Shown: positions 1 to 64,000 of the stretch, in pieces
How positions within the stretch are numbered: position 1 is the stretch's first letter
How the letters are laid out: every line of letters begins with the position of its first letter
From: Methylobacterium mesophilicum SR1.6/6
Lineage (GTDB): Bacteria; Pseudomonadota; Alphaproteobacteria; Rhizobiales; Beijerinckiaceae
Length of the DNA stretch: 64,000 nucleotides
Direction of reading: 5' to 3'
Assembly: GCF_000364445.2 (NCBI RefSeq)
Contig: NZ_CP043538.1
Coordinates: 2,859,612-2,923,611 of the forward strand
Position numbers and translations under genes: made by a program
The notes under the pieces: model-generated
What the model was told of the DNA's origin: nothing
What the model saw: only the letters and a program-made list of their open reading frames with translations
Database searches by the model: none

Positions 1-98
1 AGAACGGCTCCCAGTTCGTCCTGCCATTAAGGTCCCCGGCAGGGCATAGGGTAACTGAATACAAGATCCGAAAAGAACACGTCCTAGGAGGGAAGCGT

Positions 99-1376
99 AT
101 GTCCGAGATCCTCAAACCGGTGGGGCGCGGCCGTTGGCTGCAACTCGCCTTCGGTGTCGTCTGCATGTGCATGATTGCCAACATGCAGTACGGCTGGACC
201 TTCTTCGTGAACCCGATGCAGGAGCGGCACGGCTGGGATCGCGCGGCGATCCAAGTGGCGTTCACGCTCTTCGTCGTCACCGAAACCTGGCTGGTGCCGA
301 TCGAGGGCTGGTTCGTCGACAAATACGGCCCGCGCATCGTCACCCTGTTCGGCGGCCTGCTCTGCGCCATCGCCTGGGTGATCAACTCCTACGCCGACTC
401 GCTCACGGTCCTGTACATCGCGGCCGCGATCGGCGGCACGGGTGCGGGCGCCGTCTACGGCACCTGTGTCGGCAATTCGCTGAAATGGTTCCCGGACCGC
501 CGCGGCCTGGCCGCCGGCATCACCGCCATGGGCTTCGGCGCCGGCTCGGCTCTGACGGTCGTGCCGATCCAGGCGATGATCAAGTCGCAGGGCTACGAGG
601 CGGCCTTCTTCTACTTCGGCATCGGCCAGGGCGTCATCGTGATGCTGCTCGCCCTGTTCCTGCGTGCGCCGGCCAAGGGCCAGGTCCCGCAGGTCGCCCG
701 CGTCAGCCAGTCGAAGCGCGACTACAAGCCCGGTGAAATGGTGCGCACGCCGATCTTCTGGGTGATGTACGCCATGTTCGTGATGATGGCGGCCGGCGGT
801 CTGATGGCCACCGCGCAGCTCGGCCCGATCGCCAAGGACTTCAAGATCGCCGACGTGCCGGTCTCGCTCCTGGGCATCACCCTGCCGGCGCTGACCTTCG
901 CGGCGACGCTCGACCGGGTGCTCAACGGCGTGACGCGTCCGTTCTTCGGCTGGGTCTCCGACCATATCGGCCGGGAGAACACGATGTTCCTCTCCTTCGC
1001 GATCGAAGGCGTAGGCATCTACGCGCTCAGCCAGTTCGGCGACAACCCGATCGCCTTCGTGCTGCTGACAGGCCTCGTGTTCTTCGCCTGGGGCGAGATC
1101 TACTCGCTGTTCCCGGCGACCTGCGGTGATACCTTCGGGTCGAAATACGCCGCCACGAATGCCGGCCTGCTCTACACGGCCAAAGGAACGGCTGCGCTGA
1201 TCGTGCCCTACACCAGCGTGCTCACCACGATGACCGGAAGCTGGCACGCGGTGTTCCTGGCGGCCGCCGCCCTCAACATCGTGGCGGCGCTCCTGGCACT
1301 CTTCGTGCTGAAGCCGATGCGGGCGGCCTACACCAAGAAGCCCGAGGTGAGCCTCGCGCCGGCCCTCGCCCAGTAA
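99..1376 (+). CDS. oxlT: Oxalate/formate antiporter, MFS family (OxlT-like)
   Basis: A 425-residue inner-membrane protein of the major facilitator superfamily with about twelve hydrophobic segments. In Oxalobacter OxlT two basic residues in the translocation path, Arg272 and Lys355, bind the oxalate dianion; here Arg273 (in LDRVLNG) and Lys362 (in YTAKGTA) fall at nearly the same places, which supports oxalate/formate exchange rather than a generic MFS. The start is fixed by an AGGAGG seven bases upstream of the ATG. Formyl-CoA transferase lies nearby on the other strand, which fits an oxalate-use locus. Oxalyl-CoA decarboxylase is not in the window. A transporter for a related dicarboxylate cannot be excluded. 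Confidence 0.85.
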   Translation: MSEILKPVGRGRWLQLAFGVVCMCMIANMQYGWTFFVNPMQERHGWDRAAIQVAFTLFVVTETWLVPIEGWFVDKYGPRIVTLFGGLLCAIAWVINSYADSLTVLYIAAAIGGTGAGAVYGTCVGNSLKWFPDRRGLAAGITAMGFGAGSALTVVPIQAMIKSQGYEAAFFYFGIGQGVIVMLLALFLRAPAKGQVPQVARVSQSKRDYKPGEMVRTPIFWVMYAMFVMMAAGGLMATAQLGPIAKDFKIADVPVSLLGITLPALTFAATLDRVLNGVTRPFFGWVSDHIGRENTMFLSFAIEGVGIYALSQFGDNPIAFVLLTGLVFFAWGEIYSLFPATCGDTFGSKYAATNAGLLYTAKGTAALIVPYTSVLTTMTGSWHAVFLAAAALNIVAALLALFVLKPMRAAYTKKPEVSLAPALAQ

Positions 1377-1400
1377 CAGCCGCAGCGTGACGCGGATCAG

Positions 1401-1426
1401 CCCGGCGCCGTCTTTACGGCGCCGGG
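1401..1426 (+). terminator. Hairpin terminator after oxlT
   Basis: A perfect 10-bp stem (CCCGGCGCCG, 1401-1410, with its complement at 1417-1426) encloses a six-base loop, 25 bases after the oxlT stop. The T-run behind it is weak. It separates oxlT from the aldolase gene and argues against starting the aldolase upstream of it. Confidence 0.6.
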
Positions 1427-1467
1427 CTTCCTGCATAACCCCGGACCCTGACTTCCGGAGGTTGAGC

Positions 1468-2118
1468 ATGGATACGGACGAGCGCAGCGCACGGGAGAGC
1501 GTCGTGGCGGCGGCGCGGGAGTTGGACACGCAGGGGCTGAACCGAGGCACCTCGGGTAACGTCTCGGTTCGCTTCCGCGATGGGCTCCTGATCACGCCGT
1601 CGGGCTTGCCCACGCAGCGCATGCAGGCGACCGATGTGGTTCCGCTCGGGTTCGACGGCTCGCATCCGCCCGGCCAGAAGCCGTCATCGGAATGGCGTTT
1701 CCACCGTGATATCCTGGCCCACCGGCCCGAGATCGGCGCCGTGGTCCATGCGCACCCGGTCTACTGCACCGCTTTCGCGATGTGCGGACGGAGTATCCCG
1801 GCGGTGCACTACATGATCGCGGCCTTCGGCGGCCCGACCGTGCGCTGCGCGCCCTACGCGCCCTACGGGACAGCCGAGCTATCTGAAGTCGCCCTCGCGG
1901 CCCTTGCCGACCGCAACGTTTGCCTCTTGGGCAACCACGGGATGATCGCGGCCGGCGTCACCCTGGAGAAGGCTCTCTGGCTCGCCGTCGAGCTCGAGAC
2001 CCTGTGTCAGCAATATGCCGTGGCGCTCCAAGTGGGGGCGCCCACCGTCCTGTCCGATCACGAGATCGCCGCCACGGTGGAGCGCTTCCGCGGATATGGG
2101 CTGAACGCGGCGTCCTAA
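1468..2118 (+). CDS. Class II aldolase/adducin family protein
   Basis: A 216-residue protein of the L-fuculose-1-phosphate aldolase/adducin family. The zinc ligands and acid of FucA are all visible: Glu75 (SSEWRFH), His94 and His96 (VVHAHP) and His157 (GNHGM), matching FucA Glu73, His92, His94 and His155. It should be a cytosolic metal-dependent aldolase, epimerase or decarboxylase acting on a small hydroxy-acid or sugar phosphate; the substrate cannot be read from the sequence. The ATG at 1468 follows CGGAGG and lies after the terminator hairpin, so an upstream in-frame extension is rejected. The stop overlaps the convergent formyltransferase gene by 4 bases. Confidence 0.85.
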   Translation: MDTDERSARESVVAAARELDTQGLNRGTSGNVSVRFRDGLLITPSGLPTQRMQATDVVPLGFDGSHPPGQKPSSEWRFHRDILAHRPEIGAVVHAHPVYCTAFAMCGRSIPAVHYMIAAFGGPTVRCAPYAPYGTAELSEVALAALADRNVCLLGNHGMIAAGVTLEKALWLAVELETLCQQYAVALQVGAPTVLSDHEIAATVERFRGYGLNAAS

Positions 2119-3047
2119 CGACCGAGCACCTGACCGACCGAGAGGCCGCTCTCGCGCGCATAATCGGCCGCCGATACCTTCTTGCCGCCCTCCGGCTTGA
2201 CCTTTCGGATCAGGACTTGGCCGCCCTGGGCGCAGACGCTGAAGCCGTCCTCATCGACCGCGATCACCTCGCCGGGCTTGCCCTTCACGTCGGACAGGCG
2301 GCGCACCGGATTCAGGCTGGAGTCGAAGATCTGCAGCTTCTTTCCGTCCACCGTCGTCCAGGCGCCGGGGGCCGGGTTGGCGGCGCGGATCAGATTGTAG
2401 ATCTGCTCGGCATGCGCCGACCAGCGGATCTCGGCTTCGGCCGCGCGGAACCAGCCCTCGTAGGTCGCGGCGTCCTCATCCTGATCGATCTCGACATGCT
2501 GGCCAGAGACGACGAGGTCGGCTGCCTCCAGCATCGCGTCGACGCCCATCGGGAAGAGATTCTCGAAATAAATGTCGCCGAGCGTCGCGTCGGCGCCGAT
2601 CGGGCAGGTCTTCTGAAGGATGACCGGACCCTCATCCAGGCCGTCGGTCGGACGGAAGATCGTGAGGCCCGTCTGCAACTCACCCTTGGCGATGGGCCAG
2701 TTGATCGAGGACGGACCCCGATAGCGCGGCAGCAGGCTCGGGTGGTACTGGATCGTCCCGTGCTTCGGGATGTTGACGAAGCTCTGCGGCGCGAATTGCA
2801 GAACGTAGGCCATGATGCCGATATCGGCTTCGAGGCCGCGCATCGCGCTCTCCGCTTCCGGGCTCTTGAGGCTCGGAAACTGGAAGACCTGCAGGCCCTT
2901 CTCCTCGGCAGCCGTCTTAAGGACGTCCGGCTTGGCTCCCGGCTTCTCCGGGGCGCAGAAGACGCCCGCGACCTCGTCGCCGCGCTTCAGGAACGCCTCC
3001 AGGACCGCCTTGCCGAAATCCTGCTGTCCGATGAAGGCGATGCGCAT
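2115..3047 (-). CDS. Formyltransferase similar to the hydrolase domain of 10-formyl-THF dehydrogenase
   Basis: A 310-residue cytosolic protein with an N-terminal formyltransferase fold and a C-terminal Fmt-like domain. The active-site segment HPSLLPRYRG...INW and the later TDGLDEGP resemble the hydrolase half of ALDH1L1 more than methionyl-tRNA formyltransferase (which has SLLPRWRGAAP). His102 and Asp138 keep the 36-residue spacing of ALDH1L1 His106 and Asp142. The likely substrate is a formyl-folate or a formyl donor such as formyl-CoA. It lies 170 bases downstream of frc on the same strand. It is probably not the housekeeping fmt. AGGAG stands upstream of the ATG at 3047; an in-frame extension to 3173 is unlikely. 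Confidence 0.75.
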   Translation of the reverse strand: MRIAFIGQQDFGKAVLEAFLKRGDEVAGVFCAPEKPGAKPDVLKTAAEEKGLQVFQFPSLKSPEAESAMRGLEADIGIMAYVLQFAPQSFVNIPKHGTIQYHPSLLPRYRGPSSINWPIAKGELQTGLTIFRPTDGLDEGPVILQKTCPIGADATLGDIYFENLFPMGVDAMLEAADLVVSGQHVEIDQDEDAATYEGWFRAAEAEIRWSAHAEQIYNLIRAANPAPGAWTTVDGKKLQIFDSSLNPVRRLSDVKGKPGEVIAVDEDGFSVCAQGGQVLIRKVKPEGGKKVSAADYARESGLSVGQVLGR

Positions 3048-3217
3048 GCAATCTCCTGGGCGTGGGCCGACGCGATGCCGGCGATGATCGGAGCGGCGCG
3101 CTCGGAGAATCCGGTCGCGTCGCCGCGGAACGAGGGCGGCTCTATGCTTCGACGGCCGCCCGAAGGCGGTCAAGGCGCGGCGAGGTCCGCTGACCCCACC
3201 GCGCCCGTCCGTTCAGA

Positions 3218-4495
3218 TCACTCGGCGGCGATCTTCTGCACCACCCCGATGGCGCCGGATTCCGCGATCTCGCCGACTTCCGCCTCGGAGTAACCCAGGA
3301 CCTGGCGGAGGATCTCGTCCGTGTGCTCACCCAGAAGCGGCGAGCGCTTGACGTCGCTCGGGCTGGCCGAGAGCTTGATGGGGTTGCCCACCGTCAGGTA
3401 CTTGCCGCGGGTCGGATGATCGACCTCGACGATAGTGCCGGTCTTCCGCAGGGCCTCGTCCTCGGCGATCTCCTTCATCGACAGGATCGGGCCGCACGGG
3501 ATGTCGTGCTTGTTGAGGGTGTCCATCACCTCGAACTTGGACACCTTCATCGTCCAGGCTTCGATGCGCGTGAAGATCTCATTGAGATGCGGCAGGCGGG
3601 CCTTCGGAGTCGCGTAGTTCGGGTCGTTCTTCCAGTCGGGCTCGCCGATGATGTCGCAGATCGGCTCCCAGACCGCCGCCTGGGTGATGACGTAAATGTA
3701 GGCGTTGGGATCCTGCTCCCAGCCCTTGCAGCGCAGGATGCGCCCCGGCTGGCCGCCGCCGGAATCGTTGCCCGCGCGCGGCGTTGCCTCACCGAACGGG
3801 ATGCCCTCGCCGAACTGGCTGTACTCCTTCAGCGGACCGTGCTCGAGGCGCTGCTGGTCGCGAAGCTTGACGCGGCACAGGTTGAGCACGCCGTCCTGCA
3901 TGGCGCAGTCCACCCTCTGGCCGAGGCCGGACTGCGTGCGGTGGTAGAGGGCGGTGACGATGCCGAGGGCGAGGTGCAGGCCGGTTCCGGAATCGCCGAT
4001 CTGCGCGCCGGTCACCATCGGGATGCCGTCCCGGAAGCCGGTGGTCGAGGCCGAACCGCCAGCGCACTGGGCGACGTTCTCGTAGACCTTGCAATCCTCG
4101 TAGCGGCCGGGACCGAAGCCCTTCACGGAGGCCAGGATCATCCGCGGGTTGGCCTCGTGGATCTTCTCCCAGGTCAGACCCATGCGGGCCAGCGCTCCGG
4201 GGGCGAAGTTCTCGACCAGGACGTCGCATTCCTTGATGAGGCGCCAGAGCACCTCCTTGCCTTTGGCATTCTTGGAATCGAGCGTGATCGAGCGCTTGTT
4301 GTGATTCAGCATCGTGAAATAGAGGCTGTCCACCTCCGGAATGTCCTGAAGCTGCTGACGCGTGGCGTCACCGACCCCCGGCCGCTCGACCTTGATCACG
4401 TCCGCGCCGAACCAAGCCAGGAGCTGGGTGCAGGTCGGGCCGGATTGGACATGGGTGAAGTCCAGGATGCGGACGCCTTCGAGGGCCTTGGTCAT
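3218..4495 (-). CDS. frc: Formyl-CoA:oxalate CoA-transferase
   Basis: A 425-residue class III (CaiB/BaiF) CoA-transferase, close to the 428 residues of Oxalobacter Frc. Asp168 in AQIGDSGTG matches the Asp169 that forms the aspartyl-CoA intermediate, and a glycine loop SGGGQPG matches the mobile GGGGQP loop that gates the active site. The cytosolic reaction moves CoA from formyl-CoA to oxalate, giving oxalyl-CoA and formate. With the antiporter upstream and the formyltransferase downstream it forms an oxalate locus. The partner oxalyl-CoA decarboxylase is not in view. Confidence 0.9.
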
Positions 4496-4950
4496 GATCG
4501 GTCTCGGTGTTGGAGGACGGGGTTCGGGATTGTGGGGGGCGGCTCAGGCCGCCCTGAGAAACGGCGGGGTACCTTCGGCAGGCAGCGACCGCCGGTCCGC
4601 TCCGCGACAGTCCGCGCTGTCCATCCTCCGACGGATCATGTCTGCACTCCCTGTCACAGCGCGGTCTCGTCGTGTCGCGACACCGTCATTCGGCCTCGAT
4701 GTTACGAGTCTCGAAGTTTGTATACCACATGCCATTCGTCGGACGCGAGTACCCGCCAGCGGTGGCATCGTTCTCATTCAACGCCTGACCGTAGGCTGAC
4801 AATCCGGTCTACTCAACAGCGGTGCCTGGGCGCAGTCGCGGGACCACCCGCGGCGGCCCTTGGCTTTCGGGCCCGTGCGGTCCATGATTTCGTCAAAATG
4901 GTCGCCCCGCGGGGTCGACCGAGCGAAGCAACGCTGAACGAGGAACGTCC
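4496..4950. other. Non-coding region upstream of frc
   Basis: About 455 bases with no convincing gene; open frames here are fragments of a long antisense frame over frc. The region must hold the frc promoter. The only motif of note is a GTATAC core near 4719-4724 within TTTGTATACCACA, resembling the half-palindromes bound by FadR-type GntR regulators. No regulator gene is adjacent, so this is a weak suggestion. Confidence 0.4.
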
Positions 4951-5235
4951 ATGCTCGCCAGCACCAGCCTGATCAAGTCGTCCTGGATCGCGGTCGATGT
5001 CGGCCATGACCGGGCCGAGCGCGTTCTCGTGGTCGAGACCTACATTGCCGTAAGTCCGCTAGAGCCGAATTACGACGCCGCCCAGTATGAGCGCGTCCTC
5101 GCCTGCGTGCAGAGGGTCCTGAAGACCCATCCGGAGATCGACCGTGCGTCGATCCTCAGCATGCATCGCGGCTCCGGCTGCACGGCGCTCTTCCGCGATC
5201 CGCCCGCGACCGCCAAGCAGCCCGCGGCTGCGTGA
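4951..5235 (+). CDS. Hypothetical protein, 94 aa
   Basis: A small, probably cytosolic protein that I do not recognise. It has no signal peptide or membrane segment. The middle (about residues 35-75) reads as an amphipathic helix followed by a Cys-containing tail (GSGCTAL). A GAGGAA sequence stands at the right distance before the ATG, and the codon use matches neighbouring genes, which supports it as a real gene. It is flanked by a long intergenic region on one side and a convergent gene on the other, so context gives no function. Confidence 0.5.
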   Translation: MLASTSLIKSSWIAVDVGHDRAERVLVVETYIAVSPLEPNYDAAQYERVLACVQRVLKTHPEIDRASILSMHRGSGCTALFRDPPATAKQPAAA

Positions 5236-5308
5236 CCGCTGTCGGCGGGAGCGAACAAGTCCTATCGCCCAGCGGGAGACGGCAGCGATCCGCGCGCCGT
5301 CGGCAAGC

Positions 5309-5995
5309 CTAGGTACTGCTGGACGAGTCCGGCGGCTCCAGAGCGGCGCGGGCCGCATGGAACCACCAGAGCGGGATGTCGCGGTTGGCCTTGGCCAGCT
5401 CCGAGGCCCAACCCTCCTTCGGCATGACCTCCGCTCGATCGGCGAAAAGGCGAAGCGCGCCCTCAGCCCGCTCCCGGCGGCACCGCTCCTGAATCGCCAC
5501 GCGCTCGGCCGCCGCCCGGGCCTCGGTCTGCTCCAGAAGCCGGTCCGTCGCCAGATCGTCGGCGTCGAAGGCGAATTGCTGCCAGAAGGCTTCCGCCTCG
5601 CGGGCGACATCCCTCTCGCGCCGCATCGTCGCCAGGGCGTCCTCGGCGATCCCCTGCGCCGCCTCGGCCGCTTCCGCCCGCGCAAGCATCCGGTTGTTCG
5701 CCGCGAGGAGCTCACGCTCGCGCTCGGGCGCCATCCTCTGGCGCCGCAGCACCCGCAACTCTTCCTCGACGGCGGATCGCGCCGCCGCATCGGTGAAGTA
5801 GCGCGCCAGCGGCCCCGCCACGAGGGCGTCGGCGCGTCGTAAATAGCGCTCACGCAGATCCGCATGCGCCGAATTCACGGCCAGATCGTCCCACGCGGGC
5901 AAGTCCGTGTCTCCGGCCTGATCGGAATCATACAGAGCGCGCGCAACGATCGTGCGCGGATGATCCGGAGATGATGTCGCGGAGGGCTCGTTCAT
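5309..5995 (-). CDS. Hypothetical coiled-coil-rich protein, 228 aa
   Basis: An unrecognised soluble protein dominated by Ala, Arg and Glu. From about residue 75 to 175 it shows heptad-like runs of charged residues (LRVLRRQRM, ALATMRRERD, RAAAERVAIQ), so a long coiled coil is likely. The N-terminal 30 residues are polar and probably disordered, and the C-terminus carries a short Trp-rich patch (IPLWWFHAAR). No signal peptide or transmembrane segment is present. It converges with the 94-residue gene, and the 233 bases separating it from the TetR gene hold nothing I can name. Confidence 0.6.
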   Translation of the reverse strand: MNEPSATSSPDHPRTIVARALYDSDQAGDTDLPAWDDLAVNSAHADLRERYLRRADALVAGPLARYFTDAAARSAVEEELRVLRRQRMAPERERELLAANNRMLARAEAAEAAQGIAEDALATMRRERDVAREAEAFWQQFAFDADDLATDRLLEQTEARAAAERVAIQERCRRERAEGALRLFADRAEVMPKEGWASELAKANRDIPLWWFHAARAALEPPDSSSST

Positions 5996-6228
5996 GAACC
6001 GGCACGGGCACTGGATGAGCGGCGAAGCCTACAACGCCTGAGAACCCTGGAAGAGACCAAACCGGTGCGACGAACCGGAAATTTTTCATGGCGCCGTCCC
6101 CTTGCCCGGATGGCGGCCTGGTCGAGCCTGTGTCCGCCCACCGGGATCGTCATGGCCCGCACCGGCGGCGCATCCCTGTCCGCGCCCCGATTGTTCCGAA
6201 CAGCCTCTCGACCGGCCGAACGGCAGTC

Positions 6229-6801
6229 TCAAGTGGAGTCGCCTTCGAACCGGCGGGCGATCCGCTCCAGGGCGTCGAGCATCGGCGTGAGCTCCGCATC
6301 CCCGAGCTGATGGAAGCCCAGGGTTCGTCCCATGAACAGGCCCAGGATCGCGAAAAAGAGTACCGAACCTTCACCCGGACAGGCTCCCTCAATGGCGCCG
6401 AGGCGGCCGAGCTGCTCGGCCACGAAGGCCCTGTAATCCTTCTGCGCCTCCGGCGATTCCAGCGAGGCGAGGAGAAGCGCCTGCGAAGATTCGTCGTCGT
6501 CGCAGTAATGGCCGCGGACATGCGCCACCATGGCCCGGGGAAGCCGCGACGGGCCTTGCGGGATCTCCGCCTCACAGACGGCGATTTCCTCGCGAAGCTG
6601 GGCGAGCTTCCGGGCAACCAGGGCCAGGACAAGGGCTTCCTTCGACGCGTAGTGGTGCAGAACGCCGCCCTTGCTGAGGCCAGCCTCGGCCGCGACCGCG
6701 TCGATGGTGAGCCCGCGCGCTCCGCTCTTCAGGAGGACTGCGGCCGCCGCTTCGAGGATGATCTCGGGCCGCTCGGCCAGCCGCTGTCGTTTCGCGCGCA
6801 T
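6229..6801 (-). CDS. TetR/AcrR-family repressor of the adjacent RND operon
   Basis: A 190-residue regulator. The N-terminal helix-turn-helix is typical: ILEAAAAVLLKSGARGLT, then AVAAEAGLSKGGVLHHY and the closing ASKEALVLAL (about residues 15-65). The C-terminal part is the variable ligand and dimer domain. The gene is divergent from a three-gene RND efflux operon, with a clean inverted repeat between them, so it most likely represses both directions and is released by an efflux substrate. The inducer cannot be predicted. Confidence 0.88.
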   Translation of the reverse strand: MRAKRQRLAERPEIILEAAAAVLLKSGARGLTIDAVAAEAGLSKGGVLHHYASKEALVLALVARKLAQLREEIAVCEAEIPQGPSRLPRAMVAHVRGHYCDDDESSQALLLASLESPEAQKDYRAFVAEQLGRLGAIEGACPGEGSVLFFAILGLFMGRTLGFHQLGDAELTPMLDALERIARRFEGDST

Positions 6802-6832
6802 CGCCTGCCTGTCCTGCGTTGGCCGACCTTAA

Positions 6833-6850
6833 ATACCGACTGGACGGTAT
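6833..6850. promoter_or_regulatory. Putative TetR operator
   Basis: ATACCG-N6-CGGTAT is a perfect inverted repeat with 6-bp arms, placed 32 bases before the TetR start and 64 bases before the efflux operon. Its size and the ATACCG/CGGTAT arms are typical of operators used by TetR-family regulators of RND pumps. Binding is inferred from position and symmetry. Confidence 0.65.
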
Positions 6851-6913
6851 GTAACGGATCGGATAGGACCGATCCATGCAATCTGCACGAGCCCGGCCAA
6901 AAAGGTCGATCGG

Positions 6914-8014
6914 ATGATCCGCATTTTCGCCTTCCGACCCATAACGTATGCACTGGCGTTAACGGCCTTCGGCAGCATTGGGTGCGCCCGTGGCGAGCCA
7001 GCGGCCCTCGACCGGACCGTGGCCCAGGTCAGGGTGGTGGAGGCCAGACGCTCGCCGATGGCGCTCGACGTGGTGTTGACCGGCGACATCCAGGCTCAGG
7101 CTCAGGTCAACGTGTCTTTCCGGACGAACGGCAAGGTTGCCGAACGCCGGGTCGAGGTCGGCGACCATGTCGAGGCCGATCAGGTGCTGGCCAGCCTTGA
7201 ACCCCTGACGCAACGGGCCAACCTCGACAACGCTAAGGCGGCGCTGAATTCCGCCGAGGCGCTGCTGACCCAGGCCAAGATGTCGTTCGAGCGCCAGAAG
7301 CAGCTCCTGTCCGGCGGGTTCACCACGCGCTCGACCTACGACAATGCGGAGCAGGAACTCCGCACCACACAGGCGGCTGTCGACTCGGCCAAAGCCGCAC
7401 TCGGCACGGCGCAGGAACAATTCTCCTACACGGAATTGCGCGCCGGGGTCGCGGGGATCGTCACGAGCCGCAGCTTCGAAGTCGGCCAGGTGGTGCAGTC
7501 CGGCCAGACGGTTCTGGTGGTGGCCCAGGACGGACCGCGGGATGCCGTCTTCAACGTCTACGAATCCCTGACGACGCAGCCGCCGGACGGCGATGCGGTC
7601 GCGGTCGCGCTGCAGGCCGATCCGTCGGTCGCCACCACCGGCACGGTGCGCGAGATCTCGCCGACGGTGGACGCGTCGAGCGGTACGGTGCGGGTGAAGA
7701 TCGGCCTCCGTTCGACGCCGGCCGCCATGGGGCTGGGCGCCGTCGTCGTGGGACGCGGCCGTTTCGCACCCCACAGTGCCGTCGAGCTGCCCTGGTCCGC
7801 CCTGTACCGCTATGACGGCCGCCCGTCGGTCTGGATCTACGATCCGGCGCGGCGGACCGTGTCGGTCCGCGCCGTCGAGATCGATCGCTTCGGCCCCGAC
7901 ATCATCGCGATCAGGCAGGGCGTGGAGCCGGGCGAGCGCGCGGTCGTCGCGGGCATCCAGTTCCTCCGGCCCGGGCAGATCGTGGCGGCAACCGAGTTGG
8001 GAGACCGTCCATGA
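6914..8014 (+). CDS. RND efflux periplasmic adaptor lipoprotein (first)
   Basis: A 366-residue membrane-fusion protein (HlyD/AcrA type). The N-terminus is hydrophobic and ends in a lipobox-like GSIGC, so it is probably a lipoprotein. A biotinyl-lipoyl-like barrel half (GKVAERRVEVGDHVEADQVL), a helical hairpin (about residues 95-165), the second lipoyl half (GIVTSRSFEVGQVVQSGQTVLVV) and a beta-barrel region follow in the usual order. It opens the operon and its stop overlaps the next start by 4 bases. It bridges the inner-membrane pump to an outer-membrane channel; no channel gene is present here. Confidence 0.87.
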   Translation: MIRIFAFRPITYALALTAFGSIGCARGEPAALDRTVAQVRVVEARRSPMALDVVLTGDIQAQAQVNVSFRTNGKVAERRVEVGDHVEADQVLASLEPLTQRANLDNAKAALNSAEALLTQAKMSFERQKQLLSGGFTTRSTYDNAEQELRTTQAAVDSAKAALGTAQEQFSYTELRAGVAGIVTSRSFEVGQVVQSGQTVLVVAQDGPRDAVFNVYESLTTQPPDGDAVAVALQADPSVATTGTVREISPTVDASSGTVRVKIGLRSTPAAMGLGAVVVGRGRFAPHSAVELPWSALYRYDGRPSVWIYDPARRTVSVRAVEIDRFGPDIIAIRQGVEPGERAVVAGIQFLRPGQIVAATELGDRP

Positions 8015-9108
8015 GTGTGCGGTCCCTAATCACGGCCGGCGTCCTCGTCTCGATCCTGGGCGGCTGTCACGAGCGGAGCGACGAGACCGAACAATCGGAC
8101 GCCGGCGTCGTGCGCCCGGTCCTCACCCGCGTGGCCGAGGCTACCGATACGATCACCTTCGGCCCGTTCGCCGGAACCGTCGAACCGCGCTACCAGGCGC
8201 AGCTCGGCTTCCAGATCCCCGGCCGGATGATCGCGCGCGACGTGACGGTCGGGGACATCGTCAAGAAGGGCCAGCGCCTCGCCGCCCTCGACGTCATCGT
8301 CACCCGTTTCGACCTGACCCGGGCCGAGGCCGACCTCGCCGATGCGCGTGCCCAGGCCGAGAACGCGGAGGCCGCCGAGGCGCGAACGCGACGCTTGATG
8401 ACGGGGAACAGCGTCGCCCAGGCGACCCTCGACCAGGCCGTGGCCAAGCGCGAGACCGCCCGGGCGCGGGTCGATCAGGCCCTCGCCAGCCTGCAGAAGG
8501 CCCGTGACCAGATGGGTTACACCGAGCTGAAGGCCGAGTTCGACGGCGTGGTGACGCAGCGCCTCGCCGAAGTCGGACAGGTCCTGAGCGCGGGCCAGGG
8601 CGTCGTGACCGTCGCCCGGCCGGACGTCCGCGAGGCCGTGGTGGACATCCCCGAAGTCCATGTCGGCGCCATGCCGGCGGACGGGATCTTCACCGTCGCC
8701 CTCCAGAGCGCGCCCGACGTGACGGCGCGCGGCCGGATCCGCGAGGTGGCGCCGCTCGCCGAATCCGGAACGCGCTCGAAGCGGATCCGGCTCACGCTCG
8801 AGGATCCAAACCCGGCCTTTCGCCTCGGTGCGACCATCAACGTGTCGCTGACCCGGACGGTGCCGGCGCAGATCCTTCTGCCGGCCTCGGCGCTCCTCGA
8901 AGACGGTGAGCGCCGCTCGGTCTGGGTGGTCTCCGCCGATGGCCGGTCGGTGACGCGCCGCGACGTGTCCCTCGCGGCGGTCCGAAGCGACGAGGGTGAG
9001 CGCATCGCCGTCACGGCCGGGCTTCGACCCGGCGACAGGGTCGTGATCGCCGGCGTCCACGCCCTCACCGAGGGCCAAGCCGTGCGCCTGACCGACGACG
9101 CCGTCTGA
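8011..9108 (+). CDS. RND efflux periplasmic adaptor lipoprotein (second)
   Basis: A 365-residue second adaptor with the same domain order as its neighbour: lipobox ILGGC near residue 19, lipoyl half (GRMIARDVTVGDIVKKGQ), helical hairpin (about 90-165) and second lipoyl half (GVVTQRLAEVGQVLSAGQGVV). It overlaps the first adaptor by 4 bases and ends 22 bases before the pump gene. Two non-identical adaptors feeding one RND pump recall TriAB-TriC of Pseudomonas, where both are needed. The two proteins are similar in plan but clearly diverged, so this is an old duplication. Confidence 0.87.
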   Translation: MSVRSLITAGVLVSILGGCHERSDETEQSDAGVVRPVLTRVAEATDTITFGPFAGTVEPRYQAQLGFQIPGRMIARDVTVGDIVKKGQRLAALDVIVTRFDLTRAEADLADARAQAENAEAAEARTRRLMTGNSVAQATLDQAVAKRETARARVDQALASLQKARDQMGYTELKAEFDGVVTQRLAEVGQVLSAGQGVVTVARPDVREAVVDIPEVHVGAMPADGIFTVALQSAPDVTARGRIREVAPLAESGTRSKRIRLTLEDPNPAFRLGATINVSLTRTVPAQILLPASALLEDGERRSVWVVSADGRSVTRRDVSLAAVRSDEGERIAVTAGLRPGDRVVIAGVHALTEGQAVRLTDDAV

Positions 9109-9130
9109 GCCGGCCGGACGAGGTTCTCCC

Positions 9131-12100
9131 GTGAAGGATTTCAACCTTTCCGACTGGGCGCTCGAGCACCGCTCATTCGTCTGGTTCCTGATGCTCGTCT
9201 CGCTGGTCGCGGGCGTGATGGCCTACACGCGGCTTGGCCGCGAGGAGGATCCGCCCTTCACCATCAAGACCATGGTCGTGCAGACGACGTGGCCGGGCGC
9301 GACCATCAAGGACACCCTCGATCAGGTCACCGACCGCGTCGAGAAGGAACTCCAGCAGCTCAACGGCCTCGACTACGTCCGCAGCTACACCACGCCGGGA
9401 TCGTCGACGGTCTTCGTGCAGTTCCGCGACACGCTGAAGAAGGCGGAGGTGCAACCGGCCTTCTATCAGGTCCGCAAGCGCCTCGGCGACATCAAGGGGC
9501 AGTTCCCCGAGGGCGTGCAGGGTCCGTTCTTCAACGACGAGTTCGGTGACGTCTACGGTAACATCTACGCCTTCACGGCGGACGGCCTTACGCACCGGCA
9601 GCTGCGCGATTACGTGGAGTCGATCCGCACCGAGGTCCTGCGCGTGCCGGACATCGGCAAGACGCAGCTGATCGGCACGCAGGCGGAGGCGATCTACCTG
9701 GATTTCTCAACCCGCAAGCTCGCGGGATACGGCATCGATTTCCAAGCGCTGATCAAAGCCCTCCAGTCGCAGAATGCCGTCTCGGCCTCCGGCGTCGTCC
9801 AGGCGGGGCCGGAGCGCGTCTCGCTCCGGGTCAGCGGCTCCTTCGCGTCGGAGGCCTCGCTTCAGGACTTCAACCTGCGCGTCAACGACCGCTTCTTCCG
9901 CCTCGCCGACATCGCCGAGATCAGCCGCGGCTACGAGGATCCGCCGGCGCCGCTGTTCCGGGTCGACGGCAAGCCCGCCATCGGGCTCGCCATCGCGATG
10001 CGGCCCGGCGCCAACCTGCTGCATTTCGGGGAGGCCCTGAAGGCGCGCATGCGGCGGATCGAGGCCACGCTGCCGGTGGGCGTCGGCGTGCACCTCGTGT
10101 CGGACCAGCCGAAACAGGTGGAGCACGCGGTCGGCGGCTTCACCGAGGCGCTGGTCGAGGCGGTGATCATCGTGCTGGCCGTCAGCTTCGTCAGCCTCGG
10201 CGTCCGCGCCGGACTCGTGGTCTCGGGGTCGATCCCGCTGGTGCTGGCGATCGTCTTCGTGATCATGCAGGTCATGGACGTGACGCTGCAGCGCATCTCG
10301 CTCGGCGCTCTGATCATCGCGCTCGGCCTCCTGGTCGACGATGCCATGATCACGGTCGAGATGATGGTCGCGCGGCTGGAGCGCGGCGACACGCTCCGGA
10401 AGGCCGCGACCTACGCCTACACCTCCACCGCCTTCCCGATGCTCACGGGGACCCTCGTGACCGTGGCGGGTTTCCTGCCCATCGGCTTCAACGGGTCCGG
10501 CGCGGGCGAGTATACCTACTCGCTGTTCGTGGTGATCGCCGCCGCCCTGCTGGTGTCCTGGATCGTCGCGGTCCTGTTCGCGCCACTGATCGGCGTGACG
10601 CTGCTCCCGACGACCATGAGGTATCACACGGAGAAGCGCGGGATCTTCACGCGCCTGTTCCTCGCCGCGCTCCGGGTAGCGATGCGCTGGCGGTGGACGA
10701 CCGTGGCATTGTGCCTGGGCGCGATGGGCGTGGCGATCATCGGCATGGGCCACGTGCAGCAGCAGTTCTTCCCGTCCTCGGACCGGTCCGAGGTGCTGGT
10801 CGATCTGACCCTGCCGCAGAACGCCACCGTCGCCGAGACCCGGGCGCAGATGGATCGGTTCGAGGCCAGGCTGAAGGATGATCCGGACGTCTCGAGCTGG
10901 TCTTCCTATGTCGGCCAGGGCGCGGTGCGGTTCTACCTGCCCCTCGACCAGCAACTCGCCAACGCCTTCTTCGGGCAGATCGTCATCGTCACCAAGTCCC
11001 TGGAGGTGCGCGACCGGGTGATCGCGCGGCTCCAGCATGTCGGCCTGCGCGAGTTCGTCGGGACCGATGTGCTGGTCCAGCCGCTCAGCCTCGGTCCGCC
11101 CGTCGGCCGACCGGTGCAGTACCGGCTCAGCGGACCCCGCATGGAGACGGTGCGACGCCTCGCCCTCGACCTCGCCAACGTGGTCGCCGCGGATAAGCGC
11201 CTCGACGTGCCGACCTTCGACTGGAACGAGCCCGGCAAGGTGCTGAGGGTCGAGATCCTGCAGGACAAGGCTCGCCAGCTCGGCGTCACCAGCCAGGACG
11301 TGGCCGGCATCCTCAACGGGATCGAGGGCGGCCAGGCGATCACCCAGGTGCGCGATTCGATCTACCTCGTGAACGTCGTCGGCCGGGCGCGGGCGGCCGA
11401 ACGGTCGTCGCTGGACACGCTCCAGTCGCTCCAGGTCGGGCTCGCCAACGGCTCCGTGGTGCCGCTCCTGGCCTTCGCGCGGATCGGCTACGACCTCGAG
11501 CAGCCGATCGTCTGGCGCCGCGACCGGCTGCCGACCGTGACGGTACGGGCGACGATCCGCGACGCGACCCAGCCGGCCACCATCGTGACGGCCCTGCAGC
11601 CCGGCATAGACGCCTTCGTCAAGGCGCTGCCCGAGGGCTATACCCTGCAGACCGGCGGCGCCGTGGAGGAATCCGCCAAGGGTCAGGGCCCGATCGCGGC
11701 GGTCGTCCCGGTGATGCTGCTGGCCATGGCGGTCCTGCTGATGATGCAGCTCCAGAGCTTCGGGCGGATGCTGCTGGTCTTCACGGTCGCTCCGCTCGGC
11801 CTGATCGGCGTCGTGCCGACCCTGCTCCTGTTCGACAAGCCGATGGGCTTCGTCGCGATCCTGGGCATCTTGGCGCTGGTCGGGATCATCATCCGCAACG
11901 CGGTAATCCTCGTGAGCCAGATCGAGGAGTTCCGGGCGGAGGGCATGCCGCCCTGGGACGCCGTGTTCGAGGCGACGCACCATCGGCTGCGCCCCATCCT
12001 TCTGACGGCCGCTGCGGCGAGCCTGGGTCTGATCCCGATTGCCCGGGAGGTGTTCTGGGGGCCGATGGCCGTCGCGATGATCGGCGGCATCCTCGCCGCC

Positions 12101-12193
12101 ACCGTCCTGACGCTGCTGTTCCTGCCCGCCCTCTATGTCGGCTGCTACCGGATCCGGCCGGGCAGTGGCGTTGCGGCAACCCACAGCGTGTGA
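9131..12193 (+). CDS. RND-family efflux pump, inner-membrane subunit
   Basis: A 1020-residue pump of the AcrB/HAE-1 superfamily. It has one N-terminal transmembrane helix (about residues 13-33), a large periplasmic loop, a block of six helices, a second periplasmic loop and a final helix block. The TM4 proton-relay motif is present as LLVDDAMITVE, and the segment GFLPIGFNGSGAGEYT is typical of the family. It should export drugs, solvents or metabolites using the proton gradient together with the two adaptors. The substrate is unknown. A strong hairpin follows the gene, and no outer-membrane factor is encoded nearby. Confidence 0.9.
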   Translation: MKDFNLSDWALEHRSFVWFLMLVSLVAGVMAYTRLGREEDPPFTIKTMVVQTTWPGATIKDTLDQVTDRVEKELQQLNGLDYVRSYTTPGSSTVFVQFRDTLKKAEVQPAFYQVRKRLGDIKGQFPEGVQGPFFNDEFGDVYGNIYAFTADGLTHRQLRDYVESIRTEVLRVPDIGKTQLIGTQAEAIYLDFSTRKLAGYGIDFQALIKALQSQNAVSASGVVQAGPERVSLRVSGSFASEASLQDFNLRVNDRFFRLADIAEISRGYEDPPAPLFRVDGKPAIGLAIAMRPGANLLHFGEALKARMRRIEATLPVGVGVHLVSDQPKQVEHAVGGFTEALVEAVIIVLAVSFVSLGVRAGLVVSGSIPLVLAIVFVIMQVMDVTLQRISLGALIIALGLLVDDAMITVEMMVARLERGDTLRKAATYAYTSTAFPMLTGTLVTVAGFLPIGFNGSGAGEYTYSLFVVIAAALLVSWIVAVLFAPLIGVTLLPTTMRYHTEKRGIFTRLFLAALRVAMRWRWTTVALCLGAMGVAIIGMGHVQQQFFPSSDRSEVLVDLTLPQNATVAETRAQMDRFEARLKDDPDVSSWSSYVGQGAVRFYLPLDQQLANAFFGQIVIVTKSLEVRDRVIARLQHVGLREFVGTDVLVQPLSLGPPVGRPVQYRLSGPRMETVRRLALDLANVVAADKRLDVPTFDWNEPGKVLRVEILQDKARQLGVTSQDVAGILNGIEGGQAITQVRDSIYLVNVVGRARAAERSSLDTLQSLQVGLANGSVVPLLAFARIGYDLEQPIVWRRDRLPTVTVRATIRDATQPATIVTALQPGIDAFVKALPEGYTLQTGGAVEESAKGQGPIAAVVPVMLLAMAVLLMMQLQSFGRMLLVFTVAPLGLIGVVPTLLLFDKPMGFVAILGILALVGIIIRNAVILVSQIEEFRAEGMPPWDAVFEATHHRLRPILLTAAAASLGLIPIAREVFWGPMAVAMIGGILAATVLTLLFLPALYVGCYRIRPGSGVAATHSV

Positions 12194-12239
12194 GCGTCAC
12201 GCTTTCGCGATCGCGGCGTCCCCGGACGCCGCGAGAAGC

Positions 12240-12277
12240 GGTCGGCCCGTCCTTTCCCCCCTCGGGACGGGCCGACC
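12240..12277 (+). terminator. Hairpin after the RND operon
   Basis: A perfect 13-bp GC-rich stem (12240-12252 with 12265-12277) with a 12-base loop, 47 bases after the pump stop. There is no T-run, so it may be a factor-independent terminator of the weak high-GC kind or a 3' mRNA-stabilising hairpin. Confidence 0.6.
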
Positions 12278-12367
12278 GTGGACATCCTCCGCACCGGCCG
12301 CGATGCGCCTCCGGAAACCTCGAGCGTTCTGGCGCGTAAGGCAGGGCTGGAACGAGGAACGCCTCCC

Positions 12368-12589
12368 ATGAACGCCTTCATCGCCGTCGTGCTGGTCTGC
12401 GCCAACGGTCTCGCGCAGGACGCCTGCACAGACGATCAGGCCCTGGAAGTGCGCAAGGTGAGGGTCGCCAACGAGCTCGGCTGCGCCACCGGCTGGCAAG
12501 AGATCATCGCGCGGACCGAGCGGCGCGACGAGATCGGCAAGACCGCCTACCTCAAGACCGAATGCCGCCGGGTGAAGGAGCCGCAATGA
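12368..12589 (+). CDS. Hypothetical small exported protein, 73 aa
   Basis: Unrecognised. The first 16 residues (MNAFIAVVLVCANGLA) look like a signal peptide, followed by a charged mature part with several cysteines (DACTDD, GCATGW, TECRR) that could form disulphides in the periplasm. The ATG at 12368 has a GAGGAA upstream; an in-frame GTG at 12278 would start inside the preceding terminator hairpin and is rejected. It converges with the pterin dehydratase gene 24 bases away. Confidence 0.55.
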   Translation: MNAFIAVVLVCANGLAQDACTDDQALEVRKVRVANELGCATGWQEIIARTERRDEIGKTAYLKTECRRVKEPQ

Positions 12590-12613
12590 CGGCCCCAGCC
12601 CGGATGCCGCGGG

Positions 12614-12991
12614 CTACTTGTCGTACTTGATGTAGGCGAAGCGCGGATCGGTCGGCGTGCCCTCGAGCCCCTGTCCCTCCTGGCCCGGCTGCCAGGACAC
12701 GACCTCCTCGATCTTCCGGGCGAGGGCGAAATCCTTGTCGGTGATGCCCTTCGCGGCGTGGTTCATCAGCCGGACCTCGACCCAGGCGTACGATGCGGTG
12801 ATGTCGGGATGGTGCCACGCGGCCTCGGCGAGGTGGCCCACGGTGTTGATCACCATCAGTGTGCTTTTCCAGCCGGCGGTCTTGTAGGTCCGGCGGATCC
12901 ACCCGTCCTCCAAGCGCCACGCGGGCAGCTCGGCTTTGAGCCGCGCCTCCACGGTCGCGTCGTCCAGAACGCCCTCGCGTCGCTCACTCAT
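12614..12991 (-). CDS. phhB: 4a-hydroxytetrahydrobiopterin dehydratase (pterin-4a-carbinolamine dehydratase)
   Basis: A 125-residue cytosolic protein with the family signature EAAWHHPD at residues 57-64; the paired histidines bind the pterin and catalyse water loss from the 4a-carbinolamine made by aromatic amino-acid hydroxylases. The usual final segment (AAKGITDKDFALARKIE) is also present. No phenylalanine hydroxylase gene is adjacent, so it may serve one elsewhere. In bacteria, homologues are also implicated in molybdopterin metabolism. Length is slightly above the typical 100-115 because of a C-terminal tail. Confidence 0.85.
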   Translation of the reverse strand: MSERREGVLDDATVEARLKAELPAWRLEDGWIRRTYKTAGWKSTLMVINTVGHLAEAAWHHPDITASYAWVEVRLMNHAAKGITDKDFALARKIEEVVSWQPGQEGQGLEGTPTDPRFAYIKYDK

Positions 12992-13115
12992 GGTCCTGCC
13001 TCAGCCAAAATGCGTCCGGCGGAGGGTGCCGCTGACGCAGGTTGCGCGCAAGCGTGTTCCGCACGATGGACGGAGGCCGGTGCGGGCCCTATGACCATTT
13101 TCCAATGGCGCTGGA

Positions 13116-13137
13116 ACAGACTCGAACCCCAGTCTGT
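13116..13137. promoter_or_regulatory. Inverted repeat upstream of the ABC importer
   Basis: ACAGACT (13116-13122) and AGTCTGT (13131-13137) form a perfect 7-bp inverted repeat with an 8-base spacer, 39 bases before the importer's first gene. It could be an operator or a leader hairpin; no regulator is adjacent. Confidence 0.3.
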
Positions 13138-13176
13138 CGTCCTCAAAGACTGCGCAATACGATGGGAGAAGGCGTG

Positions 13177-14159
13177 ATGCTGTCACGGCGCGCGATGCTC
13201 GCCGGAAGCGTGATCGGCGGCCTCGGGCTGCGGGCGGCGCGCGCCGACGTCCCGACCGTGCGGCTCGGAAGCCTGCCCTTCGGCACCTCGACCTGGGAGG
13301 CTGCGGTCATCAAGGCCCGTGGGCTCGATACGGCCAACGGGTTTCAGCTCGACGCCGTCAAGCTTGCCGGCAACGATGCCGCGCGGATCAGCTTCATCGG
13401 CAATCAGGTCGACACGATCGTGGGTGACCTGCTTTGGGCGGCCCGGCTCGGCAATGACGGGCAGGCGGTGCGGTTCATCCCCTACTCGACCTCGGAGGGC
13501 GCCGTGATGGTGCCGGCCGACAGCCCGGTGAAGTCCCTGAAGGATCTCGACGGCAAGCGCCTCGGCGTGGCCGGGGGCCCCTCGACAAGAACTGGCTGCT
13601 CCTCAAAGCCCAGGCCAAGGATGCCGCTGGAATCGATCTCGAGCACGCCGCCGAGATCGCCTACGGCGCGCCCCCGCTCATCACGCTGAAGCTGGAACAG
13701 GGCGCCCTTGACGCGGCGCTGACCTACTGGACCTACTGCGCGCGCCTGGAGGCCAAGAAGTACCGCCGCCTCGTCGGGGCCGAGGATATCATGCACGCGC
13801 TGGGCGTCACCGGCGACGTCGCACTGATCGGCTACCTGTTCCAGGACACCACCGTGAAAGAGAAGCCGGCCGCGGTGGCGGGTTTCGCCCGGGCCTCGCG
13901 CGCCGCCAAGGACATGCTGGCGCAGGATCCGACAACCTGGCAGATCGTGCGCCCCCTGATGGCGGCCGAGGACGACGCCACCTTCGAGGCGCTGAAGCGC
14001 GACTTCCTGGCGGGCATTCCGCGCCGTCCGGTGGCCGAGGAGCGGGCCGACGCGGAGAAACTCTACGCCGTGATGGCGCGGCTCGGCGGGACGCGGCTCG
14101 TCGGGAAAGGGAACGGGCTGCCACCCGACCTTTACTACGACAGCGACCGCAATGGTTGA
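13177..14159 (+). pseudogene. NitT/TauT-type ABC substrate-binding protein, frameshifted
   Basis: The gene opens with a Tat-like signal (LSRRAMLAG) and a periplasmic-binding domain typical of aliphatic sulfonate, nitrate or thiamine-precursor importers. The frame is intact to LGVAGGP near 13580, then breaks. If one base is restored in the G5C4 run at about 13573-13582, translation continues as LDKNWLLLKAQAKDAAG and stays open to the stop at 14157-14159. Permease and ATPase genes follow at once and look intact. So either a single-base loss inactivated the gene or the base is a sequencing error in a homopolymer. The Tat signal would send the protein to the periplasm. Confidence 0.75.
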
Positions 14160-14192
14160 GGCGGCCGCCCGGCAGCCCGGCGCGACGGTGAT

Positions 14193-14948
14193 GTGGAACG
14201 CCCGGACCGCATGGGCGCGCTGACCCGCATCGCGTCGCTGGTGGTCCTGATCGCCGCGTGGCAGGCTGCCGCGCTGGAGGCCGGCTCGCGCCTGCTGCCG
14301 CCGCCCCTGGCGGTGCTGCGCTTTATCGCGCAGGAGGCCGAGCGCGGCGACCTCGCCCACAATGTGGGCGTGACGCTGCTCCGGGTCGCCGTCTCCTTCG
14401 CGATCGCGATGGCGCTGGGCGTGGCGCTCGGCGTCGCACTGGGGCGCTCGAAGGCCGCGGATCTCACCCTCGACACGCCGCTCCTGGTCCTGCTCAACAC
14501 GCCGGCCCTGGTGATCACCGTGCTGGCCTATGTCTGGGTCGGCCTCACAGAGACGGCGGCGATCCTCGCGGTCGTGCTCAACAAGCTTCCCAACGTCGCG
14601 GTGATCGTCCGCGAGGGTGCCCGCAACCTCGATCCGCAGCTCGACGAGATGGCGCGCGCTTATCGGCTCGACCGCCGCACCTGGGTTCGCGATGTCCTGA
14701 TCCCGCAGCTCCAGCCCTATGTGGTGACGGCCGCGCGTTCCGGCCTGTCCCTCGCCTGGAAGATCGTGCTGGTGGTGGAGCTGCTCGGCCGCCCCGACGG
14801 CGTGGGGTTCGCGATCAACTACTACTTCGTCCAGAGCACCGACGTGGCCGCGATCATCGGCTACAGCCTCGTCTTCATGGCCGTGATGATCGGCATCGAC
14901 GTCCTTCTCCTGCAACGGCTCGAGGCCCATGTCCGCCGCTGGCGCTGA
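14193..14948 (+). CDS. ABC importer permease, NitT/TauT (SsuC/TauC) family
   Basis: A 251-residue inner-membrane permease with five to six hydrophobic segments and the BPD-transport EAA loop (EMARAYRLDRRTWVRDVLIP, about residues 153-172) that contacts the ATPase. It lies 33 bases after the binding-protein gene and overlaps the ATPase start by 20 bases, forming one operon. GTG at 14193 is taken as the start; ATG at 14211 is an alternative that leaves a more usual N-terminus. The cargo is unknown; sulfonate or a thiamine precursor are the commonest for this subfamily. Confidence 0.85.
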   Translation: MERPDRMGALTRIASLVVLIAAWQAAALEAGSRLLPPPLAVLRFIAQEAERGDLAHNVGVTLLRVAVSFAIAMALGVALGVALGRSKAADLTLDTPLLVLLNTPALVITVLAYVWVGLTETAAILAVVLNKLPNVAVIVREGARNLDPQLDEMARAYRLDRRTWVRDVLIPQLQPYVVTAARSGLSLAWKIVLVVELLGRPDGVGFAINYYFVQSTDVAAIIGYSLVFMAVMIGIDVLLLQRLEAHVRRWR

Positions 14949-15663
14949 GCCCGTCCTCCGAGTCGCCATCGACTCGAAATGGTATCGCCCCCGCGGTGCC
15001 GAGCCCGTGGAGGCAGTCAGCGACCTCGCCTTCACGGTCGGGGCGGGCGAGATCGTCTGCCTGATCGGTCCCTCGGGCGCCGGGAAGACCACGACGTTGC
15101 GGACATTGCTCGGCCTGGACCCCGATTTCGAGGGCCGGGTGTCCGGTGCAGAGCAGGCCGGCATGGTGTTCCAGGAGCCCAGGCTGCTGCCATGGCGCAG
15201 CGTCGAGCACAACGTCCGCCTCGGGCTGCCGCGGGCGCGGCGCGGGCGCGACCTCGACGAGCTGTTCGAGCGCCTCGGACTGACGGCGTGGCGGACCAAC
15301 TATCCGAAGGCGCTATCCCTCGGGATGCAGCGCCGGGTCGCTTTGGCGCGGGCGCTCGCCGATGGGCCACGGGTCTTGGTCCTCGACGAGCCGTTCGTGT
15401 CCCTCGACGACGCTGCCGCCGCCGAATTGCGCGGCCTCGTGGTCGACATCGTGGATCAGGCCGGCATGAGCGTCCTGATGGTGACGCACAACGTTGCGGA
15501 AGCGATCGGGATCGCTGACAGGCTTCTGCTGCTCTCGCGCCGGCCGGCCCGCCTCGTCGCGGACGTGCCCCTGGAGCGGGATCGGAAGGCGCGCGACCGC
15601 GCCTGGGCGGAGGCCACCCGGACGATGCTGGCAGCGCGCCATCCCGAGATCATCGCGCTGTAG
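14929..15663 (+). CDS. ABC importer ATP-binding protein, NitT/TauT (SsuB/TauB) family
   Basis: A 244-residue ATPase. Walker A is GPSGAGKTT (47-55), the Q-loop is FQEPRLLPW (81-89) as is usual for SsuB/TauB, Walker B is VLVLDEP (149-155), and the H-loop is VTHN. The ABC signature reads LSLGMQRR (129-136) in place of LSGGQ, a tolerated variation in this subfamily. It energises uptake through the overlapping permease. Confidence 0.88.
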   Translation: MSAAGAEPVLRVAIDSKWYRPRGAEPVEAVSDLAFTVGAGEIVCLIGPSGAGKTTTLRTLLGLDPDFEGRVSGAEQAGMVFQEPRLLPWRSVEHNVRLGLPRARRGRDLDELFERLGLTAWRTNYPKALSLGMQRRVALARALADGPRVLVLDEPFVSLDDAAAAELRGLVVDIVDQAGMSVLMVTHNVAEAIGIADRLLLLSRRPARLVADVPLERDRKARDRAWAEATRTMLAARHPEIIAL

Positions 15664-15698
15664 CGGCGCAGTCGAGCGGACGAGCGCAAGCCGGCTTC

Positions 15699-16295
15699 CT
15701 AGGGACCGGATCTTGGGCGAGGCGCCTCGGACTCAGGCAGGGCGACGTAGATCAGGACGCCCAGCACCGTCATGGCGAAGCGGAAGGCGGATTCCTGGCC
15801 GTTCCACGTCTTCGACATCCACATGCCGAACCACTCGCCGCCGATGCCCAGGAAGCCCGCCTGCCACACGAGGAATCCGACGCTGAGGCCGGCGATGGCC
15901 CAGCCCTTCGCCCGCGCGAAGCCCGTAACGGGCGCCTTGAGCCGCGCGAGCATCAGCGCCGCGCCGATCCACAGGAGCAGGGCGGTCAGCGCCTCCCCGG
16001 CGACGATCAGGTAAAATGCGGCCTGCTGGAGCTCGGGATTGGTGATCGAGCGGTCGGTGATCCCGGAATCCGGAAGCACGGTGTCCATCGACAGGACGTG
16101 GCGGACGAAGCTGAGATTGGTCGCCGGATCGACGACGTTTCCGAACACCACCAGCGTGCAGGTCAGCGCCAGGGCGGCGATCAGGACGATCTTGGAGAGG
16201 CGAGCGACGATCACCGGAGCAGCACTCCAATCCAAAACGGGGGTCGTCGAGACCGACACCAGCTCGGCGCGGCGAAGCGCGCCCAACGTTGACAC
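15699..16295 (-). CDS. DUF2165-family small integral membrane protein
   Basis: A 198-residue protein with four hydrophobic segments: about residues 33-55, 92-116, 128-150 and 170-188. The pattern, and pieces such as FGNVVDPATNLSFVRHVLSMD and NPELQQAAFYLIVAGE, match the DUF2165 (COG5472) family of predicted membrane proteins. No function is established for the family. The start may lie later, since the first 28 residues are poorly conserved in character; a GTG just before ARLSKIVL is an alternative. It converges with the ABC ATPase gene. Confidence 0.75.
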   Translation of the reverse strand: MSTLGALRRAELVSVSTTPVLDWSAAPVIVARLSKIVLIAALALTCTLVVFGNVVDPATNLSFVRHVLSMDTVLPDSGITDRSITNPELQQAAFYLIVAGEALTALLLWIGAALMLARLKAPVTGFARAKGWAIAGLSVGFLVWQAGFLGIGGEWFGMWMSKTWNGQESAFRFAMTVLGVLIYVALPESEAPRPRSGP

Positions 16296-16345
16296 GGATT
16301 CGACATTTCCGCTCGGCGAGCTGATCGGGTGATCCCGCCCAATCC

Positions 16346-16456
16346 CCTCATCCCAAGGTGCCCGCGTCAGCGGGCCTCGAAGGCCTCCAGCCAGCCGCGC
16401 GATCCCTGAAGGCCTCCTTCGAGGCCTGCGCTGCGGTCCGGCACCCCGGGATGAGG
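16346..16456. repeat. Palindromic intergenic repeat (REP/MITE-like)
   Basis: A 111-bp imperfect palindrome. The ends are CCTCATCCC (16346-16354) and GGGATGAGG (16448-16456); internal arms GGCCTCGAAGG and CCTTCGAGGCC are perfect 11-bp complements. Elements beginning with CCTCATCC and ending with GGATGAGG recur between genes in Methylobacterium, as I recall. It would fold into one long hairpin and sits between the DUF2165 gene and a minus-strand gene's 3' end. Confidence 0.6.
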
Positions 16457-16533
16457 GTGCCGGTCGGAAGGCTGGAATTCATCCGCGAGCTGCCGCGAAA
16501 ACCGCAAACCCATCGCACCCAAGGTTCCGCCGC

Positions 16534-18464
16534 TCAGTTCGCCTTGGCCTCCACGTCCAGCCGGTCGAGCACGGCGGCCGGCGAGCGTGATGCGCCGAGA
16601 TCGATGAAGCCGATACCGGCGGGCTCCTTGGCCTTGGCGTGGACCATCAGCTTGCCGGGTTTCATCACGAACTGACCCATCGCCGCCCCGATCCCCTTGG
16701 CGGCGGCGCTGTTGCCGAGGATGATCGGAACGCCGAGCAGGCTCGCGGTGACGTACTCCTTGCGCAACTCGTCCGGCTTGAGGCTGAGATCCTTCGCCTG
16801 CGCGGCGAGGAAGCGCTCGAACAAGCCGGCATTCTCCACGGTCAGGTCGACTGTCTTGGCGCTGCCCGAGAACATCAGCATCGTCGCCGCCGGGAGCGTG
16901 CCGGAGAACAGCTCGGGGCCGATCCCGCCCAGGGTGCCCGCCAGCCGGACCGTGCCGATATCACGTCCCGTGACGGTGATCTCCCGCAGCGATAGGTCGC
17001 GCGCCTTCTCGTCCAGCGTGGCGTCTGCCACGACATCGAAGTCCAGATCCCTGTAGCCGTAGGCCGGCAGGGCGCCGACGATCGGTGCGCCGGCCAGCAG
17101 ATCCGCGGGCATGCGAAGGCCGGAAAGGCTGAGATGGCTCGTGCTCGGAACGCCGTCGGTGAGCGGACCGAAGGCGAGCGCGGCCTCGCGCAGGGCGATC
17201 CGGCGCGGCTGATGCGGCGCGACCGTGACGGCGAGGGGATCGCCGGCCTTGACCTCGGCCGGCTTCCCGTCCGTCGACTTCCCCGCACCGGGCCGGCTTC
17301 CTTCCACCCCCGGAGCGCGGATCGGGGCCCGTCCCTCCCGGGGCGCGGATGCTGCCGGCTCCGAGTCCGGCGGTAGCTCGACCGACAGGTCGCTGAGGGT
17401 GAAATTGCCGAGCTTCGGCGCCAGCCGGCGCATGTCCACGTCGGAGAGGCCAGCACCCGGAGTGGGCTCACTGGCGATGGCCTGCAAACCCGCGACCGTA
17501 GGAGCCAGCGACGTCCCGACCAGCGCCAGCCGCCCGATATGGGCGCGCAGACTTCCGCGCGACAGCGACAGGTCGTCCAGCGTCGTGCCGGCCTCCGATC
17601 CCGACGACGTGTAGGCGGCGCGGCCGATCTCGAACAGCACGGGGCCCTTCGGATCGGAATCGCTCACGCTGAAGCCCTGCATCTCCAGGCTTCCCAACGA
17701 GGTCGCCTCGATCAGGTCGGCGGCGGCCGCGGCGAAGGGCCGCCGGTCCGTCCCGTCCTGGAAGCCTGCGGCGACGATCTCGAAGGCGCCGTTCCAGCCA
17801 TCGGGCACCTGACGGCCGCCGAGGTCACGGCCGTTCAGCCGCGCGATCTTGACGGTGGTTCCCCGCGCGTCCGCGTAGGTGACATCCGAGACCTGGATCG
17901 TCCCGTAGACCCGCTGGACCGGGCCCTTCCCGTCGCCCGGGACCGTGTAGAGGCGGCTCAGCGCCGCGAGGTCGAGATCGGTCGCCCGCACCTGACCGTA
18001 CGTCCCGGAGCCGCGGTTCGGTCCCGCGACGGCACTGACGGTCGCGCCCGCCGCCGTGAGTTCGCCTACGCGTCCGGCCCGGACATCGCGGGCGACCACG
18101 TCGCGATAGGTGACGATCTGGCGATTGTCGCCGGATCCGACATTCTCGGAGGTGAGGACCGGGATCGTCAGGCTCCCGGCGTCGAGCCGTGCCAGGCGCG
18201 CTTCCCACGGCACGGCGGAGTCGGGGCGGAGGATCGCGGCGAGATCGTCCTTGGAGAGGCGGGTGCCGCTCGCGGTCAGCTTCGGCGCCTTGAGCAGCGT
18301 GCCACCGAGCGGCACGACCACATCCGTCACCGTGACGTCCTGGACGGCGGCGGCGCCCTCCTGCGCGGCGAGGGGGGCGGGGCCGCGGCGAGGCCGAGCA
18401 ACGCGAGCAAACCCGTCGCCGCCAGGGCCGGCCGGAGGCGGAAGCGGGCCTTCGGATGGATCAT
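16534..18464 (-). CDS. Large hypothetical exported protein, frameshifted near its signal peptide
   Basis: The main frame (16534-18330) gives 598 residues without a signal peptide. Just upstream another frame encodes an ideal one, MIHPKARFRLRPALAATG..., starting at ATG 18464. Restoring one base in the G6 run at 18372-18377 joins them as LAAAPPPLAAQEGAAAVQDVTV. The mature protein is rich in short beta-like segments that repeat loosely (SLGSLEMQGFSV, LGNFTLSDLSVELP, LSLREITVTG), with a Pro/Ala-rich linker near residues 320-360. I recognise no domain. A surface, periplasmic or AsmA-like scaffold role is possible but unproven. The frameshift may be a sequencing error. Confidence 0.6.
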
Positions 18465-18619
18465 GGCGGGGTCCGGACCAGGGCTCTCGAGGAAACCCGG
18501 TAGGCGTGCCGCGTTTTCATCGGAGAGGCAATCGCGCGCGGAGGGTTGAGCCTCCGAGCGGGATCGTGTGTCGTACGGCGGCAACGGCGCCACGCCGGAA
18601 ACCGGCCCCGTCGCTTCCG

Positions 18620-18946
18620 TCAGAGCGAGAAGGAGGTGCCGCAGCCGCAGGAGGCCGTGGCCAGCGGGTTCTCGATCTTGAAGGACTGCCCGATCAGGTC
18701 GTTCACGAAATCGATGGTCGAGCCGCTCATGTATTCCAGCGAGACGGGATCGACGATCACCGTCGCGCCGTTGCGCTCGATCGCGATGTCCTGAGCCTCC
18801 CGGCTGCGGGTGATGTCGAACGCGTATGAGAAGCCGGAGCAGCCGCCGCCGTTGACGCTGATGCGCAGGGACGAGCCCGGCGGCTCGGACACCATGATCT
18901 CGTTGATGCGCTTGGCCGCGCGGTCGGTGAGGGTGATGTCAGCCAT
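18620..18946 (-). CDS. erpA: A-type iron-sulfur cluster carrier (ErpA/IscA-like)
   Basis: A 108-residue HesB/IscA-family protein with the three conserved cysteines: Cys36 (NGGGCSGF) and Cys100 and Cys102 (SCGCGTSF). It receives a 2Fe-2S or 4Fe-4S cluster and passes it to apoproteins in the cytosol. The assignment to ErpA rather than IscA/SufA follows its isolated position, away from isc or suf operons, next to a dGTPase-like gene as is common in alphaproteobacteria. It is divergent from that gene. Confidence 0.85.
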   Translation of the reverse strand: MADITLTDRAAKRINEIMVSEPPGSSLRISVNGGGCSGFSYAFDITRSREAQDIAIERNGATVIVDPVSLEYMSGSTIDFVNDLIGQSFKIENPLATASCGCGTSFSL

Positions 18947-19064
18947 GGGTCTCTGGCCACGCAGTGTTCGGTGGACGGCGCAGCCCGGCCGTTGTCCCGG
19001 GCGCTACGGCCCACAAGATATGGGGCGCGAGCCCGCGCTGCAACGCGCCGGGCGAGGAGGACTC

Positions 19065-19109
19065 ATGTACGGGGTGCAGGCGATGACGGTCGGACTTCGT
19101 GCGGCCTAA
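19065..19109 (+). other. Possible 14-codon leader ORF overlapping dgt
   Basis: GGCGAGGAGG six bases before an ATG at 19065 is the best ribosome-binding site in this interval, but that ATG opens only a 14-codon frame ending TAA at 19107-19109. The dgt frame begins at GTG 19099, eleven bases before that stop, without a good site of its own. Translation of dgt may be coupled to the leader, or a base may have been lost here. Confidence 0.35.
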
Positions 19110-20346
19110 CGGCGAGCGCTGGCGCGCACCCTACGCCACGGATCCGGGCCGCACTCGCGGGCGGCTGATCGCCGAGGCGGGCTCGCCGACGCGCAGCGAC
19201 TTCCAGCGCGACCGGGACCGCATCATCCACTCGACGGCGTTCCGGAGGCTGAAGCACAAGACCCAGGTCTTCGTGCATCACGAGGGCGATCACTACCGCA
19301 CGCGCCTCACCCACACCCTCGAAGTCAGTCAGATCGGCCGGGCGCTGGCCCGGGCTCTGGGCCTCGATGAGGATCTCGCCGAGGCGCTGGCCCTCAGCCA
19401 CGACCTCGGACACACCTGCTTCGGCCATACCGGCGAGGACGCGCTGGACGCCTGCATGGCGGGCCACGGCGGCTTCGACCACAACGCGCAGGCCCTGCGG
19501 ATCGTGACACGTCTGGAGCGGCGTTACGCCGGCTTCGACGGATTGAATCTCGCCTGGGAGACCCTGGAAGGGCTGGTCAAGCACAACGGACCGCTGCTGA
19601 CGTCCGGCGGGCAGCCGACGCCGCGCTACGCCGCCCGCGGCATCCCGGCCGCGATCCTCGAGTACGACGCGCTCAACCCGCTGGACCTCTGGAGCCAAGC
19701 CGGCCCCGAAGCTCAGGCGGCCTCTCTCGCCGACGACATCGCGTACGCCGCGCACGACCTGGACGATGGCCTTCGGGCCGGCCTGTTCGACATCCCCGAG
19801 TTGCGCGCCGTGCCGTTTTTGGCCGAACTCCTGGACGAGATCGACCGGCTCCACCCGGGCCTCGAAGCGTCCCGTGTGGTTCACGAGCTGGCGCGGCGTG
19901 TGATCACGCGCTTCGTCGAGGACGTCATTCGCGAGGGCAGCCGCCGGATCGCGGCTCTCGATCCTGCGAACGTCGAGGACATTCGCCACGCGGAGGCGCC
20001 GGTCATCGCATTCTCGCCGGCCATCGCGGCCGCCGACGCGGAGATCATGGGCTTCCTATGGAAGCGGATGTACCGGCATCCGGGCGTGGTGGCCGTGCGC
20101 AAGAAGGCCGAGTCGATCGTCAACGACCTGTTCGCCGCCTTCACCGCCGACCCGACGCGGATGCCGGAGGAGTGGAGCGCCGGCCTCGACGACGCCTCGC
20201 AGGCACGATTGGCCCGCAGGGTCGCCGACTATATCGCCGGCATGACCGACACCTACGCGGTCCTGGCGCACCGCAAGCTGTACGCGGCGACGCCGGACCT
20301 GCACTGGGAGCTGCCCAGCCGCGGCCTGCCGCTTACGGAGCCGTAA
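19099..20346 (+). CDS. dgt: Deoxyguanosinetriphosphate triphosphohydrolase-like protein
   Basis: A 415-residue HD-domain phosphohydrolase of the dGTPase type 2 group. The HD signature is complete: His72 ([13 protein letters not shown]), His101-Asp102 ([14 protein letters not shown]) and a later Asp in [15 protein letters not shown]. The enzyme would remove tripolyphosphate from dNTPs, limiting the pool. The start is uncertain: GTG at 19099 is the only credible in-frame start before the conserved [18 protein letters not shown]. The gene is divergent from the Fe-S carrier gene and converges on a glycine-rich protein gene, separated by a strong hairpin. Confidence 0.88.
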
Positions 20347-20371
20347 GCACGGAGGTGCCGTCTGCCCGTAG

Positions 20372-20403
20372 CCCCTCGCCGCACATGTCGGATCGGCGAG
20401 GGG
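20372..20403. terminator. Bidirectional terminator hairpin
   Basis: A perfect 10-bp stem, CCCCTCGCCG (20372-20381) with its complement (20394-20403), and a 12-base loop, in the 66 bases between the convergent dgt and glycine-rich genes. Confidence 0.6.
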
Positions 20404-20412
20404 ACGCGGCGA

Positions 20413-20820
20413 TCAGCAGCCGCAGCCGTAGGTGTAGCCACCGTAGTAGGCGGGATAGCCGTATCCGTAGGAGCCGTATGCCGCCGGGTAGCCGTAGCCA
20501 TACCCGTAGCCGCCGTAGCCGTATCCGCCGTAGAGGCTGCTCGCCGCCAGGCCGAGGCCCAGCCCGATCCCCGCTCCCGCGAGTCCATAGCCGAAGCCCC
20601 GCCCGTAGCCGTAACGGTAGCCGAAACCGCGGCCGTAATATCCGCCCCGATAGCCGAAGCCGCCGCCACGGAAACCGCCGTGGAAGCCGCCGCCGTGGAA
20701 GCCGCCGCCGTGGAAGCCGCCGCCGTGGAACCCGCCGCCGCGGAAGCCGCGGGCCTCCGCGGTCGGAGCCGCGATCATCAGGGCACAGAGCGCCGTGCCG
20801 GCCATCGTCAAAGCTCTCAT
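20413..20820 (-). CDS. Glycine/tyrosine-rich exported repeat protein
   Basis: A 135-residue protein with a clear signal peptide (MRALTMAGTALCALMIAAPTAEA). The mature part is low complexity: first RGFRGGGFHGGGFHGG-type repeats, then GYG/GYY repeats with a small hydrophobic stretch (GAGIGLGLGLAASSLYGG), ending in TYGCGC. Related proteins are common in Methylobacterium and Bradyrhizobium; none has an established role. GGAGGAG precedes the ATG at 20820. The His/Gly repeats could bind metal, but that is a guess. Confidence 0.75.
   Translation of the reverse strand: MRALTMAGTALCALMIAAPTAEARGFRGGGFHGGGFHGGGFHGGGFHGGFRGGGFGYRGGYYGRGFGYRYGYGRGFGYGLAGAGIGLGLGLAASSLYGGYGYGGYGYGYGYPAAYGSYGYGYPAYYGGYTYGCGC
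20671..20745. repeat. 15-bp tandem repeat within the glycine-rich gene
   Basis: Three exact copies of GCCGCCGCCGTGGAA (20686-20730), followed by one copy with two changes (20731-20745) and preceded by a partial copy. On the minus strand each unit encodes FHGGG. Such arrays gain and lose units by slippage. Confidence 0.85.
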
Positions 20821-21073
20821 CGGTCTCCTCCACGATCGGGAATGCCGCGATCTTGGGCGAGGACATCGTCTTGACCGTCGGGAGGCAAGGCGCGCTCTGC
20901 CGAATCGGTACTCGCCGCCCTGGATGACGGGGCGCGCACGATCCGCCCAGTCCGGAGACGAAGCCGTCCCACCGGCGTCGTGACACCCCTTCGGCGCCTT
21001 GCTAGACGGCCCGGGCGGGCGCAGGTCGGACAGGCCAGGCGACGAGACCCCCGCGCGAGCGAGACCGAGACCG

Positions 21074-22825
21074 ATGAACATCTTCGCCCTGTTCGAGGCG
21101 CGTGTGCGCGAGGCCGTGGAGGCCCTGACGCGCGCCGGCCAGTTGCCCGGGGGCCTCGACCTCGGCCGCGTCGTCGTCGAGCCGCCGCGCGACCCCTCGC
21201 ACGGCGACCTCGCCACCAACGCGGCCCTCGTTCTCGCCAAGGAGGCGCGGACGAACCCGAAGGCCCTCGGCGAGGCCCTGGCGGCGGAGCTGGGCACCGA
21301 TCCGCGCATCGCCGAGGCGCGTGTCGCAGGACCCGGCTTCATCAACCTCCGGCTCGACCCGAAGATTCTCCACGACGTGCTGCGCAGCGCTCTCGCCGAA
21401 CCCGAGGCGTTCGGACGCGCGCGCCTTTCCGGCGGACCGATCAACGTCGAGTATGTCTCGGCCAATCCGACCGGTCCCATGCATGTGGGCCATGGCCGCG
21501 GGGCTGTGTTCGGCGACGCCCTGTGCAACCTGCTGGTCGCGGCGGGGCGGCAGGTGACGCGCGAGTACTACATCAACGATGCGGGCGTTCAGGTCGACGT
21601 GCTCGCCCGCTCCGCCTTCCAGCGCTACCGCGAGGCATTGGGCGAGCCCTTTGCCATCGCCGAAGGGCTCTATCCGGGGGATTACCTCAAGCCCGTCGGT
21701 GCCCGGCTGGCGGAGACGCACGGACGCGCGCTTCTCGACAGGTCCGAGGCGGAGTGGCTGCCGGTGGTCCGCGAGACTGCCCTCGCCATGATGATGGACA
21801 TGATCCGTGCCGACCTGGCCGCGATCGGGATCCGGCACGACGTGTTCTTCTCTGAGCGGACGCTGCAGGACAGCGGGGCCGTGAAGACGCTGCTCGAAGA
21901 ACTGCGCCAGCGGGGGCTCGTCTACGAGGGCCGCCTGCCGCCGCCCAAGGGGCAGCTCCCCGAAGATTGGGAGGATCGCGAGCAGACGCTGTTCCGCACC
22001 CGGGAGTTTGGCGACGATAGCGATCGGCCGCTTTTGAAGTCTGACGGGTCGTACACGTATTTCGCCTCCGACATCGCGTATCACCGGGCGAAGTATCTGG
22101 CGGGCGCCACCGAGCTGATCGACGTCCTTGGTGCCGACCACGGCGGCTACGTGAAGCGCATGCAGGCGGCCGTGAAGGCTGTGAGCGACGGCAGGGCGAC
22201 GCTCGACGTCAAGCTCTGCCAGCTGGTGCGGCTGTTGCGCGCAGGCGAGCCGGTTAAGATGTCGAAACGGTCCGGCGAGTTCGTGACCTTGCGCGACGTG
22301 ATCGACGAGGTCGGGCGCGACGCGATCCGCTTCATGATGCTGTATCGCAAGAACGACGCGACCCTGGATTTCGACCTCGCCAAAGTGGTCGAGCAGTCGA
22401 AGGACAACCCGGTCTTCTACGTCCAGTACGCGCACGCCCGGGTGCGTTCGGTGCAGCGGCAGGCGCGCGAGGCATTTCCCGATACGGATCTGTCCCCCGC
22501 GGCCCTCCTGCGCGAGGCCGATCTCGGGCTCCTGACGGATGCGGGCGAGATCGAGATGATGCGCCTCATCGCCCAGTATCCGCGGGTTCTCGAATCAGCC
22601 GCCGTGGCACACGAACCGCATCGGATCGCCTTCCATCTGTACGAGCTGGCCTCGGCGCTTCATAGTTTCTGGAACAAGGGCAAAGACTTGCCGCAATTAC
22701 GGTTTGTTAATGCAACCGATCGAAAGTCGACGTGGGCCCGGCTGGCGCTCGTCGAAGCTCTTCGGAGCACGCTCGCCGCTGGCCTCGCGGTGCTCGGTGT
22801 GACCGCGCCGGACGAGATGCGATAG
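21074..22825 (+). CDS. argS: Arginyl-tRNA synthetase
   Basis: A 583-residue class I synthetase. The HIGH motif is [13 protein letters not shown] (131-143) and the KMSKS loop is [10 protein letters not shown]. An N-terminal Add-1 domain (about 1-110) and a C-terminal DALR anticodon-binding domain (about 455-583, with [22 protein letters not shown]) complete the family plan. It charges tRNA-Arg in the cytosol. ATG at 21074 opens the conserved [11 protein letters not shown]; an upstream in-frame extension to 20999 is unlikely. It begins the housekeeping run argS, SPOR protein, nagZ, tatABC, all on the plus strand. Confidence 0.95.
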
Positions 22826-22874
22826 GGCCCGTACGCATCGGGCTGGTGTCCGGCGCTGATGTGAGGATTCAGGC

Positions 22875-24251
22875 ATGACGAACGCTTCGCGCGCTCAGGT
22901 CGATCTCGACGCCCTCGCGCGCGATCTGCGTCCGGAAGGATCCCGCGCGCCGCAATCCGGATCCAAGGCCGATCCCCTGGCGGAACTCGCCCGCATCGTT
23001 GGCCAGGACGACCCGTTCCGCGCCCTTCTGGCGGCCCGAGAGGAGATGCGCGCCGCCTCCGAAGCGTCCCCTCAGGCCGGCTGGTCGGGGCGTGTCGAGC
23101 CGAGCTTCGCCCAAGATGCCGTCAAGCCGACCCCGGCCGACGCCTTCGATCAGTACCTCGCTTCGGTGGAGCGCGACACGCATCAGGAAAGCGTGGCCTA
23201 TGGCGGTGAGCCCGCGGCGGAGCCGGCTCCGCCGGCAGGCGACTACGAAGCCGACCGGCCGCTTCGGCGCGTCGATCCGCGCCGCCGGCTCGTCTCGGTC
23301 GGGGCGGGCATCGCCGTGGTGGCCGTCGCGGTCACAGGCGCGCTGACCTACAAAGGGCTCAGCGGTTCGAGCCACGGCGGCGTGCCCGTGGTGCAGGCCG
23401 ATTCCACACCGCTCAAGGTGGCCCCGAAGGTCGCCGACGGCGTCGAGATCCCGGACCAGAACCGGCAGATTTACGACCCGAAGGGCAAGAAGGACGGTCA
23501 GATCAAGATCGTCAACCGCGAGGAGCAGCCCCTCGACGTGGCCGAGGCCGCGCGCGCCGCCCAGGGTCCGTCGCCCGCCGGCAGCGCGCAGGGCGGCACG
23601 ACCCCGGGCAACGGCCCCTTCGAGGCGTTCGGCGAGCCCCGCCGGGTACGCACCGTGGCCGTGAAGCCCGATGCTCCGCCCCCGGCGCCGGCCCGCGAGG
23701 CCCAGGCGGATGCGGGACCTGCCCCGATCCCCACCATGGTGCTGCCGGGCGATGAGCCGGCCCAGCCGGCGCCGTCCAGGGCGCCGACCCGGCAGGCTGC
23801 GGCGGGTCTGGCGACGGCAACGCCCGCTTCGGTCGCGCCGCCGCCGGCGTTGGCCCAGACTGAGTCGCCCGCACCGAAGCCCGTCGCGGTGAAGCCCCCG
23901 CCGAAGGCGGCGCAGCGGGTCGCGACCGTGGCTCCGGCCTCGGCGGCCGCGCCCGACACCACGTCGAGCACCGCGACCTCCGACGACGCGGCCGTCCATT
24001 CCGGCCCGGTGAGTGGCTTCTCGGTGCAGCTCGGCGTGCGCAATTCCGCCGCCGAGGCCAAGGCCGCCTTCCGGCAGATGCAAAGCAAGTTCGCGCAGCT
24101 GGCCGGAAAGCCCGAGCTGATCCGGCAGGCGGACGTGAACGGCAAGACCATCTTCCGCGTCCGCGTCGGGCCGCTCGACAAGGCCGAGGCGTCCAGCCTG
24201 TGCAGCGCCCTGCAGGGTGCCGGCGGCCAGTGCTTCGTGGCCAAGAACTGA
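22875..24251 (+). CDS. SPOR-domain cell-envelope protein
   Basis: A 458-residue bitopic membrane protein. It has a cytosolic N-terminal part of about 138 residues, one membrane helix (LVSVGAGIAVVAVAVTGAL, about 139-158), a long Pro/Ala-rich periplasmic linker, and a C-terminal SPOR domain (about 380-456, with GFSVQLGVRNSAAEAKAAF and FRVRVGPLDKAEA). SPOR domains bind peptidoglycan stripped of stem peptides at division sites. The position between argS and nagZ is a conserved alphaproteobacterial arrangement, and it fits a role in septal wall remodelling. Confidence 0.85.
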   Translation: MTNASRAQVDLDALARDLRPEGSRAPQSGSKADPLAELARIVGQDDPFRALLAAREEMRAASEASPQAGWSGRVEPSFAQDAVKPTPADAFDQYLASVERDTHQESVAYGGEPAAEPAPPAGDYEADRPLRRVDPRRRLVSVGAGIAVVAVAVTGALTYKGLSGSSHGGVPVVQADSTPLKVAPKVADGVEIPDQNRQIYDPKGKKDGQIKIVNREEQPLDVAEAARAAQGPSPAGSAQGGTTPGNGPFEAFGEPRRVRTVAVKPDAPPPAPAREAQADAGPAPIPTMVLPGDEPAQPAPSRAPTRQAAAGLATATPASVAPPPALAQTESPAPKPVAVKPPPKAAQRVATVAPASAAAPDTTSSTATSDDAAVHSGPVSGFSVQLGVRNSAAEAKAAFRQMQSKFAQLAGKPELIRQADVNGKTIFRVRVGPLDKAEASSLCSALQGAGGQCFVAKN

Positions 24252-24516
24252 GGCGCTTCGCGCTCTGAATCGAGCGTGGCGGCCGAGTCCCACTGCGGGC
24301 TTGTGCCCCGCGCGGGGCAGGGCCGGGATGCGCCTCCGACAGGAGGCGAGTCTCTCGAGCAACAGGAATCGACCGTCGGACCGGTTACGGTGCCGGGATC
24401 GCGCTTTCGTCTTGTCGCGTCCGCGTTCCCGCCCGACTCTACCGTCACCGATTCGGTCCGCCCGGCGTATTCGCTTCCACTCTGTGCCGCTCCCGACGAG
24501 TTTCCGAGACGTGCCG

Positions 24517-25521
24517 ATGACATCCCGTGCCCTGATCCTCGGCTGCGCCGGCAAGTCGCTCTCCGCCGAGGAAGCGGCTTTCTTCCGCGACGTGCGGCCC
24601 TGGGGTTTCATCCTCTTCAAGCGCAACATCGGGACGCCCGCGGAGGTGCGGGTCCTGACCGACGCGCTTCGTGCGTGCGTCGGCTCCGACAAGGCGCCGA
24701 TCCTGATCGATCAGGAGGGCGGCCGGGTGCAGCGCATGGGTCCGCCGCACTGGCCGGCCTATCCGGCCGGTGGCCGCTACGGTCGCCTGAACGGCAGCGC
24801 CGCGACGATCGCCCGACTCGGTGCACGCCTCATGGCGCACGATCTCGCGGAGGTCGGCATCAATGTCGATTGTGCCCCAGTCCTCGACGTCCCCGCACCC
24901 GGCTCGCACGACATCATCGGTGACAGAGCTTACGGGACCAACCCGGCGGCCGTCGCGGAGATCGGCCGAGCCATCGCAGAGGGCCTCATGGCTGGCGGCG
25001 TCCTGCCGGTGATGAAGCACATCCCCGGGCACGGCCGCGCCGCCTGCGACAGCCACCACGGCCTGCCTGTCGTCGATGTCCCACGTGACGCCCTCGCGGC
25101 TCAGGATTTTGGCCCGTTCCGCGCGCTGGCCGATCTGCCGATGGCGATGAGCGCCCATGTCGTTTTCACGGCGCTCGACCCCGACCGACCCGCGACCCAG
25201 TCGGCCACCGTCATCCAGGACGTGATCCGGACGGCGATCGGGTTCGACGGGCTGCTGATGACCGACGACCTGTCGATGCACGCGCTCACCGGCACGTTTC
25301 GCGAGCGGACGCAGCGGGCCTTCGCGGCCGGCATCGACGTCGGCCTCCACTGCAACGGCTCGATGGAGGAGATGCGGGGCGTTGCGGAGGCCGCTCCCGC
25401 TCTGGAGGGCCGTTCCGCTGAGCGGGCCGCCGCAGCGCTGGGTCGCCTCGATCCCGCCGGTGAGACGCTGGACGTTCCGGAGGCCCGGGCGCGCTTCGCG
25501 GCCGCTCTCGCGGCCGCCTGA
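24517..25521 (+). CDS. nagZ: Beta-N-acetylhexosaminidase
   Basis: A 334-residue glycoside hydrolase family 3 enzyme. The family motif KHIPGHG begins at Lys167, and Asp250 in MTDDLSMHAL is the catalytic nucleophile (Asp248 in E. coli NagZ). It cleaves GlcNAc from anhydro-muropeptides in the cytosol during wall recycling; anmK further along this window acts in the same route. ATG at 24517 is chosen because it opens MTSRALILGCAG; the 265 bases before it hold no recognisable gene. In many relatives scpA and scpB follow, but here tatA comes next. Confidence 0.92.
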   Translation: MTSRALILGCAGKSLSAEEAAFFRDVRPWGFILFKRNIGTPAEVRVLTDALRACVGSDKAPILIDQEGGRVQRMGPPHWPAYPAGGRYGRLNGSAATIARLGARLMAHDLAEVGINVDCAPVLDVPAPGSHDIIGDRAYGTNPAAVAEIGRAIAEGLMAGGVLPVMKHIPGHGRAACDSHHGLPVVDVPRDALAAQDFGPFRALADLPMAMSAHVVFTALDPDRPATQSATVIQDVIRTAIGFDGLLMTDDLSMHALTGTFRERTQRAFAAGIDVGLHCNGSMEEMRGVAEAAPALEGRSAERAAAALGRLDPAGETLDVPEARARFAAALAAA

Positions 25522-25667
25522 TCGACCGTTCAATCCGCGGCCTTCCACCGTCCCCGGCGTCGCCTCTGCTTGTGTTCGAGCGGCACGATCCCTAGGTTCG
25601 CCCGGAATTCCTCAACCGGACGTGGCGTCACGCTCTCGCTTCCCGGGGGCGCACGCAGGAGGTTGCC

Positions 25668-25940
25668 ATGGGCAGCATGAGTATCTGGCACTGGGTCGTC
25701 GTCGCGGTCATCGTGATGCTGCTCTTCGGACGCGGCAAGGTTTCGGACCTGATGGGCGACGTGGCCAAGGGCATCAAGGCGTTCAAGAAGGGTATGGCCG
25801 AGGACGAGACCCCGCAGGCCAGCCAGACCGTGGCTCCGCCCAGCGAGCCCGTGCGCACGATCCCGCACGCCACCGAGACCAGCCCGGGCACGGCTATCCC
25901 GGCCAGCCATCTCCCTGGCGGCGAGCGCAAGCCGGTCTGA
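25668..25940 (+). CDS. tatA: Twin-arginine translocase subunit TatA
   Basis: A 90-residue protein with one N-terminal membrane helix ([21 protein letters not shown]), the FGRGK hinge, an amphipathic helix ([19 protein letters not shown]) and a polar tail. This is the standard TatA plan. TatA multimers form the pore for folded proteins with Arg-Arg signals. AGGAGG precedes the ATG. First gene of tatABC. Confidence 0.95.
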
Positions 25941-26054
25941 CAGCGGACGGGTCTAATCCCGGGCTCGGGGACTGTCAGGGGGCGCGTGCTCGTGTAGAGC
26001 CTGACGGGGTCCGAGCGGGGGTTCGGACCGAAAGGCAGCAGGACCGTCGACGAC

Positions 26055-26627
26055 ATGCTGGACATGAGTTGGGGCGAGGTGATGCTGATCGGCGGCGTCG
26101 CCCTCATCGTCATCGGGCCGAAGGATCTGCCGAAGGCGCTCCGCACCGTCGGCCAGATCACGTCGAAGCTGCGCCGCATGGCCGGCGAGTTCCAGATGCA
26201 ATTCAATGAGGCGATCCGCGAGGCCGAGCTCGACGAGGTGCGGCGCGAGGTCGACGGGATTCGCAATACCGTCCGGACGGCCGGCTCGACCTTCAATCCC
26301 GTTCAGACGATCCGCGACGAGCTGAAGGGTGCCGTGGAGGGGCGGACCAAGATCGGGCCCGAAAAGCTCGGTCCCGAGATGCCCGCGCCGGAGGCTCGGT
26401 CCCTCGCCGACGCGACTGCGCAGCTGAAGGCCGAACAGGAGGCCGCGGCACCTGTGCAGGCGACGGAGCAACCGGCCGCCGAGCCGGCGCATCCGATACC
26501 CCAGGCGGCACCCGAGGTGCCGCTGCCGGTTCCCGGATCCGTCGATGATCCTTTCGGGCCGCCGCCCGAACCCTCCGCGACGCACCAGCCCCCCGAGGAC
26601 CCGAAGAACGGCGCCGCTGTCCGATGA
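26055..26627 (+). CDS. tatB: Twin-arginine translocase subunit TatB
   Basis: A 190-residue protein. It opens with [33 protein letters not shown] sequence, the glutamate-bearing membrane helix and GPKDLP hinge typical of TatB. An extended amphipathic helix (about 30-90) and a long Pro/Ala/Glu-rich tail follow. TatB and TatC form the signal-peptide receptor. Its stop overlaps the tatC start by 4 bases. Confidence 0.95.
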
Positions 26628-27424
26628 TCACCGAGGCAGACGAGGCCGAGATCGAGGCCTCCCGAGCGCCGTTGCTTGAGCATTTGATCGAGCTGCGCGC
26701 GCGGTTGATCAAATCGCTCATCGCGTTCGTGGTGATGTTCTTCGCGTGCTTCTTCTTCTCGCGCGATATCTACAATATTCTCGTTTATCCCTACACGTCG
26801 GTGGTTGGCACCCAGAACGCCGAGCTGATTGCGACCCACTTCCTCGAGCAGGTCTTCACCAACATCAAGCTCAGCGTCTTCGGAGCGGCCTTCCTCGCTT
26901 TTCCGGTGATCGCCACGCAGATCTACGCCTTCGTGGCGCCGGGTCTCTATCGCAACGAGCGGAAGGCGTTTCTGCCCTACCTCGTGGCGACGCCGATCTT
27001 CTTCGTGCTCGGCGCGCTGGTGGTGTTCTTCCTGGCGATGCCGCTGTTGATCAAGTTCTCGGTTTCGCTCCAGCAGGTGGGCGTGGCCGGAGAGCCGACG
27101 ATCAAGCTTCTGCCCAAGGTCGACGAGTATCTCTCGCTGATCATGACGCTCATCTTCGCGTTCGGCATCGCGTTCCAGCTCCCGGTGATCCTGACGCTGC
27201 TGGGTCAGGTCGGAATCATCGATGCGAAGTTTCTGCGGGAGAAGCGGCGCTACGCGATCGTGCTGGTCTTCGTCGCCGCCGCCGTGCTCACGCCGCCCGA
27301 CGTGATCTCACAGCTCTCCCTGGCCCTGCCGATGCTGCTCCTCTACGAGGCGTCGGTGTTTTCGGTGGCGCGGGTCGAGAAGCTGCGCGCGGCGCGGCGG
27401 GTCGAGGACGGGCTGGATCCGTGA
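26624..27424 (+). CDS. tatC: Twin-arginine translocase subunit TatC
   Basis: A 266-residue protein with six membrane helices. Conserved family features are visible: [12 protein letters not shown] near the N-terminus (the signal-binding glutamate region), [12 protein letters not shown], and [16 protein letters not shown]. It recognises twin-arginine signals in the inner membrane. It ends exactly against the convergent kdpE-like gene with no gap. Two proteins in this window carry likely Tat signals (13177 and 49714). Confidence 0.96.
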
Positions 27425-28111
27425 TCAGTCCGGTGCGCGGAGACGGTAGCCCACGCCGGTCTCGGTGAGCAGGTAGCGCGGACGCTCCGGGTCCGGCTCC
27501 AGCTTCTGGCGAAGCTGTCGCATGTAGACGCGCAGGTATTGCGGATCCGATGAAGACGGCGCGTGGCGCATGAGCTGCGCGTGCGTCAGCACCTTTCCGG
27601 CATGCTGAACCAGCACCCGCAGGAAATCGTACTCCCGCGGCGACAGCTTCACCTCCCGCTCGCCTACCCGCACGACGCGGCGGACGAGATCGACCGACAG
27701 GTCATCGATCCGGAACACCGGACGCTCGCCCTGCATCGCCAGCCGGTGTCGAAGGGCAGCGCGGATGCGGGCGAGCAGTTCATTCATGCCGAACGGTTTG
27801 GTGACGTAATCGTCGGCCCCGAGATCCAGGGCCTCGACCTTGCCGCGCTCGTCGTCCCGGCTGGATAGGACCACCACGGGCAGGTTCGGCCAGCCCTCGC
27901 GGATCTGGGCGAGCAGGGCATGGCCCGGCATGTCGGGTAGGCCAAGGTCGAGGATCACGAGGTCGACTCCACCGGCCCCGAGGGCGGCCAGGGCCGCCGA
28001 CCCGTCGGCCGCCTCGACGACGCCGTAGGCCTGTGTGCCAAGGCCGGTCCGCAGCAGTCGGCGGATCGGCGGCTCGTCGTCGATGACCAGAATGCGGGCA
28101 ACGGCGCTCAC
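27425..28111 (-). CDS. kdpE: KdpE-like OmpR-family response regulator
   Basis: A 228-residue regulator. The receiver domain (1-120) has Asp11-Asp12, phospho-acceptor Asp55 (VILDLGLPD) and Lys in DDYVTKPFG. The winged-helix output (about 130-226) has LSPREYDFLRVLVQHAGKVLTHAQLM and the C-terminal YLLTETGVGYRLR typical of KdpE. KdpE activates the kdpFABC potassium transporter. No sensor kinase KdpD or kdpFABC is nearby; the gene sits 34 bases downstream of tyrS. It could be a relocated KdpE or a paralogue with another target. Confidence 0.8.
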   Translation of the reverse strand: MSAVARILVIDDEPPIRRLLRTGLGTQAYGVVEAADGSAALAALGAGGVDLVILDLGLPDMPGHALLAQIREGWPNLPVVVLSSRDDERGKVEALDLGADDYVTKPFGMNELLARIRAALRHRLAMQGERPVFRIDDLSVDLVRRVVRVGEREVKLSPREYDFLRVLVQHAGKVLTHAQLMRHAPSSSDPQYLRVYMRQLRQKLEPDPERPRYLLTETGVGYRLRAPD

Positions 28112-28145
28112 GCGGCAATCCCTCGGTCAGCTCCGGTGCGGTCGA

Positions 28146-29417
28146 TCATTTCGTCCGCAGCAGGACGTGCCGCTTCTTGCCGAAGGACAGCTTGATCACG
28201 CCGTCCTGCGTGAGATCACTCGTGCCAAGCAGCGCCTTCTCGTCCGCGACCGGGACGTCGTTGACCCGCAGGCCGCCGCCCTTGATCTGCCGGCGCGCCT
28301 CGCTCGTCGAGGGCACGAGCTTGGCAATCGCCGGGCCGAAAGCCGTGAGGACACCGAGCCCGGCCTCCAACGTCGCCAGCGGGACGGTCACGCTCGGCAG
28401 GTCTGCGGCGAGTGTCCCTTCCACGAAGGTTTTGCGCGCGGTCTCCGCGGCCGCCTCAGCAGCCTCGCGGCCGTGCAACAGAGCCGTGGCTTCGGTCGCC
28501 AATACCGTTTTGGCGGCGTTGATCTCGGACCCCGCGAGAGCCGAGAGCCGCGCGACTTCCTCGATGGGCAGCAGCGTGAACAGCTTCAGGAAGCGGGCGA
28601 CATCCGCATCCTCGGTGTTCCGCCAGAACTGCCAGTAATCGTAGGGCTTCAGCATGTCTGGGTTGAGCCAGACCGCCCCTGCGGCCGTCTTACCCATCTT
28701 GGCCCCCGACGCCGTGGTCAGGAGCGGGCAGGTCAGGGCGTAGAGCTGTGGCGTGCCCATGCGCCGGCCCAGATCGATGCCGTTGACGATGTTTCCCCAC
28801 TGGTCGGACCCGCCCATCTGCATCACGCAGCCGTAGCGGCGATTCAGCTCCACGAAGTCGTAGGATTGGAGGATCATGTAGTTGAATTCCAGGAACGAGA
28901 GTTCCTGGTCGCGCTCCAAGCGCAGGCGCACGCTGTCCATCGACAGCATGCGATTTACGGAGAAATGGCGACCCACGTCGCGCAGCATCTCGATGTAGTT
29001 GAGCTTGGTCAGCCACTCGGCGTTGTCGACCATCACGGCATCGCCGGCACCCGCGCCGAAGCGCAGGAACCGGTCGAAGGTCTTGCGGATCTCGGCCTTG
29101 TTGGCGTCGATCTGCTCGACGTTAAGGATCTTGCGGGTCTCGTCGCGGCCGGACGGGTCGCCGACGCGGGTGGTGCCCCCGCCCATCAGGGCGATCGGCT
29201 TGCCGCCGGTGGCCTGCAGCCAGTGCAGCATCATGATCGACAGCAAATGCCCGACGTGGAGCGAGGGGGCCGTGCAGTCGTAGCCGACGTAGGTGGTCAG
29301 ACGGCCCTCCACGGCCGCCATATCGATCCCCGCGAGGTCGGAGGTCTGGTGAATATAGCCGCGCTCGGTCAGGATCCGCAGGAAGTCGGATTTCGGCGCA
29401 AAGCTCTCGGCGGTCAT
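28146..29417 (-). CDS. tyrS: Tyrosyl-tRNA synthetase
   Basis: A 423-residue class I synthetase of the TyrRS/TrpRS type. The HIGH motif is PSLHVGHLL (51-59); the KMSKS loop reads KMGKT, seen in other alphaproteobacterial TyrRS. The tyrosine-binding Tyr-Gln-Asp segments ([17 protein letters not shown]) are intact, and an S4 RNA-binding domain closes the protein ([12 protein letters not shown], about 360-423). It charges tRNA-Tyr in the cytosol and is divergent from anmK. Confidence 0.95.
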
Positions 29418-29541
29418 GATTACGATCTCGGGCCGCTTGCGTCGCGCGACAGGCCAAGGCCTCGTGTGCTAGCTCGCGCTGGGTTCAGGATACGGCGGGC
29501 TCTTAGCAGGGCGTTGGCCGAAAGGCACGGGGCAGGGCGGC

Positions 29542-30675
29542 ATGGCGATGATGCGCGCGATCGGGTTGATGAGCGGCACCTCGCTGGACGGCGTCGACAT
29601 CGCCCTGATCGAGACCGACGGCGAACTTGTCCACGTGGTCAAGGGCCACAACAACTTCCTGGAGCCGCTCGGCCCCACCGGCTATCGCGGCTATGCGGAT
29701 GACGAGAAGGCGCTGCTGCGCGCCGCCACCAAGGATGCCGAGGCGGTCCAGCACCCGGCCGACAGGCCTGGGCGGCTGCCCGAGGCGGAGGCGTTCGTCA
29801 CGCAGGCGCACGCGCAGGCTGTGGAGCGCTTTCTCGAGGAGAACGGCCTCGCCGCGGATGCGATCGACGTGATCGGCTTCCACGGTCAGACCGTGATCCA
29901 CCGGCCCGACCAGCGCATCTCGATCCAGATCGGTGACGGTCAGGCCCTCGCGACCCGGCTCGGCATACCGGTAGTGTCCGATCTGCGTCGGGCTGACATC
30001 GAAGCAGGCGGGCAGGGCGCGCCGCTCGTGCCGGTGTTCCACAAGGCGCTGGCCGAGGCGTCCGGCTTCGACGGACCCTTCGGAATCCTGAACATCGGTG
30101 GCGTTGCCAACGCGACACTGATCGATTCCAAAGGCGGCGTCATCGCCTTCGATACGGGACCCGGCAACGCCCTGATTGACGAGTGGATGCAGGAGCGGGA
30201 GGGCAAGAACCTCGACGATGGCGGCCGCACCGCCGCCCGCGGCCGACCGGACGAACAGCTCCTCGCTTGGTTGCTGACGCACCCCTTCTTCTTTCGGAGG
30301 CCGCCAAAGTCGCTGGATCGGAACTGGTTCTCGCACAAGCTCGCGGGACAGCTCTCGACCGAAGACGGCGCGGCGACCCTCACCGCGTTCACGGCGCGGG
30401 CGGTGGCACGGGCGCTCGATCACGCCCCCGAGATCCCGACCCGCTGGATCGTAGCCGGGGGCGGCGCGCGCAACGGCGAGTTGGTTCGGCTGCTGAACTA
30501 CCATCTCCGTGCCGAGATCACGACCGCCGACGCGATCGGCTGGTCCTCCGCCTATCTGGAGGCGCAAGCTTTCGCTTTCCTCGCCGTGCGCTCGCTCCAG
30601 GGGCTGCCGATCACCTTTCCCTCGACCACCGGCGTTCGCGAGGCGATGACCGGCGGCATCCTCGCCCGACCTTGA
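29542..30675 (+). CDS. anmK: Anhydro-N-acetylmuramic acid kinase
   Basis: A 377-residue ASKHA-fold kinase. The family opening GLMSGTSLDGVDIAL (8-22) is present, as are FHGQTVIH, NIGGVANAT and the ATP-binding DTGPGNALID. It phosphorylates 1,6-anhydroMurNAc to MurNAc-6-phosphate in the cytosol, the recycling step that follows NagZ and AmiD. ATG at 29542 is used; ATG 29548 or 29551 would shorten it by two or three residues. The 3' end overlaps the next gene's TTG start. Confidence 0.93.
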   Translation: MAMMRAIGLMSGTSLDGVDIALIETDGELVHVVKGHNNFLEPLGPTGYRGYADDEKALLRAATKDAEAVQHPADRPGRLPEAEAFVTQAHAQAVERFLEENGLAADAIDVIGFHGQTVIHRPDQRISIQIGDGQALATRLGIPVVSDLRRADIEAGGQGAPLVPVFHKALAEASGFDGPFGILNIGGVANATLIDSKGGVIAFDTGPGNALIDEWMQEREGKNLDDGGRTAARGRPDEQLLAWLLTHPFFFRRPPKSLDRNWFSHKLAGQLSTEDGAATLTAFTARAVARALDHAPEIPTRWIVAGGGARNGELVRLLNYHLRAEITTADAIGWSSAYLEAQAFAFLAVRSLQGLPITFPSTTGVREAMTGGILARP

Positions 30676-31286
30676 GCCTCGGCTACGCCCTGCGCCGCAT
30701 CATCGAGGAATACCCGCTGGCCCGGCTCGACCCGCCGGCGGGGCACCCGCTCGCGGCGGTCATTCGGAAATCTGCGCCAGACGAGCTTCGGGCCGCCCTC
30801 GTCGGCATTGACGGGCCGTTCCTCGTCAAGGGCAGCCCGGGGCGCGGCAGCAAGTGGGCGGCCGTGCCATGGCTCGCAGTCTTCGACCCGGCCGTTACGA
30901 CCAGCGCCACCCGGGGCTACTACTTGGTCTACCTCTTTCCGTCGCATCGCGAGGAGGTCCACCTGTCGCTGGCGCAGGGCACCATCGCGGCGCTCCGAAA
31001 CCATGGCCCGGCGGCCGGCCACCATCTGCGCACGAGCGGCGCATTGCTCCGGGAACGGTTGGCCGAATTCGTCGGCGCGCTGCCGAACACGACGATCTCC
31101 CTCGGCACTGCAGGCGAATTGCCGGAAGGCTATGAAGCCGCGCACATCCTCGGACGAACCTACGACATCGCCGACCTCGGCAACGAGCGCCGGCTCCTTC
31201 GAGACCTCGCCATCGCAGTGGCGGCCTACCGGGCGCTGAAGGCGCGGGGCGGCCTCGATCTGCCAGGTAACGGCCTTCGCGCGTAG
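30672..31286 (+). CDS. Stand-alone McrB N-terminal-domain (DUF3578-like) protein
   Basis: A 204-residue protein. The segment FLVKGSPGRGSKWAAVPWLA, then VFDPAVTTSATRGYYLVYLF and VHLSLAQGT, follows the order of the MrcB-like/DUF3578 domain found at the N-terminus of some McrBC restriction GTPases. No AAA+ GTPase domain, McrC or methylase is present here, so the domain stands alone. The only credible start is TTG at 30672, overlapping the anmK stop, so the two are probably co-translated. Function is unknown; DNA or modified-base binding is possible by analogy. Confidence 0.65.
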   Translation: MSLGYALRRIIEEYPLARLDPPAGHPLAAVIRKSAPDELRAALVGIDGPFLVKGSPGRGSKWAAVPWLAVFDPAVTTSATRGYYLVYLFPSHREEVHLSLAQGTIAALRNHGPAAGHHLRTSGALLRERLAEFVGALPNTTISLGTAGELPEGYEAAHILGRTYDIADLGNERRLLRDLAIAVAAYRALKARGGLDLPGNGLRA

Positions 31287-31398
31287 AATTTGACGGTCGC
31301 TGCGCCCGGTCTTGGCCAGCGGTCGACCCCAGAAGCCCGGCCCTTCTGTGAGGTCCGCGTTTGTGCCCCCGCCGCTCCCGCGCTAAGGCAGCCGCGCC

Positions 31399-32499
31399 AT
31401 GTCGCACAACACGTTCGGCCACCTGTTCCGCGTCACGACCTTCGGCGAGAGCCACGGGGTCGCGCTCGGCTGCGTGGTCGACGGATGTCCGCCCGGACTC
31501 GCCCTCGAGGCCGAGGAGATCCAGGCCGAACTCGACCGCCGTAAACCCGGCCAGTCGCGCTTCACGACGCAGCGCCGGGAGCCGGATCAGGTTCGGATCC
31601 TGTCCGGCGTATTCTCGGACGATCGCACCGGCGGGCGCCAGCTCACTACGGGCACGCCGATCGCGCTGATGATCGAGAACACCGATCAGCGCTCGAAGGA
31701 TTATTCCGAGATCCGCGACAGCTACCGACCCGGGCACGCCGACTACACGTACGACGCGAAGTACGGGATCCGCGACTATCGCGGCGGTGGCCGCTCTTCC
31801 GCCCGCGAGACCGCCGCGCGTGTCGCGGCCGGGGCAGTGGCGCGCAAGGTCCTTCCGGGCGTGACCATTCGGGCGGCCCTCGTGCAGATGGGACCCCACG
31901 CGATCGACCGGTCGCGGTGGGACTGGGCGGCGGTTGGCAACAATCCTTTCTTTTGTCCCGACGCCGAGACAGCGGCCTTCTACGAGACCTATCTCGACGA
32001 GATCCGGAAGGATGGCTCCTCGGTGGGCGCGGTCATCGAGGTCGTGGCCGAGGGCGTGCCGCCCGGCCTCGGCGCCCCGGTCTACGGCAAACTCGACGCC
32101 GAGCTCGCCGCCGCGATGATGTCGATCAACGCCGTCAAGGGGGTCGAAATCGGGGACGGCTTCGCGGCGGCCGCCCTGCGCGGCGAGGACAATGCCGACG
32201 AGATGCGCGCCGGCAACGGCGGCCGGCCGCGCTTCCTCGCCAACCACGCGGGCGGGATCCTCGGCGGGATCTCCAATGGCGAGCCGGTCGTGGTCCGCTT
32301 CGCCGTGAAGCCCACCTCCTCGATATTGACACCCCGCCGCTCGGTGACCCGCGACGGTGACGAGGTCGACCTTGTCACCAAAGGCCGCCACGATCCCTGC
32401 GTCGGAATCCGGGCCGTTCCGGTGGCCGAAGCCATGATGGCCTGCGTGCTCGCCGATCACTATCTGCGTCACCGCGGGCAGGTCGGGCAACAGCCCTGA
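31399..32499 (+). CDS. aroC: Chorismate synthase
   Basis: A 366-residue FMN-dependent enzyme that converts EPSP to chorismate, the last shikimate step. All signatures are present: [18 protein letters not shown] near the N-terminus, the basic motif [15 protein letters not shown] segment ([15 protein letters not shown]), [17 protein letters not shown] and the C-terminal [17 protein letters not shown]. Length is normal. It is 30 bases upstream of ribB on the same strand. Confidence 0.96.
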
Positions 32500-32528
32500 T
32501 CCCGGCCCCGGTCTTAACCGTTTCGAGA

Positions 32529-33611
32529 TTGCCCGTGCCCCACTGCACCGTCACCGAGGCCATCGCGGCCTTCGCCAAGGGCGAGATCGTGGTCGTGACA
32601 GACGACGACGATCGCGAGAACGAGGGCGACCTCGTCGTCGCGGCCTCGCTCTGCACGCCGGAGAAGATGGCGTTCATCATCCGCAACACCTGTGGCATCG
32701 TCTGCGCGCCGATCACGCAGAACGAGGCCCGGCGCCTGCATCTCGCGCCGATGGTGGCCTCGAACGACGCGCCGCTCGGCACGGCCTTCACCGTCACGGT
32801 CGACGTGAAGCACGGCCTGACGACCGGCATCTCGGCCGAGCAGCGCTGCAACACGGTGCGGGCGCTGGCCAACGGCAACATGGGCGCGGGCGACTTCGTG
32901 CGACCCGGCCACGTCTTCCCGCTGATCGCCCGGGACGGCGGCGTGCTCATGCGCTCAGGGCACACCGAGGCCGCGGTCGATCTCTGCCGTCTCGCCGAGT
33001 TGCCGACCGTCGGTGTGATCTGCGAACTCGCCAATGACGACGGCACCGTCATGAAGGGACCGCAGATCGAGGCCTTCGCCGAGAAGCATGGGCTCAAGCA
33101 GGTCTCGGTGGCCGATCTTATCGCCTACCGGCAGGCGCGCGACCGGCTCGTGGAGCGGATCGGGCACTTTCCTGTCCGGTCGAATCACGGCGACATGAAC
33201 GCCTACGTGTTCTCGACGCCGTTCGAGTCGATCCAGCAATTTGCCTTCGTGATGGGCGAGATCGGCGATGGCCGCGACGTTCTGGTGCGTCTCCACCGCT
33301 CCAACGTCGCGGCGGACGTCATCGGCGGCGGCAAGCAGATCGATGACGTCTTGAAGCGCTTCGCGGCAGCCGGACGCGGCGTGCTGGTCTACCTGCGCGA
33401 CGGTGCAGCCGGGGTGCCGGTCCAGGCCGTCACCGATGAGGGCACGGAAGCTCTTCGCGCCCGGCAGTGGCGCGAGGTCGGCCTCGGGGCGCAGATCCTG
33501 CGCGACCTCGGCGTGGTCTCGTTTCGCAACCTTGCGACGACGTCGCGGGCCTATGTCGGACTGTCGGGCTTCGGCATCGAGCACCTGGGCGACGAGCCAC
33601 TCGACGGCTGA
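32529..33611 (+). CDS. ribB: 3,4-dihydroxy-2-butanone-4-phosphate synthase with degenerate GTP cyclohydrolase II domain
   Basis: A 360-residue RibBA-shaped protein. The N-terminal half (about 1-205) is a complete DHBP synthase: DDDDRENEGDL near residues 25-35, TVDVKHGLTTGISA, RPGHVFPL and HTEAAVDL. It converts ribulose-5-phosphate to the four-carbon riboflavin precursor. The C-terminal half aligns in outline with GTP cyclohydrolase II but lacks the zinc-binding CxxGDxxxSxxCDC segment, so it should not hydrolyse GTP. Start codons are poor: TTG 32529 or GTG 32535. Confidence 0.88.
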   Translation: MPVPHCTVTEAIAAFAKGEIVVVTDDDDRENEGDLVVAASLCTPEKMAFIIRNTCGIVCAPITQNEARRLHLAPMVASNDAPLGTAFTVTVDVKHGLTTGISAEQRCNTVRALANGNMGAGDFVRPGHVFPLIARDGGVLMRSGHTEAAVDLCRLAELPTVGVICELANDDGTVMKGPQIEAFAEKHGLKQVSVADLIAYRQARDRLVERIGHFPVRSNHGDMNAYVFSTPFESIQQFAFVMGEIGDGRDVLVRLHRSNVAADVIGGGKQIDDVLKRFAAAGRGVLVYLRDGAAGVPVQAVTDEGTEALRARQWREVGLGAQILRDLGVVSFRNLATTSRAYVGLSGFGIEHLGDEPLDG

Positions 33612-33621
33612 GCGGGACGCT

Positions 33622-34551
33622 TCAGCGCCCCATCAATGCGTCCACATGCGCCGCGGCCGACTTGGCCAGGCCTTCAAGGCTGTAGCCGCCCTCGAGGACC
33701 GAAACGATCCGCCCGCCGGCGCAGCGGTCCGCCAGATCCATCAATCTGCGCGTCGCCCAGGCGAAGTCCTCGGCCTCCAGGCGGAGATTGGCCAAGGGAT
33801 CGAGCCGATGGGCGTCGAACCCCGCCGAGATCACGACGAGATCGGGCCGGAATGCGTCCAGGCGTGTCAGGATGCCGGCCTCGAAGGCCTCGCGAAACAC
33901 CGCGCCGTCGTCGTTCGGCCGAAGCGGCACGTTGACGATCGTGTCCTTCTCGCCCCGCTCGGACGGCGACCCGGTGCCCGGGTAGAGCGGCATCTGATGC
34001 GTCGAGCAGTAGAGCACCGACGCATCGTCCCAGAAGATGTCCTGGCTGCCATTGCCGTGATGGACGTCCCAGTCGACCAGGGCGACGCGCTCGGCGCCGT
34101 GCCGCTTCTGGGCATACCGCGCGGCGACGGCGGCGTGATTGAACAGGCAGAACCCCATCGAGCGGGTCCGCTCGGCGTGATGGCCCGGCGGGCGCATGGC
34201 CACGAAGGCGTTGCGGCACTCGCCGGCGATGACGGCATCCACGGCATGATTGGCCCCGCCGATGGCGCGCAGGGTGGCCTCGAGGCTGCCGGGGGACAGG
34301 ATGGTGTCGGAGTCGATCGACACCATGCCGTGTTCCGGCACTGCGGCGGCGAGCGCGTCGACGTACGACCGGGGATGGGCGAGGGCAGCCGTATCCAAGT
34401 CCGCGCGCGGCGCCGAAGCCCGGACCAGACCGGCGAAGCGCTCGTCTTCCAGGGCGCGCTCGACGGCGCGCATCCGGGCCGGCCGTTCGGGGTGACCCTC
34501 CGGAACCTCGTGGTCGAAGCTGGCGGGATGGCTCACGTACAGGGTGGTCAA
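33622..34551 (-). CDS. Histone deacetylase-family (AcuC/acetylpolyamine amidohydrolase-like) hydrolase
   Basis: About 309 residues with the arginase-deacetylase fold. Zinc and catalytic residues are intact: His124-His125 (RPPGHHAE), Asp160 and Asp162-x-His164 (DWDVHHGNG), and SAGFDAH further on. Bacterial members remove acetyl groups from polyamines, acetyl-lysine or other small amides. TTG at 34551, with GGGAG eight bases before, gives the usual N-terminus TTLYVSHP; an ATG at 34620 would add 23 residues of unlike composition. It converges with ribB. Confidence 0.88.
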   Translation of the reverse strand: MTTLYVSHPASFDHEVPEGHPERPARMRAVERALEDERFAGLVRASAPRADLDTAALAHPRSYVDALAAAVPEHGMVSIDSDTILSPGSLEATLRAIGGANHAVDAVIAGECRNAFVAMRPPGHHAERTRSMGFCLFNHAAVAARYAQKRHGAERVALVDWDVHHGNGSQDIFWDDASVLYCSTHQMPLYPGTGSPSERGEKDTIVNVPLRPNDDGAVFREAFEAGILTRLDAFRPDLVVISAGFDAHRLDPLANLRLEAEDFAWATRRLMDLADRCAGGRIVSVLEGGYSLEGLAKSAAAHVDALMGR

Positions 34552-34733
34552 GACGGTCGCTCCCGGATGCGATCCTGTCGCGCACCTGCAACAGGAGCCG
34601 CCAATGTGACACGGGCGCAACGCGCGGACTACGGGCGGGTGCCCGTCGCCCCTATGCTCAGCCGATTCTTTCGTGGGACGGGCTCGCGATTTCGGGCCGG
34701 TCGGACTTTGAAACGGTCTCCGGGGGCGGGATC

Positions 34734-35312
34734 ATGCGCATCGTGTCAGCGCTCGCCAGCATCCTGCTTCTGGCAGGCTGCAGCTTCAAAGGTGTCCCCG
34801 ACCCCGCTCTGTCGGCGCGCGACGCGGAGTTCATGGCTCTGGTCCCGGAGGCGGAGTTCGACCCGCACTTCGCCCGCTATCAGGTGAGCGACCCGACCCA
34901 CGAGCCGCCCGGCACCATCGTGGTGGAGACCCGGGAGCGGCAGCTCTACCTCGTCCAGGCGGACGGCAAGGCGATCCGTTACGGCGTCTCGGTCGGTGAC
35001 GAGGCCTATGGCTGGACTGGCACCGCAAGGGTCGACCGGAAGGCCGAATGGCCGGCCTGGAACCCGCCGGCCGAGATGATCAAGCGCTGGCCACACGTCC
35101 ACGCCATGCAGGGCGGCCCGATGAGTCCGCTCGGCGCCCGCGCCCTGTATCTCTCGGATCACGGCAAGGACACGCTCTACCGGATCCACGGCACCAATGA
35201 GCCGGAGAAGATCGGACAGGCGGTCTCGTCGGGCTGCATCCGCATGCGCAACATCGACGTCGTGGATCTCTATAACCGTGTGCCGGTTGGAGCCACGGTC
35301 ATCGTCCGGTAA
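34734..35312 (+). CDS. L,D-transpeptidase (YkuD domain) lipoprotein
   Basis: A 192-residue protein with a lipoprotein signal (lipobox LLAGC, Cys16) and a YkuD catalytic domain (about 60-192). The active site is HGTNEPEKIGQAVSSGCIRM, with His152 and Cys168 in the standard HX14-17[S/T]HGChN-like arrangement. It would make 3-3 peptidoglycan cross-links or attach proteins to the wall in the periplasm. Several paralogues are usual in this group of bacteria. Confidence 0.9.
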   Translation: MRIVSALASILLLAGCSFKGVPDPALSARDAEFMALVPEAEFDPHFARYQVSDPTHEPPGTIVVETRERQLYLVQADGKAIRYGVSVGDEAYGWTGTARVDRKAEWPAWNPPAEMIKRWPHVHAMQGGPMSPLGARALYLSDHGKDTLYRIHGTNEPEKIGQAVSSGCIRMRNIDVVDLYNRVPVGATVIVR

Positions 35313-35473
35313 CGCAACCGATCAACGTCCCAATAAGCCTGCTTGATCGGGGCGTGTTTACCTGAACTTCCGTTCAGATCTCGCCATTAACCTCTGGAAG
35401 GGAAGCTGCCCCGTAAGTTGAAAACACACAGGGACAAGCACCGGCCGCAGAATAGCCGGAGGAGCAGGCGACC

Positions 35474-35914
35474 ATGACCATGATTTCCGTGCAACAATTC
35501 TGCAACCATGCGGTCTCGACCGGCACGATCAGCGACGAGGACCTGCTGGTCCTGAAGCGTGAGGTGCTGCCGGACGGCCTCCTGACCCGCGAAGACGCCG
35601 ACCTGCTGATCGCCCTGGAACGGGCAGTCATCGGCACCGATGCCTTCGCCGATTACCTGGTGGCCGCGGTGGTCGACTTCGCCGTGTGGGGCACCCGTCC
35701 GACCGGCTACATCGACCGCGACGTCGCCGCTTGGCTCGCCGCCTCGCTCTCCGGCCGCGACGGCCCGAGCCCGGTCGGCGCCCGCATTGCGATGGAGATC
35801 GTCCGCGAGGCGCAGGGCAGCGCCGAATCACTGGTCGCGTTTGCCATGGAGGCGAATCGTTGGGTCCGCGATACGACCCAGCCCGCGCGCATCGCCTTCG
35901 CCCTCGCGGCTTGA
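35474..35914 (+). CDS. Hypothetical protein, 146 aa
   Basis: An unrecognised, probably cytosolic, mostly helical acidic protein. Pieces such as LTREDADLLIALERAV and IDRDVAAWLAASLSG suggest an amphipathic helical bundle. There is no signal peptide or zinc motif. GGAGGAG precedes the ATG. It stands 99 bases upstream of the biotin-carrying carboxylase gene on the same strand, but the gap and the separate ribosome site make a functional link uncertain. The 161 bases before it contain an 8-bp inverted repeat (35318-35325 with 35343-35350) with a 17-base loop, possibly a weak terminator of the transpeptidase gene. Confidence 0.6.
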   Translation: MTMISVQQFCNHAVSTGTISDEDLLVLKREVLPDGLLTREDADLLIALERAVIGTDAFADYLVAAVVDFAVWGTRPTGYIDRDVAAWLAASLSGRDGPSPVGARIAMEIVREAQGSAESLVAFAMEANRWVRDTTQPARIAFALAA

Positions 35915-36013
35915 GCCTTCGACAAAGGCGCAGCTTCCGTCTGTCGCGCAACTGATCTATCGGGACAGTCAAGCCGGTCGCAATCCGGCGATCTCGAAAG
36001 CAGTGCGCCAGCG

Positions 36014-38017
36014 ATGTTCGACAAGATCCTGATTGCCAACCGGGGCGAGATCGCCTGCCGGGTGATCAAGACGGCCCGGAAGATGGGCATCAGGACCGTA
36101 GCGGTCTACTCGGATGCCGACCGCGACGCGGTGCACGTCGCGATGGCCGACGAGGCGGTTCATATCGGACCGGCCGCAGCCTCCGAATCGTACCTCGTGA
36201 TCGATAAGATCGTCGAGGCCTGCAAGAAGACCGGCGCCCAGGCCGTGCATCCTGGCTACGGCTTCCTCTCCGAGCGCGAAGCCTTCCCGAAGGCGCTTGA
36301 GGCCGCCGGCATCGTGTTCATCGGTCCCAATCCCGGCGCCATCGCCGCCATGGGCGACAAGATCGAGTCGAAGAAGGCCGCCGCCTCGGCCGAGGTGTCG
36401 ACCGTGCCGGGATTCCTCGGGGTGATCGAATCGCCCGAGCACGCCAAGACGATCGCCGACGAGATCGGCTACCCGGTGATGATCAAGGCCTCCGCGGGCG
36501 GCGGCGGCAAGGGCATGCGCATCGCCTTCTCGGGCGACGAGGTGGCGGAGGGCTTCGCCCGCGCCAAGTCGGAGGCGGCATCGTCGTTCGGCGACGACCG
36601 CGTCTTCATCGAGAAGTTCATCACCGACCCGCGCCACATCGAGATCCAGCTGATCGGCGATAAGCACGGGAACGTCGTGTACCTCGGCGAGCGCGAGTGC
36701 TCGATTCAGCGCCGTAACCAGAAAGTGATCGAGGAGGCGCCGTCGCCGCTCCTCGACAAGAAGACCCGCCGGAAGATGGGCGAGCAGGCCGTCGCGCTGG
36801 CGAAGGCGGTGAACTACGATTCCGCCGGTACCGTCGAGTTCGTCGCCGGCCAGGACAAGTCGTTCTACTTCCTGGAGATGAACACCCGGCTGCAGGTGGA
36901 GCATCCGGTGACCGAGATGATCACCGGGCTCGACCTCGTCGAGCTGATGATCCGGGTCGCGGCCGGCGAGAAGCTGCCGATCACCCAGGACGACGTGAAG
37001 CTCAATGGCTGGGCGGTGGAGAGCCGCGTCTACGCAGAGGATCCGACCCGCAACTTCCTGCCGTCTATCGGCCGGCTGACGACCTACCGGCCGCCGGAGG
37101 AGGGGCAGCAGGGCAAGGCGGTCGTCCGCAACGATACCGGCGTGGAGGAGGGCGGCGAGATCGCCATCCACTACGATCCGATGATCGCCAAGCTTGTCAC
37201 CTGGGCGCCGACGCGCGGCGAGGCGATCGCCGCCCAGGCCGAGGCGCTGGATGCTTTCGCGATCGATGGCATCCGCCACAACATCCCGTTCCTGTCGGCG
37301 CTGATGGCGCATCCGCGATGGCAGGAAGGCCGCCTCTCCACCGGCTTTATCGCCGAGGAATTTCCCGAGGGGTTCTCGGCGCCCGAGCCGGCCGGCGAGA
37401 TCGCCGTCCGCATGATGGCTGCGGCGGCGGCGATCGACCACAAGCTCAATCAGCGCAAGCGCGGCATCTCCGGGCAGATGCGCGCGCCGGGCCTGTTCGC
37501 CTTCGAGCGCGATCGGGTGGTGATCCTGGCCGGTCAGTCCTATCCGGTCACCGTCGAGCCCGAGGGCGAGGATCTCCTGGTCACCCGCGACGACGGCACG
37601 GCGCTGACGGTGGCGAGCGCCTGGCGGCCGGGCGAGCCCGTCTGGATCGGCACGATCGGCTCCGAGCGCGTCGCCATCCAGGTGCGCGCCCTGTTGAACG
37701 GCGTGTTCCTGCAGCATGCGGGCGCCGCCGCCGAAGCGCGTGTCTACACCCGCCGTGAGGCCGAGCTGGCCGCGCTCATGCCGGTGAAGGAGCAGGCGGG
37801 CTCCGGCAAGCAGGTGCTCTGTCCGATGCCGGGCCTCGTCAAGCAGATTCTGGTCGCCGAGGGCCAGGAAGTGAAGAATGGCGAGCCGATCGCCGTCGTC
37901 GAGGCTATGAAGATGGAGAACGTCCTCCGGGCCGAACGCGACGCGAAGGTGGAGAAAATCCACGCCAAGGAGGGCGACAGCCTCGCGGTCGACGCGGTGA
38001 TCCTGGAATTTGCCTGA
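36014..38017 (+). CDS. pccA: Propionyl-CoA carboxylase biotin-containing alpha subunit
   Basis: A 667-residue protein with a biotin carboxylase domain (about 1-450: GEIACRVIKTA, HPGYGFLSE, KASAGGGGKGMR, EMNTRLQVEHPVTE), a BT-type linker, and a biotinyl carrier domain with EAMKMEN, biotin Lys633. Length and domain plan fit PccA rather than the shorter AccC or larger 3-methylcrotonyl subunits. In Methylobacterium it carboxylates propionyl-CoA to methylmalonyl-CoA, needed for the ethylmalonyl-CoA pathway that regenerates glyoxylate. The beta subunit is not adjacent. Confidence 0.88.
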   Translation: MFDKILIANRGEIACRVIKTARKMGIRTVAVYSDADRDAVHVAMADEAVHIGPAAASESYLVIDKIVEACKKTGAQAVHPGYGFLSEREAFPKALEAAGIVFIGPNPGAIAAMGDKIESKKAAASAEVSTVPGFLGVIESPEHAKTIADEIGYPVMIKASAGGGGKGMRIAFSGDEVAEGFARAKSEAASSFGDDRVFIEKFITDPRHIEIQLIGDKHGNVVYLGERECSIQRRNQKVIEEAPSPLLDKKTRRKMGEQAVALAKAVNYDSAGTVEFVAGQDKSFYFLEMNTRLQVEHPVTEMITGLDLVELMIRVAAGEKLPITQDDVKLNGWAVESRVYAEDPTRNFLPSIGRLTTYRPPEEGQQGKAVVRNDTGVEEGGEIAIHYDPMIAKLVTWAPTRGEAIAAQAEALDAFAIDGIRHNIPFLSALMAHPRWQEGRLSTGFIAEEFPEGFSAPEPAGEIAVRMMAAAAAIDHKLNQRKRGISGQMRAPGLFAFERDRVVILAGQSYPVTVEPEGEDLLVTRDDGTALTVASAWRPGEPVWIGTIGSERVAIQVRALLNGVFLQHAGAAAEARVYTRREAELAALMPVKEQAGSGKQVLCPMPGLVKQILVAEGQEVKNGEPIAVVEAMKMENVLRAERDAKVEKIHAKEGDSLAVDAVILEFA

Positions 38018-38185
38018 GGCCTGCCCGCCGGAGTGTAAAGCCGTGACCTACGGTTGGCTGTTCGTCACGTTCGGCATTCCGGCGGTCACTCCGGCGCTCG
38101 CCGATCCGGCTGCGCGTGGGAAGGATCGCGTCGCCAGACACCTCGATCCTCCCGCGGGCGAGTAAGCAACCCGAGCCCGGGCCGC

Positions 38186-38617
38186 ATGCCCCTTTACTTC
38201 GCTTACGGCGCCAACATGGATGCCGCCGCGATGGCCCTGCGCTGCCCGGTTTCGCGGCTGATCGGCGGCGCGCATCGGCCGGGCTATCGCTTCATCATCA
38301 TGCGGGAGGGCTACGCCTCGGTGGTTCGCGATCCCCGGCGCACCGTCTGGGGCGTTCTGTGGGAACTCGCCAGCGCGGACATCCCGGCTCTCGACCGCTA
38401 CGAGGGCGTCGCGGGCGGCCTCTACACGAAGGCCGCGCTGCCGATCCGGACGCCCGACGGCGTCAGGCGGGCGCTGATCTATCTGGGTTGCTCCACCGCA
38501 CCGGGCCGTCCGCGGCCGGGCTACCTCGAAGCGGTCGTCGCCGCGGCACGCGCGGCGCAGCTGCCGCCGGCCTACATCCGCGAACTCAGCAGTTGGGCGC
38601 GGGGTCTGCCGGGCTGA
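38186..38617 (+). CDS. Gamma-glutamylcyclotransferase-like (AIG2/GGCT) protein
   Basis: A 143-residue protein. It begins MPLYFAYGANMD, the YGSN-like phosphate/substrate loop of the GGCT superfamily, and contains LDRYEGV, where the glutamate is the usual catalytic residue. Members act on gamma-glutamyl amines or related amides; the exact substrate is unknown. ATG at 38186 is chosen because it opens the conserved motif. An in-frame frame upstream is arginine-rich and not plausible as coding. Confidence 0.78.
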   Translation: MPLYFAYGANMDAAAMALRCPVSRLIGGAHRPGYRFIIMREGYASVVRDPRRTVWGVLWELASADIPALDRYEGVAGGLYTKAALPIRTPDGVRRALIYLGCSTAPGRPRPGYLEAVVAAARAAQLPPAYIRELSSWARGLPG

Positions 38618-38760
38618 GCTGCGGAGAACTGGTACGCGACATGCTTCTCCAGATCGGCTGGAGGACGAGCGGCAGCGCCGCGCCCGCCCAGCGATCCGTG
38701 ATGCGCGGCGCGCCCGTCGGTCAATGGCGACCGGCCTGCGCCTGCGAGGGAGCATTGTGC

Positions 38761-39609
38761 ATGTCGTATCTGGCGCCCGCCGATTTCGTGAAGAAGGCCG
38801 TCGACTCCGGTGAGGCGAAGGTTTTCATGGCGACCAAGGACACCTTCATCCGGGCCTACATGGCCGGCGCGATCCTGGCGCTCGCCGCCGCTTTCGCGGT
38901 CACCATCAACCAGACCACCGGTCAGCCGCTCGTCGCCGCCCTGCTGTTCCCGGTCGGCTTCTCGATGCTGTACCTGCTGGGCTACGACCTCTTCACGGGC
39001 GTCTGCGTGCTGACGCCCCTCGCGCTGATCGACAAGCGCCCGGGCGTCACGGTGGCCGGCATCGCCCGCAACTGGACGTTGGTGTTCTTCGGCAACTTCG
39101 CGGGCGCGCTGACCACGGCCGTGATGATGTCGATCGTCTTCACGTTCGGCTTCGCCACGGAGCCGAACGCCGTCGGCAAGCTGATCGCCGGGATCGGCGA
39201 GGCCCGGACGCTCGGCTACGAGAAGTACGGCGCCTCCGGCATGCTGACGCTCTTCGTCCGTGCCATGATGTGCAATTGGATGGTCTCCACCGGCGTCATC
39301 GGCGCCATGCTGTCGACCTCGGTGCCCGGCAAGGTGATTGCCATGTGGATGCCCATCACGGTGTTCTTCTTCATGACCTTCGAGCACTCCGTCGTGAACA
39401 TGTTCCTGTTCCCGTCGGCGATCCTCATGGGCGGCCACCTCACCGTCATGGACTACCTGCTTTGGAACGAGATACCGACCCTGCTCGGCAACATCGTCGG
39501 CGGCCTCGCCTTCACCGGGCTGATGCTCTACTCGACGCACGTGCGGACCGGCGCCAGCCGTCCGGCGGCGGTGTCGTCGGGCCTGCGCCATCCGATGGCG
39601 GCCGAGTAA
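38761..39609 (+). CDS. Formate/nitrite transporter family channel
   Basis: A 282-residue FNT-family inner-membrane protein with six membrane helices. Typical features are the N-terminal LAPADFVKKAVDSGEAKVF, FVRAMMCNWMVSTGVIGAM with the central Asn region, and FEHSVVNMFLFPSAILMGG, whose His gates anion passage. It most likely moves formate, a central methylotrophic intermediate; nitrite is an alternative. ATG 38761 is favoured over upstream frames. A hairpin follows 11 bases after the stop. Confidence 0.88.
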   Translation: MSYLAPADFVKKAVDSGEAKVFMATKDTFIRAYMAGAILALAAAFAVTINQTTGQPLVAALLFPVGFSMLYLLGYDLFTGVCVLTPLALIDKRPGVTVAGIARNWTLVFFGNFAGALTTAVMMSIVFTFGFATEPNAVGKLIAGIGEARTLGYEKYGASGMLTLFVRAMMCNWMVSTGVIGAMLSTSVPGKVIAMWMPITVFFFMTFEHSVVNMFLFPSAILMGGHLTVMDYLLWNEIPTLLGNIVGGLAFTGLMLYSTHVRTGASRPAAVSSGLRHPMAAE

Positions 39610-39619
39610 GCTCCGAGAA

Positions 39620-39640
39620 GGCCCGCGCGCCGCGCGGGCC
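39620..39640 (+). terminator. Hairpin after the formate channel gene
   Basis: GGCCCGCGC and GCGCGGGCC form a perfect 9-bp stem with a three-base loop. No T-run follows, as is common in this GC-rich genome. Confidence 0.55.
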
Positions 39641-39897
39641 GCTCACCGCGCGGCGCCGACATCTCCGTGCTACCCATGTTGTCATCGCTGGACGCGGCAA
39701 GCGCGCCCGGACCCCAGGCGTAGGCGTTCACGAGCGTACACGCGCTGCGCGCCTGCACGCCGATCTCCGGCCTGTCCATTGAGCACTGTCGCTCCCGCGC
39801 CAAGCCTTCGCGATGATGCGGGTTGGAGAGAGCATCGAAACCCCCTATCGCGGGCGACCGTCGTCGCAGGCCAGATGCGAAAGGGGAGGGGCTCCGG

Positions 39898-40182
39898 ATG
39901 AGCGACACGCGGACCGTCTCGGTCATCATCAGGGGCCGCGTTCAGGGCGTGTCCTACCGCGTCTGGACCCAGTCCGAGGCCCTGGCCCGCGGGCTCCGCG
40001 GCTTCGTGCGCAACCGCGACGACGGTTCGGTCGAGGCGCAGTTCAGCGGATCCCCAGACGCCGTCGCGCAGATGGAAGACCTCTGCCGGTCCGGCCCGCC
40101 CGGGGCGCGTGTCTCCGACGTCGAGATCCGTGAGCGCAGCGACGTCACACCGCCGGAGGGCTTTGAGATCCTGCGCGGTTGA
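39898..40182 (+). CDS. acyP: Acylphosphatase
   Basis: A 94-residue protein with the family signature GRVQGVSYR, catalytic Arg21, and Asn39 in GFVRNRDDGSVEA. It hydrolyses acyl phosphates such as carbamoyl or acetyl phosphate in the cytosol. ATG at 39898 opens the conserved core and has GGGGAGGGG nearby; an in-frame extension to 39823 is polar and unlikely. Confidence 0.9.
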   Translation: MSDTRTVSVIIRGRVQGVSYRVWTQSEALARGLRGFVRNRDDGSVEAQFSGSPDAVAQMEDLCRSGPPGARVSDVEIRERSDVTPPEGFEILRG

Positions 40183-40270
40183 GTCCCAGGAGGCGCGCCG
40201 GACGGGTTCTGAACCGGCCTGCAGGCTGATATGGCACTGCGGCCCCTCGCGAAACCGCCGTCCGGAGATC

Positions 40271-41032
40271 ATGAACGACCTGTCCGTCGGCAGCACTGCC
40301 TTCTCGCCCCTGGACCTCGGGGCACTACTCTACTTCATCCTCGCCTGGATGGCGTACGGGCTCTCCGTGGGCCGGCTTCGCGGGCGCATGGTGTCGCTCA
40401 GCCAGGTCATGAATGGCCATCGCTACAACTGGGCGCGGCAGATCATCGGCCGCGAGAACCGGGTGGTCGATACCCAGATCAACGCCTCCCTGCAGAACGG
40501 CACCGCGTTCTTCGCCTCGACCTCCCTCATCGCCCTCGGATCGGTGCTGACCCTGTCGCGCTCCGGCGACGATGTCCTGAACCTGTTCGCGACACTGCCC
40601 TTCGGCACGGTCGCCAATCGCCTGACCTGGGAGCTGAAAGTCGCCGGGCTGGCTGTGGTCTTCGTCTACGCCTTCTTCAAGTTCGCCTGGGCCTATCGCC
40701 TCTTCAACTACGCGGCGATCCTGCTTGGAGCCGTGCCGTCGAAGGGTTCTGGGGCGAGCGAGACCGAGATGCTGCGGGCGGTGCGCCGACTCGCGGCGAT
40801 GAACGTGAGCGCAGGCCGGCATTTCGCCCGGGGACAGCGGGCCTTCTTCTTCGCGTTGGCCTATCTGGGCTGGTTCGTGAGCCCCTACGTGCTCTTCGTT
40901 TCGACGACCGCGGTGGTGATCATCATGTGGCGGCGGCAATTCGCTTCCGAGATCCGGAAGGCGCTGCTGGAGGCGGGCGAGGGTCCTCACGAGGGACCGC
41001 TTCCCGTGGCGGCGGAGGAGACTTGGTCATGA
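40271..41032 (+). CDS. DUF599 membrane protein
   Basis: A 253-residue inner-membrane protein with about four hydrophobic segments (LGALLYFILAWMAYGLS, FFASTSLIALGSVLTL, AGLAVVFVYAFFKFAWAY, YLGWFVSPYVLFVSTTAVVII). The motif FKFAWAYRLFNY and the early R-G-R-M-V segment match the DUF599 family. Function is unknown. Its stop overlaps the next start by 4 bases, so the two are translated together. Confidence 0.8.
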   Translation: MNDLSVGSTAFSPLDLGALLYFILAWMAYGLSVGRLRGRMVSLSQVMNGHRYNWARQIIGRENRVVDTQINASLQNGTAFFASTSLIALGSVLTLSRSGDDVLNLFATLPFGTVANRLTWELKVAGLAVVFVYAFFKFAWAYRLFNYAAILLGAVPSKGSGASETEMLRAVRRLAAMNVSAGRHFARGQRAFFFALAYLGWFVSPYVLFVSTTAVVIIMWRRQFASEIRKALLEAGEGPHEGPLPVAAEETWS

Positions 41033-41331
41033 CCGACGGCAGGCCGGACGATGCGGCGATCGAGGCTGCGATGCTCGGCCTGGTGGCCGAACGCGGCGCC
41101 GACAAGACCGTGTGCCCCTCCGAGGTGGCGCGGGCCCTCGGCGGGCCGCATCCGGACGGCTGGGGACCGCTGATGCAGCCCGTCCGCCGGGTGGCCGTGC
41201 GCCTCGCCCATGCGGGTCGGATCGCGATCCTGCGGAAGGGGAAGCGGGTCGACCCGGACGATTTCCGCGGGATCTATCGGCTCGGCTGGCCGGCCGGCGC
41301 CTCCGGGCCGGGAAGCCAGTCCGGCGTGTAG
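41029..41331 (+). CDS. DUF3253 protein (winged-helix-like)
   Basis: A 100-residue basic protein. VCPSEVARAL, MQPVRRVAVRLAHAGRIAILRKGK and FRGIYRLG are the hallmarks of DUF3253, which is predicted to fold as a small winged helix. It may bind nucleic acid; no target is known. Its 3' end overlaps the convergent YdcF-like gene by 58 bases, which is unusual for this compact window and may mean one of the two ends is mis-set. Confidence 0.75.
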   Translation: MTDGRPDDAAIEAAMLGLVAERGADKTVCPSEVARALGGPHPDGWGPLMQPVRRVAVRLAHAGRIAILRKGKRVDPDDFRGIYRLGWPAGASGPGSQSGV

Positions 41332-42095
41332 CCCGACCAGCGATAGGCCAGGAGGCCGATCCATTCCTTCACGGCGAGGTCGAGCTGGAGCAATCCGTCC
41401 GAGGCGAAGCCGTTGAAGCGGGTGATATCCCCCCACCCACGGGTCCGGTAATCCACCGGAAAGGCGTCGACCGTGAAGCCGGCCTGCCGAAAACAGCCGA
41501 CGGCTCGGGGCATGTGCCAGGCCGAGGTCACGAGCAGCCAGCGTTCCTCCGGCTTCGGCTGGACCAGGGCGGCCGAGAACGCGGCGTTCTCATGCGTGTT
41601 GCGCGACCGGTTCTCCAGGATGAGGCGCGTGCGCGGAACGCCAATGACGTCCGCCTGACGGCTCACGATGTCGGCCTCGGCGATACCGCCGCCAATGAAG
41701 CCGCTGCCGCCCGAGAAGACGAGGCGCGTGCCGGGAAAGCGCCGGGCCAGATCGGCAAGATAGATCGGACGTTCGCCGGCATCGTTGACGACGACCTGGG
41801 CCCGCGCCTCCGACAGGCCTGCCTCGATCCCGCCGCCGAGCACGATGATCCCGGTCGGCGCAGGCCCGTCCGCCGGGTAGGGCGGAAAGCGCTGCTCCAG
41901 CGGCAGCAGCACCATCTCCGACAGCGGTGATAGCCCGCCCAGCCCGAGGCCGAGCGCGCCCAGGAACGCGAGTCCGATCCCGATTCGCCGCAGCCGTGTC
42001 ACCGCGGCGAGAGACAGCCCGGCGAGGCTCGCGAAGATCAGGAAGTTCGATGGTGTGATGAGGAAGTAGATCCCCTTCGAGAGCGGGAAGAACAC
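41274..42095 (-). CDS. YdcF family (DUF218) membrane protein
   Basis: A 273-residue protein. Two N-terminal membrane segments (YFLITPSNFLIFASLAGL, GIGLAFLGALGLGLG) precede a DUF218 domain: IIVLGGGIEAG, TRLVFSGGSG, ENRSRNTHENA, WLLVTSAWHMPRA. The fold is DUF218/YdcF, found in ElyC and SanA, proteins tied to envelope and lipid-carrier homeostasis. GTG at 42095 follows the RraA-like stop by 4 bases, so it ends the epmA operon. Confidence 0.82.
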   Translation of the reverse strand: MFFPLSKGIYFLITPSNFLIFASLAGLSLAAVTRLRRIGIGLAFLGALGLGLGGLSPLSEMVLLPLEQRFPPYPADGPAPTGIIVLGGGIEAGLSEARAQVVVNDAGERPIYLADLARRFPGTRLVFSGGSGFIGGGIAEADIVSRQADVIGVPRTRLILENRSRNTHENAAFSAALVQPKPEERWLLVTSAWHMPRAVGCFRQAGFTVDAFPVDYRTRGWGDITRFNGFASDGLLQLDLAVKEWIGLLAYRWSGYTPDWLPGPEAPAGQPSR

Positions 42096-42099
42096 GGCG

Positions 42100-42747
42100 T
42101 CAGGCCGGTTTGGTCTCAGCCTCGAAACGGGCGAGGGCCGCCGCATCCGGCGGCAGAAGGCTCGCGAGCGTCTCACCCTTCTCGACCTCGCGCTGGATCC
42201 AGAGATCGAGCCGCTGCTGCTCCACCGCCTCCAGCGCGATCCGTTCGGCAAGACTGACAGGCAGGGTGACGATGCCGCCTTCCGCGCAGACCACGATATC
42301 GCCCGGATGGAACGCTGCGCCGCCGCACGTCACGGGTTCCTGCGTGGCGACGAGCGCCAAGGCGCCGCTGGTGGCTTCCGGTGCGGACCAGACCGGCAGG
42401 CCGACTTCGTCCGGCAGAGCGGCATCGGTGACGAGCCCGACGACGCCGCCCTGCGCAAGCCGCGCCGCCAGGATCGATCCGAAGGGCAGGGGGAGACCTG
42501 AGCCGGCGGCGTCGATGACCACGATCGCGCCCTCCGGGACGCCATCGATCGCGGCGGCAACGTCGCCCGCCCCATCGTCGCGGGCCGGGATCATCCGCAG
42601 CGTGTAGGCCACGCCGATCGCGCTGCCGCCCCGACCGGAGAGCCCGCGCGGACTGAACGCGCGCACGCCGGCCCGCATCAGGGCACGGGTGAGACTTGCC
42701 GGCGTCACGGCGGAGAGCGCGTCGCGCAGCGTCGGGTCGATCGCCAT
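42100..42747 (-). CDS. RraA-like (DlpA/HMG aldolase fold) protein
   Basis: A 215-residue protein of the RraA/4-hydroxy-4-methyl-2-oxoglutarate aldolase superfamily. GVAYTLRMIPARDD, GAIVVIDAAGSG, SILAARLAQGGVVGLVTDAALPDE and GDIVVCAEGGIV are the family landmarks. The usual GxxxDGxxRD reads GLVTDAALPDE, so the arginine that binds substrate in the aldolases is missing; aldolase activity is doubtful. It lies 85 bases downstream of the GST gene in the same direction. Confidence 0.8.
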   Translation of the reverse strand: MAIDPTLRDALSAVTPASLTRALMRAGVRAFSPRGLSGRGGSAIGVAYTLRMIPARDDGAGDVAAAIDGVPEGAIVVIDAAGSGLPLPFGSILAARLAQGGVVGLVTDAALPDEVGLPVWSAPEATSGALALVATQEPVTCGGAAFHPGDIVVCAEGGIVTLPVSLAERIALEAVEQQRLDLWIQREVEKGETLASLLPPDAAALARFEAETKPA

Positions 42748-42832
42748 CAGGGGCTCCGTAAGGGCGTCCGCAGGGGCGGCGCGCCTTGCCAAGGTGTATC
42801 GCGTCGGGCCGGAGGCAAGCCCGTGGGCGGTC

Positions 42833-43444
42833 TCAGCCGACCGGCTCGCCCAAGGCCTGCGCGGCGCCGGGGCGGGCGGCGATGCGATCGTACCAGCATC
42901 GCAGGGCCGAGCGTTCCACACGCTCCGCTGGCAGGTTGAGCCAGCGATGCGCCGCGCAGCCGAGGGCGATATCGGCGATGCCGAAGCAATCGCCCACGAC
43001 GTAGTCCCGGTCGGTGAGATGCCGGTCGAGGATCGCCGCCATGGCCTCGCTCTTCGTGAGCGAGGCCGCGATCAGGTTTCGATCCGGATCCGCCGACCGG
43101 AAGAGCTGCCAGAAGGCGTCGCGCATCGCCGGCGTGAAGCTCGTCGCCTGCCAATCGACCCATTGCTCGACATGGGCCCGCCGGTGCGGGTCCTGGGGCA
43201 GCGCCAGGGCCGGGCTGTTTGCCGCAAGATGGCGCAGGATCGCGTTCGATTCCCAGAGTACGAAGCCGTCCTCCTCAAGGGTCGGGACAAGGCCGTTCGG
43301 GTTGAGGGCGCGGTAGGCCGGATCGTTGACGACGCCGTGCGCGCCGCCCGCCTCGATCCGCTCGTAGGCGAGACCGGCCTCGTCCAGGCCCCAGACCGCC
43401 TTCTGCACGTTCACCGAGGTGAGCCGTCCCCAGAGCCTGCGCAT
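42833..43444 (-). CDS. Glutathione S-transferase family protein
   Basis: A 203-residue cytosolic protein with an N-terminal thioredoxin-fold domain (SVNVQKAVWGLDEAGLAYE, NPNGLVPTLEEDGFVLWESNAI) and an all-helical C-terminal domain. The conserved cis-proline and the glutathione gamma-glutamyl site (WESNAI) are visible. Substrate unknown. ATG 43444 gives a 4-base gap from epmB; a GTG at 43465 would overlap epmB and add seven residues. Confidence 0.85.
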   Translation of the reverse strand: MRRLWGRLTSVNVQKAVWGLDEAGLAYERIEAGGAHGVVNDPAYRALNPNGLVPTLEEDGFVLWESNAILRHLAANSPALALPQDPHRRAHVEQWVDWQATSFTPAMRDAFWQLFRSADPDRNLIAASLTKSEAMAAILDRHLTDRDYVVGDCFGIADIALGCAAHRWLNLPAERVERSALRCWYDRIAARPGAAQALGEPVG

Positions 43445-43448
43445 GGCC

Positions 43449-44504
43449 TCAACGATCTCCGTCACGCTTCGGCGGATAGCGATGCTCGCATCCGTTCGGA
43501 TCGGTCACCCGCAAGCCGTCCTCGACCTCGTGCAAGTAGCCGGGTCCGATCGGGACCTTGCCATGGCCGCCGGGGATGTCGAGCACGTAGGTTGGCTGCG
43601 CGAGGCCTGAGAGCCGGCCGCGCAGCGACCGCATCAGCGCCTGCCCGTCCGCGACGCTCGTGCGCAGGTGTCCGGTCCCCGGCGCGAGGTCGCCCTGGTG
43701 CAGGTAATAGGGCTTGATCCGGTTCTCGACGAAGGCGCGCATCAGCGCCTCGAGGGTCGCCGGGTCGTCGTTGATCCCGCGCAGCAGCACCGATTGGCTG
43801 ACGAGGGGGATCCCGGCATCGACCAGTCGGGCGCAGGCCGCCCGGGCGTCCGGCGTGAACTCGCGGGGATGGTTGGCGTGGAGCGCCACGAAGACCGCGC
43901 CGCGAAAACGTCTCAGCGCCTCCACGAGGTCGGCGCCGACGAGGTCGGGCTTCACCACGGGCACGCGGGTGTGGATCCGCATCACCCGAACATGCTCGAT
44001 AGAAGCCAGGCGCGCCGCAATGCTGCCAAGCCGCCGGCTGGAGAGGGCGAACGGATCGCCGCCGGTGAGCACCACCTCCCAGATCCGCGCATCCCGGGCG
44101 ATGTAGGCCAGGGCCTCCTCGAGGTCGGCGTCGCTCAATGTTCCGAGGCCGTTCGGGCCGACCATTTCCCGGCGGAAGCAGAAACGGCAATAGACCGGGC
44201 AGACGTGAAGGGGCTTGAGGAGCACGCGGTCGGGATAGCGATGGACGATCCCGGTGACCGGCGAATGGGCACCGTCGCCGATCGGGTCGGCCCGCTCCTC
44301 CGGTTCCGTGACGCATTCCTGCGGACTCGGCAGGAACTGGCGGGCAATCGGGTCGTCGGCGGCCTCGGGATCGATCAGCTCGGCCATGTCGGGCGTGACC
44401 GAGACGGCGTAGCGGGTGAGCACCGCCTGGAGGGCCTCGGCCTCCGCGTCGGAGACGAGCCCGGCCGCGAGCAGATCGTCGGCGCTGCGCAGGATACGGT
44501 TCAC
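43449..44504 (-). CDS. epmB: EF-P beta-lysylation protein EpmB (radical SAM lysine 2,3-aminomutase)
   Basis: A 351-residue radical-SAM enzyme of the KamA family. The iron-sulfur cluster motif is Cys102, Cys106 and Cys109 (HVCPVYCRFCFR). It lacks the long C-terminal PLP domain of clostridial aminomutases, like E. coli EpmB. It converts alpha-lysine to (R)-beta-lysine for transfer to EF-P. It overlaps epmA by 4 bases, with efp divergent from that operon, which fixes the assignment. Confidence 0.92.
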   Translation of the reverse strand: MNRILRSADDLLAAGLVSDAEAEALQAVLTRYAVSVTPDMAELIDPEAADDPIARQFLPSPQECVTEPEERADPIGDGAHSPVTGIVHRYPDRVLLKPLHVCPVYCRFCFRREMVGPNGLGTLSDADLEEALAYIARDARIWEVVLTGGDPFALSSRRLGSIAARLASIEHVRVMRIHTRVPVVKPDLVGADLVEALRRFRGAVFVALHANHPREFTPDARAACARLVDAGIPLVSQSVLLRGINDDPATLEALMRAFVENRIKPYYLHQGDLAPGTGHLRTSVADGQALMRSLRGRLSGLAQPTYVLDIPGGHGKVPIGPGYLHEVEDGLRVTDPNGCEHRYPPKRDGDR

Positions 44505-45556
44505 GGTGCGGTCCCCACGACCGGCGTCCAGATCACGTCCTCGATGCGGCCGGCGCCGCAGGCCAGCATGGCGAGCCGGTCGAAGCCGAGGGCAATCCCC
44601 GAGGCCTCGGGCATCCGGGCCAAAGCCTGGAGAAATTCCTCGTCGATCGGGTATCGTTCGCCGTAGACCCGGAATTTCTCCGCCATCTCGGCCTCGAAGC
44701 GGCGGCGCTGCTCGTCGGCATCGGTCAGCTCGCCGAAGGCGTTGGCCAGTTCCACCCCGCAGGCGTAGAGCTCGAAGCGCTCGGCCACGCGCGGGTCATG
44801 CGCTGCCGGCCGCGCCAGGGCTGCCTCGCTCACCGGATACTCGCACAGGATCGTCGGGCGGCCGATCCCGAGACACGGCTCGACCCGCGCGACCAGCACC
44901 CGCGAGAACAGGTCCGCCCATGTGTCGTCGGGCGCGACCCGCAGATCCGCGCCGGCGACGGCCGCGGCCAGGGCATCGCGATCCGTCTCACCGGTCGCCA
45001 CGACGGTCGCCAGCAGGTCGATGCCGGCGAGGCGGTCGAAGGCCTCCGCCACGGTCAGCCGTTCCGGCTCAGCGCGCGGATCCGCCTCGCGTCCGCGGAA
45101 AACGAACCGGTGGATGCCGGCGATCTCGGCGGCGAGCCCCAGCAGTGCGGCGCAATCCGTCATCAACTCCGTGTAGGGCGCACCGGACCTGTACCATTCC
45201 AGCATGGTGAATTCGGGATGATGCAGCGGCCCGCGTTCCCGGTTGCGGAATACCCGCGCCACGCTGAACAGCCGCGGCTCGCCCGCCGCCAGCAGCTTCT
45301 TGCAGGCGAATTCCGGCGACGTGTGCAGGTAGAGCGGCGTCCGCGCGCCGCTCGCGCCTAGGGCCTCGGTCGCGAACGCCGCGAGGTGGGCCTCGTTGCC
45401 CGGCGAGACCTGCAGGCAGGCGGCCTCGGCCTCGACGAAGTCGCGGGCCTCGAACCAGGCTCGGAATGCGGCCAGGATCCGGTTGCGCAGGAGCAGCGCC
45501 GGGCGCCGGTCGGCGTGGCGATCCGGCGCCCACCAAGGCGCAGCCGGCGCATTCAT
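44501..45556 (-). CDS. epmA: EF-P--(R)-beta-lysine ligase EpmA
   Basis: A 351-residue class II synthetase core without an anticodon-binding domain, the hallmark of EpmA/GenX/PoxA. Visible motifs are YLHTSPEFACKKLLAAG, ARVFRNRERGPLHHPEFTMLEWY (motif 2), and SGIALGFDRLAMLACG (motif 3). It adenylates beta-lysine and attaches it to a lysine of EF-P. ATG at 45556 is favoured; a start at 45586 would add ten residues. It is divergent from efp by 275 bases that hold no other gene. Confidence 0.93.
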   Translation of the reverse strand: MNAPAAPWWAPDRHADRRPALLLRNRILAAFRAWFEARDFVEAEAACLQVSPGNEAHLAAFATEALGASGARTPLYLHTSPEFACKKLLAAGEPRLFSVARVFRNRERGPLHHPEFTMLEWYRSGAPYTELMTDCAALLGLAAEIAGIHRFVFRGREADPRAEPERLTVAEAFDRLAGIDLLATVVATGETDRDALAAAVAGADLRVAPDDTWADLFSRVLVARVEPCLGIGRPTILCEYPVSEAALARPAAHDPRVAERFELYACGVELANAFGELTDADEQRRRFEAEMAEKFRVYGERYPIDEEFLQALARMPEASGIALGFDRLAMLACGAGRIEDVIWTPVVGTAP

Positions 45557-45831
45557 CGCCGGTCCCCTGATCCAGGCACCGCCCATGCATGACCGCGCGG
45601 GCCCGACTGGCCTAGTGCAGATCGCTGGTTCCCAGGGGCGCTCACTGCACGCTCAATCCTTGGCCCCGCTCGTCAGCCGACGCTGCCGGCCTCATCGCAG
45701 AAGTCGACGCGCCCTCAGCTTCGCACCCGCACGCTGGCAACCGGGCCGCAGATGCGATAGTGGCGGGGTCCGAGATGCAGAGCCCGCGCTTGGCGCGTGC
45801 CGCCCCCCATGTCAATGCAGGACGCCATTCC

Positions 45832-46398
45832 GTGAAGGTGATCGCTTCAACGCTCCGTAAGGGCAACGTCGTCGAGAAGGATGGCAAGCTCTACGTGATC
45901 CTGTTCGCCGAGAACATCCACCCCGGCAAGGGCACCCCGGTCACCCAGCTCGACATGCGCCGCATCACGGACGGCGTGAAGGTGTCGGAACGCTACCGGA
46001 CCACCGAGCAGGTCGAGCGCGCCTTCGTGGAGGATCGCGAGCACACCTTCCTGTACAATGACGGCGAGGGGTTCCACTTCATGAACCCCGAGAACTACGA
46101 GCAGGTCGCCGTACCGGGGGACGTGGTCGGCGACTCGGCACCGTATCTTCAGGAGGGCATGGCGGTGATGCTCTCGAGCCATAACGGCGTCCCGCTGACC
46201 ATCGAGCTGCCGCAGCGCGTGACGCTGGAGGTCTCCGAGACCGAGCCGGTCCTGAAGGGCCAGACGGCCTCGTCCTCCTACAAGCCCGCCACGCTCTCGA
46301 ACGGTGTGCGCACGACGGTGCCGCCCCACATCGCCGCCGGCACCCGCGTCGTCGTCATGACGGCGGACGGCTCGTACGTGGAGCGCGCGAAGGACTGA
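45832..46398 (+). CDS. efp: Translation elongation factor P
   Basis: A 188-residue three-domain EF-P. The modified residue is Lys33 in the loop HPGKGTP, the site of beta-lysylation in E. coli (PGKG at Lys34). It rescues ribosomes stalled at polyproline. Its modifying enzymes EpmA and EpmB are encoded just upstream on the other strand; EpmC, the hydroxylase, is not here. GTG at 45832 opens the conserved VKVIAST; earlier in-frame ATG codons are unlikely. Confidence 0.96.
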
Positions 46399-46502
46399 GG
46401 GCGCGTCGGCGCTCTGTTTCCTGACGACTGGATCGCCGGCAGGCCGGTGATGCGCCCTGGTCGACCAGCTTATGGGCCGTCGCCGAATGCTGCAGCGCCC
46501 GA

Positions 46503-47516
46503 TCAGGGCTTCCCTCGGCCGGCGCTCTCAACGGCCGCGTAGCAGCCCTGCGAGAGCGCCTGAGCCCGCAGGCGCTCAGAGCCGGTGAACGGACGGCCAT
46601 CCTCGCGGAACAGATCCTCCTTCTGCAACGCCTCGGACGTGCAGCGGGCGGCGATCCGGCACAGAGGGGGCTCACCGCCGGTGCGTGTGCAGATCGCCGC
46701 GTAATCGGCCCGGAAGGCGCGGAGCCCAGCCCGCGGGTTGGGCCCCGTCACCGTGACCAAACCGGCGAGCAGTGCCAGCAGCACCGGCTGGTGAATGAGA
46801 TAGATCGCGAGGCTGTGACGTCCCGCGAAGGTCGCGGCGCGGCCGATGCCCGAACGCGGCAACCAAGCGCCGAGCCGCGAGCCAGCTAGAGCCGGCAGGG
46901 CCGCCCGACCGAGCACGATCCCGACGAGCACGAGCCCGAACCATGGAAAGAGCGGCACATAGTCGTTCGTTCGAGGAGTCACAGTCCCGAGCCCCAGGAA
47001 GAGGAGCGGCGGGGCGTCGAAGATCGGGGCCTGCGCGAAATGCGGTGCCGCGAGGACGGCCGTCGCCGCCAGGGCTGTGACGGGGATCGGCAAATACAGG
47101 AACGGCAGGCCGAGCACGCTCGATAGCGCGATGCAGTGCAGGACACCGAAGAACACGAAAGCGTCCGGGAATGTGAACCAGGTTCCGACGGTCACCGCGA
47201 GCGCGGCCGCGCCGATCCGCGCCAGCCGCAGAAGCGTGGGTCGCATCCGGACGCCACGGCCATTCATCAGCACGAGCCCGACGCCGACGAGAATGAGGAA
47301 GCTGCCGGCGATCACCTCGGCTGCCGACCGACCCGCGGGCGTCCCGGCATAGTTCTCCTCGGTCAGCCGGAGGTGTCCGAGATCCCAGAGCGTGTGATAG
47401 GCGGCCATCGCGACAAGCGCGGCGGCGCGGGCCGCATCGATGATCGGCAGGCGAAGGCCCTGCACGGCGGTCGCCCGCGCGGCAGTGGCGTGATCGAGAG
47501 CGGCGTCGTTGGACAT
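46503..47516 (-). CDS. DUF1624 (heparan-alpha-glucosaminide N-acetyltransferase-like) membrane protein
   Basis: A 337-residue multi-pass membrane protein with about eight hydrophobic segments. LPIIDAARAAALVAMAAYHTLWDLGHL and FAGRHSLAIYLIHQPVLLALL fit the DUF1624 acyltransferase-like family. After the membrane part comes a soluble C-terminal tail of about 70 residues with four cysteines (ICTRTGGEPPLCRIAARCT), which is not a usual family feature. The acceptor substrate is unknown. ATG 47516 is chosen since the 90 residues upstream are low-complexity. Confidence 0.75.
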   Translation of the reverse strand: MSNDAALDHATAARATAVQGLRLPIIDAARAAALVAMAAYHTLWDLGHLRLTEENYAGTPAGRSAAEVIAGSFLILVGVGLVLMNGRGVRMRPTLLRLARIGAAALAVTVGTWFTFPDAFVFFGVLHCIALSSVLGLPFLYLPIPVTALAATAVLAAPHFAQAPIFDAPPLLFLGLGTVTPRTNDYVPLFPWFGLVLVGIVLGRAALPALAGSRLGAWLPRSGIGRAATFAGRHSLAIYLIHQPVLLALLAGLVTVTGPNPRAGLRAFRADYAAICTRTGGEPPLCRIAARCTSEALQKEDLFREDGRPFTGSERLRAQALSQGCYAAVESAGRGKP

Positions 47517-47864
47517 GGGGCGATCCCAAGCATGTCGACGCACAGGACGCCAGCGCTCCGGGATCGACAGTCCGACAAGCGTGGCCGAGCCAGAACCGCT
47601 CTCGAAAACGTGAAGACCCGTGCAGCCACAAAGCGGCAGAGGGGCGACATGGGGCTGACGGGCAAATCCGCTCACGAGGCCCGCCGCTTGACCGCCGTTT
47701 TCGGCGGAGGCTGCAAACGATCGACTGTTGCTGCGCCGCCTCCCAGGTCCGAGATTGCGTCTTGGCCGGGCTGTTGTGCTGGCCAAATGGGCTTCCCGGC
47801 CATCAGGACTTCGTTAATCTTGCCTGGAGAGCGCGCGGCGTGATTCGGTGTAGGTTGCTCGGCC
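47517..47864. other. Non-coding region upstream of the cold-shock gene
   Basis: A 348-base interval between divergent genes. It contains a small GC hairpin, CCGCCG-TTTT-CGGCGG (47692-47707), and must carry both promoters, with a long leader for the cold-shock gene. No RNA gene was recognised. Confidence 0.4.
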
Positions 47865-48470
47865 ATGTCTGACGAACAGGGAACCGGGGCCGGAAACCCA
47901 GACCGGACCGGTGGTCTCCGGACCAGCGAGACGAGCCCGCACGAGGAGGAGGCGCTCGACCTCGTCGAGGTGGCGGGCCGTATCAAATGGTTCGACGTCT
48001 CCAAGGGCTTCGGCTTCATCGTTCCAGACGACGGCGCCCCGGACATCCTGCTCCACGTTACCTGCCTGCGGCGCGACGGCTTCCAGGCGGCCAGCGAGGG
48101 CGCGCGTATCGTTGTCGAGGCTGTGGAACGGCCGAGGGGCTGGCAGGCCTTTCGTGTGATCTCCCTCGATCAGGCGACGGCGCTGCATCCCTCCGAGATG
48201 CCGATGCCGCGCACCCACGTCACGGTAACGCCGACCAGCGGGCTGGAGACCGCCGTGGTGAAATGGTTCAACCGGCTGCGCGGCTTCGGCTTCCTGACCC
48301 GCGGCGACGGGACGCCCGACATCTTCGTCCATATGGAAACCCTGCGCCGCTACGGCATCGCCGAGCTGAAACCCGGTGAGGCCGTCCTGGTGCGATACGG
48401 CGACGGCTCGAAGGGCGTCATGGCGGCCGAGGTACGGCTGATCGACGGGGCGCTGCCAGCCTCCCATTAG
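47865..48470 (+). CDS. Double cold-shock-domain protein
   Basis: A 201-residue protein with two cold-shock domains. The first (about 37-100) has [15 protein letters not shown]...LLHV; the second (about 127-195) has [15 protein letters not shown]...IFVHM. RNP-1 and RNP-2 aromatic residues are retained in both, though the first has Leu-Leu-His in place of Phe-Val-His. It binds single-stranded RNA or DNA. Two-domain Csp proteins are normal in Rhizobiales. The first 36 residues are polar and disordered. Confidence 0.88.
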
Positions 48471-48612
48471 GCCCCTGCAGCTTCGCGTTGTTGCCCAAGG
48501 CCTTGCTGCGCCTGACCTTTTCTCGGCCCGCATTTCCCTGGTTCGTATCCTGGTCTATGTCTGTGCCTCCGGCCGGAGAGCCGAGGCACCGTCCCACGAG
48601 AGGCCCGAGCCT

Positions 48613-49101
48613 GTGAGAGTCCTGTCCCGCGTCATGATAGCGGCCGGTCTGGCCTGCCTTGTCGTCCTCGCCCCGGTAGCGAGCGTTCACGCCCAGGCAG
48701 CCGCGCGTGCGGCGAGCGTAAAGGGCGAACCCCTGACCATCGTCACAAAATCCGGTCCGAAGCGCTTCGAAGTCGAGGTGATGCGCGACGATGCCGGGCG
48801 GTCTCGGGGGCTGATGTTCCGTAGGACCATGGCGCCCGACCACGGGATGCTGTTCGACTTCGAGCGGGACGAGCCGGTCACGATGTGGATGAAGAACACA
48901 TACCTGCCGCTCGACATGGTCTTCATCCGGTCCGACGGCACGATCAGCCGGATCGCTGCCGATACGGAGCCGCTCTCGACGGCGATCATCCCGTCGGGCA
49001 GCCCGGTCCTGGCGGTCCTGGAACTCAACGCCGGTACGGCGGCCAAGCTGGGAATTCAGGCTGGTGACCGGATCGAGCATCCTATGTTCAAAGTGCGGTA
49101 A
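48613..49101 (+). CDS. DUF192 exported protein
   Basis: A 162-residue protein with a signal peptide (about 1-28, VMIAAGLACLVVLAPVASVHAQ) and a DUF192 domain: EVMRDDAGRSRGLMFRRTMAPDHGMLF, VTMWMKNTYLPLDMVFI and VLELNAGTAAKLGIQAGDR. The family is secreted or periplasmic and of unknown function. GTG at 48613 is the only start that leaves a full signal peptide. Confidence 0.85.
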   Translation: MRVLSRVMIAAGLACLVVLAPVASVHAQAAARAASVKGEPLTIVTKSGPKRFEVEVMRDDAGRSRGLMFRRTMAPDHGMLFDFERDEPVTMWMKNTYLPLDMVFIRSDGTISRIAADTEPLSTAIIPSGSPVLAVLELNAGTAAKLGIQAGDRIEHPMFKVR

Positions 49102-49221
49102 CGGAAGCGGCACGATCGGTGAACGCAGCGGGAACAATTGCCTTGACCACCCACGGTATCCGCGTCAGTGTTCCGGCAATGTTCCGGTGCGCCGGAATGC
49201 CGGCGCAGGGCGGAGATCCCG

Positions 49222-49626
49222 ATGAGCAACGCGGCCGAGGTCGAACTGTTCGGTAACGACGACTGGTCCGTGCAGGCGGACGGGATCGAGCATCGCGGCA
49301 CCGGGTACTTCATCGCCCGCGAAGTTCTGTCGGCTAGGCGCGCCGAGGGCCTGTGGGACTGGCCGTTGCAGATGGCTGAAAAGCGCTGGTGCCGTCCGAG
49401 CCTGTTCCGTGAAGCGTTTCTCGCCGCCCTGGATCGCTTCGGGATCGGGCGCGATGCGGATCTGCTCCGTTCCTTCGCGCTTGGCTACGGGATCCGCGCT
49501 GTGGTGTCTCCGGCAGCGGAGGCGTTCGTCACCCTCGGCGACGTGCTGCAGCTTCGCGAGGATCGCGACGCGGTCCGGGCAGCGGCCAGACAGCCGGCGC
49601 GCGCGCTGATCGCCGCCGGGGCGTGA
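49222..49626 (+). CDS. Hypothetical protein, 134 aa
   Basis: Unrecognised soluble protein without a signal peptide or zinc motif. Trp-rich segments (NDDWSVQADGIEHRGTGYF, RAEGLWDWPLQMAEKRWC) at the N-terminal half are followed by a helical C-terminal half with repeated acidic/basic pairs. CGGAG stands before the ATG. Between it and the DUF192 gene lie 120 bases with no gene; a GGAAC element at 49135 is a possible general-stress -35 but lacks a convincing partner. Confidence 0.6.
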   Translation: MSNAAEVELFGNDDWSVQADGIEHRGTGYFIAREVLSARRAEGLWDWPLQMAEKRWCRPSLFREAFLAALDRFGIGRDADLLRSFALGYGIRAVVSPAAEAFVTLGDVLQLREDRDAVRAAARQPARALIAAGA

Positions 49627-49713
49627 CGAGATATCGACAGGTATCGTTCCGCTGATTTGACCAAGCCGGGTGCGGCCGGATAGCCCTCCGTGTCGAAGTC
49701 GGAGAGGGATCAT

Positions 49714-50586
49714 ATGGCCGATCGCGATCATGCAGGGCTCGAAGGACTGATCACGCCACCGCTCTCGCGCCGAGGCTTCGTGATGACCAGCCTGATGAGC
49801 GGTCTGACCCTGGCGACCACTCGGGTCGAGGCACAGGTGATCCACACCGACGCCGCCGGCATCGAGGCGGGCGAGGTGAAGATTCCGGCGGCCGATGGGC
49901 CGATGCCGGCCTATCGGGCCGTTCCGGAGGGCGCAGGTCCGTTCCCGATCGTCCTGGTGATCGAGGAGATCTTCGGCGTCCACGATTACATCAGGGACAT
50001 CTGCCGCCGATTGGCGAAGGCCGGCTACTGCGCCGTGGCGCCGGAACTCTACGCCCGGCAGGGCGACCTCTCGACCATGACCGACGCCAAGGTGATCATC
50101 CGCGACGTCATCTCGAAGACACCGGACGCGCAGTGGATCGGTGATCTCGACGCCGCGACCGCCTGGGCCGCGTCAGCCTCGAAGGGCGATCTGAACCGGC
50201 TCGGCGTCATGGGCTGGTGCCGAGGCGGTCGCGACGCGTGGCTCTACGCGGCGCATCGCCGCGACCTGAAGGCGGCGGTGGCGTGGTACGGGCCGGTCGG
50301 CGGGGAACGCACCGACATCCAGCCACGCACGGCCGGCGACGTGGCCGCAGAGATCAACCCACCGCTCCTCGGCCTCTATGGCGGTGCCGATACCGGCATT
50401 CCGGTCGCCGCCGTCGAGGAAGCTCGCGATCGGGCGAAGGCCGCAGGCAAGAGCGTCGAACTGGTCGTCTATCCTGAAGCTCCCCACGGATTCCACGCCG
50501 ATTACAGACCCAGCTACCGTCGAGAAGCCGCCGAGGACGGGTGGAAACGCGCGCTCGCATTTCTTAAGGCTCACGGCGTCGGCTGA
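49714..50586 (+). CDS. Tat-exported dienelactone hydrolase family protein
   Basis: A 290-residue alpha/beta hydrolase. The catalytic triad of dienelactone hydrolases is intact: Cys169 nucleophile (MGWCRGG), Asp226 (GGADTGIP) and His258 (APHGFH), plus the Glu84-Glu85 that activates the cysteine. A Tat-like signal (SRRGFVMTS, about 19-27) puts it in the periplasm. GGAGAGG precedes ATG 49714; an in-frame GTG at 49690 would add eight residues. Its substrate is not known. Confidence 0.87.
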   Translation: MADRDHAGLEGLITPPLSRRGFVMTSLMSGLTLATTRVEAQVIHTDAAGIEAGEVKIPAADGPMPAYRAVPEGAGPFPIVLVIEEIFGVHDYIRDICRRLAKAGYCAVAPELYARQGDLSTMTDAKVIIRDVISKTPDAQWIGDLDAATAWAASASKGDLNRLGVMGWCRGGRDAWLYAAHRRDLKAAVAWYGPVGGERTDIQPRTAGDVAAEINPPLLGLYGGADTGIPVAAVEEARDRAKAAGKSVELVVYPEAPHGFHADYRPSYRREAAEDGWKRALAFLKAHGVG

Positions 50587-50775
50587 ATCGGTCCGCTTCG
50601 GACATCGCCAGAGCGTTCCTGACGGCCTGTGTTACTTGGGACACGGCCACAACTTCTCGATTATGCAAGGATCCAAGGAGGATCTGTGCCTGCGCGGGTC
50701 CGGCACTCCGCCGCGATGAGTTCGTTGAACCGTTCGCGGCGGCCGCCGTTCAGCCCCTGTAGAGTGTCCTGGCCC

Positions 50776-51231
50776 ATGAGCGATTCGGTACAGCCCGGCC
50801 AGAAGCCTGTGATCCTCGTCGTGGAAGACCAACCCGACGAGCGTTTTCTCGCGGCCACGTTACTGGAAGATACCGGCTTCACCGTGATCGAGGCCGAGAC
50901 CGCCGATCGGGCGCTGGCAATCCTCAACGATCGTGCGGACGAGGTCAGCGTCGTCTTCTCGGACGTGCGGACCCCCGGTCCCATCGGCGGCTTCGAGCTG
51001 GCGCGGATCATCGGCGTGACGTGGCCGCGCGTGCGGGTGCTTCTCACTTCGGGCGACGCGGGTGATCAGCCGAGCGACCTGCGCGTATCGGCGACGTTCA
51101 TCCCGAAGCCCTGGCGCGCAGAGGACATCCTCGCCTGGGTGGAGCAGGCGGCCGGCCGGCCTTCGGGGGCGGCCGGTCCGTCCGTCATCGGACCGGGCGG
51201 AAAAATAATCACCCCTGGACTGGAAACCTGA
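50776..51231 (+). CDS. Single-domain response regulator
   Basis: A 151-residue receiver-only protein. Acidic pocket Glu17-Asp18 (LVVEDQPD), phospho-acceptor Asp63 (VVFSDVRTPG), Thr/Ser in LLTSGD and Lys in FIPKPW are all in place. There is no output domain, so it would act through protein contact as in CheY- or DivK-like signalling. A possible NepR-like small protein follows 79 bases later. No sensor kinase is adjacent. Confidence 0.88.
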   Translation: MSDSVQPGQKPVILVVEDQPDERFLAATLLEDTGFTVIEAETADRALAILNDRADEVSVVFSDVRTPGPIGGFELARIIGVTWPRVRVLLTSGDAGDQPSDLRVSATFIPKPWRAEDILAWVEQAAGRPSGAAGPSVIGPGGKIITPGLET

Positions 51232-51310
51232 CGCGCGGACGAAGTTGTACGCCACTCCCGGGACGCAGCGTCCCCGCGCCTCTGCAAAACAGTCGAACCC
51301 GCTTGCCGTC

Positions 51311-51511
51311 ATGAAAATCGTCGCTTCCAATTTCGCAGATACTTTGCGCCGCCCCGGCACCCCCGAGACCCCCGAAATCGCCGTGCTGGATACGGTACGA
51401 GAGGAGTTGCGAGGGTTCTATGGCGAGGCGGATCACGACCTGCCAACGGAACTGACCGTCCTGGCGCAGCGGATCGACTGTTCTGAGACGAGCCGAGGTG
51501 TGTCCGCCTAA
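51311..51511 (+). CDS. Small NepR-like protein (tentative)
   Basis: A 66-residue protein. The core VREELRGFYGEADHDLPTEL followed by TVLAQRID resembles the anti-sigma factor NepR, whose motif runs LRxxYdxhhxEPhPxxhhxLLxxLd. NepR holds the general stress sigma factor EcfG and is released by the PhyR response regulator; the gene just upstream encodes a response regulator, though not a PhyR. The match is short and the EP is replaced by HD. ATG 51311 is chosen over 51245 to give a NepR-like length. The upstream ribosome site is weak. Confidence 0.4.
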   Translation: MKIVASNFADTLRRPGTPETPEIAVLDTVREELRGFYGEADHDLPTELTVLAQRIDCSETSRGVSA

Positions 51512-51626
51512 GCTGACCGTCTGCCCTTGCGGCGAGAGGCGGAGCAACGGGTCGCCAAGACCTGAGAATCTGCTATTGACCGGTTTCTGATCTGCCGACG
51601 CGTCGCGTCTCTCAGTCGAGCCCTCT

Positions 51627-52796
51627 ATGCGTCTCCCAACCCTTCGCGGACCGCTCGCCGCGGTCGCGATCCTGACCCTCGCCGGCCTTACGGCAGCCCA
51701 GGCCGCCGCGCCGCCGCCTCAGCCGGCCGAGGGACCGGGCGGCGCCGGCGACCGCAAGGCGACGGTGACGAAGCGCTTGCTGGGCCGCGGCAACGCGACG
51801 ACCTTCGCATTCTACGCGTCCGGGGATGCCCCTGAGGCGGGCCGGCCGGTGGCGATCCTGCTGCACGGCTGGGGCGTGGTGAACCCGCAGAGCTATGGGG
51901 GCTGGATCGACCACCTCGCGCGTCAGGGCTGGCTCGTGCTGGTCCCGCGGTTCCAGGAGGTGAACCGGACGCGACCGGCCGATGCGCCCGGGATCGCGGA
52001 GAATCTCGTCAAGGCGGCACTCGCCGATCTGGCATCGGACAGCGCGGCCAAGCCCGATCTCGGCCGGGTGGCGATGATTGGCCATCTCGCCGGTGCGCCA
52101 CTGGCCATGGATCTGGCCGCCGACGCCAAGACGCGGGGCCTGCCGAGCCCGAAGTTGATCTTCGCGGTGACGCCCGGCGGGATCGCCAGCGGACCAAAAT
52201 CGCGAGGGATTGCCCTCGGCGACCTCTCAACGATCGATCCAGGAACGCTCATCGTCACGATGGTCGGCGACAAGGACACGCGGGCGGCCGATCTCGCCGC
52301 CAAGCGCCTTCTCCGCGAGGCGACCGCGGTGCCTCTGGAGCGCAAGCTCTTCGTGCGCGCCCTCTCGGACGATCACGGCTTTCCCGCCCTTACGGCGACG
52401 CTGGCGGCTCCGGCGGGCGTCGACACGGCCTACGATGGCGGCGCCATCAAGCCTGGTCCGGAGCCCAAAGACGCCGGCAAGGATGCGCCGAAGCCGCCAC
52501 CGTTCCGGTGGTCCGCCGACATGGCGCTCACGGGCGAGCAACAGACCTTGGTCGCGCAGATCAATCTCGCGCGGGTGGACGCCCTGGATTATCTCGGCTT
52601 CTGGAAGACCTTCGATCTCGCGGCGGCGGCGGCCTTCGGCGGCTCAGATGCCACCGTCCTCAAAAACAATCCGAGGCTCGCCGACATGGAGCGCTGGAGC
52701 GACGGCTGGCCGGTGAAGCGGCTCGCCGTCGAGACACCGCGGCCCACGCCGGCCGCACAGGCCGGAACGCCGGCACCGGCAGCCCGCAAGCGCTGA
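51627..52796 (+). CDS. Exported alpha/beta-hydrolase-fold protein with a lost nucleophile
   Basis: A 389-residue protein with a signal peptide (AVAILTLAGLTAAQAAA) and a fold resembling chlorophyllase or dienelactone-type hydrolases: ILLHGWGVVNPQ, WLVLVPRF, and the nucleophile elbow MIGHLAGAP. In active enzymes the elbow is GxSxG; here Leu replaces Ser, so hydrolase activity is unlikely. The C-terminal region of about 60 residues (FRWSADMALTGEQQTLV, LGFWKTFDLAAAAAFGGSD) is distinct and unrecognised. It may be a binding protein derived from a hydrolase. Confidence 0.7.
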   Translation: MRLPTLRGPLAAVAILTLAGLTAAQAAAPPPQPAEGPGGAGDRKATVTKRLLGRGNATTFAFYASGDAPEAGRPVAILLHGWGVVNPQSYGGWIDHLARQGWLVLVPRFQEVNRTRPADAPGIAENLVKAALADLASDSAAKPDLGRVAMIGHLAGAPLAMDLAADAKTRGLPSPKLIFAVTPGGIASGPKSRGIALGDLSTIDPGTLIVTMVGDKDTRAADLAAKRLLREATAVPLERKLFVRALSDDHGFPALTATLAAPAGVDTAYDGGAIKPGPEPKDAGKDAPKPPPFRWSADMALTGEQQTLVAQINLARVDALDYLGFWKTFDLAAAAAFGGSDATVLKNNPRLADMERWSDGWPVKRLAVETPRPTPAAQAGTPAPAARKR

Positions 52797-52883
52797 TCGG
52801 CCGCAGCTTCGAGCTTGGCCTCTTCAAGCTTGGTCTTGGCGCAGGGCTTGCTAAGCTGATCCCGTCCGAAACGGGGTCCAACC

Positions 52884-53084
52884 ATGCCCGAGTTCGTCGC
52901 CAGCCTGCTCGCCGCAGCGGCCTTCTGCCTGACGCTGCTCGCCCTCAACACTCTGACCCGCCTGCTCATCCAGGCGCACCTCGCCCCGACCGTTCTCGGC
53001 GAGAGCGGCTTTCTGCAGATCGGTGGCGCCTTGTTGATGGCCCGCGTGGCCTATCGCCAAGCGCCGCATCGGCGGACGTTCTGA
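52884..53084 (+). CDS. Hypothetical small membrane protein, 66 aa
   Basis: One clear N-terminal membrane helix (LLAAAAFCLTLLALNTLTRLLI) and a short hydrophobic stretch later (GFLQIGGALLMARVAY), with a basic tail. Not recognised. The ATG has AACGGGG before it, a poor ribosome site. It lies in an otherwise empty gap between two larger genes. Confidence 0.45.
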   Translation: MPEFVASLLAAAAFCLTLLALNTLTRLLIQAHLAPTVLGESGFLQIGGALLMARVAYRQAPHRRTF

Positions 53085-53139
53085 CGACGCGCCCACGACT
53101 TGATACATCAATCCCGGTTTCGGTCGATGCCTTCCGGTC

Positions 53140-53235
53140 CGCTATCGCCGCGAGTCGAACGATGTGGCCAAGCAGCGCTTTGCCTGCCGAGGTGGCGCAG
53201 CCATGGGTCGCTGCGCTGCGCTCGCGATGACGACG
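53140..53235. repeat. Dispersed intergenic repeat remnant
   Basis: The sequence GTCGCTGCGCTGCGCTCGCGATGACGAC at its right end resembles the widespread alphaproteobacterial element ending in GCTTCGCTCGCAATGACG. It occupies most of the 170-base gap between the small membrane protein and the beta-propeller gene. A genome-wide copy count would confirm it. Confidence 0.4.
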
Positions 53236-53254
53236 CAAGCGACCGAGGGGGCTC

Positions 53255-54211
53255 TCAGCGCAGGAAGGTCCCGAAGGATCGAGGCCCGTTCCCGGTCGGG
53301 ATGGTCCTGACCACCTTCAGCGTCTGGGCGTCGAGAACGCTGAGGGTATTGTCACCCCAGTTGGCGACGTAGACCCGTCCGGTTTCGTCGGCTTCGATCC
53401 CTTCCGGATGGTCGCCCACGTCGATGTCGGTGATCGGCTTGAGCGTCGCGAGGTCGAACGCCGTGACGCTGCCGGCATACTGATCGGTGACGAAGCCGCG
53501 TCCGCCGACGAGGGCGATGACGTAGGGGCGACGCCCGGTCGGGATCCGGCCGATCTCGCGGCCCGCGGCGACGTCGATCACCGAAACGTCGTCGCCCGTG
53601 ACGTTCGCCGTGTAGGCACGCCCCGCGGCGGCATCGAGGGTGATGCCGAACGGATGCTGCCCCACCGGGATGACCGTCGCCTCGCGGCGCGTCGCCACGT
53701 CCACCACCGACACCGTGTCGGCCTCGCGGTTCGCCACGTAGAGCTTCGAGCCGTCCGGCGTGACGGCGATTCCCGAGGGCGAGGCGCCCACGGTGATCTC
53801 GCCGTCCGGAACCAGAGTGCCGTCCCGCTCGGCCATGACGAACAGGCGGTGCCCGTACCAGTCGGCCACGTAGACCCGGCCGCCGCGCGGATCGGCCGCG
53901 ATGCCCAGGGGACCGCCCGGCAACGGAACCTCCGCGAGGACGCGGCCCGCGTCGAGGTCGACCACCGCGACCCCGTGGCCTTCGGGCCGCGTGACATAGG
54001 CCCGCTTGCGATCCGCCGACAGCGCGATCCCAGCGGGCGCTCCGTCGACGGGAATCCGACGCACCACCGTGCCGGCGACGAGGTCGACGATCTCGACCGC
54101 GCCGCCGAGCTGGGCCGTGACGACCGCCTCCCGCGCCGGCGCCGCGAGGGCGCCCGACGCGATCAGCGCGAGGCCGGCGGCGAGCGCCGCGCGGCCCGGG
54201 CCGCGCCTCAC
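53255..54211 (-). CDS. YVTN-family beta-propeller protein (exported)
   Basis: A 318-residue periplasmic protein with a signal peptide (LAAGLALIASGALAAP) and about seven repeats of the form TPDGSKLYVANREADTVSVVD, the YVTN beta-propeller pattern. Related proteins occur in PQQ-dependent methanol and alcohol metabolism loci. It shares a GTGA overlap with the MxaD-like gene and closes the seven-gene minus-strand operon. A similar propeller (LutB) sits in the facing operon. A scaffold or chaperone role for a periplasmic dehydrogenase is inferred. Confidence 0.82.
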   Translation of the reverse strand: MRRGPGRAALAAGLALIASGALAAPAREAVVTAQLGGAVEIVDLVAGTVVRRIPVDGAPAGIALSADRKRAYVTRPEGHGVAVVDLDAGRVLAEVPLPGGPLGIAADPRGGRVYVADWYGHRLFVMAERDGTLVPDGEITVGASPSGIAVTPDGSKLYVANREADTVSVVDVATRREATVIPVGQHPFGITLDAAAGRAYTANVTGDDVSVIDVAAGREIGRIPTGRRPYVIALVGGRGFVTDQYAGSVTAFDLATLKPITDIDVGDHPEGIEADETGRVYVANWGDNTLSVLDAQTLKVVRTIPTGNGPRSFGTFLR

Positions 54212-54741
54212 GAGCCCTTCTCGACCTTCGCCTTCAGGTTGGCGAGGCTTGCCTTGATCCAGTCGCCGACGCCCTTCTCGGAGGCCTCGTCGTTCAGCTC
54301 GGGCGGCGGATCGTTGTTCATGTAGCCGCGGTAGAAGGCGGCCTTCCACTCGACCTTGGACTTGGCGTCGCCGGCCGGCTCGACCGTGATCGTGGCCGAG
54401 TAGTCGTTGGCCGGCAAGTCCTTCACATCGACCTTGTCGATGTAGTAAGAGTACATCTTTTCGTCCGGCTTGTACTTGTTGCTCGTCTCCGAGATCTGGT
54501 CGCCGTTCTTGAGCGTCAGAGTCCGCTTGAACTTGCCCGCCGGGTCGCCATTCAGCTCGGTCTTGGTGACGTTCTGGACCCAATCGGCGTTCTTCACGTC
54601 GCCGACGACCGCCCAGACCTTGTCGGCCGGAGCGTTGATCTCGATGGACTCGGTGATCTTGCGCCGGGTCGGGCCGTGGGCCTGCGCGGTCGCCGCCACC
54701 AGCGCCGCCGTGGCCGCCAGGGCCAGGGTAATTTTCTTCAT
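54208..54741 (-). CDS. MxaD-like SRPBCC protein (exported)
   Basis: A 177-residue protein with a signal peptide (ALAATAALVAATAQA) and a START/SRPBCC-like fold: ITESIEINAPADKVWAVVGD, then NGDPAGKFKRTLTLKNGD and ATITVEPAGDAKSKVEWKA. MxaD aids interaction of methanol dehydrogenase with its cytochrome in Methylobacterium. This copy is outside the mxa operon, so it may serve a XoxF-type, lanthanide-dependent enzyme. GGAG precedes the ATG. Its stop overlaps the propeller start. Confidence 0.82.
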   Translation of the reverse strand: MKKITLALAATAALVAATAQAHGPTRRKITESIEINAPADKVWAVVGDVKNADWVQNVTKTELNGDPAGKFKRTLTLKNGDQISETSNKYKPDEKMYSYYIDKVDVKDLPANDYSATITVEPAGDAKSKVEWKAAFYRGYMNNDPPPELNDEASEKGVGDWIKASLANLKAKVEKGS

Positions 54742-54762
54742 CTTGTCCTTCTCCTCCCGCCT

Positions 54763-55353
54763 TCAGCGGTCGTCGCGACCGAGGATGCGCGCCTCGGGGC
54801 CGAGCGCCGCCGCGACCTTGTCCTCGATCCAACCCCAGGCCTCGCGCTCGCGGGGTCCCGCGGTCTTGCCGATGGCGATGGCGAGATAGGCCATCTCCGT
54901 CAACACCTTCCCGGGCTCCAGCATGTGGAGCCGGGTCGAAAGTATGGCGGCCTCCAGGACGGCGGCCTGAGCCCGGTTATAGCCGATGAACGGCGCATGC
55001 GCGGCGCTGTGGACCATGCGTCCGCGGAAGCGCGGCCGGGTCTCGTGCTCCTCCACGGTCGCAACCTCGAACTCGGCGTGGCCGAAGCTGTCGGCGACGC
55101 GGCGGCCCGGGATGGCGTCACAGGCCTCCGTCGGCCACTCGCGTCGCCCGGTGACCGCGCCGGCAATGACCCGGATGTCGCGCGGGCTGGAGGCGGCGAA
55201 GCACGGATTCGCCTCAAGATTGGTGATGGTCGGTGACGGCCGGAACGGCGCCAGCACGTAGCCGTCCGCCTCACCGATCAGTCCGAAGGGAACGAGGTGC
55301 AGTTCGCCCGAAGGCGAGAGCGTCGTGACGATAGTCTCTAAGATCAGCGGCAT
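54763..55353 (-). CDS. DUF447 protein, methanopterin/methylofuran-associated
   Basis: A 196-residue flavin-reductase-like split-barrel protein of the DUF447 type. ETIVTTLSPSGELHLVPFGL, RPSPTITNLEANP and VRVIAGAVTGRR-type segments mark the family. Archaeal and methylotroph homologues cluster with tetrahydromethanopterin and methanofuran genes. Its reaction is unknown. ATG 55353 starts 4 bases after the previous stop. Probably one of the orf19-orf22 group of M. extorquens; I am not certain which. Confidence 0.75.
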   Translation of the reverse strand: MPLILETIVTTLSPSGELHLVPFGLIGEADGYVLAPFRPSPTITNLEANPCFAASSPRDIRVIAGAVTGRREWPTEACDAIPGRRVADSFGHAEFEVATVEEHETRPRFRGRMVHSAAHAPFIGYNRAQAAVLEAAILSTRLHMLEPGKVLTEMAYLAIAIGKTAGPREREAWGWIEDKVAAALGPEARILGRDDR

Positions 55354-55357
55354 CGGC

Positions 55358-56920
55358 TCATGCCCTGTCCGCCGGCACAAGCCGCCCGCAGACCAGCTTC
55401 GCGGGCCGGTCCTGGGAACCATCCGGGCCGGTCTCGTCGCGCGCTTGGATCTCCGTCACGGTCTCGGGCGGCCGGGCGTCGGCCTCGGGCTTCACGAGCC
55501 GGGCATCCCGAGTCCCGGGCGGCGGCGCGTCCGGCCCGGAATGCCGGGTGTGTCCGGCCTTCTTGAAGGCGGTGGCATCTTCGACCTCGGCGTCGGCGGC
55601 GCAACCCCAGTCGAGGGGCTCGTCCTGCACGTAGCGCTTGCCCAGCCGCCAGGCTGTCTCGGCCTTGGCGAGTTCCGCGCCGAGATAGAATGCATGGGCG
55701 CCGTCGCTGGCCACATCGAGATCGGGGAAGAAAGCCATCGCGTCGGTGCCGACCCTATGGATGTCGCGGTTGTAGACGTGGATCCCGTCTTTCGCGACCG
55801 CGATCCGGTAATTCGGGTCGCGCACCTCCGCAGCGGCTTGAACGACCTCTTCCGCAGTTTGCACGAAGGGGCGCTTGTCGTGCACGGCGAGAAGCGCCCG
55901 CCCGTAACCCTTGGGCAGCGCCGAGTCCGCCTTCGCCGCGTACATCACCCGCCGGGCCGCATCGTGCTCCTCGATGGTGCGGCGGGTGTGGTTGGAGACC
56001 TGGACGATCAGCACGTTGCCGATCGACAACTCCGAGCACATGCCGACGAGCAGCGCGGTCACGCCAAGCGAATCCGCCTCGGTCAGCTCGGTGAGATTGC
56101 CGGTGCCCATCATCATGGCGATGTCGGGCCAGCGGGCGCGAGTCTCGCGGTAGCGGGCGATGGAATCGACGAAGCCGTGATGGATCGGCTCGAGGATCGG
56201 ATCCGCCAGGAACGGCCGACCGGCCTCCAGCATCCGCGCGATGGCGCGATCGAGGGAGGGAAGGTCGTCCGGCCGCGTGGGAACGAGGATCGGCACCGCA
56301 TCGGTCTCGAAGGCGAGATCCAGGGTCTCCTCGTTCAGGCTCAGCAGATAGTCGGCCCCGGCGCCCGCACCGCGGGCGAGTTCGTCCCGCGAGAAGGAAT
56401 CCACGCTGACCTTGAGGCCGGCTTTCTTCAGTGCACGGACGGATTCCTCGAGGTGCGGGAACGGCGTGTCGGGCAGGCCGCCGAGATCGATGACGTCCGC
56501 GCCGCGCCGGGCGAGGTCGAGCCCCTTCGCCAGGATCTCCGCGACGCTCATCTTCGAGGCATCGACGATCTCGGAGAAGATCCGCAGATCGTGGCGGGAG
56601 AGGTCGACCTTGCGGGCGGTGAGCCCGAGCCAGGCCGGGAGGTCGACCACCTCGTCGGGGCCCCGCTCCACCGGCACGCCGAAATGCGCGGCGAGATGCT
56701 CCGGGTTGGCCCGGCAGCGTCCGGGCAGGATGACCCGGGTGGCCCCTTCCGGCAGCGCGACGCGGCGGCGGATGATCTCCTCGGTCATCAGCGCCGCGAC
56801 CTTCACGCCGGCATCCGCGATGCTCCAGCGGAACCGGTCCGGCAGGCCGGCCGCCACTTTCTCCAGGCGCGCGCGGGCGAGGCGGCCCGTGACGAAGACG
56901 ATGTGCTCGGATGCGCTCAC
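55358..56920 (-). CDS. Dihydropteroate-synthase-like protein of C1-carrier biosynthesis
   Basis: A 520-residue protein. The central part (about 165-370) has the TIM-barrel layout of dihydropteroate synthase-related proteins (GADVIDLGGLPD, VSVDSFSRDELARGAGAGADYLLSLN, FLADPILEPIHHG). The N-terminal 150 residues are a separate domain (HIVFVTGRLARARLEKVA). The family is shared by methanogens and H4MPT-using methylotrophs. A role in forming the pterin-arylamine part of methanopterin, or in methylofuran, is proposed in the family; I cannot tell which. It overlaps the kinase gene by 4 bases. Confidence 0.82.
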   Translation of the reverse strand: MSASEHIVFVTGRLARARLEKVAAGLPDRFRWSIADAGVKVAALMTEEIIRRRVALPEGATRVILPGRCRANPEHLAAHFGVPVERGPDEVVDLPAWLGLTARKVDLSRHDLRIFSEIVDASKMSVAEILAKGLDLARRGADVIDLGGLPDTPFPHLEESVRALKKAGLKVSVDSFSRDELARGAGAGADYLLSLNEETLDLAFETDAVPILVPTRPDDLPSLDRAIARMLEAGRPFLADPILEPIHHGFVDSIARYRETRARWPDIAMMMGTGNLTELTEADSLGVTALLVGMCSELSIGNVLIVQVSNHTRRTIEEHDAARRVMYAAKADSALPKGYGRALLAVHDKRPFVQTAEEVVQAAAEVRDPNYRIAVAKDGIHVYNRDIHRVGTDAMAFFPDLDVASDGAHAFYLGAELAKAETAWRLGKRYVQDEPLDWGCAADAEVEDATAFKKAGHTRHSGPDAPPPGTRDARLVKPEADARPPETVTEIQARDETGPDGSQDRPAKLVCGRLVPADRA

Positions 56921-57492
56921 GCCGCGGCCCTCGCGGTGACCGGAACCGGGCCGCTAGGTCCCCAGATCTCGATCCGCCCTGCATAACGCGCCGCGAAACT
57001 CGGGAAGGCGGCGTCCACCAGCCCATCCTGAGCGAGCGCCGCGGCATCCTGCGCCGGTGCCGCGTCGCGGGACTTCACCAGCACGCAGCTTTCCGCGTCG
57101 ATCCGGCCCGCGAGCCAGAGCGCGAGGCTGTCGGAGGTCACGTCCCAGGTCTCGGGGATATCGGGATGGCCGGCCCGCAGCCGGCGCGGGTTCCACACGC
57201 GCGCGGTGGCCGATCCGGCCTCGGCCCAGGGCTCGAAGGTCTGGACGAGTCGCGGCTCGATCCCGCGGAAGATGCCGGCCGCGTCACTCATCGCGTCCAG
57301 CGCCCGGCGGTGGGCTTCGGCGTCGCTGAAACCCTCCCGCATCTGCGCGGCCCGCACGGCACCCGCGAATGTGCCGCCCCCCGGCACGATGATGCAGCGC
57401 CCATGCGTGCCGTCCGCGAGCCGAGCCAGCAGCGCGCGCCGGCGGTGGGGATCCGCTTCCAGGCTCCCGCCGACCTTGACGATCACCGTCAC
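56917..57492 (-). CDS. Amino-acid-kinase-fold protein, methylofuran-associated (MfnE-like)
   Basis: A 191-residue protein. VIVKVGGSLEAD, IIVPGGGTFAGAVRAAQ and WDVTSDSLALWLAGR are amino-acid-kinase landmarks. In methanogens the related MfnE phosphorylates the furfuryl phosphate made downstream of MfnB, giving a diphosphate for methanofuran. GTG at 57492 overlaps the mfnB stop (GTGA), which sets the start. It probably acts in the cytosol in the same route here. Confidence 0.8.
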   Translation of the reverse strand: MTVIVKVGGSLEADPHRRRALLARLADGTHGRCIIVPGGGTFAGAVRAAQMREGFSDAEAHRRALDAMSDAAGIFRGIEPRLVQTFEPWAEAGSATARVWNPRRLRAGHPDIPETWDVTSDSLALWLAGRIDAESCVLVKSRDAAPAQDAAALAQDGLVDAAFPSFAARYAGRIEIWGPSGPVPVTARAAA

Positions 57493-58190
57493 GCGGCGTC
57501 CCGCCGGCTGGGCCGCAGGGCACGCAGAGCCTCGGCGATCCGTAGGGGATCGATGCCGTTGCGCCGGTCGAAGTCGCGGCACAGGCCGCCGCGGAATCCG
57601 AGGTAGTCCGATCCGTGTCCCGCCAGGATCGGAATATCGATAGCCCGCAGCGAGCCCGCGAGACCGCTCATCAAGTGGTGGCGACGGCAGGCGGCGGTGA
57701 AGGCCGCCAGATCCTCCGGCGCGGTCAGGTCGGGCAGACGGACGCCGCCCTTGCCGGCCGTGTCGATCATGGCACCCGCGAAGCCCGCTTCCGCCAGGGC
57801 GGGCACCAGCGTGGCGGCGGGTCCGTCCTCCGCGAAGAGCACGGCAATGAGCCGTCCCGGCGCCGCAGCGGCCAAACCGGCGAACGCCGACTTGTCCCGT
57901 CGGCGGGGCGCATCGAGGCCAGCCTTCACCCAGTCGACCCCGGTCGCCGCCATGGCGGCGACGGCCGGCGGCGTCGGGTCGGCCACGGCGCTCGTCTCGC
58001 TCGCGCCGGCGACCCGGCCGACGATCTCGCGGACGATATTCGGGTCGAGGGCGCCAAGGGCCCCCCGTTCGGGATCCTTGGCGTCGATCAGGTCGGCGCC
58101 AGCGAGCCGCGCGACCTCGGCCTCGGCCGGATCGCGGACGCTGACCAGGAGGCGCGGGTGGGAATCGACTTTGACGTGGGACGCGGGCAC
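57489..58190 (-). CDS. mfnB: (5-formylfuran-3-yl)methyl phosphate synthase (MfnB)
   Basis: A 233-residue TIM-barrel enzyme of the DUF556 family. Family marks are LLVSVRDPAEA, DLIDAKDPERGALGA (with the Lys that forms a Schiff base), VDWVKAGL, MIDTAGKGG and DYLGFRGGLC. MfnB makes the furan phosphate from two glyceraldehyde-3-phosphates. In Methylobacterium the product goes to methylofuran, cofactor of formyltransferase/hydrolase. It starts 27 bases after the DUF3280 gene. Confidence 0.88.
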   Translation of the reverse strand: MPASHVKVDSHPRLLVSVRDPAEAEVARLAGADLIDAKDPERGALGALDPNIVREIVGRVAGASETSAVADPTPPAVAAMAATGVDWVKAGLDAPRRRDKSAFAGLAAAAPGRLIAVLFAEDGPAATLVPALAEAGFAGAMIDTAGKGGVRLPDLTAPEDLAAFTAACRRHHLMSGLAGSLRAIDIPILAGHGSDYLGFRGGLCRDFDRRNGIDPLRIAEALRALRPSRRDAA

Positions 58191-58217
58191 GGTGGACTCA
58201 ACTTGTGACGGAACGCC

Positions 58218-58760
58218 TCACGATCTTCCGGGCAGCGGCTCGGCGAGAAGGCGGTTCTTCACCACCCAGCGCATGGCGTGAGCCCAGGTATCGTCGGTGT
58301 CGGCCCTGATCGTCACCTGTCCGCCCCGCACCACCTTGCCGGTGCCGGCCTCGGCGATGGAGACGTTCAGGTTGAAGATCTGACCGGACCCTTTCTCCAC
58401 ATAACCCGTCACGACGAGGTCCGCACCCAGGCTCTTGCCGATATCCGTCGCGCAGCCGTTGCACTTGTAGAGCGGTCCTTCCTTGGCCACGACATCGGCC
58501 TTGGGCGCCGTGTCGACGATCTCCAGGCCGGCCTGATCGTGGAGAGCCTTGCGCAGCTCGTCGGTGACGAGCGCGAGCTTCTTGGTGTCGGCTGGTCGCG
58601 CCCGGGCGCCATATGAGGCGCCGGGATCGAACAGCTCCACGGGGAAGACGGCCGCCTTGTCGGCCGCCTGCGCGGCGCCGGGCAGCGCGGCTCCGAGCGC
58701 GACGAGCCCGCACGCGGCCGCCACCCGGAGGGTCAGGTGACGCATGGTCAGGAGACGCAT
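58218..58760 (-). CDS. DUF3280 exported protein
   Basis: A 180-residue periplasmic protein with a signal peptide ending AAQAADKA. ADTKKLALVTDELRKALHDQ, YKCNGCATDIGKSLGADLVVTGYVEK and GQVTIRADTDDTWAHAMRWV fit the DUF3280 (DUF2380-like) family. A CNGC pair of cysteines (about residue 99) is notable. Function unknown; relatives travel with PQQ-dehydrogenase loci. First gene of the minus-strand operon, divergent from lutA. Confidence 0.78.
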   Translation of the reverse strand: MRLLTMRHLTLRVAAACGLVALGAALPGAAQAADKAAVFPVELFDPGASYGARARPADTKKLALVTDELRKALHDQAGLEIVDTAPKADVVAKEGPLYKCNGCATDIGKSLGADLVVTGYVEKGSGQIFNLNVSIAEAGTGKVVRGGQVTIRADTDDTWAHAMRWVVKNRLLAEPLPGRS

Positions 58761-58944
58761 GGGCGGTGCCTTCCTCTCGCAGTCCTGCCACCCGGTTCGG
58801 CGGCATCAATTCCGGCATAGGTCGGGCGAAGGGTCAATTTGGCAATGTACTTCGGGCCTTCGCTGACCCAGGACGGGAACGTGAACGTGGGGACCACCGG
58901 CCGCGGTTGAGCGACCGGAGCGGAAGCTGATAGAGGCCGCGCCT
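58761..58944. promoter_or_regulatory. Divergent promoter region between the methylofuran operon and the lut operon
   Basis: A 184-base gap that must drive both operons. I see no strong inverted repeat or consensus -35/-10 pair. Lanthanide or methanol response is expected from the gene content but no operator can be pointed out. Confidence 0.4.
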
Positions 58945-60171
58945 ATGCACGATCCTGCACTCGAGACCACCGTCCGGCGTCCGACATGGCGGCGCGCAGC
59001 GCTCGCCGTGCTCGCGCTGGCGCCGATCCCCGCCTGGGCGCAGCAGCCCGCACCCCAGCCGATCGATACCCATGTCGGCCTGATCTACCGGCCGCAGCCC
59101 GCACCATCCTCCTACGATGCCGAGGCGGCGCCGGAGGACGAGGGGCTCGCCGGCGCCAAGATGGGCATCAACGACAACAACACCACCGGCCGATTCACCA
59201 AGCAGACCTACGCCCTCGACGACGTGGCATTGACCGACGACAAGGCCGATCCGGTGGCGGCCGCAAAGGATCTCGTTGCCAAGGGCGTGCGCTACCTCGT
59301 TCTGGCGCTGCCCGCAGACGCCGTCCTGGCCGTCGCGGACGCGGTGAAGGATTCGGGCGCCGTGGTGCTCAATGCCGGCGCGCCCGACGACCGCCTGCGC
59401 GGGGCCGATTGCCGGGCCAACGTGTTCCACATCCTGCCGTCGCGGGCCATGCTGACCGATGCCCTGGCGCAGTACCTCACCGTCATGCGCTGGCGGAAGC
59501 TTTTCCTGATCGTCGGTCCGACGGAGGCCGACAAGGCCTATGCCGACGCGGTGCGCAATTCGGCGCGGAAATTCGCGCTGAAGATCACCGCCGAGAAGCC
59601 CTGGACCTTCGGTCCCCTGGCCAAGGCGCGGGGCGACACGCCCACCCGCGCGGAGGCCATGGTCTTCACTCGCGGCCTCGACTACGACATGGCGATCGTC
59701 GCCGATGAAGAGGGCGACTGGGGCGATTACGTCCCTTACCGCACGGTCGATCCCCGGCCGGTGGGCGGCACGCAGGCGCTGACGCCGACCACGTGGTCGC
59801 CCGTGCTGGAAACCTGGGGCGCCGCGCAGGCCCAGAATCGCTTCCGCCGGCTCGCCGGTCGGCTGATGCGGCCGCTCGACTATCAGGTCTGGGCGGCGGT
59901 GCGCACGGTCGGCGAGGCCGTCACCGCCAAGAAGACCAACGACCCGGCGGTCATCGGGCCCTACCTCGTCGAGCCGGACTTCACGCTGCCGGCCTACAAG
60001 GGCGTGCCGCTGAGCTTCCGCCCCTGGGACCACCAGCTGCGCCAAGCGATCATCGTGGTTCAGCCGAAAGCGCTGGTCTCGGTGGCGCCGGAGCAGGGCT
60101 TCCTGCACCAGCGCACGCCCCTCGACACGCTGGGCGTGGACCTCCCGGAGACGACCTGCAAATTCAAATGA
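58945..60171 (+). CDS. lutA: ABC transporter substrate-binding protein of the lanthanide uptake cluster (LutA)
   Basis: A 408-residue periplasmic protein with an N-terminal signal (WRRAALAVLALAPIPAWAQ). The fold is the branched-chain-amino-acid/amide type binding protein (VALTDDKADPVAAAKDLVAKG, AVVLNAGAPDDRLRG). Acidic, Asn-rich stretches (GINDNNTTGRF, DEEGDWGDY) could help bind a metal or metallophore. In M. extorquens lutA is the periplasmic binding protein for Ln3+ import. Gene order with the next six genes matches lutA-lutG. Confidence 0.85.
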   Translation: MHDPALETTVRRPTWRRAALAVLALAPIPAWAQQPAPQPIDTHVGLIYRPQPAPSSYDAEAAPEDEGLAGAKMGINDNNTTGRFTKQTYALDDVALTDDKADPVAAAKDLVAKGVRYLVLALPADAVLAVADAVKDSGAVVLNAGAPDDRLRGADCRANVFHILPSRAMLTDALAQYLTVMRWRKLFLIVGPTEADKAYADAVRNSARKFALKITAEKPWTFGPLAKARGDTPTRAEAMVFTRGLDYDMAIVADEEGDWGDYVPYRTVDPRPVGGTQALTPTTWSPVLETWGAAQAQNRFRRLAGRLMRPLDYQVWAAVRTVGEAVTAKKTNDPAVIGPYLVEPDFTLPAYKGVPLSFRPWDHQLRQAIIVVQPKALVSVAPEQGFLHQRTPLDTLGVDLPETTCKFK

Positions 60172-60292
60172 CACCCCCGCCTGCGGCGATGTCGAGCGGC
60201 ACCGACCCTCGCAACGCGCGGAAATCGCACTACAATTGGCTGACGAGAACGTCCCGCGAGGACGTCGGGAAGTCGCAAGGGAAGGGAATGGC

Positions 60293-61276
60293 ATGAGCCG
60301 CCGCGTCGAGGCAGGTCTGAGCGTGTTCGCCCTCGGTGCGTGGTTCGCCCTCTGCGGGCCGGCCGCCGCCTACACGGCCTACATCACCAACGAGAAGGGC
60401 AATTCCGTCAGCGTCATCGACACCAATACGATGGCCGTGACCGCGACCTGGAAGGTGGGCCGCCGCCCGCGCGGGGTGACCGTGTCGAAGGACGGTAAAG
60501 AGCTGTTCGTCTGCGCCAGCGACGACGACCGTATCGACGTGCTCGACACGAGTTCCGGCAAGGTCGTGCGCTCGCTGCGCTCCGGGCCGGATCCGGAGCA
60601 GTTCATCCTCGATGCCTCGGGCAATCCCCTCTACGTGGCCAACGAGGACGACAGCCAGGTCACCATCATCGACATCGAGAAGAACAAGGTGCTGGCCGAG
60701 GTGCCGGTGGGCGTCGAGCCGGAGGGGATGGGCCTGTCGCCGGACGGGAAGATCCTCGTCAACACCTCCGAGACGACCAACATGGCCCACTTCATCGACA
60801 CGAAGACCTTCCAGGTCATCGACAACGTGCTGGTGGATGCCAGGCCGCGCTTCGCCGAGTTCACCGCGGACGGAAAGTTCCTCTGGGTGTCCGCTGAGGT
60901 GGGCGGCACAGTGAGCGTGATCGACGTGGCCCAGCGCCGGGTCGTCAAGAAGATCACCTTCAAGATTCCGAGCGTGAACGACGAGGCGATCCAGCCGGTC
61001 GGCATCCGGATCACCAAGGACGGAACCAAGGCCTTCGTGGCGCTCGGTCCAGCCAACCGGGTCGCGGTGATCGACGCCAAGTCCTATGAGGTCGAGAAGT
61101 ACCTGCCGGTGGGCCAGCGCGTCTGGCAGCTCGCCTTCACGCCGGACCAGAAGATGCTGTTCACCACGAACGGCACCTCCAACGACGTCTCGGTGATCGA
61201 CGTGGCCGCCGAGAAGGTGGTCAAGAGTATCCCGGTCGGCCTGCTGCCCTGGGGCGTGGCGATCTCGCCGAATTGA
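60293..61276 (+). CDS. lutB: YVTN-family beta-propeller protein of the lut cluster (LutB)
   Basis: A 327-residue exported propeller. Signal peptide about 1-24 (GAWFALCGPAAAYTA). Repeats such as NEKGNSVSVIDTNTM, SKDGKELFVCASDDDRI, SPDGKILVNTSETTNM give six to seven blades. Its position second in the cluster matches lutB of M. extorquens. Similar in plan to the propeller at 53255. GGGAAGGG precedes ATG 60293. A metal-handling or dehydrogenase-assembly role is inferred, not shown. Confidence 0.78.
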   Translation: MSRRVEAGLSVFALGAWFALCGPAAAYTAYITNEKGNSVSVIDTNTMAVTATWKVGRRPRGVTVSKDGKELFVCASDDDRIDVLDTSSGKVVRSLRSGPDPEQFILDASGNPLYVANEDDSQVTIIDIEKNKVLAEVPVGVEPEGMGLSPDGKILVNTSETTNMAHFIDTKTFQVIDNVLVDARPRFAEFTADGKFLWVSAEVGGTVSVIDVAQRRVVKKITFKIPSVNDEAIQPVGIRITKDGTKAFVALGPANRVAVIDAKSYEVEKYLPVGQRVWQLAFTPDQKMLFTTNGTSNDVSVIDVAAEKVVKSIPVGLLPWGVAISPN

Positions 61277-61342
61277 TCCCGGCTGACACGGACGCCGCAA
61301 CGGACAGGCCGCGGAAGCCGCGACCGAAGGTTAGGGAACGAC

Positions 61343-61777
61343 ATGACGCGTATGTTTCAGACGGCGGCCCTGGCTCTGGCGGGGCTGCTCGCGGCCGGGG
61401 CGGCCAATGCCCTCGACCTGACCAAGAAGCGGGAGAACCTGCCGGATCTCGTGCTGGGCGACGATCAGGGCAACGATTTCGTGGTGGAGAACAAGGACAT
61501 CACGCTCGAGTCCGGCAAGGCCTATCGCCTGCGCATCGTCGCGAAGGGGCGCCAGGAATACAAATTCTACGCGCCGGAGTTCTTCCGGTACATCTGGTTC
61601 AATCAGATCGTGATCGAGCACAAGGAGATTCACGGCGGCGGACCGCCCGATCACCTCGAGTTCGATGATCCGGGCGAGATCGCCATCGAGTTCGTCGCCA
61701 TCAAGCCCGGCACCTACACGTGGGAGGCGCGCGGCTTGGAGGCGAAGGGCATGACTGGCACGCTGACGGTGAAGTGA
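61343..61777 (+). CDS. lutC: Exported cupredoxin-like protein of the lut cluster (LutC)
   Basis: A 144-residue periplasmic protein with a signal peptide (ALALAGLLAAGAANA). The beta-rich body FVVENKDITLESGKAYRLRIVAKGRQEYKFYAPEFF and closing GTYTWEARG suit a cupredoxin-like fold, but the usual Cys-His copper site is absent; His and Glu residues in EHKEIHGGGPPDHLEFDDPGE could bind another metal. The third place in the lut operon suggests lutC. TGATG overlap with the next gene. Confidence 0.72.
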   Translation: MTRMFQTAALALAGLLAAGAANALDLTKKRENLPDLVLGDDQGNDFVVENKDITLESGKAYRLRIVAKGRQEYKFYAPEFFRYIWFNQIVIEHKEIHGGGPPDHLEFDDPGEIAIEFVAIKPGTYTWEARGLEAKGMTGTLTVK

Positions 61778-62019
61778 TGCGCGTGATCTTGCTGGCCGCG
61801 TGCCTCGTCCTCGCGACCCCGGCCCTGGCCGCCGACGACGCCTCTTCCTGCGCCGAGGGCATCACGATGATCCGTGACGCTCTGGCTCTGAACCCGCCCG
61901 AGGCCGCGATCCCGAAGCTTAAGAAGGCCCTGCGCGTGGCCGAGCGCGAGCAGAAGGAGGGCGAGTTCGACGAGTGCCTCGACGCCGTCGCCGATGCCCG
62001 GAAGGTCCTGGGCCGATGA
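61777..62019 (+). CDS. lutD: Small exported protein of the lut cluster (LutD)
   Basis: An 80-residue protein with a signal peptide (MRVILLAACLVLATPALA) and a short helical mature part with two cysteines (SSCAEGIT and DECLDA). Its fourth position matches lutD. It overlaps both neighbours (TGATG and ATGA), so it is co-translated with the ATPase gene. No known domain. Confidence 0.68.
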   Translation: MRVILLAACLVLATPALAADDASSCAEGITMIRDALALNPPEAAIPKLKKALRVAEREQKEGEFDECLDAVADARKVLGR

Positions 62020-62765
62020 GCGGCGGGGACGCGGCGGCGCTCAAAGTCGATCACGTCGGCCACCGCTTCGGCAGCCGCGCCGCCCTCGACGACGTGTCGC
62101 TCACTGTTGAGCGCGGGCGCTTCGCGGCGCTTCTCGGGCCGAACGGCGCGGGCAAGACAACGCTATTCTCGGTGATCACCCGCCTCTACAACAACCAGAC
62201 CGGGCGGGTGTCGATCTTCGGGCACGCCCTGGACCGCGAACCCTCCCGCGCGCTCGCACGCCTCGGCGTGGTGTTCCAGGCCCGGACGCTCGACACCGAC
62301 CTCACCGTCGAGCAGAATCTCCTGTATCACGCGAGCCTCCACGGCATCGCCCGCGGCGCCGGGAAGGCCCGCGTCGGCGTGCTGCTCGACCGGGTCGGCC
62401 TCGCGGACCGGCGCCACGACAAGGTGCGGACGCTCTCCGGCGGCCAGTCGCGCCGGATCGAGATCGCCCGCTCGCTGATCCACCGGCCGGACCTTCTGCT
62501 GCTCGACGAGCCGACCGTCGGTCTCGATCTGGAATCGCGGGCCGACATCGTGGCGATCGTGCGTGCGCTGGTGCGCGAGGAAGGCCTGTCGGTCCTGTGG
62601 GCGACCCACATCTTCGAGGAGATCGCGCCCGAGGACGACGCGGTCGTGCTCCACCGCGGCCGGATCGTCGCCCGCGGCCGGGCAGGCGACATCGGCGCGC
62701 CCGGAGAAGGCTTGGCGGAGGCGTTCCGCCGAATCGTGGCCGAGCCGGGGAGGGCGGCGGCATGA
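62016..62765 (+). CDS. lutE: ABC transporter ATP-binding protein of the lut cluster (LutE)
   Basis: A 249-residue ATPase. Walker A GPNGAGKTTL (41-50), Q-loop VFQARTLD, signature LSGGQSRRIEIARS (140-153), Walker B LLLLDEPTVGLD (160-171) and an H-loop WATHIFEE are all intact. It energises transport with the following permease, as LutE does in lanthanide import in M. extorquens. Starts at ATG 62016. Confidence 0.88.
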   Translation: MSGGDAAALKVDHVGHRFGSRAALDDVSLTVERGRFAALLGPNGAGKTTLFSVITRLYNNQTGRVSIFGHALDREPSRALARLGVVFQARTLDTDLTVEQNLLYHASLHGIARGAGKARVGVLLDRVGLADRRHDKVRTLSGGQSRRIEIARSLIHRPDLLLLDEPTVGLDLESRADIVAIVRALVREEGLSVLWATHIFEEIAPEDDAVVLHRGRIVARGRAGDIGAPGEGLAEAFRRIVAEPGRAAA

Positions 62766-63619
62766 GGGCCGGTTCAGTTCCGCACGGCCGCATCGGCCGC
62801 CTCGATGCCGTCGGTTACCTGATATGCCTCGGCGGAATCGTACGCCGTGAACTGTTGCGCTTCTTCAATCAGAAGGAGCGGTTCTTCTCGGCCCTGGTCC
62901 GGCCCCTGGTGTGGCTTTTCATCTTCGCGGCGGGCTTCCGCAACACGCTGGGCGTCTCCATCGAGCCGCCCTACCAGACCTACGTGCTGTACGAGGTCTA
63001 CGTGGTCCCCGGCCTCGCCGTGATGATCCAGCTGTTCAACGGCATGCAGTCGTCCCTGTCGATGGTCTACGACCGCGAGGTCGGCTCGATGAAGGTGCTG
63101 CTGACCTCGCCCTATCCGCGCTGGCTGCTGCTGCTCGCCAAGCTGATCGCTGGCGTCGCGGTCTCCGTCGTCCAAGCCTACGCCTTCCTGGCTGTGGCCT
63201 ATTTCTGGGAGACCGATATCCCCCCGCTGGGCTACCTGACGGCGCTTCCGGCCTTCCTGGCCACGGGGCTGATGCTGGGCGCGATCGGCCTGTTCCTCTC
63301 GTCGCTGGTGCGTCAGCTCGAGAATTTCGCCAGTGTGATGAACTTCGTGATCTTCCCGATGTTCTTCGCCTCCTCGGCGCTCTACCCGCTGTGGCGGATC
63401 CGGGAATCCTCCGAGACTTTGTACTGGATCTGCGAGCTCAACCCGTTCAGCCACGCGGTTCAGCTCGTCCGCTACGCCCTCTACGTCCAGTTCGAGCCGG
63501 TCGCCTGTGCCGTGGTGGTGGGCGTGACGCTCGCCTTCTTCGGCATGGCGGTGGTCGCCTACGATCCCGGCCGCGGCATCATGGCCCGCCGGGGCGGCCC
63601 GGCCGGCGAGACCACCTGA
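62762..63619 (+). CDS. lutF: ABC transporter permease of the lut cluster (LutF)
   Basis: A 285-residue ABC-2-type permease with six hydrophobic segments (SALVRPLVWLFIFAAGF, VYVVPGLAVMIQLFNGM, RWLLLLAKLIAGVAVSVVQ, LPAFLATGLMLGAIGLFLSS, FVIFPMFFASSALYPLW, VVVGVTLAFFGMAVVAY). ATGA overlap with lutE. ABC-2 permeases usually export, so its use in an uptake cluster is worth noting. Confidence 0.85.
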   Translation: MRAGSVPHGRIGRLDAVGYLICLGGIVRRELLRFFNQKERFFSALVRPLVWLFIFAAGFRNTLGVSIEPPYQTYVLYEVYVVPGLAVMIQLFNGMQSSLSMVYDREVGSMKVLLTSPYPRWLLLLAKLIAGVAVSVVQAYAFLAVAYFWETDIPPLGYLTALPAFLATGLMLGAIGLFLSSLVRQLENFASVMNFVIFPMFFASSALYPLWRIRESSETLYWICELNPFSHAVQLVRYALYVQFEPVACAVVVGVTLAFFGMAVVAYDPGRGIMARRGGPAGETT

Positions 63620-63632
63620 TGGAGTCCGTCCG

Positions 63633-64000
63633 ATGAACCGTTCCGCTCACTGCATCCTCGGCCTGGCGTTCGGGCTCACCGGCTTGGCCGGCCCGGCGCT
63701 GGCGCAGCCCCGGCAGGATCCGGACTGGCCCTGCGTCCAGCGCAAGGTCGCATCCTTGAGCCCGGGCCAGTTCTGGACGGGGCCTGACATCGCCGCCGCG
63801 GGTGACTGGGGCAGCGACAATGACGCCGCGGTTCTCGCACAAAAGATCGCGTCCCGGCGCACGGAGCTGACGCAGGTCGGCCCCATGCTCGACGACTTCG
63901 CCGGCAAGTTCGGAACGGACAAGGACGCCAAGGACAAGGCGCTGACCCGCGTCTACGCGGGCGTCTTCGAGGTGCTCAACGGCGAGCGCGACAAGGTGAT
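63633..64000 (+). CDS. lutG: Exported protein of the lut cluster, cut by the window edge (LutG)
   Basis: The first 122 residues of a protein with a signal peptide (ILGLAFGLTGLAGPALAQP). The mature start has two-residue acidic pairs and Cys28-like PWPC-type segment (DPDWPCVQRKV), followed by an amphipathic helix (ASRRTELTQVGPMLDDFAGKF). The position after lutF fits lutG. The 3' end lies beyond the window. lutH (TonB-dependent receptor) and lanmodulin would be expected next. Confidence 0.7.
   Translation, partial: MNRSAHCILGLAFGLTGLAGPALAQPRQDPDWPCVQRKVASLSPGQFWTGPDIAAAGDWGSDNDAAVLAQKIASRRTELTQVGPMLDDFAGKFGTDKDAKDKALTRVYAGVFEVLNGERDKV

Follow-up and report, generated by a model that had tools for sequence, protein, structure and literature searches.

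A TTGCC promoter element suggests common regulation of a methylofuran operon and lanthanide-switch genes in Methylobacterium

In Methylobacterium mesophilicum SR1.6/6, an operon for methylofuran synthesis (mfn, minus strand) faces the lanthanide-uptake operon (lut, plus strand) within the 64,000-nucleotide stretch of DNA analyzed here (the window). On balance, we think that the mfn operon belongs to the lanthanide-switch regulon and that the two operons, each with its own promoter, would form one methanol-oxidation locus. The case rests on a TTGCC element that the mfn promoter shares with the rare-earth switch genes, which suggests a common regulator.

In the proposed mechanism, the plus-strand operon would import lanthanides for the periplasmic dehydrogenase XoxF, and the minus-strand operon, judged by homology, would make methylofuran, the carrier of carbon from XoxF-produced formaldehyde, and would supply exported dehydrogenase helpers (DUF3280, MxaD-like, and YVTN proteins). 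A single transcription factor, with a response regulator of the MxcQE/MxbDM cascade as the likeliest candidate, would bind the TTGCC element and so set formaldehyde production together with metal supply and formaldehyde disposal; lutA would answer to a second, separate signal. Formaldehyde disposal and metal supply need matching because lanthanide-dependent XoxF makes formaldehyde. The element would thus unite five promoters (both switch dehydrogenases, the metal receptor, lanmodulin, and the cofactor operon) and would account for a cofactor pathway adjoining a metal transporter. A 2024 review describes the exact mechanism of the PedH/PedE switch as unknown and raises the question of what in the cytoplasm is regulated by lanthanides (PMC11845868).

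The facing operons and their conservation

All seven minus-strand genes were recovered by profile matches with the families named for them in the sequence-only reading (Table 1), and both the divergence from lutA-G across exactly 184 bp (58761 to 58944) and the spacing of at most 27 bases stood (largest gap, 27 nt). Its description of most junctions as overlapping was half right: with the start codons likely used, three of the six junctions overlap by 4 nt (mfnB/mfnE, mfnE/dihydropteroate-synthase-like, and MxaD/YVTN); at the other three, the genes are separated by 27, 4, and 21 nt.

Table 1. Features of the facing operons (window coordinates, except for the last two rows)
Feature	Position	Strand	Details
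YVTN beta-propeller gene, last of mfn operon	53255..54211	-	TIGR02276, 172 bits; GTG start at 54211
MxaD-like gene	54208..54741	-	PF10604, 104 bits
DUF447 gene	54763..55353	-	PF20766 and PF04289; ATG at 55353
Dihydropteroate-synthase-like gene (DUF6513)	55358..56920	-	PF20123, 84 bits; TIGR00284, 195 bits (cut-off, 257)
mfnE-like kinase gene (orf21)	56917..57492	-	PF00696; GTG start inside mfnB stop overlap
mfnB (orf22), methylofuran-core enzyme	57489..58190	-	PF04476, 165 bits (cut-off, 22.4)
DUF3280 gene, head of mfn operon	58218..58760	-	PF11684
TTGCC element, mfn-operon promoter	58828..58845	-	14.7 bits, matrix trained on lutH sites
lutA promoter	58907..58936	+	TTGAGC 58907-58912, TAGAGG 58931-58936; ATG 38 bp past TTGAG
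lutA, ABC substrate-binding protein	58945..60171	+	TIGR03863, 473 bits (cut-off, 414)
lutB, YVTN propeller	60293..61276	+	TIGR03866, 528 bits (cut-off, 287)
lutC	61343..61777	+	No family; named by position
lutD, 80 aa, signal-peptide-like start	61777..62019	+	No family; named by position
lutE, ABC ATPase	62016..62765	+	TIGR03864, 341 bits (cut-off, 302)
lutF, ABC permease	62762..63619	+	TIGR03861, 383 bits (cut-off, 241)
lutG, truncated by window end	63633..64000	+	No family; named by position
lutG, whole	2745..3383		Genome locus L002
lutH	3546..6212		Genome locus L002

The window mfnB clears its family cut-off and stands together with the kinase, dihydropteroate-synthase-like, and DUF447 genes, which is the composition of the methylofuran synthesis block (orf19-orf22). 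Orf22 and Orf21 are homologs of MfnB and MfnE, respectively (PMC8141765); the kinase is named mfnE-like only, because it scored 49.6 bits against the NCBIfam equivalog model for MfnE (NF040622; cut-off, 300). Lying inside a methanol locus, the PF10604 protein is an MxaD-like accessory protein and, from its sequence, is predicted to be exported. The DUF3280 protein also looks exported; it has an invariant CxxC, and its predicted fold gave a whole-domain structural match to the TolB N-terminal/LpoB/CsgG-like fold. On the plus strand, LutA, LutB, LutE, and LutF exceeded their cut-offs in order and are followed by the LutH receptor (called from position and length at L002, with matching genus loci), which identifies a lut cluster; no family-model matches were found for LutC, LutD, or LutG. 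Lanthanide transport by lut products was shown in M. extorquens AM1 (PMC7391723). The YVTN protein of the minus-strand operon and LutB are 28% identical over 258 aligned positions (blastp).

Within the genus, 106 of 111 genomes have mfnB and lutA diverging at a distance of no more than 2.1 kb (genome G220, with a lutA match without a listed position, was counted as an exception). Among 47 sampled genomes from the order's other families that hold both genes (genus rows left out), 20 have the divergent pair within 6 kb, spread over 6 of the 11 families. The 80 titled loci comprised 43 paired, 25 unpaired, and 12 too short for judgement, with L237, whose lutA is split across two frames, entered as not paired. 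An mfnB tree with 122 rows (leaving out the 12 short loci, L237, and most of the genus) requires 7 changes in pairing, versus 39 with shuffled labels. The pairing is old, and the idea that it is peculiar to the genus was rejected: the family sample contains many relatives without it, and other families do have it. The refuting case put forward earlier, that most relatives would have the operons unlinked, applies to the sampled methanotrophs; it fails for the genus, for the sampled Mesorhizobium and Phyllobacterium loci, and for several other families. Functional coupling of the facing operons, earlier a conjecture, gains support from conservation of the pair well outside the genus. In Mesorhizobium and Phyllobacterium, bacteria of soil and plants, the conserved pair points to possible lanthanide methanol oxidation combined with the methylofuran pathway.

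The operons might instead adjoin because methylotrophy genes travel and persist as islands, with no specific regulatory tie between methylofuran synthesis and lanthanide uptake. An island with lut, PQQ, and methanopterin genes has been published for TMED127 (PMC12542740); among the 18 mfnB-bearing genomes of the class sample that fall outside the genus, 5 (scored by eye) have lutA 17 to 22 kb away on the same strand and not facing; and Methylobacterium mfnB clusters on the tree with other families and apart from methanotroph Beijerinckiaceae, as expected from transfer. Nonetheless, we consider this explanation rather unlikely, given that the head-to-head order recurs in distant families, with DUF3280 in between in several loci, and that the promoter element is common to switch genes elsewhere in the genome.

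Two promoter elements in the 184-bp intergenic region

Upstream of lutA, a TTGAG element was found in 68 of 70 distinct intergenic regions, with the ATG 38 or 39 bp further on in 65 of the 68, and the lutA promoter is conserved and probably leaderless; in the window, GAGG (58933 to 58936) could be an alternative ribosome site. Across 111 genomes, 46 of 47 matches to a CTTA-TTGAG form lie at lutA; no match occurs in the window's own genome. In other families, a search upstream of lutA did not find the genus lutA promoter element. For the mfn operon, TTGCCA would serve as the -35 and CCTATG (58816 to 58821) as the -10.

The earlier suggestion was that both operons share a single regulator that binds the 184-bp intergenic region; in its favor, the promoters stand back to back with 61 bp between them, both in the window and in five near relatives. 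Over 40 intergenic regions, however, the two promoter elements are separated by anything from 21 to 1109 bp, the CTTA element is almost private to lutA, and a TTGCC site of at least 14 bits faces DUF3280 in 20 of 38 genus intergenic regions and lutA in none (reversed control, 0). We regard such a regulator as highly improbable. With its own promoter at lutA and variable spacing, the region holds no fixed two-way switch, and a single two-way promoter was rejected because promoter spacing is not fixed. A foldable operator between the promoters was likewise rejected (z 0.9), scanning for consensus promoters and terminators gave no match, and Rfam gave no family at gathering score over 52000 to 64000. 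Shared control with lanthanide genes thus finds no support through the common intergenic region, and finds it instead in an element common to the promoters of mfn, lutH, lanM, xoxF, and mxaF.

The TTGCC element at switch genes

At the mfn operon, the element takes the form TTGCCRAA-N3-TCCC; a looser form lies upstream of lutH at 28 of 28 loci and of lanM at 8 of 8. A fixed-spacing search of 11 genomes, mostly chosen for an element already seen there, had the mfn-operon promoter as its sole match in the window's genome. The window copy is weak: of 418 background stretches, each 1.1 kb long, 6 (1.4%), probably including the window's own site, also reach at least 14 bits. The mfn-operon promoter stands above background across the genus and modestly so in the window alone. 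Eighteen of the 38 genus intergenic regions have no site at 14 bits, including all ten other loci without a lutH match, and in those other families where lut and mfn are paired, the mfn promoter showed no strong site (15 bits).

An unbiased word-pair count found TTGCC-N6-TCCCG upstream of lutH at 24 of 28 loci (commonest pair in one shuffled set, 3). The strict pattern matched 45 times in 879 kb, always upstream, at lutH (22), DUF3280 (19), and lanM (4); at 16 bits or more in 1.28 Mb, a matrix trained on lutH sites found 37 lutH, 17 DUF3280, 8 lanM, and 1 unexplained site (control, 0 in both searches), counts that are not independent, as the sequences are related. Among 16 matches of at least 15 bits in 2.55 Mb, the element precedes lutH in three loci from other genera (L184, L246, and L273) and lutA in one further locus (L189).

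Near the active-site Asp of PQQ dehydrogenases, D-Y-D marks the lanthanide type and D-Y-A the calcium type. By these motifs, L349 (HDEWDYDG) is assigned as XoxF and L350 (HDEWDYAG) as MxaF. In the window's own genome, the lutH-trained matrix scored 28.1 bits upstream of xoxF and 22.2 bits upstream of mxaF (the latter scored in this one genome), against 9.2 bits or less at the other three of five PQQ-dehydrogenase genes compared, one of the five being below the family cut-off. None of 418 background stretches reached 18 bits, and none of 1000 column-shuffled matrices equaled the xoxF/mxaF result. In three of five other genomes, xoxF sites reached only 10.1 to 12.4 bits (opposite-strand matches listed from 12 bits up).

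The element might alternatively be the -35 site of a sigma factor for methanol genes rather than a lanthanide-responsive operator, since at DUF3280 it occupies the -35 place and, in part of the genus, is followed about 18 bp later by a CTATG-like -10. We find this improbable: the element at lutH is often paired, 22 bp apart, strong xoxF sites lie about 450 to 610 bp upstream, two of three genomes having them on the opposite strand, and a -10-like sequence is not common to the promoters.

More tentatively than regulon membership itself, we propose that TTGCCRAATNNTCCCGG is the lanthanide-switch operator, at which one regulator might control xoxF, mxaF, lutH, lanM, and the methylofuran/MxaD operon in much of Methylobacterium. 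If this reading of TTGCCRAATNNTCCCGG is true, metal supply, dehydrogenase choice, and formaldehyde disposal follow one signal. One site would have to serve opposite effects, because lutH is repressed by La (fourfold; PMC7391723) and lanM is La-induced. In strain 22A without mxcQE, the lanM promoter is weaker and its La response is lost (PMC9260416). La relatively represses methylofuran-pathway genes in that strain (PMC5784242), whose best lutH match lies away from the other lanthanide-uptake genes (PMC9260416); its data may not apply here, because loci without lutH are without the site.

Comparison with known systems

Among mostly openly accessible papers, none was found on the facing lut/mfn pair or the TTGCC element, nor was a DNA site found for the MxbDM/MxcQE switch, to which we link the element by inference. 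A short conserved hexamer was reportedly described in a 2003 mapping of AM1 mxa promoters, so a motif at mxaF may have been noticed earlier.

The AM1 lut cluster (META1p1778-1787; PMC7391723) has the same lut order up to lutH, with the A/B/E/F models, in line with the sequence-only reading. It likewise has an MxaD homolog seven locus tags before lutA (META1p1778), namely META1p1771, which was found in an XoxF1 transposon screen (PMC7391723) and of which the window MxaD-like gene is the probable positional counterpart. The accessible text of that paper does not present the facing operon as a single entity. Unlike the AM1 cluster, the window genome's 20 kb including lutH (L002) showed no EF-hand (lanM-like) gene.

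The orf19-orf20-afpA-orf21-orf22 island of M. trichosporium OB3b (PMC3615186) has the same block of mfnB, mfnE-like, dihydropteroate-synthase-like, and DUF447 genes. Its afpA, part of the published order and not defining for function, has no counterpart in the window, where no gene lies between the kinase and dihydropteroate-synthase-like genes. Unlike that island, the window block is flanked by DUF3280, MxaD-like, and YVTN genes, and in the sampled methanotroph loci the block does not adjoin lut. The TMED127/Methylaequorales island (PMC12542740) likewise brings lut, PQQ, methanol-oxidation, and methanopterin genes together within about 45 kb. If genome L310 belongs to this group, as its lutABEFCG order suggests, the island differs from the window in that lut and mfnB are not arranged face to face there. 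The MxbDM/MxcQE switch is reported to act on xoxF, mxaF, and (MxcQE) lanM, all of which carry the TTGCC element here.

Layout and distribution of the facing operons

The stretch occupies positions 2,859,612-2,923,611 of a one-contig 6.56-Mb genome. Family searches confirmed the names that the sequence-only reading had given to the minus-strand genes and to lutA, B, E, and F. Its description of the spacing held for the gaps (27, 4, and 21 nt; none above 27 nt) but not for "most" genes overlapping, as a 4-nt overlap occurs at three of six junctions. The gene arrangement is confirmed and predates the genus.

Genes of the facing mfn (minus-strand) and lut (plus-strand) operons, in window coordinates; minus-operon coordinates rest on likely start codons
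Feature	Coordinates	Strand	Remark
DUF3280	58760-58218	-	likely start codon
mfnB	58190-57489	-	likely start codon
kinase (mfnE-like)	57492-56917	-	likely start codon
DHPS-like	56920-55358	-	likely start codon
DUF447	55353-54763	-	likely start codon
MxaD-like	54741-54208	-	likely start codon
YVTN	54211-53255	-	likely start codon
lutA	start 58945	+	
lutG	truncated by window end	+	lutH next in genome

All 111 genus genomes carried mfnB, and 110 carried lutA (E 1e-60). By coordinates, the two genes were divergent in 106/111, with 864 to 2,072 bp (median, ~1,024 bp) between matches. Among the exceptions, three genomes (G108, G152, G244) had the genes on separate contigs, one (G220) had its lutA place not among the matches listed, and one (G183) had no lutA, with a lutG remnant adjoining a broken DUF3280 (locus L140). 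L140 nonetheless keeps mfnB, the kinase, the DHPS-like gene, and DUF447. The complete seven-gene set lay opposite lutA in 35 of 40 fetched genus regions; the other five were L130 and L153 (only mfnB and DUF3280 matched), L140, and two stretches of G108 (L141, L142).

In a sample of the organism's own family (149 genomes), mfnB and lutA were far apart, by eye, in complete genomes outside the genus; in two draft genomes (G043, G106) the distance was ~12 kb, also by eye. In an order sample of 293 genomes, 51 genomes outside the family had mfnB, and lutA lay opposite within 6 kb in 20 of these; for the other 31, the genes were within 20 kb (6), far apart on the same contig (8), or on separate contigs (13), or lutA was missing at E 1e-90 (4). 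The facing pair was found in 6 of the 11 families. Titled loci (n = 80) comprised 43 paired, 25 unpaired, and 12 too short; those paired included Mesorhizobium ciceri WSM1271, Phyllobacterium, Pseudaminobacter, Aquamicrobium, Nitratireductor, Xanthobacteraceae MAGs, and two Acetobacteraceae MAGs. Pairing was absent from Methylocystis, Methylocella, and Methylocapsa loci of judgeable length and from one of two Methylosinus loci, the second being too short. Several paired loci have DUF3280 separating mfnB from lutA, and two other families show the complete set again, MxaD and YVTN included (L296, L297, L306; L300). On an mfnB tree (122 rows; quick tree, simple model), pairing required 7 changes against a shuffled mean of 39, four of them forced by starred branches, and Methylobacterium grouped with other paired families, away from methanotrophs. 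Either the pairing is ancient, then, or it was transferred as a unit; the tree does not distinguish the two. In six loci of other genera (L165, L171, L177, L211, L246, L273), the mfn block, lutG, or lutAB directly adjoins xoxF/xoxJ.

Promoters between DUF3280 and lutA

TTGAG with a TAG-type -10 was found upstream of lutA in 68/70 distinct genus intergenics. The ATG follows TTGAG by 38 or 39 bp in 65 of these 68, which leaves almost no leader, so the lutA transcript is probably leaderless; alternatively, GAGG ahead of the lutA ATG in the window could serve as a ribosome site. A direct repeat (CTTA-N7-CTTA-N11) precedes this promoter in many genus genomes, with 47 matches in 46/111 genomes (reversed pattern, 3), all but one of which lie at lutA according to their coordinates, and no match in the window's own genome. 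Upstream of the lutA promoter, the window's clade has a AACGTGAACGT repeat in place of the CTTA repeats (58878-58888 in the window).

The DUF3280 promoter carries TTGCCAAA followed by a -10 that is either CTATG-like or of TTA type. Eleven genomes, most of them chosen because the element was present, were scanned with its fixed-spacing form, and nine had a single match, located at this locus. The distance between the DUF3280 and lutA promoter elements is 61 bp in the window and in five relatives; across 40 intergenics it is 21 to 1,109 bp, and a single fixed two-way switch is unlikely given this spread. The proposed control of both operons through their common intergenic was thus not upheld, each having its own promoter.

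A TTGCC element shared with lanthanide-switch genes

An unbiased word-pair count placed TTGCC-N6-TCCCG upstream of lutH in 24/28 loci (maximum in one shuffled set, 3), and TTGCC-N6-TCC in 28/28, frequently as two copies 22 bp apart; it is the same element as at DUF3280. In its stricter version, TTGCC[AG]AA-N3-TCC, it had 45 matches in 879 kb of genus sequence (reversed-sequence control, 0): 22 ahead of lutH, 19 ahead of DUF3280, and 4 just past lutH, upstream of lanM (recognised by EF-hands). Within 420 kb of one genome it occurred only at DUF3280 and lutH. TTGCC-N6-TCCC lay 229 to 260 bp before the first EF-hand in all eight loci with a lanM gene. Three loci from outside the genus (L246:18953, L273:16906, L184:18783) likewise have the element ahead of lutH, so it may be older at lutH than at the mfn operon.

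A matrix trained solely on the 28 lutH sites was scanned over 1.28 Mb. With a cut-off of 16 bits, sites numbered 37 before lutH, 17 before DUF3280, 8 before lanM, and 1 unexplained (control, 0), the sequences behind these counts being related; at 14 bits or more, unexplained matches numbered 5 (control, 0). Of 38 intergenics, 20 had a DUF3280 site of at least 14 bits and 18 did not; every such site was on the strand of DUF3280, none on that of lutA. The fetched locus included lutH for 19 of the 20, the twentieth being the window, with lutH just past its end. The site was absent from all ten other loci without a lutH match, one of which (L154) is on a contig that starts 2.5 kb beyond lutG; L130, L131, L134, L136, L137, L139, and L153 have no lutH match after lutG and a DUF3280 promoter without TTGCC.

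Best scores upstream of the five PQQ-dehydrogenase genes identified in the own genome (one below the family cut-off) were 28.1, 22.2, 9.2, 3.6, and 3.4 bits; in the background set (418 stretches, 1.1 kb each), no stretch reached 18 bits and six reached 14, and 0/1,000 column-shuffled matrices gave a second-best score as high as 22.2. One high-scoring enzyme has D-Y-D, the lanthanide type of PQQ dehydrogenase, and the other D-Y-A, the calcium type; by this rule they are XoxF (28.1 bits) and MxaF (22.2 bits). The xoxF site is 601 bp before the xoxF ATG, on the opposite strand, and the mxaF site ~230 bp before the mxaF ATG. Among five other genomes, two had xoxF sites scoring 23.3 and 19.1 bits, and the other three reached only 10.1 to 12.4 bits. 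Own-genome copies scored 14.7 bits at DUF3280 and 18.0 and 15.2 bits (22 bp apart) at lutH. A second lutA occurs in many genomes of the genus, and a second lutA/lutB pair adjoins another PQQ dehydrogenase in L197 (own genome, 5,627,743-5,647,742); the lutH matrix found no TTGCC site upstream of that dehydrogenase.

According to section 9 of PMC7391723, lutH drops fourfold with La in AM1; excerpts of PMC9260416 describe a La-responsive lanM promoter in strain 22A, weaker and unresponsive without mxcQE. mxaF and xoxF are the two poles of the lanthanide switch. On the simplest reading, one regulator, probably a response regulator of the switch cascade (MxcQE/MxbDM), would act at the lutH, lanM, xoxF, and mxaF sites, with the sites themselves observed in sequence and binding, direction, and signal presumed, and would also act at the methylofuran/MxaD operon in much of the genus. 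With one regulator at all sites, the cell would keep formaldehyde disposal in step with its metal supply and with the dehydrogenase in use. Shared control, not through the common intergenic but through an element common to switch genes and the mfn operon, is better supported, and we consider it somewhat probable; its weakest points are the 18/38 intergenics without a site, the middling window score, and the relatedness of the sequences.

Known counterparts

Homologs of MfnB, MfnE, and MfnF are given as Orf22, Orf21, and Orf9, respectively, in the relevant part of PMC8141765, and the island order as orf19-orf20-afpA-orf21-orf22 in that of PMC3615186. The MxaD-like gene of the mfn operon is doubled in tandem in 7/35 complete genus regions (L122, L124, L125, L128, L144, L145, L157), so META1p1771 and META1p1772 of AM1 would both be of the MxaD family. 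Passages of PMC7391723 report the MxaD homolog META1p1771, seven locus tags before lutA (META1p1778), as a hit when genes for XoxF1 function were screened; its loss reduced the growth rate on methanol plus La (0.11 versus 0.16 per hour), and the discussion counts it among genes needed only when La is supplied.
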